DNA of 35,632 bases from a virus. Where the stretch lies: positions 1-35,632 of the IMG/VR virus record IMGVR_UViG_3300036909_000535; one strand, written 5' to 3'. The notes beneath the pieces are model-generated. The model was not told the origin of the DNA, did not search any database, and saw only the letters and a list, made by a program, of their open reading frames with translations. Position numbers and translations under genes: made by a program. Below, in pieces: positions 1-35,632 of this stretch; within the stretch, counting starts at the first letter, position 1; each line of letters starts with the position of its first letter.

Positions 1-69
1 GATCGGGGAAGGCACCCAAGCGATATTTGACAATTGAATACGGAAAACGGCTCCGGCGACGGATGTCAT
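1..69 (-). CDS. Start of a leftward gene, cut by the window edge
   Basis: Only the first 23 codons are present: the ATG lies at 67-69 on the minus strand and the frame stays open to position 1. A strong SD (GAAAGGAAAGG, minus strand, plus positions 77-87) sits 7 bases before the ATG, which is why I call it. The visible residues begin MTSVAGAVFR and give no function. ATGTCAT (63-69) and ATGACAT (92-98) form an inverted repeat, so SD and start codon lie in or next to a hairpin. The gene diverges from the rightward operon, so 70-343 probably holds promoters for both directions. Confidence 0.5.
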   Translation of the reverse strand, partial: MTSVAGAVFRIQLSNIAWVPSPI

Positions 70-343
70 TTTAATACCTTTCCTTTCTCAGATGACATTC
101 GCTACCCGGTCGAATCACCATGTCCCCGCAAACGTCCCCGGCGAAGATCGTCGTGACATTTTTGGGCAGAACGAGCTTGCCCCTGGGATTTACGATGCGG
201 CGAATTGGCCTGGTGTAACACGGCCTCCTGACGGAGGCGCCCAACCTGGGCAACGTTCGGACTGGGAAGCAAGCTGGAGAGTCGGATTCAAAGCGAACCC
301 GCGGGCCTCATAACCCCGCGGGAAGTGTGGTGGGAAAATACAA
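70..343. promoter_or_regulatory. Divergent non-coding leader with several hairpins
   Basis: No convincing gene is seen here. The stretch separates two divergent transcription units and should contain promoters, but I see no clear -35/-10 pair. It is rich in perfect hairpins: GCCTCC/GGAGGC (223-238, loop TGAC), GCCCA/TGGGC (239-251, loop ACC) and CCCGCGGG/CCCGCGGG (298-322, 9-nt loop). The first ribozyme follows immediately at 344, so these hairpins would lie in the 5' leader that it cuts off. Confidence 0.4.
298..322 (+). other. 8-bp GC hairpin upstream of the first ribozyme
   Basis: CCCGCGGG at 298-305 pairs with CCCGCGGG at 315-322 around the loop CCTCATAAC. The arm is self-complementary, so it is both a direct and an inverted repeat. 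No T-tract follows, so it is not an intrinsic terminator. Confidence 0.5.
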
Positions 344-443
344 TTCGTCCTGAAGATGGCTGGTGTGGCACACCGGCCGAAATTTATGCCTGATTGGCGC
401 GAAGCGCAGACACCGCGGAGCGGTGGGAGCATGAATAGGCGAA
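344..443 (+). ncRNA. Type I hammerhead ribozyme, copy 1 (large stem III)
   Basis: Stem I is TTCGTC (344-349) with GGCGAA (438-443). The core is CTGAAGA (350-356) and GAAA (379-382). Stem II is 358-378 with a GGC apex. Stem III starts with A382-T436 and runs 8 bp to C389-G429. Predicted cleavage is after A437. Stem III carries a 39-nt branched extension with two perfect hairpins (397-407 and 411-425), absent from the other copies. All conserved catalytic positions of the family are present. Confidence 0.85.
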
Positions 444-447
444 AGCT

Positions 448-464
448 CAGGTGGAAAGGACCTG
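448..464 (+). promoter_or_regulatory. SD-presenting hairpin 1
   Basis: CAGGT (448-452) pairs with ACCTG (460-464) around the 7-nt loop GGAAAGG, the ribosome binding site of the gene starting at 475. Confidence 0.75.
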
Positions 465-474
465 GTTGAACGAT

Positions 475-876
475 ATGGCAAAAGGAATAGTAGTTCGTTG
501 CGAAGATTGCCAGCATTTGGAAGAGCCCTGCGAGGACTGCCGGGAGGCAATGCAGGATGAGGTCTTGGCCGCGGACTTTTTGCGCGAAGAGACGGATCCG
601 GAAACGGGATGCACTTCCGAAGAAATGGATCCGGTGGGGCCAAACGGGTTGATCGAAACCAGGATCAACGAACTGACCGACGCAGGGTACGACTCGCTGC
701 CAGGCGCGGCCGAGGATGCAAGAACGTCCATGGCCCAGGTGGCCTCGGTGTACGACGAGGATCTGGAATCGGAGCCGCTTCAGTTCAAGGACCTGGTGAG
801 CGAAGCGGACGCGGAAAGCGAGTTCTGCGATTCCCCAGGCTGCCGGTGCAACAGGATTCACGTGAGCGTGGAATGA
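475..876 (+). CDS. Acidic protein with CxxC pairs, unknown function
   Basis: 133 residues. The start is ATG 475, downstream of SD hairpin 1. A GTG at 451 is in frame but lies inside the SD hairpin, so I reject it. The N-terminus has CEDC (about residues 9-12) and CEDC (19-22), a small zinc-knuckle-like arrangement, and the C-terminus has CDSPGCRC, possibly a second metal site. The middle is very acidic. It is the first gene of the ribozyme-punctuated operon, and its stop overlaps the next start (ATGA at 873). Function is not recognised; a small metal-binding or protein-binding phage factor fits. Confidence 0.75.
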   Translation: MAKGIVVRCEDCQHLEEPCEDCREAMQDEVLAADFLREETDPETGCTSEEMDPVGPNGLIETRINELTDAGYDSLPGAAEDARTSMAQVASVYDEDLESEPLQFKDLVSEADAESEFCDSPGCRCNRIHVSVE

Positions 877-1037
877 CACCTAAGACAGGTTCCCCTGTGG
901 TGTTCACCTGCCAATGTTCCCGTTGCGGAAAAAAGATCCCGGTCGGGGAGGCGTTCGTGTTTGGCGACGAAACGCGGCCTTACTGTGAGGATTGCATGGT
1001 GCAGGTGGTGGCGGAAGCCGTTGCGCTTCCGAAGTAG
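873..1037 (+). CDS. Small zinc-ribbon protein
   Basis: 54 residues, starting at ATG 873 inside the ATGA overlap with the upstream gene, so translation is probably coupled. CQCSRC (about residues 13-18) and CEDC (38-41) form a likely four-cysteine zinc ribbon, CxxC-x19-CxxC. Small zinc-ribbon proteins are common in phage early regions and usually have no assigned function. The stop TAG (1035-1037) touches the first base of ribozyme copy 2. The two genes upstream share one ribozyme unit, so this gene has no ribozyme of its own. Confidence 0.7.
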   Translation: MTPKTGSPVVFTCQCSRCGKKIPVGEAFVFGDETRPYCEDCMVQVVAEAVALPK

Positions 1038-1094
1038 TTCGCCCCGATGAAGGCCTGGTGGCGCCAGGTCGAAACGCCGTGAGGCGTCGGCGAA
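1038..1094 (+). ncRNA. Type I hammerhead ribozyme, copy 2 (U4C variant)
   Basis: Stem I TTCGCC (1038-1043)/GGCGAA (1089-1094). Core CCGATGA (1044-1050), where the family has CTGANGA, so position 4 is C instead of U. Stem II 1052-1070 with loop TGGCG. GAAA 1071-1074. Stem III A1074-T1087 plus 4 bp with a GTGA GNRA loop. The cleavage triplet is GTC, with the cut after C1088. It begins at the base after the upstream stop codon. Confidence 0.85.
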
Positions 1095-1098
1095 AGCC

Positions 1099-1115
1099 CC
1101 CGTGGAAAGGACGGG
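1099..1115 (+). promoter_or_regulatory. SD-presenting hairpin 2
   Basis: CCCGT (1099-1103) pairs with ACGGG (1111-1115); the loop is GGAAAGG. It serves the gene at 1128. Confidence 0.75.
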
Positions 1116-1127
1116 TTTACAAACGTT

Positions 1128-1907
1128 ATGGCAAACAAGAACAGAAAAGAAGCAGTTGCAGTCGCGGAAAAATCGCAATTCGTGCCGGTGAAGTTCGACG
1201 AAGCGACGACGGCCGCCATTCGATCCGAGATCCTCGCAAAACTGGAAACTCTGGTAGCGCGGGCGAAAGTCTCGGTGAAGGTCGAGGAATCGGACGACGC
1301 GACGGACTCCGGGTACGTGAGTCTTGGGTTCTCGGTGGACCTGGGAATCGCGGACGGAGACTTCGAGAAGATCGTGGAGCAGGCGCTCGGCAGCCGTCAG
1401 GTGGCGGTCGAGGACTTCGCGGTTACGGCGCCGTATGTGGCCGTGGACCTGGTGTACCGGAACGAAGCCGGCGCGCCGGTTCCCTCGATGCAGACGCTGT
1501 GGATCGAGCGGGCGAAGGACTTCGAGGGTGTGAATCCGGAATGGCTCGGGCGTAAGTATCACGTGCCCGACCCGGACGACGACCTGGATCCCCAGTACCC
1601 GTACGAGTTCACGGTGGTTGGGCTGCGCACGACGGCGAAGAAGACGCCGATCGCGGTCGAGTGCACGGATCCGCTGGGCAACGGCGCGATCGAGTTCTAC
1701 GGCGCCAAGGACCTGGAAGGGTTGCTGGCGGCCGCGGGCGATCGGAAGAAGGCGGAGGCGACCTGGAAGTCGTCGATGAAACCGGCGCACGTGAAGCTGG
1801 TGGAGGAAGCGCGGGTGAAGGCCAAGGAAATTGGCGCGGACGCCGCGTGGGAGGAAGTGTACGCGAAGTGGGAAGCGGCCACGGAGAAGCAGTCGGCCGC
1901 CGCGTAA
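1128..1907 (+). CDS. Unrecognised 259-aa phage protein
   Basis: ATG 1128 follows SD hairpin 2. The first ~60 residues are helical and charged. A middle part (about 60-190) alternates hydrophobic and polar residues and looks like a mixed beta domain. The last ~70 residues are a lysine/glutamate/alanine-rich helix ending in SAAA. No catalytic motif, signal peptide or membrane segment is visible. It is the largest gene of the first 5 kb. Its stop TAA (1905-1907) directly abuts ribozyme copy 3. I do not recognise the family. Confidence 0.8.
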   Translation: MANKNRKEAVAVAEKSQFVPVKFDEATTAAIRSEILAKLETLVARAKVSVKVEESDDATDSGYVSLGFSVDLGIADGDFEKIVEQALGSRQVAVEDFAVTAPYVAVDLVYRNEAGAPVPSMQTLWIERAKDFEGVNPEWLGRKYHVPDPDDDLDPQYPYEFTVVGLRTTAKKTPIAVECTDPLGNGAIEFYGAKDLEGLLAAAGDRKKAEATWKSSMKPAHVKLVEEARVKAKEIGADAAWEEVYAKWEAATEKQSAAA

Positions 1908-1975
1908 TCGCCCTGAAGATGGGGAGTCGGCAACTCCCCGAAAACGGCCCGAAAAGGAGGCGGGCCGTTAGGCGA
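1908..1975 (+). ncRNA. Type I hammerhead ribozyme, copy 3
   Basis: Stem I TCGCC (1908-1912)/GGCGA (1971-1975). Core CTGAAGA (1913-1919). Stem II GGGGAGT/ACTCCCC (1921-1939) with a CGGCA loop. GAAA 1940-1943. Stem III is 9 bp from A1943-T1969. The cut is after A1970. The stem III loop reads AAAAGGAGG, itself an SD-like sequence. It starts right after the upstream stop codon. Confidence 0.85.
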
Positions 1976-1980
1976 AAGCC

Positions 1981-1997
1981 CTCATGGAAAGGATGAG
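1981..1997 (+). promoter_or_regulatory. SD-presenting hairpin 3
   Basis: CTCAT (1981-1985) pairs with ATGAG (1993-1997); loop GGAAAGG. It serves the gene at 2010. Confidence 0.75.
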
Positions 1998-2009
1998 ACA
2001 AACACGAAT

Positions 2010-2240
2010 ATGAAAAGACTACAGAGACAGAACAGAATTCTGCGGAACATGTTGCGCGCGATGGGAGTGGAGTTCAACACCTTCGCCACTACGACCGGGG
2101 CCCTGAGCATTGGGGTTCAGTCAGGGCCTTCGAAGCTGCGCACGATGTTGCGCGAGAAGGCGGACGGCTCGTGGACGGTCAGGAATCCGCGGCCGGGCTA
2201 CAGCCGCAGCGAGCGGTTCCATTTCGAGAACGCGGCATGA
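2010..2240 (+). CDS. Small basic protein, unknown function
   Basis: 76 residues from ATG 2010 after SD hairpin 3. The first ~20 residues form a basic amphipathic helix (MKRLQRQNRILRNMLRAM). The rest is polar with several Arg and Lys, for example RNPRPGYSRSERF near the end. It could bind nucleic acid, but there is no recognisable domain. The stop overlaps a possible short downstream frame (ATGA at 2237). Confidence 0.7.
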   Translation: MKRLQRQNRILRNMLRAMGVEFNTFATTTGALSIGVQSGPSKLRTMLREKADGSWTVRNPRPGYSRSERFHFENAA

Positions 2241-2347
2241 TCCGGCCCTGCGTATGCGGGACATCGGCCACATGCCGGTGTGGTGCCCAGGTAGTGCTCC
2301 TGCGTGGCCGGATTTTTTTGGGCGCGCAGAGAGAATCTTCGCCCTGA
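2237..2347 (+). CDS. Possible 36-aa cysteine-rich peptide
   Basis: An ATGA overlap with the preceding gene opens a 36-codon frame with CVCG and CRCG motifs (CxC-x5-CxC), a plausible single metal site. Without it, 2241-2337 would be the only sizeable unexplained gap between genes and ribozymes in this operon. Its stop TGA (2345-2347) lies inside the catalytic core of ribozyme copy 4, as also happens at copies 6 and 9. That fits the local pattern and supports the call, but the frame is short and could be chance. Confidence 0.4.
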   Translation: MIRPCVCGTSATCRCGAQVVLLRGRIFLGAQRESSP

Positions 2348-2404
2348 AGAGGCTTCCGTGGCGCGGAAGCGAAATGCCCCCAAGAAGTAGGGGGCATAGG
2401 CGAA
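2338..2404 (+). ncRNA. Type I hammerhead ribozyme, copy 4
   Basis: Stem I TTCGCC (2338-2343)/GGCGAA (2399-2404). Core CTGAAGA (2344-2350). Stem II GCTTCCG/CGGAAGC (2352-2370), loop TGGCG. GAAA 2371-2374. Stem III is 8 bp, A2374-T2397 to C2381-G2390. The cut is after A2398. Confidence 0.87.
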
Positions 2405-2408
2405 AGCC

Positions 2409-2425
2409 CGGCTGGAAAGGAGCCG
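2409..2425 (+). promoter_or_regulatory. SD-presenting hairpin 4
   Basis: CGGCT (2409-2413) pairs with AGCCG (2421-2425); loop GGAAAGG. It serves the gene at 2438. Confidence 0.75.
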
Positions 2426-2437
2426 AATCAAACGAAC

Positions 2438-2824
2438 ATGGCAAACAATAAAGTGATGGTGAGAGAGCGTCCGGACTGCGATGTGTGCAGGGCGGAGGAT
2501 CAACAGACGCCGGCGTTGTACAGCGCGAAGCTCCCCGGATGGGGCGGCATGTGCTGGGCAAACCTGTGCCAGGTGCATTTCGACGGCCTGGGCTGCCGAT
2601 TGGGATTGGGCACGGGTCAGGCGCTGGTGAAGGATACCAGGAATCGTCTTCCCGTCCAGGAAAAAATCCGCCTGGAGGATCTGGTGGAACCGCTGAAGGA
2701 ACACGCGATCGGCGGCCAGCATCACGAAGCGCTCCAGGGCGCTATCGTGGTGGACGTCTTTGTGGTGGCGTTGACCCCGGTCGAGGTTATGGTACTGGCG
2801 GCGCTCAACAACCTGGAATGGTAG
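2438..2824 (+). CDS. Phage zinc-finger protein, paralogue of the gene at 4947
   Basis: 128 residues from ATG 2438. Residues ~13-55 hold CDVC, then a segment ending GGMCWANLCQVHF, then a glycine-rich LGLGTGQAL stretch. The gene at 4947 has the same order: CDFC, GPWRNMC..HF, GVGIGHGQRL. I take the two as paralogues of a small phage zinc-binding family that I have seen only as hypothetical proteins. The C-terminal half differs, with a hydrophobic helix near residues 105-125. The stop TAG (2822-2824) abuts ribozyme copy 5. Confidence 0.78.
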   Translation: MANNKVMVRERPDCDVCRAEDQQTPALYSAKLPGWGGMCWANLCQVHFDGLGCRLGLGTGQALVKDTRNRLPVQEKIRLEDLVEPLKEHAIGGQHHEALQGAIVVDVFVVALTPVEVMVLAALNNLEW

Positions 2825-2886
2825 TTCGCCCCGATGATGGCCGGATGGCTTCCGGCCGAAATCCCCCGCTCAGGGGGATAGGCGAA
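2825..2886 (+). ncRNA. Type I hammerhead ribozyme, copy 5 (U4C variant)
   Basis: Stem I TTCGCC (2825-2830)/GGCGAA (2881-2886). Core CCGATGA (2831-2837). Stem II GGCCGGA/TCCGGCC (2839-2857), loop TGGCT. GAAA 2858-2861. Stem III A2861-T2879 plus 6 bp, loop GCTCA. The cut is after A2880. Confidence 0.83.
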
Positions 2887-2890
2887 AGCT

Positions 2891-2907
2891 GGGCTTGAAA
2901 GGAGCTC
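2891..2907 (+). promoter_or_regulatory. SD-presenting hairpin 5
   Basis: GGGCT (2891-2895) pairs with AGCTC (2903-2907, one G-U); loop TGAAAGG. The ATG is only 3 bases past the stem, at 2910. Confidence 0.7.
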
Positions 2908-2909
2908 TT

Positions 2910-3113
2910 ATGAAACGTGAAATGAAACTCTGCTGGCTTGGGCTTTTTGTCTTCGTTATTGCGTTTGCAATCCTGGATAGTCTTGAGCATCCAAATGCCT
3001 CGCAAACTGACAGGCATGTTTGGCGAGAAGCTACCTCCGAGAGAGCTAAACGCAATAGTGAATTCGACAAGGCTCTCCGGGAAAATGAAGAGGAAAGAAA
3101 TTCGCCCCGATGA
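2910..3113 (+). CDS. Small membrane-anchored protein
   Basis: 67 residues from ATG 2910. After a short basic start (MKREMK), residues ~7-22 (LCWLGLFVFVIAFAIL) form one membrane segment or an uncleaved signal anchor. The remaining ~45 residues are charged and probably helical. By the positive-inside rule the tail would face outward. Function unknown. The stop TGA (3111-3113) is the last three bases of the CCGATGA core of ribozyme copy 6, so a terminating ribosome would sit on the ribozyme. Confidence 0.72.
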   Translation: MKREMKLCWLGLFVFVIAFAILDSLEHPNASQTDRHVWREATSERAKRNSEFDKALRENEEERNSPR

Positions 3114-3160
3114 GTTCCTGTAGCGCAGGGACGAAACCGCCAGACAAGGCGGTCGGCGAA
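3101..3160 (+). ncRNA. Type I hammerhead ribozyme, copy 6 (U4C variant)
   Basis: Stem I TTCGCC (3101-3106)/GGCGAA (3155-3160). Core CCGATGA (3107-3113), whose last bases are the upstream stop codon. Stem II GTTCCTG/CAGGGAC (3114-3132), loop TAGCG. GAAA 3133-3136. Stem III A3136-T3153 plus 5 bp, loop AGACAA. The cut is after C3154 (GTC). Confidence 0.85.
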
Positions 3161-3164
3161 AGCT

Positions 3165-3181
3165 CCGGTGGAAAGGACCGG
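3165..3181 (+). promoter_or_regulatory. SD-presenting hairpin 6
   Basis: CCGGT (3165-3169) pairs with ACCGG (3177-3181); loop GGAAAGG. It serves the gene at 3192. Confidence 0.75.
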
Positions 3182-3191
3182 CTAAAAGATT

Positions 3192-3659
3192 ATGATGGTC
3201 GAATTTGAAGATCATTGCGAACGGAATCGGACCGATCTGCTGGCATATTTGGACAGGAGTGAGAAAGCAATGGCAAAACGAAACGAAGCGCAGTTGGAAT
3301 CCGAGGAACTGGCACGGGCGGAAAAGCAGATGCAAAATCGCCTGTTGGCAATCCCCGCCAGGTATCACGGCATAAACCTGCTACTGGCGCCCTGCTACGA
3401 GGTGCGTCTACATCCAGGCGAGCAGGGGATCGGCATGGTGTACAAAGTGGGGGCCAGCAGGTTCTATGCCGTGCCGGTGAACCACCAGGAGATGTGTTAC
3501 GAGGACGCATCGTTGGAACTGGTGATTGCTTGGCTGTACGGCAAGCAGGGTGTTGGGATCGAAGTGGAGGAACAGCGGAAGACTCTGGCGAAACTGGAGG
3601 GCCAGAGAGCGTTTTTCGCTGGAGATGATCCTGAAGGAAACGCTGCGGACACCTTGTAA
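3192..3659 (+). CDS. Coiled-coil protein, unknown function
   Basis: 155 residues from ATG 3192; a second ATG follows at 3195. Residues ~1-55 are a charged helix rich in Glu, Arg, Lys and Gln (EKAMAKRNEAQLESEELARA), likely coiled coil. Residues ~60-115 look globular with mixed strands. Another charged helix comes near 120-140 (EEQRKTLAKLEGQRAFF). No catalytic motif is seen. The stop TAA (3657-3659) abuts ribozyme copy 7. Confidence 0.77.
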   Translation: MMVEFEDHCERNRTDLLAYLDRSEKAMAKRNEAQLESEELARAEKQMQNRLLAIPARYHGINLLLAPCYEVRLHPGEQGIGMVYKVGASRFYAVPVNHQEMCYEDASLELVIAWLYGKQGVGIEVEEQRKTLAKLEGQRAFFAGDDPEGNAADTL

Positions 3660-3718
3660 TCGTCCTGAAGAGTTCGGGCGGCGCCCGGATGAAACCGGCC
3701 TCTACAGCCGGTAGGCGA
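3660..3718 (+). ncRNA. Type I hammerhead ribozyme, copy 7
   Basis: Stem I TCGTC (3660-3664)/GGCGA (3714-3718). Core CTGAAGA (3665-3671). Stem II 3672-3690, 8 bp with a GGC triloop. GAAA 3691-3694. Stem III A3694-T3712 plus 5 bp, loop CTCTACA. The cut is after A3713. It starts right after the upstream TAA. Confidence 0.85.
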
Positions 3719-3723
3719 AAGCC

Positions 3724-3740
3724 AAGCTGGAAAGGAGCTT
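3724..3740 (+). promoter_or_regulatory. SD-presenting hairpin 7
   Basis: AAGCT (3724-3728) pairs with AGCTT (3736-3740); loop GGAAAGG. It serves the gene at 3745. Confidence 0.72.
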
Positions 3741-3744
3741 TGAA

Positions 3745-4089
3745 ATGGCAACAATACCAACAGAATTGACGAATGCCCAAATCACGCTTGTAAAGCTGAG
3801 AACCTGGGCTAGATCGATCGCGCGCCTGTCATTGGTGATGATGGCGGCCCGGTCTCTCGCAGAATGGGATGACGCGCAAACCTACATGGCGGAGCTGCTG
3901 GAACAGGCAGGAGATGCAATGGATCAAACGACTCCCGAGGAACAAGGCTTTGTTGGGAATCACAAGAAGTTGCAACCCAAGGAGGAGTTGCTGGCCCGCG
4001 GCGACCGGTTGTGGGAAGCTTTGCATAATTCTTGTGGCCTGGCCCTGTACCAGGAGCCCGGCGAAAAGCCATGGGAAGAAACGGAGTAG
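3745..4089 (+). CDS. Helical protein, unknown function
   Basis: 114 residues from ATG 3745. Composition and heptad spacing suggest an all-helical protein: helices about 8-40 (LVKLRTWARSIARLSLVMMAARSL), 42-57 and 78-100. There are no cysteines before residue 97 and no membrane segment long enough to be convincing, although residues 25-36 are hydrophobic. The stop TAG (4087-4089) abuts ribozyme copy 8. The family is not recognised. Confidence 0.75.
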   Translation: MATIPTELTNAQITLVKLRTWARSIARLSLVMMAARSLAEWDDAQTYMAELLEQAGDAMDQTTPEEQGFVGNHKKLQPKEELLARGDRLWEALHNSCGLALYQEPGEKPWEETE

Positions 4090-4156
4090 TTCGCCCCGAA
4101 GAGAACCTGGTGGCTCCAGGTCGAAATGGCCGGCCGGGAGGCCCGCCATAGGCGAA
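4090..4156 (+). ncRNA. Type I hammerhead ribozyme, copy 8 (U4C variant)
   Basis: Stem I TTCGCC (4090-4095)/GGCGAA (4151-4156). Core CCGAAGA (4096-4102). Stem II ACCTGG/CCAGGT (4105-4121), loop TGGCT, with a weak A-C closing step. GAAA 4123-4126. Stem III A4126-T4149 plus 4 bp, a C-C mismatch, then GGCC/GGCC. The cut is after A4150. Confidence 0.8.
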
Positions 4157-4160
4157 AGCT

Positions 4161-4177
4161 AGGCTGGAAAGGAGCCT
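4161..4177 (+). promoter_or_regulatory. SD-presenting hairpin 8
   Basis: AGGCT (4161-4165) pairs with AGCCT (4173-4177); loop GGAAAGG. It serves the gene at 4185. Confidence 0.75.
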
Positions 4178-4184
4178 TTGAAAA

Positions 4185-4523
4185 ATGGCAACAAGAGTGG
4201 CTATCACCATGCTGGTGCCCGATCCGGGCGCCGTGGTGACCGAGTATTTGCGGTACGCCGGGGTCGTGAGTGTTTACAGCATCATGCACACCGGGCGGCC
4301 CCCCATGGCGGTAGAAGGCAGGTTCGCGGATCGGGGGATGGTGTTGAAAGGAACGCATATCCTGCTGACCATGTATATGCAAGTAGGATTGGAAACGCAA
4401 GCGTTCTGGGTCACGCAACAGATCGATAGGCTGAAGAGCTTTCATGTGGCTGCGGTTGCATGGAAGGAAACCCACAGCTCAATCACGATCTTGGGAGACA
4501 CAAGAGCGGAAATTTCGTCCTGA
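4185..4523 (+). CDS. Unrecognised 112-aa protein
   Basis: ATG 4185 follows SD hairpin 8. The sequence alternates strands and helices: hydrophobic strand-like pieces at about 4-12 (RVAITMLVP), 26-33, 57-68 and 88-104, with two helices between them. No cysteine cluster, catalytic motif or clear membrane segment is seen. The stop TGA (4521-4523) is inside the CTGAAGA core of ribozyme copy 9, as at copies 4 and 6. Confidence 0.72.
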   Translation: MATRVAITMLVPDPGAVVTEYLRYAGVVSVYSIMHTGRPPMAVEGRFADRGMVLKGTHILLTMYMQVGLETQAFWVTQQIDRLKSFHVAAVAWKETHSSITILGDTRAEISS

Positions 4524-4576
4524 AGATGGGCCGGTGGGCGCCGGCTCGAAACCTCCCGCACAGGGAGGTAGGCGAA
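4514..4576 (+). ncRNA. Type I hammerhead ribozyme, copy 9
   Basis: Stem I TTCGTC (4514-4519)/GGCGAA (4571-4576). Core CTGAAGA (4520-4526), containing the upstream stop. Stem II GGGCCGG/CCGGCTC (4528-4547), loop TGGGCG. GAAA 4548-4551. Stem III A4551-T4569 plus 6 bp, loop GCACA. The cut is after A4570. Confidence 0.87.
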
Positions 4577-4581
4577 AGCCT

Positions 4582-4598
4582 CGCGGAGAAAGGACGCG
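4582..4598 (+). promoter_or_regulatory. SD-presenting hairpin 9
   Basis: CGCG (4582-4585) pairs with CGCG (4595-4598), extended by a possible T-G pair; loop GAGAAAGGA. It serves the gene at 4605. Confidence 0.65.
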
Positions 4599-4604
4599 GT
4601 GAAC

Positions 4605-4781
4605 ATGGCAAAAATTCATTTGCAGGACCAAAGGTTGTTTATCAATGCAGGCATGCGCTTTCCGGCGTGCTACGCAAAGGCTGAGCTGTTGGATACAGAT
4701 AAGTCCAGGCTTCCTTCCACGTCGGACCCGAAGCGGGTAACCTGTGGGAAGTGCCAGCGCCTGGCGAAGAGAAGAAAGTAG
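4605..4781 (+). CDS. Small CxxC protein
   Basis: 58 residues from ATG 4605; GTG 4599 in frame is less likely because other genes of this operon also start with AACATGGCAAA. CGKC near the C-terminus (about residues 47-50) with Cys22 could make a partial zinc site. The tail is basic (QRLAKRRK). It is the last gene of the contiguous ribozyme run; the next two starts use ordinary SD sites. Confidence 0.65.
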   Translation: MAKIHLQDQRLFINAGMRFPACYAKAELLDTDKSRLPSTSDPKRVTCGKCQRLAKRRK

Positions 4782-4788
4782 GGGCGGC

Positions 4789-4971
4789 ATGGCCAATTCT
4801 ATTGAGTATGAGGTGGAAGTGAAAGGAACGGATCGGTTGTATGGTCCGTATTCAAACAGAAAAGCCGCCAAAGATACGGCCCTTTCGACAGGGTATTCCT
4901 GCATTATCTGGCGGCGTAGTCGGGTCGCCTTGGAGGAGGTACCACCATGCACGGTGAAGAAAGAACAGTAG
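4789..4971 (+). CDS. Small protein, unknown function
   Basis: 60 residues from ATG 4789, 7 bases after the previous stop, with a G-rich weak SD (GGGGCGG). The first half looks like a beta hairpin followed by a helix (EYEVEVKGTDRLYGPYSNRKAAKDTALS). Its 3' end carries the GGAGG site of the next gene and overlaps it by 25 bases. No family is recognised. Confidence 0.65.
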   Translation: MANSIEYEVEVKGTDRLYGPYSNRKAAKDTALSTGYSCIIWRRSRVALEEVPPCTVKKEQ

Positions 4972-5678
4972 AGAAACTTCCCCCTTGCGATTTTTGCAAG
5001 CACAAGAAGGACCGCGACCAGCGGCTGTTGGCGCGGTACGACGGCATCACAAAGGCCGGCCCTTGGCGGAATATGTGCCTGGGGCATTTTAAGGAGCACG
5101 GCGTGGGCGTCGGGATCGGCCACGGGCAGAGATTGTGGCTCAGAACGGAACAGCACCTGAACGGTGAGGTTCCCGTCATTGAGTTGCCGCCTGTCCAAGT
5201 CAACCAGGTATCGGCAGAGTGCGATATCTGCGGAAAGCCTTGGTTCGTCAAGGTGCTGGAGTATTTCGCGGGGAAGGGTTACTGCCCTATGTGCCTCCGC
5301 GAGTGCTTCCCGGTCCGGAAGGAAGGGCCATTCACGTTCGGAGACATCGTTGTGGCCATGTATCCTTGGCCAGGTGATGATGCCGGCGAATATATCGGCC
5401 GGGTCTTGGAAATTCCGGAGCAGAACGTGCTGAAGATCCGCTTTGAGTATGAAGAGGCGGAGCCGGAAGACGTGTTGATGGCAAGGGACGGCCTTGGCGG
5501 CTGGTGGGATACGGACAACGAGAGATCGGGCATAGCGATCCGGCTCGGGGTCCGGGAGGAAGCCGAGGAATACGAGAGGCTGCGCAAGGCTCGAATCGGA
5601 GGTTACAACGAAGGAAGGCCCACACAGCGGCAGGTTGCGCCGTGGGGAGGTCAGGCAGGGTTATTCGAGGAGGTGTAA
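4947..5678 (+). CDS. Double zinc-finger protein with SH3-like domain and QxxLF tail
   Basis: 243 residues. The start ATG 4947 has SD GGAGG about 10 bases upstream. Residues 14-61 form the CDFC...GPWRNMC..HF...GHGQRL finger shared with the gene at 2438. A second finger is CDIC (92-95) and CPMC (113-116). Residues ~128-175 (FTFGDIVVAMYPW...EYIGRVLEI) resemble a small SH3/Tudor-like barrel, also suggested in the protein at 6095. The tail has QAGLF at 236-240, matching the QxxLF sliding-clamp motif. The context and fingers suggest a nucleic-acid-linked role, which is inference. The stop overlaps the next ATG (TAATG). Confidence 0.75.
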   Translation: MHGEERTVEKLPPCDFCKHKKDRDQRLLARYDGITKAGPWRNMCLGHFKEHGVGVGIGHGQRLWLRTEQHLNGEVPVIELPPVQVNQVSAECDICGKPWFVKVLEYFAGKGYCPMCLRECFPVRKEGPFTFGDIVVAMYPWPGDDAGEYIGRVLEIPEQNVLKIRFEYEEAEPEDVLMARDGLGGWWDTDNERSGIAIRLGVREEAEEYERLRKARIGGYNEGRPTQRQVAPWGGQAGLFEEV

Positions 5679-5947
5679 TGGCGCATCATTTTTTCGCGAT
5701 TGGAAAAGACAACAGATACAATTTGGGAGCGGGGGCGGCAGCGCCCGCTCATCACCGCGGCGCCGGTCGTAGCACGGCGACGGTGGAAGTCCCCACAAAG
5801 AAAGGGCCGAAGGAAGTGAAGGTGACTTCGGTTCTACACAGGCCGCCCTGGTTTCAACAACAGGTCGAGCGGCAGCAACGGAAACAAAAGAACCTGTTCG
5901 GGCGGATTGCAGACAAGCTGCGATCGCTGATGAATCGCCCGGAATAG
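5678..5947 (+). CDS. Small basic protein with QxxLF motif
   Basis: 89 residues from ATG 5678, which overlaps the upstream TAA; SD GAGGAGG lies just before. The N-terminal ~30 residues are Gly/Ala/His-rich and flexible, followed by a basic strand region (VPTKKGPKEVKVTSV). The C-terminal third is a basic helix containing QKNLF at residues 70-74, again QxxLF, then RIADKLRSLMNR. It looks like a small adaptor or DNA-binding factor; function unproven. Confidence 0.7.
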   Translation: MAHHFFAIGKDNRYNLGAGAAAPAHHRGAGRSTATVEVPTKKGPKEVKVTSVLHRPPWFQQQVERQQRKQKNLFGRIADKLRSLMNRPE

Positions 5948-6060
5948 GCAGGTAGTGGCGCGGTTCGCAGCCGCGTCTTGGGCGCGGGACCCATCCCGGA
6001 CGAAAGTCTCTCGGCGAGGAACACGTCGAGCGCGCCCAAGAGACGGCTGCGATTCGAAGG
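5948..6060 (+). ncRNA. Unidentified structured RNA in the ribozyme position
   Basis: Between a stop codon and SD hairpin 10, where the other units have a hammerhead, this segment folds differently. The outer stem TCGCAGCCG/CGGCTGCGA pairs 5965-5973 with 6044-6052. The inner stem CTTGGGCGCG/CGCGCCCAAG pairs 5977-5986 with 6031-6040. The apical region can form GAC-GAAA-GTC (5999-6008) and CTC-GGC-GAG (6010-6018). No CTGANGA core is present, so it is not a hammerhead. It may be another ribozyme class, a regulatory RNA or a remnant. Confidence 0.5.
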
Positions 6061-6069
6061 CAGCAGTCT

Positions 6070-6086
6070 GGGGTGGAAAGGACCCC
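6070..6086 (+). promoter_or_regulatory. SD-presenting hairpin 10 (no hammerhead upstream)
   Basis: GGGGT (6070-6074) pairs with ACCCC (6082-6086); loop GGAAAGG, identical in design to the ribozyme-linked copies. Confidence 0.75.
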
Positions 6087-6094
6087 TGATGAAC

Positions 6095-6976
6095 ATGGCA
6101 AAGAAAAAACCGGAAGGGGAGTTCGCCACAAAACTGGTGGGCGCTCTGGAAGGGAAGAAGGTAATCAAGAAAAAGGAGCCGCCCAAGGTGGTTCCCGTGG
6201 CGACGGATTCCACTCCGCCACCAGATACTCTGCCGGCGCTGGCAACGCTGAAAGGGCTACGGGCGGGCGATCTGATTACGGTCGCGTACGCGATGGAGCC
6301 GGGGCGCATTCCCGGCGTGTATGGCGCGGAAGTGGTGACCGTTTCTCAGGACGGCGCCGATGCGTCAATCAAGTTCCTGTTCCCGAACAAACCGCCCCGT
6401 GCAGGCTCTTTGAAAGTGGCGGAGAGGTTGACCAAGCGGCGCGAAAATGGCCGGGGGGTCAGCACTGAGATCATCGATGCCAACGATGAGCGCGTAGTGA
6501 TAGTGAAACGGCCCAATAAGGAGCAGCGGGATGCTCTCGAAGGCATCCGGTCCAGTTCGGCGCAGCGTTCGCCGGACAAAGCCGCCCTCAAGGTAGGCGA
6601 CGTGGCCGCGCTCGTGTACCCCAAAGTTACGGGGGACGGGGATTGGGCGCCCGGTGTGGTTCTCGCGCAAGTCCAGGAGATCGGGAAGGACGGCCACTTC
6701 AAAGTGGTGACCTATAATCCCGACTACCTGGAGGAGGGCGAGGATCCGGCGTATGCCGTGGAGACTGTGGAGCTGATCCGGAGCAACAGCGGAGAATACA
6801 CGGACAGCACTTACAAATGCCGGCTGGCGATGGTGCGCAAGCCGACACCCGGCGAGCTCTCTGATTTTGAGGAGAACCGCAAGGCGGTAGTATCCCGGAA
6901 GGCGATTCCGAATGCTCCCAAACCCGCCAAACAGCAACAGAGTTTGTTTCCCTCCGCTCCCACGTCCGCGGCGTAG
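6095..6976 (+). CDS. Lysine-rich protein with two beta-barrel-like segments and QxxLF tail
   Basis: 293 residues. I choose ATG 6095 (context AACATGGCAAA as in sister genes) over in-frame ATG 6089. Residues 1-45 are basic, Pro-rich and disordered. Two segments beginning with a GD motif, about 58-97 (AGDLITVAYAM...) and 167-228 (VGDVAALVYPKV...APGVVLAQV), look like SH3/Tudor-type barrels. The C-terminal tail has QQSLF at 281-285, fitting QxxLF. With its two upstream neighbours it forms a trio that may interact with a DNA clamp; this is inference. An intrinsic terminator follows the stop. Confidence 0.75.
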   Translation: MAKKKPEGEFATKLVGALEGKKVIKKKEPPKVVPVATDSTPPPDTLPALATLKGLRAGDLITVAYAMEPGRIPGVYGAEVVTVSQDGADASIKFLFPNKPPRAGSLKVAERLTKRRENGRGVSTEIIDANDERVVIVKRPNKEQRDALEGIRSSSAQRSPDKAALKVGDVAALVYPKVTGDGDWAPGVVLAQVQEIGKDGHFKVVTYNPDYLEEGEDPAYAVETVELIRSNSGEYTDSTYKCRLAMVRKPTPGELSDFEENRKAVVSRKAIPNAPKPAKQQQSLFPSAPTSAA

Positions 6977-7002
6977 TTGGCTGCACGCGTGAGCTTTCGC
7001 CG

Positions 7003-7039
7003 CCTGGCCGGGGACGCCATGCCCCGGCCAGGAATTTTT
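7003..7039 (+). terminator. Intrinsic terminator in front of the last ribozyme
   Basis: Perfect 11-bp stem CCTGGCCGGGG (7003-7013) / CCCCGGCCAGG (7022-7032) with an 8-nt loop, then AA and five T (7035-7039). The T-tract overlaps the first bases of ribozyme copy 10, so only read-through transcripts contain that ribozyme and the gene at 7124. Confidence 0.75.
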
Positions 7040-7092
7040 CGCCCTGAAGAGGATTCGGAGGCTCCGAGTCGAAACACGAGACGTGTAGGCGA
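7038..7092 (+). ncRNA. Type I hammerhead ribozyme, copy 10
   Basis: Stem I TCGCC (7039-7043)/GGCGA (7088-7092). Core CTGAAGA (7044-7050). Stem II 8 bp, 7052-7070, with a GGC triloop. GAAA 7071-7074. Stem III A7074-T7086 plus 3-4 bp with an AGA loop. The cut is after A7087. The 3' product starts GGCGATAGCC instead of GGCGAAAGCY. Confidence 0.85.
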
Positions 7093-7097
7093 TAGCC

Positions 7098-7114
7098 CCC
7101 GGAGAAAGGCCGGG
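7098..7114 (+). promoter_or_regulatory. SD-presenting hairpin 11
   Basis: CCCGG (7098-7102) pairs with CCGGG (7110-7114); loop AGAAAGG. It serves the gene at 7124. Confidence 0.7.
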
Positions 7115-7123
7115 ACAAAACAG

Positions 7124-8209
7124 ATGAATGATTTGAAGATTCACGTAAGTGAGCTGGACAATCCTTATGGAGAGGTGATCCAGCGGGCGCTGGCGCGCGA
7201 GTTTCCAGGGTCGAACCGCGGTGACAAGGCGACGACGTTGGAGCTGGTGGCAGCCGAGATCATCGGAACGAACCAGTCGAGGTTCGGACCGGCGCCCAAT
7301 CCGGAAAGCCTGGTGGCGATTCGAGCGGTCCTGCGGAAGCATATCGAGGAGGGGTCTCCGATCCCGTTCCTGGTGCCGTGGGGCAGCAAGAAGCCTATCA
7401 ATGGCGAGAGCGTGGATGTGGCGGAGCTGATGGGGTTGAAGACTCTCCAGTGCCTCCAGGGACGCGTGCGGCGCTATTACGAGCCGGGCCTGCGGATGAA
7501 CATGCGGATCGAGGACGTGGGCGGCAAGTACCTCTTCAAGTCGGAAGGGGACGCGGCGCTCCGGTCGAGCGAGACGTATGTTCGCGATTTCCTCGCCCTG
7601 GTGGACGTGCTGAACTTCCGCTTCCTGCGTCCGGTGCTGGAGAGCGCGTTGATGGACCCGAAGGAGTACGACTTCCAAGCGGGCACGTTGGCGCCGGTCT
7701 TCCAGTTGTATCTGGAGCGGACGGATCTCTACGGCATCCAGCCAGGTCCAAGCGAGCTGACCGACATCGGTTGGCAGGGCTTGATTCCCCAAGAGCAGAG
7801 GGACTTCTACCGGCACCAGTACGCCAAGTGGTTTCCCGGCATGCCCATTAAGGAACAGACCTGGAAGCTGGCCGAGTATCTGGCCGGCGCTCTCGCGCGG
7901 CACAAGCTCCGGGGAACCGGCGCGGAGCCGGAGTGGGGGCGGGATTTCATCCAGCTCAATTTCGCACAGCCGGCGCCGGGGACTCCGCAGGGCATCGCGG
8001 AGCGGCGGATCCACTACCGGACTGTGCCGCTGCGCTTCGCCGCGACCCATGTTCCGCCGTGGCGCGCGAAGGGCTACCTGAAGGTCGGAGACAGCGAGGC
8101 GTACCCCAAGATTACGAGCTGGTACGAGTCGGGCACGTACAACCAGTGCTCGGTCGAGTTCAGCCGCGCGGGGGCGTCGGTGTCGGTGCGCTCCGATTAC
8201 AAAGTGTGA
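7124..8209 (+). CDS. 361-aa protein, possibly related to the DIT1/PvcA family
   Basis: ATG 7124 follows SD hairpin 11; the frame is open further upstream but runs through the ribozyme. Residues ~79-140 contain PIPFLVPWGSKKP, DVAELMGLKTLQ, YYEPGLRMNMRIED and GGKYLF. The order (P-F-x-x-P...K-x-P, D-x-x-E-L, Y-x-P-G followed by a strand with a D/G turn) recalls isocyanide synthases of the DIT1/PvcA family. The rest (WGRDFIQLNFAQ, RRIHYRTVPLRFAATHVPPW) was not placed. The resemblance is by eye only; it may be an unrelated phage protein. It sits after a terminator and is the last ribozyme-linked gene. Confidence 0.75.
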   Translation: MNDLKIHVSELDNPYGEVIQRALAREFPGSNRGDKATTLELVAAEIIGTNQSRFGPAPNPESLVAIRAVLRKHIEEGSPIPFLVPWGSKKPINGESVDVAELMGLKTLQCLQGRVRRYYEPGLRMNMRIEDVGGKYLFKSEGDAALRSSETYVRDFLALVDVLNFRFLRPVLESALMDPKEYDFQAGTLAPVFQLYLERTDLYGIQPGPSELTDIGWQGLIPQEQRDFYRHQYAKWFPGMPIKEQTWKLAEYLAGALARHKLRGTGAEPEWGRDFIQLNFAQPAPGTPQGIAERRIHYRTVPLRFAATHVPPWRAKGYLKVGDSEAYPKITSWYESGTYNQCSVEFSRAGASVSVRSDYKV

Positions 8210-8216
8210 GGTGAAC

Positions 8217-8369
8217 ATGTTTCCGTTGCCGCCGGAGTTCGACAAACTGCCGCCAGACCCGCCGTGGTTCTGGCCGGCCATGGCCATCACGCAACTGATG
8301 GTCTACGGTGGAGGCCTGCTGTACGTGTGGTGGGTCTGCCGCAGAGGAAAGAAAAAATCGCCCAAGTGA
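8217..8369 (+). CDS. 50-aa single-span membrane protein
   Basis: ATG 8217, 7 bases after the previous stop, with SD GAGGTGA. A Pro-rich N-terminus (PLPPEFDKLPPDPPWFWP) precedes one hydrophobic segment, about residues 21-40 (AMAITQLMVYGGGLLYVWWV), and a basic tail CRRGKKKSPK, suggesting N-out, C-in topology. The size and layout fit a holin-like or accessory lysis protein, but no lysis gene is adjacent on this strand. Function open. Confidence 0.6.
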   Translation: MFPLPPEFDKLPPDPPWFWPAMAITQLMVYGGGLLYVWWVCRRGKKKSPK

Positions 8370-8385
8370 AGGAAAGGAAAAGAAC

Positions 8386-8586
8386 ATGCAAGAGGACATT
8401 CATTCGAGCATCACGCAGGACCGTATAGTAGAGGCCGTTCAGGAAGACGACAACAGAGGGTTCTGTATCTCCTGTGGGGCAGAAGCCTTCGGCGTAGAGC
8501 CAGACGCGCGTAAGTACACTTGCGAGGTATGCGGGGCTGCACAGGTGTACGGAGCGGAAGAACTGCTCATCATGACGGTGGCGTGA
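8386..8586 (+). CDS. Phage zinc-ribbon protein
   Basis: 66 residues from ATG 8386, with SD GGAAAGGAAAAG. Residues ~27-48 hold CISC...CEVC (CxxC-x13-CxxC) within the context CGAEAFGVEPDARKYTCEVC followed by VYGAEELL. This pattern is familiar from many phage hypothetical proteins. It is probably a structural zinc ribbon; the role is unknown. The stop overlaps the next start (TGATG). Confidence 0.8.
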   Translation: MQEDIHSSITQDRIVEAVQEDDNRGFCISCGAEAFGVEPDARKYTCEVCGAAQVYGAEELLIMTVA

Positions 8587-8804
8587 TGGGGTACGCCTTG
8601 GGAACGGCGCCGTGCATCGGGTGCGGCCAACCGTTCACGTTCAACCCGATGAAGGTTCCCTCGGTTCGCGTCAATGACGTGAGGGAGCCGATCTGTGAGA
8701 ATTGCGTAAACAGATTCAACCCAATCAGAATTGCCAAAGGCCTGGAACCGATCGTTCCCCTTCCAGGCGCATATGAAGCCTGCAACGAAGAGGAGCTGGC
8801 CTAA
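8586..8804 (+). CDS. Phage zinc-ribbon protein with FNP/VPS motif
   Basis: 72 residues from ATG 8586, coupled to the upstream stop. CIGC (residues 10-13) and CENC (37-40) flank the segment FTFNPMKVPSVRVNDVREPI, then NRFNPIRIAKGLEPI and an acidic end. This combination recurs in tailed-phage hypothetical proteins, so the gene is confidently real although its job is not known. The stop overlaps the next start (TAATG). Confidence 0.8.
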   Translation: MGYALGTAPCIGCGQPFTFNPMKVPSVRVNDVREPICENCVNRFNPIRIAKGLEPIVPLPGAYEACNEEELA

Positions 8805-8941
8805 TGACGCGCAAACTGTATTGCAGCCAGTGTGAAATCCTGGCGATCAACAACGTCCCGTGTCACGAGCAGGGATGTCCGAACGCGAAAAAGTACCCGA
8901 AGGGCAACGAAGTTCCGCCCTGGCGAAAGAGAAAAAAATGA
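8804..8941 (+). CDS. 45-aa zinc-finger-like protein
   Basis: ATG 8804 overlaps the previous stop, and its own stop overlaps the next ATG (ATGA at 8938), so it is locked into a coupled chain. CSQC (about 7-10) and C.EQGC (20-25) give four cysteines of a possible zinc site. The C-terminus is basic (PPWRKRKK). Similar tiny proteins are frequent in phage early operons. Confidence 0.65.
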   Translation: MTRKLYCSQCEILAINNVPCHEQGCPNAKKYPKGNEVPPWRKRKK

Positions 8942-9387
8942 GCAAAGAAAGAATCAGGATTCGCGGTGTGGCACACGACCATTACCGCGACGTCTTGAAA
9001 AAACCCGCGCCAGGGCAATCCCGAGTGAAAAACGATCCATGTGTACTGTTCGGGTCTGAGGACTATCACGAACTGGCGCGCCATTTGTTGATGGAGATTC
9101 ACGACGCCTATGCCGGCGCCGTTACTTTCTTCTGGTTGAACAACGCGCCATACCAGCCGGAAGAAGAGTTCGACTGGTTCGTAGCGGGCCGTGCGTTCGG
9201 CTGTGTGCGCCGTCTGGAACATGGCGGGCAGGGCACGTGGCAAGACATGCAGCTAGCCTGGCTGGACGATCTGCACCGGGCATACGACGAGTGTGGGTAC
9301 AGCAGGGAGGTGGAACTGGACGGCGGCGCGGTAATGCCGTTGGAGCATGTTCTGCACCTGATGTCGGTTTGTAGAGGAGGCAAGTGA
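8938..9387 (+). CDS. Unrecognised 149-aa protein
   Basis: The start ATG 8938 lies in an ATGA overlap; the frame is open upstream, but coupling decides the start. The N-terminus is basic (MSKERIRIRGVAHDHYRDVL). The middle is rich in aromatics and acids (TFFWLNNAPYQPEEEFDWFVAGRAFG), with predicted helices at about 45-60 and 105-120. There is no cysteine cluster or catalytic motif I can name. The downstream SD AGAGGAGG is inside its last codons. Confidence 0.72.
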   Translation: MSKERIRIRGVAHDHYRDVLKKPAPGQSRVKNDPCVLFGSEDYHELARHLLMEIHDAYAGAVTFFWLNNAPYQPEEEFDWFVAGRAFGCVRRLEHGGQGTWQDMQLAWLDDLHRAYDECGYSREVELDGGAVMPLEHVLHLMSVCRGGK

Positions 9388-9389
9388 AC

Positions 9390-9638
9390 ATGGAAATTCC
9401 GCTGGTGGAAGACGAAAAGAAAATCCCTAAAGGCGCGCGCTGCCAGGAAGCATCGCCGATGTCACGTAGATTGTATATTCCGTGCGGAGCGCCCGCCGTG
9501 GCGATAGTGTACCACGACCGCGACAAGCGCAGCTACTATATGTGCGTTCCCTGTGCGGACCACAACTGTCGAAATCGTGGCGGCCGTCTGATGATGAGCA
9601 CGAACAAGGAGATGGAGAGGAGGTACTTGAAAAAATGA
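9390..9638 (+). CDS. Cysteine-rich zinc-binding protein
   Basis: 82 residues. ATG 9390 is 9 bases after GAGGAGG; GTG 9384 would be only 3 bases away. Metal ligands are probably Cys16, Cys29 and CVPC...CRNRG (about 48-57) in a pattern typical of phage proteins that bind one zinc (Y-x-MCVPCADHN-x-x-NRGG). The C-terminus is a short basic helix. The stop overlaps the next ATG (ATGA at 9635). Confidence 0.72.
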   Translation: MEIPLVEDEKKIPKGARCQEASPMSRRLYIPCGAPAVAIVYHDRDKRSYYMCVPCADHNCRNRGGRLMMSTNKEMERRYLKK

Positions 9639-10024
9639 AGGACAATGAAGCGGAGCAACAGGGCTCCGAGGTTACGAGAGACCTTCGTCGGGCGCGGAGT
9701 ACTCTGAAAGGTCTGCTGAAGCTCTTCAGCGGAGAGGCCACGCCGGATAAGCCCCGCCCCATCAGGAAGGTCCGGGAGTTGTACCGCTACCACAAGGGAT
9801 CGCAGTGGATGTTCGATTTCCTGATGAGAACGCTGCTGAACCTGGGCAACTGGATCTTTTCTGTGGGCTTGGGCTTACAGCACGGGTTTCGGGGCTTCCA
9901 GGTCAGTAGGCACACCTTTCAAGAAGCGGCGCGCCTCCGGCCGCCGATCCACATAACCGAAGCGCAGGCGAGGAAAGATCTAGAGAGATTGCTGGCAGAG
10001 AACAAAGTGAAGTGGGAAGACTGA
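9635..10024 (+). CDS. Unrecognised 129-aa protein, end of rightward operon
   Basis: ATG 9635 in an ATGA overlap, with SD GAGGAGG 13 bases upstream. Residues 1-60 are charged (many Glu, Arg, Lys). Residues ~62-92 (SQWMFDFLMRTLLNLGNWIFSVGLGLQHGF) are hydrophobic and aromatic and may be an amphipathic or membrane-associated helix. The C-terminal ~30 residues form a charged helix (EAQARKDLERLLAENK). The terminator at 10025 starts at its stop codon. Confidence 0.7.
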   Translation: MKDNEAEQQGSEVTRDLRRARSTLKGLLKLFSGEATPDKPRPIRKVRELYRYHKGSQWMFDFLMRTLLNLGNWIFSVGLGLQHGFRGFQVSRHTFQEAARLRPPIHITEAQARKDLERLLAENKVKWED

Positions 10025-10069
10025 AAAAATAGGCCGGGCCCTCGGAGGATTGGGACCCGGCCTATTTTT
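10025..10069. terminator. Bidirectional intrinsic terminator
   Basis: AATAGGCCGGG pairs with CCCGGCCTATT around the loop. The stem has A-rich sequence on its left and T-rich sequence on its right, so it works on both strands. It separates the rightward operon ending at 10024 from the leftward operon ending at 10089. Confidence 0.9.
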
Positions 10070-10088
10070 ATGTCCGCCCGGCGCCCGG

Positions 10089-10253
10089 TCAGGCTTCGAG
10101 GGTCACGTTGCCGTTCAGCAGCTTCTGCAGAAACGCGATGGTCGCTTGCAGGCCGGCCAGTTCCACGGGGTTCTTGATCTTGGGTAGCAACATCGTTAGG
10201 AAGCTGATAGCCGCTCCGATGATGAACTGCTCCCACCAACTGAGAGTTACCAT
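10089..10253 (-). CDS. Small membrane protein (holin-like?)
   Basis: 54 residues. The start is set by SD GGAAAGGAG 8 bases before ATG 10251-10253 on the minus strand; the longer frame upstream lacks an SD. Residues ~8-26 (WEQFIIGAAISFLTMLLPKI) form one membrane segment. A second, more amphipathic helix (GLQATIAFLQKLLNG) follows. It lies right downstream of a cysteine-peptidase-like gene, so a holin or lysis accessory role is possible but unproven. Confidence 0.6.
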   Translation of the reverse strand: MVTLSWWEQFIIGAAISFLTMLLPKIKNPVELAGLQATIAFLQKLLNGNVTLEA

Positions 10254-10281
10254 GTTGTGCTCCTTTCCGCGGGCCGCTTTT

Positions 10282-11058
10282 TTAAGACAGCGCCGCAATG
10301 TCTTTGCGCAGTTGCGCAAGGTTAAATCCAGTGAGCGTGTCGCCCTGTGCGCTTAACCAATCTTCGCTGAGGACCGCATAGGCTTCGTCGCAGTAGTCGG
10401 TGAAGAAGTTGTGCGACATCTTCAGCCGCTCGGCCCAGGTAATGCAGGTTGCCGTTTCAGGGCTTTCGGCCATGACGGGAATACAATGCCCGCCCCAACC
10501 GCCCGGCTGCCCCGCGGCGCCGTAAATGCCCCCTTCAGGAACGGTCCAATCGCCGGCGCCCTGCACAGCCGTAGGCAACGCAACTCCGGTGAAGACGTTG
10601 CCGAAGATCCAGGCCGCTTCTCGGAGATTGGCAAGGGTGGGCGTGAGTTCGACGAAGCCCGCAATTTTGTGGTTCTTTCCAGCCACTCGGATGCCCTGGT
10701 TCCGCCAGTAGTTCAGCGCGGACAGCATGTTGCATCCTTGATCTGAGGAGGGGTCGGGCGGGTAATAGCCGCCAATCGCCTCATAGGCGGCCAGCGCTTC
10801 CTGGTCCGTCATGGTCTGCATGGCAGTGCCGCCGGAAGCAAAGTAGGTCCACTGTTGGACCATATGTCCCATGGCGGCGATGACGCAATCCCCAAGCCGG
10901 TCGTTGAGGAGCATAGGCCACGAGGGCACCTTGACTACGTAGCTGATCTCAGGGGGAGGCGTGGGCAAGGCTTCCAGGAGCCGGTAGTTTTTGAATTGCA
11001 GGGTCCGGTGGAACCGGTCTTCCCTGCGGGGTTGCTTTCCAAGTTTGTGAATGAGCAT
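10282..11058 (-). CDS. Papain/C39-like cysteine peptidase-type protein
   Basis: 258 residues; ATG with SD AAAGGA 7 bases upstream. The layout suggests a papain-fold enzyme: GDCVIAA with Cys58 near the start of a helix, GGH with His191, and a following TWAE (207-210) with W and a polar residue where such folds place the third catalytic group. Residues 84-122 (TDQEALAAYEAIGGYYPPD...SALNYWRNQG) are typical of phage members. Possible roles are cell-wall endopeptidase (lysin) or protein processing; there is no signal peptide or wall-binding domain. It is in one operon with a glycosyltransferase (upstream) and a small membrane protein (downstream). Confidence 0.75.
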   Translation of the reverse strand: MLIHKLGKQPRREDRFHRTLQFKNYRLLEALPTPPPEISYVVKVPSWPMLLNDRLGDCVIAAMGHMVQQWTYFASGGTAMQTMTDQEALAAYEAIGGYYPPDPSSDQGCNMLSALNYWRNQGIRVAGKNHKIAGFVELTPTLANLREAAWIFGNVFTGVALPTAVQGAGDWTVPEGGIYGAAGQPGGWGGHCIPVMAESPETATCITWAERLKMSHNFFTDYCDEAYAVLSEDWLSAQGDTLTGFNLAQLRKDIAALS

Positions 11059-11069
11059 GATGGTTCCTT

Positions 11070-12140
11070 TCAGACCAGGGGTTGCTCTTTACCGTAGAGG
11101 TTGGGATCGTCTTCGTTTCGGGAAATGAAATACATCCGGACGGCATCGCGAAGCGCCGGCTTGTCGCCGCTCAACTGGTAGATGCCTTGCCAGTCGGGTT
11201 TCAGATCCGTCGTTGGGGCGAATTGATGCTTGACCAAAATGGTGTCGCGGTTGGCATAAGCGCGGCGCATTTTGGATCCATGGAAATTGTGGAGCGCAAA
11301 GCAATCCAAGTAGCCTATGTTTTTGCGGAGTTTAGCCGCTTCTTTTTGCCAGGCCAAAATGGTGTTGCGGTAGTCGGCTGAATAGCCGTCAATATGCATG
11401 TCCGGGGCTTCTTCCCCGACCAGTCCAAAAGTCATGAACCAATCCCCATGGCCCAGGATGCATTTGTCCAGCAGGCCCCCGACCGTTTCAAAAGCGGACC
11501 GTCTGAAGGCCCAGGCACCGCCTGTGGCGCCCACACCGCGCCGGCCGCCTTTACCAATTGCAGCGCCATAATAGGGATTGACAGAGACGCCTTGCTTCCT
11601 CCAGCCTCCGTTGGCATATCCTTCCGGGAGCCTGTAACCGTTCTGAATGTAGTTGAAAGCGAAGCTGGGGTTCACCCTTGTTGGTAGTTGTCCGGTCCCA
11701 TAAGTATCCCCAGACAAATCGGCGTAGGAAGAAAACAGTTGCACGAAATCGTAGTGCTGAAGCTGGTGAATGGCTTCGAGCGCCCAATCGTGCCTGGTGA
11801 AATGAAAGTCGGCATCCACGTAAGCGCCATATTGCCAGTTCGAGGGAAATCGGGAAATGACCCTGTTCAGGATGTTTTCCTTGTGGAACAGTTCCGCCTG
11901 TGTTCGCAACTGTACGTCCAGAGGATTTTCAGCGTCAGTTACCTCGTGGGGCCGGGCGCCATAAGCCAGCTCGCCGAAATGCAGTTGGACGTTTGGGGAT
12001 TGTTCCATATGTCGGCGGAAGTCGTTGGAAAGTTCGCGCCGGGTTCTCCAGCGGAACGGATTGGAATAGGCGGCAGCCACGTGGAGCGTTTGAGATTCGC
12101 TCCAGGCGGACCAAGGCTGGTGGACGTCAGGGTGTTGCAC
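11070..12140 (-). CDS. Glycosyltransferase, GT-A type
   Basis: 356 residues using GTG 12138-12140, placed 7 bases after AGGAG and overlapping the end of the regulator gene; an upstream in-frame GTG at 12188 has no SD. YVDADFHF (about residues 127-134) supplies a DxD metal/nucleotide-sugar motif, and TGGAWAFRRSAFETVGG with ILGHGDWFM resembles the acceptor region of galactosyltransferase-like GT-A enzymes, as does the later HNFHGSK. Donor and acceptor are unknown. It belongs functionally with the rightward glycan cassette across the divergent promoter. Confidence 0.78.
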   Translation of the reverse strand: MQHPDVHQPWSAWSESQTLHVAAAYSNPFRWRTRRELSNDFRRHMEQSPNVQLHFGELAYGARPHEVTDAENPLDVQLRTQAELFHKENILNRVISRFPSNWQYGAYVDADFHFTRHDWALEAIHQLQHYDFVQLFSSYADLSGDTYGTGQLPTRVNPSFAFNYIQNGYRLPEGYANGGWRKQGVSVNPYYGAAIGKGGRRGVGATGGAWAFRRSAFETVGGLLDKCILGHGDWFMTFGLVGEEAPDMHIDGYSADYRNTILAWQKEAAKLRKNIGYLDCFALHNFHGSKMRRAYANRDTILVKHQFAPTTDLKPDWQGIYQLSGDKPALRDAVRMYFISRNEDDPNLYGKEQPLV

Positions 12141-12303
12141 TGGAAGGCTCCTCGGGTTCAGGTATGCCCAAACCGCGGGCACGCTCACGGATCAAGATTT
12201 CAAGAACATCTGTCTTATCTATGCCCTCACGCTTGGCAAGGGCGGCCAGCAGTGTCAGGGCGTTTTCCGTCAGACGGAAGCTGGTGGGTTGCTTGTCTGG
12301 CAC
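12127..12303 (-). CDS. Ribbon-helix-helix regulator
   Basis: 58 residues, starting at GTG 12301-12303 and overlapping the glycosyltransferase start by 14 bases. Residues ~8-48 (TSFRLTENALTLLAALAKRE, then DKTDVLEILIRERARGLGI) match the strand-helix-helix pattern of small MetJ/Arc-type repressors: an F-R-L strand and two helices with a conserved hydrophobic core. Two TAGYGCTA boxes lie just upstream, so it probably controls itself and the divergent genes. Confidence 0.7.
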   Translation of the reverse strand: MPDKQPTSFRLTENALTLLAALAKREGIDKTDVLEILIRERARGLGIPEPEEPSSATP

Positions 12304-12309
12304 GCTTCG

Positions 12310-12330
12310 AGTATAGTGCTAATAGCGCTA
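12310..12330. promoter_or_regulatory. Tandem TAGYGCTA operator in the divergent promoter
   Basis: TAGTGCTA (12314-12321) and TAGCGCTA (12323-12330) are near-palindromic 8-mers with centres 9 bases apart, a spacing usual for paired ribbon-helix-helix dimers. Rightward, TATAGT (12312-12317) with TTGCTT (12289-12294) at 17 bp makes a plausible promoter overlapping the first box. Leftward, TATACT (minus strand, 12310-12315) is a possible -10. Confidence 0.5.
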
Positions 12331-12351
12331 CGTTGGCAAGAGGTGATTTTT

Positions 12352-12714
12352 ATGGAAGACGTCAAAAGGCAAGCACGCCGGGTTATCCTTCCGGTCGCCA
12401 TGCTCACGGAATACTTGGTCAGGACTTCGCCGGAAGCGTTGCCGCAAGCGCGGCTGCTGGAAATTCATTCAGACGTGCGCACCCGCCGCGTGATTTTGCA
12501 CCTGGAAACAAAAACGGACCAGGTGAAGGACGAGGCGGGCCACCCCGTCCCTTTGGACCATGCAGTGAACTGGGACGAGGTATTCGGCGTTATTCCCTGC
12601 GAAGCCAGTGGAGAAATGACGCCGGTTGAGGACATCACTGTCTCGCGCAAGGCCTGGCAGGAATTGAAGACCAAGTATGAAGCGCTGCTACGCAGGTATC
12701 CCCCGGGAGTATGA
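12352..12714 (+). CDS. Unrecognised 120-aa protein, first gene of the late operon
   Basis: ATG 12352 with SD AAGAGGTG. Secondary-structure pattern: a short helix (VKRQARRVILPVAMLTEYLV), then strands (RLLEIHSDVRTRRVILHLET), a loop, and a long C-terminal helix (VSRKAWQELKTKYEALLRRY). It has no catalytic motif. It heads the rightward operon beside the regulator, and its stop overlaps the next start (ATGA). Confidence 0.7.
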   Translation: MEDVKRQARRVILPVAMLTEYLVRTSPEALPQARLLEIHSDVRTRRVILHLETKTDQVKDEAGHPVPLDHAVNWDEVFGVIPCEASGEMTPVEDITVSRKAWQELKTKYEALLRRYPPGV

Positions 12715-13394
12715 GAGAACCACCGCAAGTCACCATAGTCGTGCCCATCTGGAACAAGGACGAGAATGCACGGCTGCTGTGCCGCAGGGCGATTGCTTCC
12801 ATCGCCAACTATGTGCAAGTCCCTTATGAGCTGCTCTTGATTGACAACAACTCCCCCTGTGCAGCCCTACCGGGAAACCTTATAAAAGAATCAGTACGGG
12901 ATTGGAAGACAGTTTTTCTTCCCGAAAACATAGGCTTTGGTCCAGCCTGCAACATTGGTTTGAAGCTCGCCCGTGGCGAATATTTTTGCCAGATGAACAC
13001 CGACGCGGAGCTGGTTGAAGACTCCGTTTACATGCTTATCCAGGTCATGCAGATTCACAACTTGGCCGTTGGAATGCCAGAGCACTTTGAGAACTGCATG
13101 CACTACGGCATGGGCAAAAGTCAAGACCTGATGGGCACAAATTGGCGGTTCGGAGCGTTCTACGTGGCGCGCACGGCGGCGATGCGCCAGGTGAACGGCT
13201 ACGACGAAGATTTTGAGATGTGCTATTGGGAGGACACAGACTTGTGGCGCCGACTCGAGGAAAAAGGCCACAGGATCGCGGGATGGCGGGGAACATGGGT
13301 GTCGCATTGGGGTGGTGCTTCGAGTCATCCAGAGCGGGATCGCTTTTTTGCGGAAAACCGCGAGAGGTACGCCAAAAAGTTGCACGGAGGTTGA
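12711..13394 (+). CDS. Family 2 glycosyltransferase
   Basis: 227 residues. The N-terminus VTIVVPIWNKDENA is the nucleotide-binding strand of the GT2 fold, LLIDNNS is the following conserved turn, MNTDAEL carries the DxD-type metal site (about 95-101) and YWEDTDLWRRLEEKGHRI matches the C-terminal ED motif with the catalytic-base acid. It resembles rhamnosyltransferase-like GT2 enzymes and has no membrane segments, so it is probably cytoplasmic. It is coupled to the upstream gene and is followed by the methyltransferase after 1 base. Confidence 0.88.
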   Translation: MREPPQVTIVVPIWNKDENARLLCRRAIASIANYVQVPYELLLIDNNSPCAALPGNLIKESVRDWKTVFLPENIGFGPACNIGLKLARGEYFCQMNTDAELVEDSVYMLIQVMQIHNLAVGMPEHFENCMHYGMGKSQDLMGTNWRFGAFYVARTAAMRQVNGYDEDFEMCYWEDTDLWRRLEEKGHRIAGWRGTWVSHWGGASSHPERDRFFAENRERYAKKLHGG

Positions 13395-13395
13395 C

Positions 13396-14028
13396 ATGCA
13401 AGCATCCTTGGATGAACTGGCGTTGCAGGCGATTACGGCGCCGGAGGCAGTTGGGGCCACATACCAGATCGCCAAGGCCCTGATCGTGGAAGGTATTCCC
13501 GGCGACCTGGTGGAGTGCGGGGTCTATGCCGGCGCGCACCCGGCCGCAATGGCCAAAGCCATCTACGACACAGGAGCGCGCGGCCGAAAAGTTCATTTGT
13601 TCGATTCTTTCCAGGGAATCCCTATGGCTGGCCCCAAGGATCGCAGATGGCACAACGATGATCCCGTCCATAGACCTTACGGCGAGCCAGGCAAGGCGGA
13701 GGTCACCAGTTCGGGAATTTCCGTATGCTCCCGCAGAAATGTTGAGTTGAACATGGAGCGGTGGGGTGTTGACCCCGATGTCCTGGTGTATCACGAAGGA
13801 TGGTTTTGCGAGACGATCCCTGGATCGCTCATGGGAAAAATTGCCCTTCTCAGGTTGGATGGGGATTTGTACGAATCCACCAAGGAATGCTTGGAGGGGC
13901 TTTATTCCAAGATCAGCCGCGGCGGATGGTGTATCTGTGACGATTTCACGCTGGATGGTGCAAGGGAAGCGGTCATGCCTTATTTGATGAAGCTGGAAAA
14001 TTGCCCCGTGTATTGGAGGGTCTTGTGA
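13396..14028 (+). CDS. TylF/macrocin O-methyltransferase-like enzyme
   Basis: 210 residues; SD GGAGG lies 6 bases before ATG 13396. GDLVECGVYAGAHPAAMA (about 35-52) is the SAM-binding first motif, HLFDSFQGIP (65-74) the acidic loop, and LLRLDGDLYESTKECLEGLYSKI...CICDDF the metal-binding DxD/DD region of TylF-like sugar O-methyltransferases. In phages such enzymes sit in glycan cassettes and may methylate a sugar placed by neighbouring glycosyltransferases. The acceptor is unknown. Confidence 0.85.
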   Translation: MQASLDELALQAITAPEAVGATYQIAKALIVEGIPGDLVECGVYAGAHPAAMAKAIYDTGARGRKVHLFDSFQGIPMAGPKDRRWHNDDPVHRPYGEPGKAEVTSSGISVCSRRNVELNMERWGVDPDVLVYHEGWFCETIPGSLMGKIALLRLDGDLYESTKECLEGLYSKISRGGWCICDDFTLDGAREAVMPYLMKLENCPVYWRVL

Positions 14029-14714
14029 GAGCTTTGGTGAACGTGGCGACGGGCGGCCGATATTTGGCCATGCAGGATCGTATGCAAAAAGCCGCACGGG
14101 AGTTGGGAGAGAAAAGAATTTCCCACTGGCGGGGGTGTCTTCCGCCGGGCGCGCCTTCGCACAAGGATGTGCCCTACGCTTTCAAGGCACATGCTCTGAA
14201 GCACGCCCTGTGGATAGGCTGTGATACTCTGCTTTGGGTAGACGCTTCGATTCTGCCGGTGCGTTCATTAGAACCTCTGTGGGACCGGATCGAGTCGCAG
14301 GGGTATTGGTTCAGCGAAAATTTGCCGTTCGGCCGGCAGGATCTTCCCTGCTGGACTTGCGGGCCTTGGACGTGCGATTCTGCTTTGGCCCCCCTCAAGA
14401 TCGATCGGGAAACAGCATTCAAAATCCCGCAAGTAATAGGAACGGCCTTCGGGTTGAACCTCAAAGACTTGCGCGCTCGGGCTTTGCTGAACGAATTTCT
14501 GCTGCTGGCTGAGGAGAAGACGGCGTTTCAAGGGCCCTGGACTAATGAAGCGCACCAAGCATCGCAAGATCCCCGTGTGCTGGGCCACAGGCACGATCAG
14601 ACCGTACTGTCCGTGCTGGCCTGGCGCCTGGGGATGAAGCTCACTCGGCCGCCCGCGTGGATCGTGGACGGTATCCCAAAGACTGAAGAAACAATCCTGT
14701 CGATCGAGAGGTGA
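14025..14714 (+). CDS. Glycosyltransferase-like protein
   Basis: 229 residues from GTG 14025, which overlaps the upstream TGA (GTGA) with GGAGGG before it. The N-terminus RALVNVATGGRYLAMQDRM, the LLWVDASILPV strand (a D-x-S in the DxD position) and GHRHDQTVLSVLAWRLGM near the end are features I associate with phage and bacterial proteins that resemble GT-A transferases. The cysteine-rich stretch PCWTCGPWTC is unusual. The donor sugar cannot be predicted. Confidence 0.72.
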   Translation: MRALVNVATGGRYLAMQDRMQKAARELGEKRISHWRGCLPPGAPSHKDVPYAFKAHALKHALWIGCDTLLWVDASILPVRSLEPLWDRIESQGYWFSENLPFGRQDLPCWTCGPWTCDSALAPLKIDRETAFKIPQVIGTAFGLNLKDLRARALLNEFLLLAEEKTAFQGPWTNEAHQASQDPRVLGHRHDQTVLSVLAWRLGMKLTRPPAWIVDGIPKTEETILSIER

Positions 14715-14717
14715 AGC

Positions 14718-15380
14718 ATGACGCCAATTTTTTCGATCTGCCACGCTACAGCGCGCCCTCGAAAGTGGAAGGATAGCTACACGGCCTGGTGGGACTCCTG
14801 CAAAAATCCCGACCGGGTGGAGTACCTCATGGCCGCGGATTCCCGATGGGGATTCGATCCAAGCAGGCCTCCCTTCTTGAACGCTCTATCAAAAGTTCAC
14901 TGGTGCACAGGCGAGAAACGAGCCATCGCCGGCTGGAATGAAGCCGCGGTGATCTCCCAAGGCCGGGTGCTTATTGCCAACTCCGATGACATGCGGCCGC
15001 CTCAGAATTGGGACGAGGAGTTGCTGAAGATCATTCCCGACCTGAACGCGGAGTTTGTGGTGGAGGTTTCGTCGGGTTTCCTTGCGGATGACCGCCGGCT
15101 GATGGTCCTCTACATTCTCTCGCGGCGCCGCTATGAGAAGTTGGGCTACATTGCAAATCCAGCATACCAGGCCTTGTGGGTGGACAACGAGTTCACGGAA
15201 CACGCGCGCCAGGATGGTATCGTTATAGACGCGAGGCATTTGCATTTTCACCACTGTCATCCGCACCAGGATGGCGGCGAGTGGGACGAGGTTTACGCGA
15301 GCGGAAACACGCCGGAATCCTGGAAGCAGGGTCAGGAATTATTCAATCGCAGGAAAGCGGCGGGATTTCCAAAGGAGTGA
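14718..15380 (+). CDS. Glycosyltransferase-like protein, GT2 fold
   Basis: 220 residues; ATG 14718 after SD GAGGTG. FSICHATARPRKWKDS at the N-terminus and VLIANSDDMRPPQNWDEEL (about 88-106) with a DD metal motif fit a GT2-type domain. YIANPAYQALWVDNEFTEHA resembles the acceptor-side ED motif. HLHFHHCHPHQ (about 176-186) is strikingly His-rich and could bind metal. It belongs to the glycan cassette. Confidence 0.72.
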   Translation: MTPIFSICHATARPRKWKDSYTAWWDSCKNPDRVEYLMAADSRWGFDPSRPPFLNALSKVHWCTGEKRAIAGWNEAAVISQGRVLIANSDDMRPPQNWDEELLKIIPDLNAEFVVEVSSGFLADDRRLMVLYILSRRRYEKLGYIANPAYQALWVDNEFTEHARQDGIVIDARHLHFHHCHPHQDGGEWDEVYASGNTPESWKQGQELFNRRKAAGFPKE

Positions 15381-15391
15381 AAAGGAGCATT

Positions 15392-15595
15392 ATGGCAGGC
15401 AAAGGCGGTACGGAAACAACGTCCTTTCAGGACTACGATCAGGGAGCAAACAGCGCAGCGCCCATGAGCGAGTTTGGTACGGAATTCGAGCCCCAGCGTC
15501 GAGCGTGCACGGATGAGGAGTCCGGTCAGGATTCCAAAGCCACTGGGCACCACGAAGAAGAGGACGACGAAGAAGAGGACGACGAAGAAGAATAA
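15392..15595 (+). CDS. Small protein with poly-acidic tail
   Basis: 67 residues from ATG 15392 after AAAGGAG. The C-terminus is HHEEEDDEEEDDEEE, encoded by a repeated 15-base GAAGAAGAGGACGAC unit. The overlapping frame (about 15537-15680) reads a Lys/Thr/Arg-rich, histone-tail-like sequence continuing into AAAPAEKPPRR. I cannot tell whether the annotated frame alone is used, or a frameshift joins this N-terminus to the basic tail. Function unknown. Confidence 0.5.
   Translation: MAGKGGTETTSFQDYDQGANSAAPMSEFGTEFEPQRRACTDEESGQDSKATGHHEEEDDEEEDDEEE
15541..15594 (+). repeat. Short tandem repeat in a coding tail
   Basis: The unit GAAGAAGAGGACGAC is present twice, followed by a partial third copy. 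It encodes EEEDD in one frame and a KKRTT-like pattern in the next; slippage could change the tail length. Confidence 0.6.
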
Positions 15596-15663
15596 AAACG
15601 GCGCGGCAGCCCCCGCCGAGAAGCCGCCACGCCGAACCAAGAAGAAACGCTCCTGGGTTCAGT

Positions 15664-16209
15664 ATGCCACAAGTCGATGTAATCACGCCAACGATTCCAG
15701 AGCGGGCGGAATTGCTGACAGAAGCTGTTGCCTCTGTCCATCGCCAAACCTACCTTGATGTAGGCCACCTGGTGGGCGTAGATACGCGAGGCCGCGGGCC
15801 CGGATTCATTCGCAACGATCTGGTGCAAGGATCCGACGCGGAGTGGCTGGTGTTCCTGGATGACGACGACCTGCTGGACGACCAGTTTGTCGAGTGGATG
15901 GTAAAGGCGGCGCAGGAGCAGAAAACCGATTTGGTATATGCTCCTTGCAGGTATCCTCCAGGCGCCCCTTGGCGGCCGCCTATTTCCCGGTTCGATCCGG
16001 ATAGGCTCCGCGGCGCCAATTATATCCCGGTCACCGTTCTGATGCGAAGGGCCATCTTCGATCAGGTGGGCGGCTTCAAGATCACAGCGCCGTACGAAGA
16101 CTGGAACTTGTGGCTTTCCTTGTTGGACGCCGGCGTGGTGTTCGGCTATTTTCCGCACGTGTGCTGGACGTATCGCTTACACGCTCACCCCTGGAGGCCC
16201 GTACGGTAG
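15664..16209 (+). CDS. Family 2 glycosyltransferase
   Basis: 181 residues. VDVITPTIPERAELLTEAVASV is the GT2 start, WLVFLDDDDLLDDQF (about 59-73) carries the DxD metal site, and GGFKITAPYEDWNLWLSLLDAG has the ED acceptor motif. It is short but complete for a minimal GT2. No good SD precedes ATG 15664, so it may depend on translation from upstream. Its 3' end overlaps the terminase frame. Confidence 0.85.
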   Translation: MPQVDVITPTIPERAELLTEAVASVHRQTYLDVGHLVGVDTRGRGPGFIRNDLVQGSDAEWLVFLDDDDLLDDQFVEWMVKAAQEQKTDLVYAPCRYPPGAPWRPPISRFDPDRLRGANYIPVTVLMRRAIFDQVGGFKITAPYEDWNLWLSLLDAGVVFGYFPHVCWTYRLHAHPWRPVR

Positions 16210-17930
16210 TTACCGATGAAAAGCCGGGCCTTCGTTCCGAGGAAAAACTTTCCGGCCAGGTAAGAGATGCGCTTGCCGGCGAGGACTTGCGCCAGCAGCA
16301 GATCAAGCACCTGTCCAAGGTTCAGCTCCGGAAGCTGGCTAAAGCGATTCTGGCGTTCAGCGAAATGATGGCTGACATCCAGCTTCACGCGTACCAGCGG
16401 GAATTTGGGCAGCGCGTGATTCTTTCGGTGCTGCGGTCGGATTCGGAAGATGTCACGGGTCTGTTTTCGCGCCAGTCTGGGAAATCCACTGTGGTGGCCG
16501 TCATCGTGGACGGCATGATGGTAATGCTTCCCCTGCTGGCGCAGATCACTACGAATCCGGATAAGGAAAATTCGCCGCCCGTGTTCGCGGATCCCCGCAT
16601 TCAGAAATTCAAGAATGGCTTTTGGGTCGGAATTTACGCCCCATCCCACGAGCAGTCAGGCCTGTTGTTCGACAAGATCCTGCACTACCTGCATTCGGAG
16701 CACGCCCATGAAGTGCTGGCGGATGACGAAATAGGGATCGAGATGGACGACAAAAAAGATTCCGCCAGAGCGGAATTGCCCAATGGGTCGTATGCCAAAT
16801 GCCATTCCTCCGCCCTCCAGGCCAAGATCGAAGGCGCAAGCTGGCACCTGATTATTGGAGAAGAGGCGCAGGACATCAACGCGTACGTGTGGCGCAAGTC
16901 GATCGTGCCCATGGCAGCCTCCACGGCCGCCAGCTTCGTACAGATCGGGACCTGCAATATGACCAGGTCCGCCTTCTACGACAAGTGCCAGCAGAATGTT
17001 CGGGAGGACGTCAAGCAGCAAGATCAGACCCTCAAGCTGCATTTCCAGTACGACTTTGAAGTGGCCGCGAGAGCGAACCAGTGGTATCGAATTCACATCC
17101 AGAAAAAGATGGCCGAGTTGGGGTACGACTCCGACGAGTTCAGGCTGTCGTACCGCCTCCACTGGATTCTCGAAAGGGGCATGTTCGTCGAGCCCACTCT
17201 GTTCGACCTGATGGGGAAAAATTATTCGCCGGTGACCTACGATCCGGTGAACGTGATTTATGTGGGAATCGACGTTGGGAAGGCGGAAAGCTCCACGGTT
17301 GTAACGGTGGTGCAACCGGACTACACTAAAGGTGGTTATGTAGGCGAAGGAGACTTCCGGTGCCACAAGCGGGTTTTGAACTGGCTGCAGATCACTGGCG
17401 ACGATTATGTCGCGCAGTTCAGCCAGATCCGGGACTTCTTGGTCAACTACCGGGGATTGAAGCGGATCATGATCGACGCCACGGGCGTCGGCGAGGCAAT
17501 GGCGGATATGCTGGAGAATTATTTCCAGGCGCAAATTGCCGCGAACGAGCTGGAGCTGATACGGTTCATTGCGGACCAATCGACCAACCACGACGGTTAC
17601 TCACGCCTTCTAGCGGACCTGCAGAACGAACGATTCGAATACCCCAACAGCGAACGAGCCCGAAAGGGCCAGAAGCAGCGCAATTTCGTCTCGCAGATGA
17701 CGAATCTGCAAAAGGTCTACCGTGGCGCTTATTTGGCCGTGGAGGCCGGGGACGAGACCTCCTATAAGGACTTCTGTTCCAGCTTGATGCTTGGCTGTTT
17801 GGCGTGCGACTTTGTTGCCGATGAGAACAGGGAGATCGAGGAGCACGACAACTTCTTCCTGAATCCCGGCAAGGGCCGCCACCAGCGAGGACTTGCGTCG
17901 GATCGTGAAATGCCGTTTCATAGATTGTGA
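16161..17930 (+). CDS. terL: Terminase large subunit
   Basis: About 589 residues; packages DNA into the procapsid (ATPase plus nuclease). With GTG 16161 as start, the ATPase has Walker A SRQSGKST (103-110) and Walker B LIIGEEAQ (230-237). The RNase H-like nuclease has YVGIDVGK (368-374, Asp371) and IMIDATGVG (437-444, Asp439). The start is uncertain: GTG 16161 lies inside the upstream glycosyltransferase, a GGAGG at 16192 has no normal start codon after it, and the first in-frame ATG comes too late. No small subunit gene is recognised nearby. Confidence 0.92.
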   Translation: MLDVSLTRSPLEARTVVTDEKPGLRSEEKLSGQVRDALAGEDLRQQQIKHLSKVQLRKLAKAILAFSEMMADIQLHAYQREFGQRVILSVLRSDSEDVTGLFSRQSGKSTVVAVIVDGMMVMLPLLAQITTNPDKENSPPVFADPRIQKFKNGFWVGIYAPSHEQSGLLFDKILHYLHSEHAHEVLADDEIGIEMDDKKDSARAELPNGSYAKCHSSALQAKIEGASWHLIIGEEAQDINAYVWRKSIVPMAASTAASFVQIGTCNMTRSAFYDKCQQNVREDVKQQDQTLKLHFQYDFEVAARANQWYRIHIQKKMAELGYDSDEFRLSYRLHWILERGMFVEPTLFDLMGKNYSPVTYDPVNVIYVGIDVGKAESSTVVTVVQPDYTKGGYVGEGDFRCHKRVLNWLQITGDDYVAQFSQIRDFLVNYRGLKRIMIDATGVGEAMADMLENYFQAQIAANELELIRFIADQSTNHDGYSRLLADLQNERFEYPNSERARKGQKQRNFVSQMTNLQKVYRGAYLAVEAGDETSYKDFCSSLMLGCLACDFVADENREIEEHDNFFLNPGKGRHQRGLASDREMPFHRL

Positions 17931-17935
17931 GGGCC

Positions 17936-18226
17936 ATGTCCAGAACAGCGGATTTTTTAACGGAAGCGGAAGAGGCTCATGCACAAGGTCGAGCCACCCC
18001 AGAGCACAAGAAAATGCTGAAGGCACACCACGGAAAGAACTGGAGTGCTAAGGCGAAAAAGGCCGGCGCAGAACCGCGGTTCGGCCCGCACAGGCAAACG
18101 CATTCCCAGTTGAAGTTTGCCAGAACAGGCGCCAAATCCAGTTTAGAGCGGTCCGGTCAAGACTTCAACATTCTGGGCCATGCCGCGTTGCCGGGCGGGC
18201 ACGCCGGCTACGGGAGGTCCATGTGA
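17936..18226 (+). CDS. Minor head-region protein with C-terminal tag 1
   Basis: 96 residues from ATG 17936. The N-terminal two thirds are charged and helical (LTEAEEAHAQGRATPEHKK), then basic. Residues 73-94 carry the shared tag: SGQDFN, I, LGHA, A, LPGGHAGYG, then RSM. The same tag ends the proteins at 21718, 27835 and 29288. The stop overlaps the next start (GTGA). The tag's spread among late genes suggests a virion-assembly role; that is inference. Confidence 0.75.
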   Translation: MSRTADFLTEAEEAHAQGRATPEHKKMLKAHHGKNWSAKAKKAGAEPRFGPHRQTHSQLKFARTGAKSSLERSGQDFNILGHAALPGGHAGYGRSM

Positions 18227-18552
18227 GCATTCGAAGCAAAGGTCAAAAGTTCGCAAATTTCATGACGGGCAGCCCCGAACCAAGGGTGTGCACGGATTGT
18301 GGTCTGGTCGAAACGCACAAGCACAAAGCCCCTGGACATCTGGATAAAACCCCGCACAAGTGGTCTGTGAGAGGTGCTGTTCAAGGTCTGGCCAAGGTGG
18401 GCACGGCTATTTCCTTCCAGGATCACTTCGTGCTTGGCGAACCGGGCCATGCGCCGGCGGCGACCCACGAGATGCACGACGGCCGGGAAGAGTACCGGGG
18501 CAGCGAGTTTCAGCAACGCCGCGCCGAGGCGCGCGGAAAAATCAGTCAATAG
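18223..18552 (+). CDS. Unrecognised 109-aa protein
   Basis: GTG 18223 in a GTGA overlap, with GGGAGG upstream. CTDC (about 23-26) plus nearby HKHK and HLDKTPH could bind a metal: a CxxC with a His-rich follow-up. The remainder is polar and ends in a charged helix (EEYRGSEFQQRRAEARGK). Placed between terminase and portal, it is probably a minor structural or assembly protein; the family is not known to me. Confidence 0.65.
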   Translation: MSIRSKGQKFANFMTGSPEPRVCTDCGLVETHKHKAPGHLDKTPHKWSVRGAVQGLAKVGTAISFQDHFVLGEPGHAPAATHEMHDGREEYRGSEFQQRRAEARGKISQ

Positions 18553-18561
18553 GAGCGTTTT

Positions 18562-19023
18562 ATGACAGTAACGAGTCTCAGCGTGGACCCGGATCTGAAC
18601 CGGCTCTACGTGAAAGCAACGGGCGGCGGGGTGACCAATTATTTGTACGCCAAAGACAACGTGGCCCTCGATCAAATCTCCATGCCGGCGTCCAAACTGG
18701 CCGCCATGGTCTTGGCCGAAATCGCGGCCTACCTTGCGGCGATCGCGCAGTTGGCGAATCAGGTGGTTACGGTTTCCAATCTGCCGGATTTACCAACGGT
18801 GACATTTGGTGCATCGCCGGTTACGAATCCGGGCTACGGTCAGGTGTCGATCACGGCCACGGTGTACAGCACGTCCTTCACGATCACCATGAGCACGGTG
18901 AGCTTCCTGGACTGGTCGCTGATGACGACGCCGCTCTTCACGCAGCGAGTGGCACAGATCCTCGCCCTGCTGGCGAAGCAGAGCCTGACCGGCCCACTGT
19001 CTGGGTATACCGGAAGTTTCTGA
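18562..19023 (+). CDS. Probable minor virion protein
   Basis: 153 residues; SD AGGAG before ATG 18562. Ser/Thr/Val-rich strands (MTVTSLSVDPDLNRLYVKATGGG, and VSITATVYSTSFTITMSTVSF) with a helical, Ala-rich stretch at about 44-68 suggest a beta-rich virion protein with an oligomerising helix. It could be a head fibre or decoration component, because it sits in a cluster of such genes ahead of the portal. Confidence 0.65.
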   Translation: MTVTSLSVDPDLNRLYVKATGGGVTNYLYAKDNVALDQISMPASKLAAMVLAEIAAYLAAIAQLANQVVTVSNLPDLPTVTFGASPVTNPGYGQVSITATVYSTSFTITMSTVSFLDWSLMTTPLFTQRVAQILALLAKQSLTGPLSGYTGSF

Positions 19024-19032
19024 GGAGGAACC

Positions 19033-19230
19033 ATGTGTTCTCATTGTGACGAAGCAGATATGCACGGCAAGCTCGCGGAGCATCACAAAGGCCTGGCGGA
19101 CGAAGCGGCCAAACAGGGAGAGTGGGACGAAGAGAAGCACCACTCGGCGAAGCACAAGCACCACCTGGCCCAGCACCACAAGCACAAGCAGGCCGCCAAG
19201 GAAGAGCACGAAGGCGCCAAGGAGGAATAA
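19033..19230 (+). CDS. Histidine/lysine-rich small protein
   Basis: 65 residues from ATG 19033 with SD GAGGAGG. It contains 15 or so histidines in clusters (HHKG, HHSAKHKHHLAQHHKHK), many Lys and Glu, and CSHC at the very start. It is predicted as one long charged helix. It may bind metal or nucleic acid, or be a small packaged protein; nothing identifies the family. Confidence 0.6.
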   Translation: MCSHCDEADMHGKLAEHHKGLADEAAKQGEWDEEKHHSAKHKHHLAQHHKHKQAAKEEHEGAKEE

Positions 19231-19233
19231 GCT

Positions 19234-19437
19234 ATGGCAGTCAAAGCGCGCCCCGGCGAGGGCGCATTCTCGCAAGACAATACCTCCGGCCGCGGTTTTT
19301 CTACGCCGCCCGGAAATCCCCGCGTTCCTCCAGGCTCCCGAGTAGGAAGTCCGCGGAAAGGTCCCCCTCCGGGAGGGCATGGCGATCAGAACCGCGCGAG
19401 CCAGGAGCGTACCCGCGTGGACACCGAAACACGATAG
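19234..19437 (+). CDS. Disordered Pro/Gly-rich small protein
   Basis: 67 residues from ATG 19234, 3 bases after the previous stop, with GGAGG upstream. Low-complexity GRGFSTPPGNPRVPPGSRVG and PPPGGHGDQ with many Arg; no hydrophobic core. It resembles small unstructured virion or linker proteins of phages, such as the one at 23780. Function unknown. Confidence 0.55.
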   Translation: MAVKARPGEGAFSQDNTSGRGFSTPPGNPRVPPGSRVGSPRKGPPPGGHGDQNRASQERTRVDTETR

Positions 19438-19474
19438 CGCTTCATTGACGAAAAGAGGAGGTAAGCAGAAAACC

Positions 19475-20413
19475 ATGTCTACAGTGATTATTACAGCGGC
19501 TGTTCCTTTCGATGCCGAAGGCTCCTGGCTCTTGTCGGGTACGGTTGACGGCAATTCGCATCTGATGGAATGGACCAAGCCTTTCAACCCCACGGAACTG
19601 ACGGGTACCAGCGTGGCGCAAGCGTTCTTGGATGACTGGGCCCGCATGGACCAGCTCATCAACAATCTCGTGGCAAGCCGAACGGTCAACATCACACACC
19701 CGCGTTCGACGACGCAGGTTGCGGTGACATTTGGCAACAAGGCGACGTGCTACTCCCTGGTGGCAGGCTACGACCGGGTGCAGATCACGGGGACCATCGG
19801 CGGTGTCACCTACACGTGCATCGTGCGCCAAAGGGACATCGTGGAAAGAGCATACGCGATGATTCCTTCGCCGGACATTTCCCAATGGCTGGCGAAAAAG
19901 CTGGTTGACAACTATGTCCGCGGCGGCAGTTGGCTGGCGGTTTTCGTCAACACGTTCACCGGGTTGACGAGCACGACCAGTTCCAGCACCACTTCGACCA
20001 GCACGACCACTACGACTTCGACCACTACGACTTCAACCACTACGACTACCACGACCTCGGATGCCCGGTTGAAGGAGATCCTGTCCAAGATCGCACAGGT
20101 GTTCGGCTTGAACGTGTACGCGTTCTATTTCAAGGCCGACCTCGAAAAGAAAGTATACGTGGGTCTTCTCGCGCAAGAAGTTTACGAGCGCTATCCGGAA
20201 GCCGTTGTTGTTGGCGGTCCTGTTCCGGAGAATGAGCCGTGGCAGATCAACTACGGCAAGCTGTTCGAGCTGTTGGGGTTGGGCAATGTGAATACCCAGA
20301 TCCTGATGGCTCTGGTGGGCCCCTACGTTGAAGATGGGCCGCTGGTCGAGGAACCTCAGCAAGAAGTAGCGTCGTCGGTTCGCAGGCGAAGCTACCATGG
20401 CCCGGTCATCTGA
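19475..20413 (+). CDS. Thr-rich virion protein with S74 intramolecular chaperone
   Basis: 312 residues; ATG 19475 downstream of AGAGGAGG. Residues ~1-163 form a beta-rich body. Residues 164-193 are a pure Ser/Thr linker. Residues 194-265 match the S74 chaperone: S194-D-x-R-x-K199, the self-cleavage Ser/Lys pair, then GLNVYAFYF and GLLAQEVYERYPEAVVV. The chaperone of the family helps trimer folding and then cuts itself off in front of the serine. This implies a trimeric fibre or spike. Its place between terminase and portal suggests a head fibre rather than the main tail fibre; this is inference. Confidence 0.82.
   Translation: MSTVIITAAVPFDAEGSWLLSGTVDGNSHLMEWTKPFNPTELTGTSVAQAFLDDWARMDQLINNLVASRTVNITHPRSTTQVAVTFGNKATCYSLVAGYDRVQITGTIGGVTYTCIVRQRDIVERAYAMIPSPDISQWLAKKLVDNYVRGGSWLAVFVNTFTGLTSTTSSSTTSTSTTTTTSTTTTSTTTTTTTSDARLKEILSKIAQVFGLNVYAFYFKADLEKKVYVGLLAQEVYERYPEAVVVGGPVPENEPWQINYGKLFELLGLGNVNTQILMALVGPYVEDGPLVEEPQQEVASSVRRRSYHGPVI
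19964..20057 (+). repeat. ACN-trinucleotide-rich run coding for the Thr linker
   Basis: A low-complexity run of ACG, ACC and ACT codons with some AGC and TCG codes for the Ser/Thr linker. It is prone to length change by slippage. Confidence 0.7.
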
Positions 20414-20438
20414 CCGAAAACCTGCTAACCTCCGTGTA

Positions 20439-20463
20439 GGCGGCGCCCCAAAAAAGCGCCGCC
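20439..20463 (+). other. GC-rich hairpin before the glycosyltransferase gene
   Basis: GGCGGCGC (20439-20446) pairs with GCGCCGCC (20456-20463) around CCCAAAAAA. There is no T-tract, so termination is unlikely to be strong. It may mark the end of the preceding mRNA. Confidence 0.5.
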
Positions 20464-20482
20464 CGCATTCGATTGGAGAGGC

Positions 20483-21721
20483 ATGAAAATTGGACTTTTG
20501 ACGGCCTTCTCCGCAATGTTGGATCACTACAGCTTAACCGCTGTGGTGCTCGGGCAGTTGCGGATGATTCACCACGCTGGTCACACGCCCGTATTGATTG
20601 GGCTTGAAGATTTCAAATGGCCCGAGGCGCCGGATTGGGTTGAGATCCGCGCCGGGCTGCCTGTTTGGGCCAAGAAGGATTACAAAAGCCTTTCGGAACT
20701 GCCCATGGAGCATATCGACGTGGGCAGAGCAGCTTGCCGGTGGATGGCCGGCAGCCTCGGCGATCTGAACGCCCTGTTCTCGCACGACATTCTATTCACG
20801 GGCTGGAATTTGCCGCTGAACCTGGGAATGCAGGAAGCGGCTACGTTCTGGCCTTTTCCGCATTTTCACTGGGTGCATTCCGTTCCGGGTGGAGGCATGC
20901 GCGATTACTGGCGGGTGCCACCCAACGGGAAGCTCGTTTATCCGAACCACCAGGACCGCATTCGATGCGCGGAACATTTTCGGACCTGGCAGGAGAACGT
21001 GCTGATAATTCCGCATTCAAAAGATCCCCGCGAGTACATGTTCCGCACCGATCTGGCGGAGCGTTTGGTGACCGAGTACGACGTGCTGGCGGCGGACATC
21101 ATTCAGGTGTACCCGATCCCCACCGATCGCTACGAGCCAAAAGGCGCCAAGGAAGTGATCGAGTTGTTCGGCCAACTGAAACGCCACGGAAAAAGCGTGC
21201 GCCTGATTTTCTGCAACGCTTGGTGCAACACGGATGAGCGCCGGGCCGACGTGAAGTTTCTGATCAACCACGCGTTCGACCAGGGGCTCACTGACCGGGA
21301 AGTGATTTTCACCAGCCGGTTCGATCCCGAGTTTGAGGTTGGAGTTTCACAGGCCGTGGTGCACGATTTGATGCAGATAGGCAACCTTTTTATTTGCCCA
21401 TCGAAGTCAGAATCTTTTGGATACGCGCCCGCAGAGGCGGCTCTGTGTGGACAGCTTTTGGTGCTGAACCAAAATCTGCCCATGTTCCAGGAAATCGCCG
21501 GCCCAGGGAGCGCTCTGCATTTCACGTTCGGCAGCTACCAGCAGCAGGTGGAGATGCCAGACAAGGCGGCTTTTTTCCGGGACATGGCGAAGATCATCGT
21601 GCACACGATGGAGTCGAACCACGTTCTTCGGGCTAAGACGTTCTACCGCCAGCATTACCGATGGGAAGCGGTCTGGAGTCAGATCGAGCAAGCTATCCTC
21701 ACGGAGACAGTGCGGAAATGA
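20483..21721 (+). CDS. Glycosyltransferase, GT4-like (GT-B fold)
   Basis: 412 residues; SD GGAGAGG before ATG 20483. The N-terminal MKIGLLTAFSAMLDHYS is the first Rossmann strand and loop. The C-terminal half has SKSESFGYAPAEAALCGQLLVLN (about 308-330) with the E-x7-E motif that binds the nucleotide sugar in GT4-like enzymes. It is separated from the other glycosyltransferases and lies just after the Thr-rich S74 protein, which makes that protein a candidate acceptor (inference). The stop overlaps the next ATG. Confidence 0.85.
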   Translation: MKIGLLTAFSAMLDHYSLTAVVLGQLRMIHHAGHTPVLIGLEDFKWPEAPDWVEIRAGLPVWAKKDYKSLSELPMEHIDVGRAACRWMAGSLGDLNALFSHDILFTGWNLPLNLGMQEAATFWPFPHFHWVHSVPGGGMRDYWRVPPNGKLVYPNHQDRIRCAEHFRTWQENVLIIPHSKDPREYMFRTDLAERLVTEYDVLAADIIQVYPIPTDRYEPKGAKEVIELFGQLKRHGKSVRLIFCNAWCNTDERRADVKFLINHAFDQGLTDREVIFTSRFDPEFEVGVSQAVVHDLMQIGNLFICPSKSESFGYAPAEAALCGQLLVLNQNLPMFQEIAGPGSALHFTFGSYQQQVEMPDKAAFFRDMAKIIVHTMESNHVLRAKTFYRQHYRWEAVWSQIEQAILTETVRK

Positions 21722-22137
21722 CGGTTGATGAAGAAGCACGGGATGATCACGAGCGGCGCGAAGCGCACAGAGCTGCTCGAGCAATCCACGAGTCTCAAGG
21801 TGCCTCGGGCTTTATGGCCACCAAGGCACACCTGATGAAGTTGCAGGATGCAGGTAGGGTCGCTTCCATTCAGAAATTCGAGCGCCCCTATTTGGAAAAG
21901 TTCAAGGAGCACGTACGCAAGCACGGTATGGCACCTATCATTCTGCGCCACGAGGGTGAAGGACACTACCATATAGAAGACGGGCACCACCGTCTGGCTA
22001 TAGGACGCGAGATGGGAATGGCAAAACTGCCAGTTGTCATAGGCGAGCGAGGGAGCAGAACGCACAAGTCTGGTCAGGATTTCAACGTCTTAGGTCACGC
22101 AGGACTTCCAGGCGGGCACGCAGGATACGGACAGTGA
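21718..22137 (+). CDS. ParB-like domain protein with C-terminal tag 2
   Basis: 139 residues from ATG 21718 (ATGA overlap). Residues ~1-28 are a charged helix. Residues ~35-110 look like a ParB/sulfiredoxin-type domain: a substrate strand (PIILRHEGEGHYHIEDGHHRLAIGREMGM) with the E-D-G-H-H-R-L-A signature, then LPVVIGE. The tag (SGQDFN, V, LGHA, G, LPGGHAGYG) occupies 118-138. ParB-like folds bind CTP or act as nucleases, but here the activity is unknown. It sits 9 bases before the portal gene, so a packaged or head-associated enzyme is plausible. Confidence 0.75.
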   Translation: MTVDEEARDDHERREAHRAARAIHESQGASGFMATKAHLMKLQDAGRVASIQKFERPYLEKFKEHVRKHGMAPIILRHEGEGHYHIEDGHHRLAIGREMGMAKLPVVIGERGSRTHKSGQDFNVLGHAGLPGGHAGYGQ

Positions 22138-22146
22138 GGCTCTAAT

Positions 22147-23721
22147 ATGAGCATGGGCGACATGACCAGGTTCACGCTGAATCGCGTGAACCGGGACTAC
22201 CCGATCACGTCGGGGCACGAAATAGACATCTGGCATCAGAACGCCGCCCGCATTCTGCAATACGGCAGGCTCTGGAACTTCTACAAGGGCAACCACTGGA
22301 ACTATGTTCCCGAGGCCGGCGAGCCTGTGACCACCGCGAACTTCGTGCAGCTTTTCGTGGACAAGCACTCGCAATATCTGTTCGGCAATCAGTTCACGAT
22401 CCACGCGAATTTTCGCGGCAGCGCCTATCAGGCAGCCGAAGACCTGTTGAACGAGGAGTGGGAAAAAAACCACATTGGGCAGCTTGGTTTCCAGATGGGC
22501 CAAGTCGGAGGGGTGACAGGCGACTGTTGGGTAAACGTCGGGATCGACAACGATGCGGTCTTTGGCGATCGCGTAAAGTTGACCGTCTTTCCAAGCGAAT
22601 TTGTTTTCCCGATTTTTTTCAGAAATTCCGACCGCGGATTTTCCGGTTTGCTGGTGCAGTGGCCCGAATCGGAAGTGGTGAGCAATGCTTTCGGCCGCGT
22701 CAGGGTTCGGACCTACGTCGCGGGGCAGTATTGGACGAAGGATGAGGTTTGGGAACTGCGGGACGGCCAGCCCATCAGCAATTCCAAGCCGAACCTTTTG
22801 GGGGAAATTCCGTTCACGCATATTCCGAACCTGATGGTGGGCACGGAATTTTTCGGCATGTCGGACATCGGCCAGGTGGTGGACTCGAATCGGGAGTTCA
22901 ACGAGAAGACCACCGACTTGGGCGACATCATCAACTACCACGCGGCGCCGGTGACCGTGATTTATGGCGCGAAGGCTTCCACGCTGCAAAAAGGCGCCCG
23001 TAAGGTGTGGAGTGGTCTGCCGAAGGACGCCAGGGTGGAGAACCTGGAGCTGCAGGGCGATTTGGCGGCGGCACGCGAGTACCTGATGAATCTGAAGGAC
23101 ACGTTGTTCCAGCTTGGCTCCATGCCGAAGGTTGCCTTTGGGGGCGACGTTCCGATCTCGAATACGTCTGGCGTTGCCCTGGCCATCCAGTTCGCTCCGA
23201 TCCTGGAGCACATGAAGAAGAAGCGGCTCACGTATACGAAGGGCATCCAGTACGTGAACTACCAAATTCTCCGCGTCCGGGAAATTTTGGGAGACTACAA
23301 GGCCAATGGCCGTCCCCTGCCTTACTACAGCGGCGTGAAGTGGCCGGACCCCCTGCCGCGCGACAAGCAGCTTCGGTTGAACGAGCTGACCGTCATGCAG
23401 CAGATGAAACTGCTTTCCCGGGCCATGATCTTGCGGGAATTGATCCACGATGACATCGCGCCAGCCGAGTTGGATGTGAGCGACGCACAAAAGGTTTTGG
23501 ACGAAGTGGACGAAGAGCTTCAAAAGGCAACAGAGCAAGAAAACGAGTTGCAGTTGAACCACGCCGTGAATCTTCAGGAAGCTGGTGTGAGTGGTGGAGC
23601 AGGCGGTGCGGGAGGTCCCAAGCCGCCCGGAAAAAAGCCGCCAAAGACAGAGGCGGCGGCAGCCGAGGAGTCCTCAGCCAAAGCCGAAAAACAGGCAGGA
23701 GCGCAGGCCTCGGGAGTGTAG
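22147..23721 (+). CDS. Portal protein, SPP1-like
   Basis: 524 residues; forms the dodecameric ring at the capsid vertex. YGRLWNFYKGNHWNY, VTTANFVQLFVDKHSQYLFG and LGFQMGQVGGVTGDCWVNVG match the opening of SPP1-type portals. LGEIPFTHIPNLMVGTEFFG with SDIGQVVDSNREFNEKTTD and a long helix (SGVALAIQFAPILEHMKKKRL) fits the wing and stem. The C-terminal ~60 residues are Gly/Pro/Ala/Lys-rich and disordered. Two in-frame ATGs (22147, 22153) are possible; the SD is weak. Confidence 0.9.
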   Translation: MSMGDMTRFTLNRVNRDYPITSGHEIDIWHQNAARILQYGRLWNFYKGNHWNYVPEAGEPVTTANFVQLFVDKHSQYLFGNQFTIHANFRGSAYQAAEDLLNEEWEKNHIGQLGFQMGQVGGVTGDCWVNVGIDNDAVFGDRVKLTVFPSEFVFPIFFRNSDRGFSGLLVQWPESEVVSNAFGRVRVRTYVAGQYWTKDEVWELRDGQPISNSKPNLLGEIPFTHIPNLMVGTEFFGMSDIGQVVDSNREFNEKTTDLGDIINYHAAPVTVIYGAKASTLQKGARKVWSGLPKDARVENLELQGDLAAAREYLMNLKDTLFQLGSMPKVAFGGDVPISNTSGVALAIQFAPILEHMKKKRLTYTKGIQYVNYQILRVREILGDYKANGRPLPYYSGVKWPDPLPRDKQLRLNELTVMQQMKLLSRAMILRELIHDDIAPAELDVSDAQKVLDEVDEELQKATEQENELQLNHAVNLQEAGVSGGAGGAGGPKPPGKKPPKTEAAAAEESSAKAEKQAGAQASGV

Positions 23722-23745
23722 TGGTAGCATGAAGTTGTGTTTTGG

Positions 23746-23757
23746 ACCCGAAAGGGT
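23746..23757 (+). other. Short GNRA hairpin in the leader of the next gene
   Basis: ACCC-GAAA-GGGT at 23746-23757, ahead of the SD AAGGAGG of the gene at 23780. A similar CGCCC-GAAA-GGGGCG lies at 26268-26282. Confidence 0.45.
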
Positions 23758-23779
23758 GTATGAACAGTAAGGAGGCAAC

Positions 23780-23965
23780 ATGCAGAAAGCGATTAACCCT
23801 CAGCCGGGCCGCGTGAATGACGAACGGGGCATCGGGGTGGAAGCGGGCGCCAACAAGAGTCAGCGGAAGACCGGGTATCGCCCGGACGCCACTCCGCGGG
23901 CCACCACCAACTCGCTCGATCCGGACGCCCTGGTTCGGGTGGCAGTGGATCCCCGCCTGGCGTAG
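23780..23965 (+). CDS. Small disordered protein
   Basis: 61 residues from ATG 23780 with a strong SD (AAGGAGG). Polar, Arg/Pro/Gly-rich (PQPGRVNDERGIGVEAGANK, YRPDATPRATTN), with no hydrophobic core. The strong SD and clean spacing between portal and scaffold support a real gene; it may be a minor head protein. Confidence 0.6.
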   Translation: MQKAINPQPGRVNDERGIGVEAGANKSQRKTGYRPDATPRATTNSLDPDALVRVAVDPRLA

Positions 23966-24005
23966 TTCAGCTAGGTGAAGAATTTTCACGAAGGATAAGG
24001 AAACC

Positions 24006-24749
24006 ATGGCAACATCACAGGTCACACCAGCAGCCGGAGAACAACCAGGATCACCCGCAGGAGCCCCGCCGCATCAGGCAGCAGCCGGTAATGGGGGCAT
24101 CTCGGCGGAAGAGGTAGAACGCAGGCTTGCAGAAGCCAGACGGGATGAGAAGGCCAAGCTTTATCCCGAGATCGAACGTCACAAAGCCGACCTGCAGAAA
24201 AAGGAGCGGGAACTGGCGGACGCCCGCGCGGCCCTCGAGACCGCGCAGGATGGAAGCCGGAAAGCTCAGACGCTGGAACAACAAATCGCGGCCCTCACGG
24301 GCCAGGTTTCCAGCATGACGGACCAGTTCAGTAAGGCAATGGACGACGCGCTGGACAATCAGCGCAAGGAAAATGAGGAGCAGCGCCGCAGAGATCGGCT
24401 TGAGGCGCAGCGCACGGGCCTCCTCCAGAGTACACAAGAGCTGATCCCGGAAATGGTGGCCGGCAACACACCCGAGGAGCTACAGGCAAGTTTCGAGCGC
24501 GCGAAGGCGAAGTACAAGGAAATCGCCGACAGAGAAGCTGAGCGCGTAAGAAAGGAACTTGGGGCGCCACTTCGTGAAGCTCTGCCAAAACCGGTATTTC
24601 CGGGCACACCCTCAGGTGACGCAGCCGTAACAGCAGGCGGGTTAGAAGCTTGGCGGGACATGTCCCCTCAAGAGTGGGATCAGAAAAAGAAAGATATCAA
24701 AGCGAAGATTTTCCAGGATGCAGGGCTCCCAATGAAGCAGCCGCGCTGA
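24006..24749 (+). CDS. Scaffolding-type coiled-coil protein
   Basis: 247 residues between portal and capsid genes, the usual place for a scaffold. Residues 1-30 are disordered. About 33-205 are almost entirely charged helix/coiled coil (VERRLAEARRDEKAKL, and KKERELADARAALETAQ). Only the last ~30 residues (GLEAWRDMSPQEWDQKKKDIKAKIF) look like a compact end that could contact the capsid. Scaffolds guide capsid assembly and are then expelled or degraded. Confidence 0.8.
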   Translation: MATSQVTPAAGEQPGSPAGAPPHQAAAGNGGISAEEVERRLAEARRDEKAKLYPEIERHKADLQKKERELADARAALETAQDGSRKAQTLEQQIAALTGQVSSMTDQFSKAMDDALDNQRKENEEQRRRDRLEAQRTGLLQSTQELIPEMVAGNTPEELQASFERAKAKYKEIADREAERVRKELGAPLREALPKPVFPGTPSGDAAVTAGGLEAWRDMSPQEWDQKKKDIKAKIFQDAGLPMKQPR

Positions 24750-24782
24750 AAGGCGCAGGACTTTGCTTAAGGAGCTACGTCA

Positions 24783-25724
24783 ATGGCACTTACGGGTACG
24801 GCGACAGCCGGTGTGGTAACCGGTTTGCCGCAAGCAATTCTGAACGTCTATTCGCGCGAAATTCAGCACCGCGCGCTTCCGGCCATGCGGTTCGAGCAGT
24901 TCGCCGTCATCAAGGACGAACTGACCCGGCAGCCCGGCCTGACCATTTATTTCACGATCTACGAGAACCTGGCGCTCGGCGGACCCCTCACCGAAGGCGT
25001 CAACATGACCACGCAGGCCATGACCGCCTCGCAGGTCTTTGTAACGGTGACCGAGTATGGCAACGCAATTGCCATTTCGGAACTGTTGCTCCAGTCCGCA
25101 TACGACGATGTGTTGACCGAGGCCGCGTACCAGTTGGGGCGCGACTACGCCCGTGTCACCGACTTGCTGTTGCGCAATGCTGTGATGGCATCGGCAAACT
25201 CCATCGGCTCGGGCGGCGCCTGGCCGCTGTCCAGCATTTCCCAGCCGTTGCGCATCGACGACCTGCGCGCCGGTGTCGAGCGTCTGTACACCCTCAACGT
25301 TCCCAAGTTCAATGGGGACTTTTTCGCCTGTTTCGTTCACCCGCATCAGGCTTCCAGCCTGAAGCGCGATCCGGAATGGGTGTCGGCTTCGACTTACGGC
25401 GCCACCGAACAGCTCTTCCGCGGCGAACTCGGCCGCTTCGACGATGTTCGTTTTGTGGGCACCGGGCACATGAACAATGGCGCGGTTCTCTCCACCGATC
25501 CGGCTTACGATGCCACCCTGGTTACGGCCGGCGCAGGCTCCGTCAATCTGTACAAAGCGGTCCTGATGGGCGACAACAGTTACGCATGGGCGGTCGGGCT
25601 TCCGGTCGAGATGCGGGACAACGGCGTCGAGGACTTCGGCCGCAAGCATTCGCTTGGGTGGTATTCGATCATGGGGTCGAAGATCATCAACGGCGACAAC
25701 ATTCTGCCGATCGTGTCGGCGTAG
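24783..25724 (+). CDS. Major capsid protein, N4-gp56-like
   Basis: 313 residues; strong SD AAGGAG before ATG 24783. YSREIQHRALPAMRFEQFA, a following GLTIYFTIYENLALGGPLTEG beta loop, MTASQVFVTVTEYGNAIAIS and VFVHP-like FFACFVHPHQASSLK, ending with DFGRKHSLGWYSIMGSKII, follow the N4-gp56 type of HK97-fold capsid protein. There is no delta domain at the N-terminus, consistent with a separate scaffold gene upstream. Confidence 0.9.
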   Translation: MALTGTATAGVVTGLPQAILNVYSREIQHRALPAMRFEQFAVIKDELTRQPGLTIYFTIYENLALGGPLTEGVNMTTQAMTASQVFVTVTEYGNAIAISELLLQSAYDDVLTEAAYQLGRDYARVTDLLLRNAVMASANSIGSGGAWPLSSISQPLRIDDLRAGVERLYTLNVPKFNGDFFACFVHPHQASSLKRDPEWVSASTYGATEQLFRGELGRFDDVRFVGTGHMNNGAVLSTDPAYDATLVTAGAGSVNLYKAVLMGDNSYAWAVGLPVEMRDNGVEDFGRKHSLGWYSIMGSKIINGDNILPIVSA

Positions 25725-25769
25725 CGCCAGGGCGTTTGGTCAAAGTCTGGTCGAAATGAAAGGAGAAAA

Positions 25770-26228
25770 ATGCCTATAGGTGCACTCGGTTATGTCGGAA
25801 CGGTTCCTGTCGATAAGGGGGCCGTTCGCAACTTCATAGAAAAGCAGTATTCCATCGCCGCGCGGGGAACCGCGGGCACGGATGCGGAAACGGTCCTTGA
25901 CAAAATGCTGAAGGGAAGCGGCGCCGCCGCGGATCCCATTCAGATCGATTCGGTTGAGGTCATTGCGCAGGCTGCGATCGCCGCAAATGGATCGAACTAC
26001 GTTACGTTCAAGCTGTATAACCGGAAGGGCGATGGCACAGGGACCGATGTTCTGGCTTCCCTGACCACGGCCTCCGTGTCACAGGCTGCGTACGTTCCGT
26101 TCACTCTCACACTGGACGCTACGAAGGCGCCACCCAAACTGAACGATGTGTTGACCTTCTCCGTCGAGCATTCCGCTGGCGGAGTGGCTACGCCTCAGAT
26201 GGCCGTGCGCATTCGCATCCGCGCGTAA
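25770..26228 (+). CDS. Capsid decoration or head-fibre-type protein
   Basis: 152 residues; SD AAAGGAG before ATG 25770. After a polar, helical first 50 residues comes a beta-rich domain (SVEVIAQAAIAANGSNYVTF, then GTDVLASLTTASVSQAAYVPF, and VLTFSVEHSAGGV) resembling immunoglobulin-like or decoration folds. Directly downstream of the capsid gene is the usual place for a decoration protein. The family is assigned by context and fold impression only. Confidence 0.7.
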   Translation: MPIGALGYVGTVPVDKGAVRNFIEKQYSIAARGTAGTDAETVLDKMLKGSGAAADPIQIDSVEVIAQAAIAANGSNYVTFKLYNRKGDGTGTDVLASLTTASVSQAAYVPFTLTLDATKAPPKLNDVLTFSVEHSAGGVATPQMAVRIRIRA

Positions 26229-26309
26229 CAGCGCAAACTTGAACACTGCTTCGGTACAATCAGGTATCGCCCGAAAGGGGCGGTGATTGCAACGAGGAAA
26301 GGTAAAACC

Positions 26310-26906
26310 ATGGCAAAGAACACAACGCTGGATATTCCAGAGGCAGTTCCGGAGCGGACAAAACTTCCGCAGCCGAAACGAATGATTGAAGTTCCGCTGC
26401 CTGCTGGCACGAGAAACACGAATTCTGAACCCGATACGTCACACTCTGTAAGAGGGCGGGAAATCACGGGAAAGACCGAGGAAGGCAAGCCGTTCAAGGG
26501 AGAAGTCCCCCCGGCCGCTTTCAACAGTTCGGTTATGGATCAGCTCGCCGAAGGCGCGCGGGCAAACGACATCCCGCTTCCTCCGCAGGGCCTTACGACA
26601 ACGTCCAACCTTTACAACGACCCTCCGCCGGCGCCCAAGCCGGTGTTCACCGATCCAAGCACACAAGCTCCTCCCCCGGTCGGGCCGGCTTCCAGGGCGG
26701 ACCTTCGCACGAAGATCCAGATTGGCCCCATCGATGAGGCTCTGGTTTCGGAGGAAAAGGTAGTGAAGGTGAGGCCCAGGTTCACCGGCAGCAGGTTCAT
26801 TGGGCCGTACCGCTACTACTTCACGAAGGACGTGGTGTGCGAGGTGCCGAAGAGTGTTCGCGACGGCTTGATACGGGAGGAACTGGCTTACCCGTACTAC
26901 GAATAA
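26310..26906 (+). CDS. Unrecognised 198-aa head-region protein
   Basis: ATG 26310 after GAGGAAAGG. The first ~130 residues are Pro/Thr/Glu-rich and probably disordered, with PPPAPKPVFTDPSTQAPPP in the middle. The last ~50 (VVKVRPRFTGSRFIGPYRYYFTKDVVCEVPKSVRDGLI) form a small beta domain. It may link capsid and connector or be a minor capsid protein; function not known. Confidence 0.7.
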   Translation: MAKNTTLDIPEAVPERTKLPQPKRMIEVPLPAGTRNTNSEPDTSHSVRGREITGKTEEGKPFKGEVPPAAFNSSVMDQLAEGARANDIPLPPQGLTTTSNLYNDPPPAPKPVFTDPSTQAPPPVGPASRADLRTKIQIGPIDEALVSEEKVVKVRPRFTGSRFIGPYRYYFTKDVVCEVPKSVRDGLIREELAYPYYE

Positions 26907-26918
26907 TCGGATGGTGCA

Positions 26919-27833
26919 GTGGCCACTATTTCAGCATTACGGGAAACGATGCGGGGCCAGCTTGGAGACATCTCCTGGCTCACGGGAGAGCGGCGTTTCG
27001 ACAATGCTCTCCTGAACGAGGCCCTGTTCGAGGCCCTTCGCCAGCACAACAAGTCTTACACGTGGGCAACAGTTCCCGTGGAGGAAGAACAGCTCATCCT
27101 GCTGCTGGCGAAGGTCCGCATCGCCCGGGATAAGGCGCTGGAATATGCTCTAGATACCCGAGTTTCCGTAGGCGCGAATTTTTCCGCAGACAAGACGGGC
27201 AATTCACAGATGCTCATTACCGCCGCTAACGAGCTGCGGGACGAGTACGACTACCAGCGCGATCGCATCGCCGCACAAGACAATGTGAGCGGGGACATCG
27301 TGATTGGCAACCTGGTCCGGGACAGTAGGCTTATTCACGCCAAGGTTCCCGTGCAGATTGCGCCGCCGCCTCCGAAGCCGAAACTCCTGTCGGTTTCCTA
27401 CCTCTACTATCCGAACGCCAGGGTGAATCCGCCGGCCGACACAGGAGGATTCCAGAACATCGCCGTTCCTTTCGGGCGCCTGGTTTTGGACTGGGCCCGG
27501 ATGGACACAGGCGATCTCGCATACCTTCGCTTCTACGCTTCGCAGAATCCACGGGCGCCTCTTGAAACCTGGCAGGTGATCCGCACGATCTACGACTATT
27601 ACTCCGACACGCTGGCCTTCGAGCGCGTTTCAGGCCCCTGGATTTCGACAGGGGAAGCGCAGATGGCCAAGAACGAATTGTGGATGGAGTACACTCTGCT
27701 GCCGACCGGGACGTGGTACTTCATCCTGGCGGCGGTCAACTGGAACATGCTGGCCGCGATGAGCGATCCAGTTTCTCTGAAGGTAGAGAACTTCATCGAC
27801 TTGCTGGCCGACACAATGGTTTTGGAGGTTTGA
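26919..27833 (+). CDS. Connector-type protein with a C-terminal beta domain
   Basis: 304 residues from GTG 26919 (no strong SD). Residues ~1-85 are helical (ISALRETMRGQLGDI, then LNEALFEALRQHNKSYTWATV), as in head-tail connector proteins. Residues ~175-300 are beta-rich with many Trp and Tyr and look like a fibronectin-like domain (GRLVLDWARMDTGDLAYLRF, and NELWMEYTLLPTGTWYFILA). Its last 25 bases plus stop are copied at 29259, see the repeat there. Confidence 0.72.
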   Translation: MATISALRETMRGQLGDISWLTGERRFDNALLNEALFEALRQHNKSYTWATVPVEEEQLILLLAKVRIARDKALEYALDTRVSVGANFSADKTGNSQMLITAANELRDEYDYQRDRIAAQDNVSGDIVIGNLVRDSRLIHAKVPVQIAPPPPKPKLLSVSYLYYPNARVNPPADTGGFQNIAVPFGRLVLDWARMDTGDLAYLRFYASQNPRAPLETWQVIRTIYDYYSDTLAFERVSGPWISTGEAQMAKNELWMEYTLLPTGTWYFILAAVNWNMLAAMSDPVSLKVENFIDLLADTMVLEV

Positions 27834-27868
27834 AATGGGATTTCCAAGAGGTAAAGGTAAATTAAACG
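27806..27868 (+). repeat. Direct repeat, original copy
   Basis: 50 bases (27806-27855) are identical to 29259-29308: the last codons and stop of the connector gene, the SD and the first codons of the tag gene. After a 6-base indel the match resumes for ~13 bases. Confidence 0.9.
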
Positions 27869-28221
27869 AGTACTTGTACCACGTCCCACGCGGTAGTAAG
27901 CACGGGCCTATGGGGACTCCCTCATTCGGTTCGCATAAGGAAGCAGAAAAGTACTTTGGGCCAAACTCCTCGGGTGAGAGGTACACCATTCACGGTGAGT
28001 TAGGTCACTACTATACCAATGATGTTATGAACGGAGGCACCTTCGATCCGGTAACAGGCGACCATAACGCCGGTGGCAAGCATGGCAAGTTTGGCAAAAA
28101 ACATCCCGGCAAATCGCACAGCAAGCCGGGGCACAATCCATTTGGTCGCAAATCCGGTCAGGACTTCAACATCCTGGGTCATGCGGGGCTTCCCGGTGGG
28201 CATGCGGGTTACGGCCGATGA
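27835..28221 (+). CDS. Small Gly/His/Lys-rich protein with C-terminal tag 3
   Basis: 128 residues; SD GGAGG before ATG 27835. It starts MGFPRGKGKLNEY, nearly the same as the protein at 29288. The middle (FGSHKEAEKYFGPNSSGERY, and NDVMNGGTFDPVTGDHNAGG) is polar and glycine-rich. The tag (SGQDFN, I, LGHA, G, LPGGHAGYG) is at 107-127. The stop overlaps the next start. It is a paralogue of the gene at 29288, with conserved ends and a diverged centre. Confidence 0.78.
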   Translation: MGFPRGKGKLNEYLYHVPRGSKHGPMGTPSFGSHKEAEKYFGPNSSGERYTIHGELGHYYTNDVMNGGTFDPVTGDHNAGGKHGKFGKKHPGKSHSKPGHNPFGRKSGQDFNILGHAGLPGGHAGYGR

Positions 28222-28742
28222 AGTTCCCCTGGACCGAAGAACTCTGCCAGCAGTGCGGAGCCTGCTGCTACGTAGCGCACGGGGTTCCTGTTCCCAACTT
28301 GGAAGAGGTAGCAGATCACCTGAACACCACAGCGGATTTTTTGCTCCGAGTGGAGGCTGTGGAGGTAGCCCAAGACAGGCCGGGTAGTCTGCCGGTTCTT
28401 AACACCAGGTCTCACGGGCGCTGCGCTTTTTTGAGCCGAACGGAAGGCAAGCACTCCTGTGAAATTCAAGGCGTAAAACCGCCCACATGCAAGACGTTCA
28501 GGTGCTGGCTGCTCGGATCGGTGGAGGAATACGCCAACCTTGACGGCGATGTTCTTCACAGCAACCCGTTCTTCGGTTTGGAAGAAGCGGCGGTGAAGGA
28601 GCGGGCTTTTTCTTTTATCGCTGCGATGCGCGCCAGCATGGCCTGGGACTGGTGGTGGAGCGGCAACACGGACGCCATTACGCCGGCAGCCATGGCGGCC
28701 ATGAACTCAGTCAAAGATTTTTCCGCGATCGCGCAGGTTTGA
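28218..28742 (+). CDS. YkgJ-like cysteine-cluster protein
   Basis: 174 residues from ATG 28218. CQQCGACC (residues 10-17), then C at about 76, C at about 87 and CKTFRC (97-102) reproduce the CxxC..CC...C...C...C pattern of YkgJ-like proteins, which are thought to bind zinc or an iron-sulfur cluster. Its place between connector and tail genes is unusual for this family. The C-terminal half (Trp-rich WDWWWSGN) is not typical. Function unknown. Confidence 0.78.
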   Translation: MKFPWTEELCQQCGACCYVAHGVPVPNLEEVADHLNTTADFLLRVEAVEVAQDRPGSLPVLNTRSHGRCAFLSRTEGKHSCEIQGVKPPTCKTFRCWLLGSVEEYANLDGDVLHSNPFFGLEEAAVKERAFSFIAAMRASMAWDWWWSGNTDAITPAAMAAMNSVKDFSAIAQV

Positions 28743-28743
28743 A

Positions 28744-29256
28744 ATGATCGACGGCATCAAAATCTCGGTCAGCATGGACGCCGTTCTGAAACGGATGGAG
28801 AACATGCTGAAGTTCACCCGGCTGAAGGGTGTCGCCGTCGAGTCCTCAGCCATCCTGGAAAAGCTCTACCGGAAATATACGCCGGTGTCGAAGGATCCCA
28901 ACCAGCCTTCGCCGGGAAAATTGCGCGCCGGGTGGAAAGGCGAAGTGGAGACGGACGAGCCGCACGCGAAGCTGAAGATCCTGATTCGGAACATTGACCC
29001 ACGAGCGGCGAAAATTTGGCCGCTGTTGCAGAGTGGGACCAAAAGGCACGCTATCCAGGCGGTTCATGCCAAGGTGCTGGCTTTCCAGTTCGCCAGCGGA
29101 GATCAGTTTTTTGGGCCGCGAGTGAGGCACCCTGGCGCCAAAAAGTCCGTGGACAAGGTGGCAATGGACCGGGAAGTGCAGACGGAGTTGACCAGGTTGA
29201 AGAAGAGAATTGCCGAGGCTCTGGCTTCGGAGAAGACGGTAGTAGGACCGGCCTAG
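28744..29256 (+). CDS. HK97 gp10-like head-tail connector/tail completion protein
   Basis: 170 residues from ATG 28744. An N-terminal helix region, then YTPVSKDPNQPSPGKLRAGW and WPLLQSGTKRHAIQA...VLAFQF...FFGPRVRHPGAKK fit the gp10-like family, whose members join the connector to the tail terminator. The order portal, capsid, connector, this protein, tail terminator agrees. The C-terminus is a charged helix. Confidence 0.82.
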   Translation: MIDGIKISVSMDAVLKRMENMLKFTRLKGVAVESSAILEKLYRKYTPVSKDPNQPSPGKLRAGWKGEVETDEPHAKLKILIRNIDPRAAKIWPLLQSGTKRHAIQAVHAKVLAFQFASGDQFFGPRVRHPGAKKSVDKVAMDREVQTELTRLKKRIAEALASEKTVVGPA

Positions 29257-29258
29257 CG

Positions 29259-29320
29259 GGCCGACACAATGGTTTTGGAGGTTTGAAATGGGATTTCCAA
29301 GAGGTAAATTAAACGAGTAC
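29259..29320 (+). repeat. Direct repeat, duplicated copy with dead 5' part
   Basis: Copy of 27806-27868. Here the bases that code for the connector's last residues follow the stop of the gp10-like gene and are not translated, so this is a transposed scar. The SD and the new gene's first codons remain active. Confidence 0.9.
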
Positions 29321-29650
29321 CACGTCCAAGGTAGCGGTCACGGAAAAGGCGGCGAGATGTTACCCGCTCATGAGTTTGAGCAGCAGGGTAAAAGTCATCC
29401 CGGCGGCCAGTTTTTGCATAAGCCCACAGGTAATGTGTACCAGAAAAGCAAATACGGGGGATCCTTGCATCACTTGGGGCACATCAGTGAATTGGAAAGA
29501 GACAATTCAGGTGCCAAAGGTGGTGGATTCAGAGGATGGAGGACCCCCCACCATGGAAAAGGAAAAGGAAAAAAGTCCGGCCAGGATTTCAACATCCTTG
29601 GTCACGCGGCGCTTCCTGGCGGCCATGCCGGCTACGGTCGTTCGATGTAG
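29288..29650 (+). CDS. Small Gly/His/Lys-rich protein with C-terminal tag 4
   Basis: 120 residues; SD GGAGG before ATG 29288, both carried in the repeat copied from 27806. It begins MGFPRGKLNEY, then HVQGSGHGKGGEM and a polar Gly/His/Lys-rich centre unlike its paralogue at 27835. The tag (SGQDFN, I, LGHA, A, LPGGHAGYG) is at 97-117, then RSM as in the protein at 17936. That RSM end and Ala variant suggest the 3' end may derive from a different tag gene than the 5' end. Confidence 0.78.
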   Translation: MGFPRGKLNEYHVQGSGHGKGGEMLPAHEFEQQGKSHPGGQFLHKPTGNVYQKSKYGGSLHHLGHISELERDNSGAKGGGFRGWRTPHHGKGKGKKSGQDFNILGHAALPGGHAGYGRSM

Positions 29651-29659
29651 GAGAAGCAC

Positions 29660-29851
29660 GTGGAACCCAGCTCCTCGGAATATGTTCTTGTCGGAGAAGT
29701 CCGCAAGGCTCTGAGCAACGGAGGCCCTTTGGCGATCGCTGTGGAAGACGCCGTTTTGGGTCACCACTATTACGTGGACCTGGACCGGGCAATGACCACA
29801 GAGGAATTGCGCAGAGAATTGTTGAAATGCCGAAGTCAACGCGCACGCTGA
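29660..29851 (+). CDS. Small protein, unknown function
   Basis: 63 residues from GTG 29660 with SD TAGGAG 6 bases upstream. YVLVGEVRKAL and GPLAIAVEDAVLGHHYYVDL suggest strands and a helix; a basic helix ends it (ELRRELLKCRSQRAR). It overlaps the next start by 25 bases. Probably a minor tail-region protein. Confidence 0.6.
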   Translation: MEPSSSEYVLVGEVRKALSNGGPLAIAVEDAVLGHHYYVDLDRAMTTEELRRELLKCRSQRAR

Positions 29852-30822
29852 TTATTGAGGCGGTGGAGACGGCCTTGGGCAAGATCAAGGCCGGCAATCC
29901 CGTCCCGAATCTCGCCTCCGGGAGCGCCCACATCTTTCTCTCGACTGTGCGCAGCGTGAACCGTTCGATGTTCGGCATCTCCGACGACAAGTTTCCCGGC
30001 CTTTTTCTGGTGGATCCGGTCGAAAGCGGCCGGCATATGCTGGCCGACATCTTGCAGCAGACGGTCCAGATGACCGTCGCCGGCGAGGTTAAAGTCCCCA
30101 CGCGGCAAGACACGGGCCGCACGGGAAAATCCGCCGTGGTGCAGCTTGATGACCTGATAGACGATACCCGCGCCGTCCTGGTCTCCGATCCCACCTGGGG
30201 CGGCCTTTCCCGCCGCGGAAGAATTACCCGGCTCGAAGCAGACACATCCACCGACGATGAGAGCCCGGCGTTTGCCGTGCTCTACGAGGCGGACTATATC
30301 GAGGTGGTGGACTCCGGCGCCGGCACAACAGTGACCCTTCCGGCCGCGTTTTCCACCGACTCAACAAGCGCGCTTCCTTCAGGTCCTTTTACGCAGCCTT
30401 GGAGGGAGACGATCGTCAATGCACTGGGCAACGCTTTCAGGGCCATTCCCAGCTTGGTATGGGTGGAAAAAGCGCGGAACTGGCCCATTTCCCCAGAGCA
30501 GATTTCCGCGCGTTACACGCCCGGCATCTGGTTCAAGGACACGAACGAGCCGTATCAGTACCAGGGTTCGATGGACACCAAGAAGACCCTGTTCATCACG
30601 ACAAGGCTTCTGGCAGTGGACACGAACCTGGCCACATTCACAGCTTCGGTGGATACTTGGGTGGCGGCTCTCAAGAGCTGCTTGGGCACCAATGCCGATT
30701 TGGGGGGCCGCGTGGCAACTGTGGACATCCTGGCGATTCGCACGGATCGTTGCGAGTACCCCGTGGTGGACGTAGAATTGGACTTGCAGATTATGTACAT
30801 CCAAAGTTTCTTGATCGGTTAA
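29827..30822 (+). CDS. Tail terminator-like protein with two similar halves
   Basis: 331 residues from ATG 29827. The N-terminal half (RTLIIEAVETALGKIKAG...FPGLFLVD...VQMTVAGEV...GGRIT-type strands) and the C-terminal half (RETIVNALGNAFRAI...TPGIWFKD...TKKTLFITTRLLAV...LGGRVATVDI...VDVELDLQIMYI) share the same order: helix, P-G-[LI]-[FW] strand, a strand before a helix, and a final long strand. This looks like two tail-terminator domains fused by duplication. Its place before the tube gene supports a tail-terminator role. Confidence 0.72.
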   Translation: MPKSTRTLIIEAVETALGKIKAGNPVPNLASGSAHIFLSTVRSVNRSMFGISDDKFPGLFLVDPVESGRHMLADILQQTVQMTVAGEVKVPTRQDTGRTGKSAVVQLDDLIDDTRAVLVSDPTWGGLSRRGRITRLEADTSTDDESPAFAVLYEADYIEVVDSGAGTTVTLPAAFSTDSTSALPSGPFTQPWRETIVNALGNAFRAIPSLVWVEKARNWPISPEQISARYTPGIWFKDTNEPYQYQGSMDTKKTLFITTRLLAVDTNLATFTASVDTWVAALKSCLGTNADLGGRVATVDILAIRTDRCEYPVVDVELDLQIMYIQSFLIG

Positions 30823-30837
30823 AGAAAGGAGAAAACA

Positions 30838-32154
30838 TTGAACAACTTAGTAGTAGCAGTAGCACGGGAGACCAAGCTTTTTGCCGGTCTGGAAACGACG
30901 CCCGGCACACAGGTGCTTCCCAATGCGTCAGGCATGAATCTCATTCTCGCGGCGGGCGCCGGATCGGTACAGCAGTTGATGCGGATGGTTGACGACCCGC
31001 AATACCGAAACACCTTGTCGAAGTTGGACCCAACCCCAGGATCGTTCGACGTCGGCAAGTGGAGTTTCCCCGCGGTTATCAAAACCGTAGCCGCATCAGG
31101 AACGCCGGCGGCTCCGGAATTGGACCCCATTCTGGCCAGCCTGTTTGGAAAAATTGCGGACACCACGCAAACCGCCTGGTTCGGCGCCAACAGCCGGGCA
31201 TACCTGTTGCAGTCGGTTTCACCGGCTGGCACCGTCCCCCTCACCTTCACGCTGTGGTTCAAAGTGGGCCACATGATGTACTACGCCTGCGGAGCCACCA
31301 CCAATGTCGGAGAGTTCAACTGCGCGGGCAACGACCTGGCAAAGGCGAATTTTTCCGGCGAGTTCATGCGGCATGGTTTCTGCGGCACGGATGCCGTAAC
31401 CGCCGCGGATTCCGGCTCAGGCACATCTCTCAAAGTGGAGAACGCCAGCAAGTTCTTCCTCAGCCAGACTGGTGACCAGTTCATGATCCAGTTCATCACA
31501 TACGCCACAGGCGCGCTTGGAGCGACGGCTACAGTGACGGCGGTAGACTACGTGAACAATATCCTCACCCTGGCGAGCACAGCCACACGTGGAAGCGGTG
31601 ACATCGTGGCGCCGTACCTCCCCGCTGGCACGGAAGTGGGCATCCCGATGTACGGCAAGTACGGCATCATGCGCATCGGCGGCACGATCTCCACGAAGGC
31701 GATCGCCAGCCTGCCTACGACGCCGTACATCATCCAGTCGGCCAGGGTGACGATCACCAACAACTACAAGTACCACGCCGATCTGAAAGACAACCAGCCC
31801 TATCCCACGGAAGTGGTTCGGCCGGCGGCCAGGACCTGTGAAGGCGAGATCACGGTGTTTGCCTACCGCGATTTGCCTGTCTTCATGTACAAGGCTTTGC
31901 GCGATCCGCTTTACCAGGACTACGTGATTATCCCGATGCAGGATCGTTCGGCAACTACCGGGCGCCTGGCCGAGATTCACTGTCCGCGGGTCGAGTGGGG
32001 ATCCCCCAACGTGGCGGGCGAAGACGAAAAGACAGCCACCATTTCGTTCAAGAGCACGGCCAGCCCGTCGTACGACGATGAGGCGGCGCTCATGTTCGCG
32101 CCGGCGGCTTCGAGCACGGTCACTTCTTCGACAACGACCGTATCGCATTCGTAG
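30838..32154 (+). CDS. Major tail tube protein
   Basis: 438 residues from TTG 30838, set by AAAGGAG 7 bases upstream. Long beta-rich protein: ARETKLFAGLETTPGTQVLP at the N-terminus, a central repeat-like region of strands, and a C-terminal beta domain (CEGEITVFAYRDLPVFMYK, then DEKTATISFKSTASPSYDDE). It is larger than typical tube proteins (~150-250), so it probably carries an extra surface domain, about residues 185-250. The last ~15 residues are Ser/Thr-rich (SSTVTSSTTTVSHS), a possible glycosylation tail. No sheath gene is present. Confidence 0.78.
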   Translation: MNNLVVAVARETKLFAGLETTPGTQVLPNASGMNLILAAGAGSVQQLMRMVDDPQYRNTLSKLDPTPGSFDVGKWSFPAVIKTVAASGTPAAPELDPILASLFGKIADTTQTAWFGANSRAYLLQSVSPAGTVPLTFTLWFKVGHMMYYACGATTNVGEFNCAGNDLAKANFSGEFMRHGFCGTDAVTAADSGSGTSLKVENASKFFLSQTGDQFMIQFITYATGALGATATVTAVDYVNNILTLASTATRGSGDIVAPYLPAGTEVGIPMYGKYGIMRIGGTISTKAIASLPTTPYIIQSARVTITNNYKYHADLKDNQPYPTEVVRPAARTCEGEITVFAYRDLPVFMYKALRDPLYQDYVIIPMQDRSATTGRLAEIHCPRVEWGSPNVAGEDEKTATISFKSTASPSYDDEAALMFAPAASSTVTSSTTTVSHS

Positions 32155-32287
32155 GTATACCCCGCGTCCGCGCGCCTGGGCCGATCCTTTCCCGGTGCCA
32201 GGCAACGTGCCAGGGCGTGAACCCTGGGGAGAGGGGCGTCAGGATAGGCGCCCCTCCCATGTAGAATGAATCAGGAGGCTTTTTCAC
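32155..32287 (+). promoter_or_regulatory. Intergenic hairpins before the tail chaperone gene
   Basis: Two hairpins: CCAGGG/CCCTGG (32210-32227) and AGGGGCG/CGCCCCT (32232-32255). No T-tract follows. They may lower transcription or stabilise RNA ends between tube and chaperone genes, whose products are needed at very different levels. Confidence 0.4.
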
Positions 32288-32749
32288 GTGAACGATCAAC
32301 AGCAAGCTGTACGATTAGCCGATCTCATTGACACCGCGCGCCCCGAAAACGAAGGCGTGTGGGTTCAGTATCAAAATACGCCGTTCTGGTTGCGAGTCAC
32401 CTACTACGGCAAGCAGCAGATGCAGAAAATGTTCGAGGCCGCCAAGACCACGAAGCTGAACATGCGGACCCTCCGGGAAGAGGAGGAGATGGACAAGTTG
32501 AAGTTCCGGAAGCTCTATGCCCGCAAGGTCATTCAGGAGTGGAAGGGGCTCACCATCGATGTCCTGCGCAGCATGGTGATTCTGAAGTTGGATTCTTCCC
32601 TGGCCGGCGATTTGGAAGTTCCCTGCACGGACGAGAACAAGGAAATGCTCATCGAGCACAGCCTGGAATTCGACCAGTGGCTCGCCTCGGTGACGCAGAA
32701 GGTCGATACCTTCAACGAGCAGAAAAAGGCCGCCGAACTGGGAAACTGA
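32288..32749 (+). CDS. Tail assembly chaperone, short form
   Basis: 153 residues from GTG 32288 with SD AGGAGG. It is helical and charged (LREEEEMDKLKFRKLYARKVIQEWKGL), typical of the G-type chaperone encoded just ahead of the tape measure. The heptamer GGGAAAC (32740-32746) stands directly before the stop TGA (32747-32749) and can shift ribosomes to the -1 frame. Confidence 0.85.
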   Translation: MNDQQQAVRLADLIDTARPENEGVWVQYQNTPFWLRVTYYGKQQMQKMFEAAKTTKLNMRTLREEEEMDKLKFRKLYARKVIQEWKGLTIDVLRSMVILKLDSSLAGDLEVPCTDENKEMLIEHSLEFDQWLASVTQKVDTFNEQKKAAELGN

Positions 32750-33159
32750 CCGCGTTCGCCCGCTGGCAGAAGCAGGGCGGATACGCAAAAACGTGCGCAA
32801 TCTGCCAGGAGATCTTCGAGCAGTGCAGGAGCCAGCTCATAGCCGTGGGCGAAACCCAAGCGGTGGAAAGCGCGAAGTTCCAGCGCTGCGCAGACTGCCC
32901 GGCCGTGGAACTGATGCCCGGAAATATCGTGGCATGGGAAGTCTACGCCAGGTGCTGGAATCAAGTAATCGTCGCAGGTCTGGGAACCGTCCTTGGCATC
33001 AACATCAGCGCGATTTACCAGGTAATGGAGAGCATGGATGTGCCCAAGGAACAGCACACCGACGTGCTCGACAAGGTGAACCTGGTGCACTCGATTACTT
33101 TCCCCATCAAGAAGGAGGATGACGGTGGCGCCAACGACCCCAACCCCTCCGCCTGGTAG
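32288..33159 (+). CDS. Tail assembly chaperone, -1 frameshift fusion
   Basis: Predicted GT-type product: reading frame 32288-32746, -1 slip at GGGAAAC, then 32746-33159. The extension adds ~137 residues starting LTAFARWQKQGG. It has CAIC, C, CADC cysteines (about 10-50 of the extension), perhaps a zinc site, and ends before the tape measure. The extension frame has no start codon and SD of its own at its beginning, which agrees with frameshifting. In lambda the fusion binds the tape measure during assembly. Confidence 0.8.
32740..32746 (+). promoter_or_regulatory. -1 ribosomal frameshift heptamer
   Basis: GGGAAAC fits X XXY YYZ in the zero frame (G GGA AAC) and is followed at once by TGA. 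Lambda uses GGGAAAG at the same junction. An earlier GAAAAAG is less ideal. Confidence 0.8.
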
Positions 33160-35632
33160 TGGCGGGCCCGGCAGCACGATCCAGCTCACCATTGCGGTGG
33201 ACGCCAAGACCGGCCAGGTCACAATCCAGAATGTGTCCAAGGACTTGAAGGGGCTGGGTCAATCTGCTCTTGATTCCGGCCAGGAAGCGGAAAAATCCGC
33301 GGGGGGCTGGTTGAAGTTGTATGCCCAAACTCAACTGCTTGGGGAGGCTCTTCACGGTGTAAAGGAGATGATCCACAGCACCATAGTCGAGTCCACGGCT
33401 CTCGCGGCTCGAATCGAAGTGCTGAATACGGTCATGGGTCTGACGGCGCAGACCATGAACTATTCCACAGGCGCGGCGCAGGCGCAAATCTCAGGTTTGC
33501 GGGCTTTGAACATCACACACAAAGAATCGATCGATATCACCCTGCAATTTATCAGGTCGCAATTGCAGCTTACGGATGCTACCAAGTTGGCGACGGCAGC
33601 GCGGGATCTTGCCGTGGTTTCCGGAGAGGATACTTCCCAGGCCCTGGGAACCTTGACCGATGCGATTCAAACGAACTACGTGATGCAGTTGCGGCAGTAC
33701 GGAATCGTCAAGAACCTTCCTTCGATTTTTGAGGAATACGCTTCGTCCATAAACCGGACGGCGGATTCACTTACGCAGTTGGAGAGAAGCCAAGCCATTC
33801 TCAATGTGATTCTGGTGGAGGCCGGGAAGGTTTCGGGTGCATACACCACCGCCATGGAGGACGCGGGCAAGCGCATAACGTCCCTTCCAAGACTGGTAGA
33901 GGATGTCCAGGAACAGATCGGGCAGGGTTTTGTTCCGGTGATGCTGCAAGGAATCAAAGCTCTTGAAGGTTTGGCGGCGATTCTGAAAAGCATTCCCCCC
34001 TGGGTCTATGTTGTGGGAGGATCTTTCGTAGCCACGATCACAGGCACGATGGCCTTTCTAGGGGCCGTCAAAGCTCTATCCGTTGGCCTGACCGTCCTCG
34101 GGTTTGAAGGCGCCACCACATTGCTGAAGCTCAGAGCTCTAGGCGTTTTCATGGCGACGAACCCTTATGTTCTGGCGGCGATGGCGGTGCTCACGGTCGT
34201 TTCCGCATTTACCGCGTGGGAAATTCACACCGCGGGAGAAACGAAAGCGCTGATTACCTTGGCGCAGCAGTTGCAGGGCAGCGTGGCATTGACCCAGGAT
34301 CTGGAAAAAGAAGTTCAGAACATGATCGACTTGCAGACGCGCCTGCAAGATATTCGCAGCGGGAAGTCCCAGTTTACAGAAGCCGAGTTGGGCGTGTACC
34401 ACTTTATTTCCACGGAGGAAAAGAACCAGCTCGCTTTGGAGCGCATGATTGCAAATGCCCAGGGAGCGGAAGCACGAAGTATATTGGAGGCTAAACAAGC
34501 AAAGATAGACATCAACGATCTCTTGGACAAAGAGGGCAATCATGTCACAAACATTCTGGCTCTCCAGGAGCGGCTAAAAAGCGTAGAAGCCGACAGGCAA
34601 GCAAAAGCAGCCGCAGCCATACCGGGTCTTGAGCATGACCTAGATTTGCGAAAACAAGCTCTGGAGACGGAACAAGCTCGTAATGAGAAGCTGCAAAAAT
34701 TGGCGGCGGGCGGAGCTTCTCCTCTTGCGCATCCTACGGTTAGCAGAGGACTTTTTAGCAGCTACGGGGATGAGGCGGAAAAGTCCACCAAACAGATAGA
34801 GAACTTGAAGGCCGGCGTGGCTTCTTTGGAGAAGGAGATCGAAGGCTTGAAGCACTCGGCCAGTGGCGTGCAGCTAGTTCCCGTCGATTTGAATGTGACC
34901 ATAGGAGCTTTGGGGCGCCTGTCGTCGGCGATCTCCACCAACGAAGCGCTGATGCGCGCGCACATAAAAGTCACGGACGTGGATAAGACGGCCGCATTGC
35001 AGGCGGCACAGGCAGTCACGACGGTTTATGCCGATTTGGACCGAAACCTTACCAATGTTATCCAGAGACGGAAAGAACTCAATCTGACAGAGACTATGGT
35101 TGCTCGCGCCCACCAGGATCAGAAAGATTTTGCACAGCAAGCTGTTGAGTTCACTGCCGCTTTAGGGGCCAAAACACAATCTGCACAGGAAACTTCCGCT
35201 CTGCTGGCCCAGCAGGTCGAAAAAATTGCCACGGGTTTGGCCAAGGCCGGCGAAAACGCTTTGATCTATCAGAATGTCGTCGAGGGGGTACAGCAAGCCC
35301 TTCAGTCTTTGCAGGAGATGAGACTTTCGACGCATCAGAAGATCGTCGAAAACCAGGTACGCGAGATCAACAACGACATCCAAGGGTTGCAAGCGGAAAA
35401 CACCCTGTTGGAAGCTCGCAGCAAAACGGCCGCGGACATCGAGGCGATCTACAAAAACGAGGGAAAGATCGCGGACCTGCAAACTGCCATCGTGATTATG
35501 CAGGACGCCTGGGCTACCAAGACGGCCCTAACCACAGCAGCTTCCCAGGCGCAAGTGGCAGCAATAGAGCATGCACGAGCTCTCCTCGACTCAGTTTTGC
35601 AGGTTCAGGGAATTTTACTCGCTACGCAAACT
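33125..35632 (+). CDS. Tape measure protein, truncated by the window edge
   Basis: 836 codons are visible with no stop. AAGGAGG ends at 33118, so GTG 33125 (6-base spacing) is preferred over ATG 33119, which touches the SD. Order: a Pro-rich start, a beta/helical N-domain, helices with a hydrophobic pair at ~290-325 and ~340-362 (WVYVVGGSFVATITGTMAFL, and NPYVLAAMAVLTVVSAF), then long coiled-coil helices. Tape measures set tail length and often carry such membrane segments. A catalytic domain, if any, would lie beyond the edge. Confidence 0.88.
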   Translation, partial: MAPTTPTPPPGSGGPGSTIQLTIAVDAKTGQVTIQNVSKDLKGLGQSALDSGQEAEKSAGGWLKLYAQTQLLGEALHGVKEMIHSTIVESTALAARIEVLNTVMGLTAQTMNYSTGAAQAQISGLRALNITHKESIDITLQFIRSQLQLTDATKLATAARDLAVVSGEDTSQALGTLTDAIQTNYVMQLRQYGIVKNLPSIFEEYASSINRTADSLTQLERSQAILNVILVEAGKVSGAYTTAMEDAGKRITSLPRLVEDVQEQIGQGFVPVMLQGIKALEGLAAILKSIPPWVYVVGGSFVATITGTMAFLGAVKALSVGLTVLGFEGATTLLKLRALGVFMATNPYVLAAMAVLTVVSAFTAWEIHTAGETKALITLAQQLQGSVALTQDLEKEVQNMIDLQTRLQDIRSGKSQFTEAELGVYHFISTEEKNQLALERMIANAQGAEARSILEAKQAKIDINDLLDKEGNHVTNILALQERLKSVEADRQAKAAAAIPGLEHDLDLRKQALETEQARNEKLQKLAAGGASPLAHPTVSRGLFSSYGDEAEKSTKQIENLKAGVASLEKEIEGLKHSASGVQLVPVDLNVTIGALGRLSSAISTNEALMRAHIKVTDVDKTAALQAAQAVTTVYADLDRNLTNVIQRRKELNLTETMVARAHQDQKDFAQQAVEFTAALGAKTQSAQETSALLAQQVEKIATGLAKAGENALIYQNVVEGVQQALQSLQEMRLSTHQKIVENQVREINNDIQGLQAENTLLEARSKTAADIEAIYKNEGKIADLQTAIVIMQDAWATKTALTTAASQAQVAAIEHARALLDSVLQVQGILLATQT

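Follow-up and report, generated by a model that had tools for sequence, protein, structure and literature searches.

In operons of T7-type phages, host RNase III cuts hairpins at gene boundaries and divides the message into smaller mRNAs. Clustered hammerhead ribozymes of prophages flank single genes or short gene blocks and have been proposed to cut long phage RNAs (Perreault et al., 2011; PMC3088659). In the portions of that paper used here, loop pseudoknots are described for the clustered hammerheads, in vitro tests cover three arrangements and a test in E. coli covers one, the cluster size stated is three (A. tumefaciens), and an intergenic hammerhead of Pseudomonas phage PaP3 is listed among the active ones.

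The window analyzed here, 35,632 nucleotides in length, is the tailed-phage contig IMGVR_UViG_3300036909_000535, which encodes terminase, portal, and head genes and carries ten type I hammerhead ribozymes on the + strand at its left end. Multiple same-strand hammerheads that flank phage genes or short blocks, the arrangement by which phage hammerhead clusters are recognized, are found in this array, and the likeness to the clusters of 2011 comprises several hammerheads close together beside phage genes, a proposed cutting of RNA, and, as a candidate feature here, loop pseudoknots. In contrast to the stated cluster of three, however, ten members, all of type I, occur here in 6.7 kb and share one leader hairpin design. 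T7-type processing resembles the proposed role of the array in that a phage operon would be cut at gene boundaries, by a protein there and by predicted ribozymes here. An earlier note on this DNA had called such a series not standard. This needs qualification, because clustered phage hammerheads with a proposed role in mRNA cutting have been known since 2011, but the long row with its shared leader looks unusual: no series of ten hammerheads that have a leader hairpin in common was found in the literature searched, which consisted of open-access titles and beginnings of abstracts and few full texts.

The reading that we prefer, with a probability of about 0.78 judged from sequence, is that a cassette of stop codon, ribozyme, leader, and start codon is repeated along the gene row and that the ribozymes would divide a long transcript into mRNAs that each carry one gene or a few. 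Once transcribed, each ribozyme would cleave itself 3' of H17, which is where the proposed cuts (437/438 to 7087/7088) fall in all ten copies. Stems II and III and a 2',3'-cyclic phosphate would be left at the end of the upstream mRNA, and the downstream mRNA would start with 5'-OH-GGCGAAAGCY followed by the Shine-Dalgarno (SD) hairpin, giving uniform ends. What we infer is cleavage, the chemistry of the ends, the separation of the mRNAs, and possible effects on how stable they are or how well they are translated; the array would in that case offer a natural example of how a polycistronic message is divided into uniform units. Its structures and positions, read directly from the sequence, are as follows.

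344..447, + strand: hammerhead copy 1; U4, A17; long branched stem III; predicted cut 437/438; matched by models R1 and R2
438..464, + strand: leader 1; GGCGAAAGCT and SD hairpin, loop GGAAAGG; ATG at 475
1038..1098, + strand: hammerhead copy 2; C4, C17; predicted cut 1088/1089; upstream TAG ends at 1037
1089..1115, + strand: leader 2; ATG at 1128
1907..1980, + strand: hammerhead copy 3; U4, A17; predicted cut 1970/1971; upstream TAA ends at 1907
1971..1997, + strand: leader 3; ATG at 2010
2338..2408, + strand: hammerhead copy 4; U4, A17; predicted cut 2398/2399; core holds the TGA stop of a 36-aa ORF
2399..2425, + strand: leader 4; ATG at 2438
2825..2890, + strand: hammerhead copy 5; C4, A17; predicted cut 2880/2881; upstream TAG ends at 2824
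2881..2907, + strand: leader 5; ATG at 2910; the hairpin can form, but the minimum-energy fold of the product differs
3101..3164, + strand: hammerhead copy 6; C4, C17; loop AGC, tail GCU; predicted cut 3154/3155; TGA of the upstream ORF in the core
3155..3181, + strand: leader 6; ATG at 3192
3659..3723, + strand: hammerhead copy 7; U4, A17; predicted cut 3713/3714; upstream TAA ends at 3659
3714..3740, + strand: leader 7; ATG at 3745
4090..4160, + strand: hammerhead copy 8; C4, A17; stem II bulge; predicted cut 4150/4151; upstream TAG ends at 4089
4151..4177, + strand: leader 8; ATG at 4185
4514..4580, + strand: hammerhead copy 9; U4, A17; predicted cut 4570/4571; TGA of the upstream ORF in the core; not a seed of R1
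4571..4599, + strand: leader 9; 9-nt loop; ATG at 4605; heads four ORFs
5948..6060, + strand: hammerhead-less slot; long hairpin with branches, candidate processing element
6070..6086, + strand: SD hairpin of the hammerhead-less slot; GGGGU / GGAAAGG / ACCCC; before the gene at 6095
6993..7001, + strand: GCTTTCGCC, complementary to GGCGAAAGC at the start of the leader
7003..7032, + strand: terminator-like hairpin; 11 pairs and a T-run, directly upstream of copy 10
7038..7097, + strand: hammerhead copy 10; U4, A17; GGCGAT; predicted cut 7087/7088; behind the terminator-like hairpin
7088..7114, + strand: leader 10; GATA in place of GAAA; ATG at 7124

The regular expression that located the ten copies required no pairing. 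A pattern built on the leader, of which the hammerhead core was not a part, matched nine times in the window against a mean of 0.00 in 100 shuffles; a full hammerhead core stands directly ahead of all nine matches, and copy 5 was missed through one letter. Model R1, whose seeds include eight of the ten copies, returned exactly ten matches at E ≤ 1.1e-11 (next 0.059). The covariance model R2 was seeded with 14 hammerheads from other phages and no array copy, and it recovered all ten with E-values between 1.3e-15 and 7.5e-9 (0.6 for the next window match), although it is not fully independent because its seeds were found with patterns modelled on window copies. The ten type I hammerheads put forward in the earlier note all lie where it placed them.

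In an Rfam scan of the whole window (E ≤ 10), no hammerhead passed its cut-off. Rfam was also run on seven other loci, locally, and by family. The 34-bit cut-off of Hammerhead_1 (RF00163) was reached by none of nine records, and the 56.3-bit cut-off of RAGATH-1 (RF03152), likewise a hammerhead ribozyme family, by none of 22, the best window scores of 23.6-23.9 bits lying far below it. A chance or low-complexity resemblance to hammerheads would fit this result. However, Rfam reports no hammerhead in PaP3 either, a phage with a published active one, so that the negative speaks of the models' reach and says little about the array; Rfam was set aside as a test after PaP3 came out blank. As the E-values of R2, free of array seeds, and the covariation described below both stand strongly against a chance resemblance, we consider it hardly credible. 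R1 found one distant match in PaP3 at E ≤ 1 (20.5 bits; 45,400 of 45,503 bases searched), which may or may not be the hammerhead listed by Perreault et al. (PMC3088659). Like the array copies, this match is intergenic, has a stop codon directly before stem I, and has the type I layout, but it differs in the sequence of stem I and lacks the AGCY tail.

All copies have three stems around the core, open at stem I and closed by loops on II and III. Stem I follows in general the TTCGYC/GGCGAA given in the earlier note, except that the 5' strand reads A/TTCGYC and the 3' strand of copy 10 is GGCGAT. The core C3 U4 G5 A6 N7 G8 A9 ... G12 A13 A14, A15.1-U16.1, H17 is complete in six of the ten copies; the other four (1038, 2825, 3101, 4090) have C4, a natural variant known from other hammerheads, instead of the consensus U4 and otherwise conform. 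In the pairing as drawn here, A9 and stem II are separated by one additional nucleotide in seven copies, and copy 8 is bulged.

Support for selection on structure, as claimed earlier, comes from the stems. When arms were swapped among the ten copies, pairing fell from 98% to 58% in stem II and from 100% to 45% in stem III, and none of 20000 permutations reached the observed value. An alignment with other phages (A2) comprises 25 of the 37 rows of a larger alignment, A1 (made without window copy 344 and L112 1588), the dropped rows being misaligned or of unlike stem length. In A2, 82 cells are changed on both sides against 19.5 in shuffles, and 94.7% of cells are paired against 76.7%, a percentage inflated because the rows from other phages had passed a paired-stem filter. 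That the core is invariant in A2 carries no weight, because a core was demanded by the patterns used for searching. Stems II and III thus covary. Unconstrained folds contain both stems in 10/10 copies; stem I keeps its hammerhead register in 7/10, and in the remaining three (344, 3659, 4514) the minimum-energy fold moves it into core bases.

A17 is found in eight copies and may weaken hammerhead cutting. The commonest core (U4 with C17) occurs in none of the ten window copies, compared with 21/29 and 30/40 hammerheads of other phages (two overlapping sets), and in one of six in a divergent relative. For the array phages together this is 1/16 against 21/29 elsewhere (p 2.3e-5 on the assumption of independent copies, which may not hold); both counts were tallied by hand, and the 29 are distinct rows outside the array phages, with L102 and L138 in and L304-L306 out. 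In the portions of the paper used here, U4C considerably lowers activity in vitro, yet a viroid carrying it stays infectious (Perreault et al., PMC3088659). The departure of every window copy from this commonest core, whether at U4 or at H17, would suit structured intergenic elements that have lost cutting, either mRNA-stabilizing hairpins or degenerate ribozymes, and one copy per gene boundary also suits 3' stabilizers. Plain hairpins, however, would not need the rest of the hammerhead core, which is kept at each of the nine leader-pattern matches. Moreover, copy 1 differs in stems II and III between two near-identical phages with pairing kept and the core unchanged. A loss of cutting is therefore very improbable.

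Upstream stop codons touch or lie inside the ribozyme in eight of nine cases tested; five of these stops end at -1 or 0 of stem I, and three lie in the core. Together with the core bias, this would fit regulated or attenuated switches, in which a ribosome at the stop on stem I would keep the ribozyme unfolded, cutting would track upstream translation, and weaker cores would keep cut and uncut messages together. We regard such switches as unlikely: other phages also have stops at the stem I edge, in 16 of 28 hammerheads, the majority of which carry the commonest core (hand tally, loose ORF test), the array copies may share descent so that the bias may represent one event, and a weakening by A17 is presumed.

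Of 16 ORFs called, ten directly follow a hammerhead and one follows another element, and four are headed by copy 9; the gene-by-gene series of the earlier note holds for the ten and does not extend to all 16. Nor does every copy lie between two genes, as had been stated, because copy 1 lies in the leader region, where the only preceding + strand ORF is a doubtful one of 73 aa (92-313), and because a terminator-like hairpin separates copy 10 from the gene before it.

The leader that each predicted cut would release, an element absent from the earlier note, measures 27-29 nt, in line with the uniform 5' end predicted earlier, and consists of GGCGAAAGCY (once GGCGATAGCC) and a hairpin with the SD sequence in its loop, 29-39 nt separating cut and start codon. 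The hairpin is present behind 10/10 copies, and its arms are 100% paired against 44% when swapped (15 hairpins); the hairpins were placed for best pairing, and 7.4% of random flanks contain a stem of at least 5 by chance. The same SD word occurs without a hairpin at other genes of the phage, for example after 8372, 25758, and 26297. A selected GNRA hairpin in the product (GGC-GAAA-GCY) was considered as well; it is found in 9/10 window copies, but the loop varied in a wider search, and selection is not claimed. With two loop letters left free and the tail fixed to AGCC, 50 stem-paired hammerheads had AA 25, AT 18, GA 5, AG 1, and TG 1.

In a search that left the tail free, 44 of 49 rows came through the stem filter. 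Of these stem-paired hammerheads, 43 have an AGCY tail behind stem I, as do 26/27 outside the array phages. This conserved tail can pair with loop II. The combinations of loop and tail are GGC-AGCC 26, GGC-AGCT 9, AGC-AGCT 6, and AGC-AGCC 0; loop RGC with tail GCY thus is found in 41/44 and the A-C combination in none (p 0.0011, copies treated as independent). Taken by itself, A2 gives weak support to the loop-tail pairing, which 49 of 500 shuffles reach.

Two related records carry the system: a near-identical 100-kb relative with ten hammerheads, and the divergent relative, in which R2 recovers six, the sixth without this leader hairpin. A search by protein for further relatives gave only these two known records among the matches listed. 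Elsewhere, 58 records searched whole contain at most three or four hammerheads each. A first pattern scan gave 44 stretches, three of which were inspected (L012, L025, L043), and a strict regular expression across the loci then collected matched only these three and the window's own copies; among loci L052-L157, 100 of 106 were searched. Relatives of the gene at 4947 were matched in 18 records of cultured actinophages, and four of these, searched whole, had no credible hammerhead (best E 0.057). In bacterial genomes, R1 found none at E ≤ 0.001 in 80 of at least 119 pattern stretches, which is not a survey.

The gene at 6095 has the same SD hairpin, but a different long hairpin (5948-6060) replaces the hammerhead. 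The folding z is -4.25 for 5945-6105, and in the divergent relative the corresponding slot holds a different long hairpin that is differently branched. Local Rfam scans of the slot gave no family above cut-off; a pattern search for homologues gave eight stretches, and only the two known relatives carry the element. It could be a site of T7-type processing by host RNase III, which is likelier than a self-cleaving ribozyme of an undescribed class with the same job as the hammerheads, a rather improbable candidate. Together, the ten-member row, the two related records, the shared leader, the core variants, and this odd slot would provide a single system for testing gene-by-gene mRNA processing.

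Because of the terminator-like hairpin between copies 9 and 10, one transcript for all ten is not assured. A scan for terminator-like sites found 8 against 11.4 expected in shuffles and alone proves nothing. The divergent relative has a like hairpin at the same place as 7003-7032, and GCTTTCGCC, which occurs once on the + strand of the window, precedes the hairpin there too.

The 35,632-base record carries terminase, portal and major head genes as assigned by PHROGs, and is therefore a tailed phage. Ten type I hammerheads lie on its plus strand, all in the first 7.1 kb of the window, and the core regular expression and two covariance models agree on the positions that an earlier note had proposed for them. 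The features discussed below are:

344, 1038, 1907, 2338, 2825, 3101, 3659, 4090, 4514 and 7038 (starts), plus strand: hammerhead copies 1 to 10
1-90, minus strand: leftward start codon
873-1037: gene between copies 1 and 2
5948-6060: slot ahead of the gene at 6095
6993-7001, plus strand: GCTTTCGCC
10014-10079: long GC-rich hairpin

The first covariance model (R1; 25 hammerhead seeds, eight from the window) returned exactly ten window matches at E ≤ 1.1e-11, the next match having 0.059. The second (R2), intended to reduce circularity, was built from 14 seeds, all from other phages; the patterns by which these seeds had originally been picked up were themselves based on the window copies. R2 matched 10/10 copies with E-values between 1.3e-15 and 7.5e-9, the best further window match having 0.6. 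A pattern for the downstream leader only, leaving the core unconstrained, had nine window matches versus a mean of 0.00 in 100 shuffles, and a hammerhead core stands directly ahead of all nine. Unconstrained minimum-energy folds contain stems II and III in 10/10 copies. Seven of these folds also place stem I in the hammerhead register, and those of the copies at 344, 3659 and 4514 favour a shifted stem I that includes core bases. Of nine upstream stop codons tested, five touch stem I and three fall inside the core; the last lies 62 bases off, with a terminator-like hairpin in between. The array seems to begin at a divergent intergenic region, because the leftward start codon in 1-90 is accompanied by the Shine-Dalgarno word GAAAGGAAAGG.

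Selection on structure, as had been suggested earlier, is supported. In the ten copies, which were found by a regular expression demanding no pairing, stem II is 98% paired and stem III 100%; with arms swapped among the copies these values fall to 58% and 45%. In an alignment of 25 hammerheads kept out of 37 rows (A2), 94.7% of cells are paired versus 76.7% in shuffles, a percentage inflated because the rows from other phages had been pre-filtered for paired stems; both sides changed in 82 cells versus 19.5 in shuffles, and 28 to 45% stayed paired when the partner columns were offset by one, two or three positions. Finally, a near-identical phage (G001) shares 99.99% identity over window positions 1033-12000, and in its copy 1 the sequences of stems II and III differ with pairing kept.

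Loop II carries RGC, and GCY is found just past stem I. A search with the tail unconstrained gave 49 rows, of which five failed the stem filter; among the 44 stem-paired hammerheads, an AGCY tail is present in 43, including 26 of 27 outside the array phages (the window, G001 and a divergent relative, G002). Loop and tail combine as GGC-AGCC (26), GGC-AGCT (9), AGC-AGCT (6) and AGC-AGCC (0), with three hammerheads (L055, L096, L307) outside all four groups. The association has a Fisher p of 0.0011 with copies counted as independent, though some share descent, and it is weak on A2 alone, where 49 of 500 shuffles reach it. Perreault et al. (PMC3088659) predicted stem I/stem II pseudoknots in about 40% of the hammerheads they examined.

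In seven window hammerheads, as paired here, one additional nucleotide separates A9 from stem II, a feature reminiscent of a 2001 viroid hammerhead paper. The window cores carry C4 in 4/10 and A17 in 8/10 copies, and A17 probably weakens cutting. The commonest core, U4 with C17, occurs in 0/10 window copies and 1/6 in G002, versus 21/29 (hand tally; p = 2.3e-5, computed without regard to shared descent) and 30/40 in two overlapping sets from other phages. U4C considerably decreases activity in vitro and still permits viroid infectivity (Perreault et al., PMC3088659).

The earlier note overlooked a common leader element. The RNA 3' of each proposed cut starts with GGCGAAAGCY (GGCGATAGCC in copy 10), followed by a 5-bp hairpin whose loop, 7 nt long except in copy 9 (9 nt), presents GGAAAGG or a closely similar word; the leader totals 27-29 nt, and the start codon lies 29-39 nt from the cut. 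The arms covary, 100% being paired versus 44% when swapped, in a set of 15 made up of the ten window hairpins, four from a relative and the one in the slot before 6095; hairpin placement maximised pairing, and stems of ≥5 arise by chance in 7.4% of random flanks. Both hairpins appear in the minimum-energy fold of 8/10 predicted cleavage products; products 1 and 5 fold otherwise. GAAAGG occurs 28 times on the plus strand, 13 times with a stem of 4 or more: in the ten leaders, the slot, and at 4346 and 26273, where, as read, no start codon directly follows. The genes after 8372, 25758 and 26297 have the same Shine-Dalgarno word without a hairpin. In the divergent phage, the hairpin accompanies 5/6 hammerheads, and the sixth lacks the word.

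Ahead of the gene at 6095 the Shine-Dalgarno hairpin is present and the hammerhead is replaced by a long branched hairpin (z -4.25). The homologous gene of the divergent phage (protein identity 61%, or 57% in the ORF comparison) is likewise preceded by a Shine-Dalgarno hairpin and by a long hairpin unlike that of the window (z -4.66). In the slot, no match to an Rfam family attains the family's cut-off; a host RNase III site or an unknown ribozyme would fit; bacterial self-cleaving ribozymes have been reported near other self-cleaving ribozymes (PMC10085705).

The array phages stand out in hammerhead number among 61 whole records scanned with R1 (23 + 39, one shared). G001 (100,369 bases) has ten copies at E ≤ 1, all within 74.3-80.9 kb, and G002 (27,678 bases) has six strong matches plus one opposite-strand match (E 0.44). 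The other 58 records, some near-duplicates, have at most three matches each at E ≤ 0.001, with a weak fourth in G008 (E 0.011). Longer arrays of other hammerhead types may exist elsewhere, because the records were sampled on the sequence of stem I and many of them are fragmentary. Among 16 window ORFs compared, those at 2010, 4947 and 6095 have G002 homologues (41, 60 and 57% identity), ORF 2438 matches the same G002 homologue as 4947, at 31%, and 12 have no G002 homologue at E ≤ 1e-3. The gene at 873-1037 is absent from G001, so a gene has been gained or lost between copies 1 and 2; its ORF (54 aa, several cysteines) overlaps the stop of the preceding gene. Two genes inside the array, 2438-2824 and 4947-5678, belong to the uncharacterised family phrog_23287, and in a phage that is otherwise different a further member (L108, 3294-3608) immediately follows a hammerhead. 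No credible hammerhead emerged from four cultured actinophages that have relatives of the gene at 4947.

Sequence comparison establishes the array's structure, covariation, stop-to-start position, common leader and relatives. Each hammerhead RNA would cut itself, leaving a downstream mRNA that begins with a 5'-OH and the leader and an upstream mRNA ending in stems II and III; the outcome would be gene-sized mRNAs. Perreault et al. 2011 (PMC3088659, section 6) describe prophage hammerheads clustered round single genes and propose the same role for them. The array is therefore a variation on a known kind: its length, the hairpin in the leader and the slot with a different element had no counterpart in the literature examined. 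A single transcript for all ten copies is not assured, because a terminator-like hairpin precedes copy 10. It has 11 pairs and is the strongest of eight such window sites; since shuffles exceed this count (11.4), the case for it lies in its 11 pairs and a like hairpin in the relative.

Just ahead of this hairpin, and at the same place in the divergent phage, stands GCTTTCGCC, complementary to the leader start GGCGAAAGC and found only once on the plus strand of the window; it is possibly an antisense or an alternative stem I. The hairpin at 10014-10079 has T-runs, is matched by an unrelated microRNA model and looks like a two-way terminator. In another locus (L084), a Twister-P5 ribozyme (1404-1456; 56.8 bits) lies on the same strand about 250 bases behind a hammerhead.
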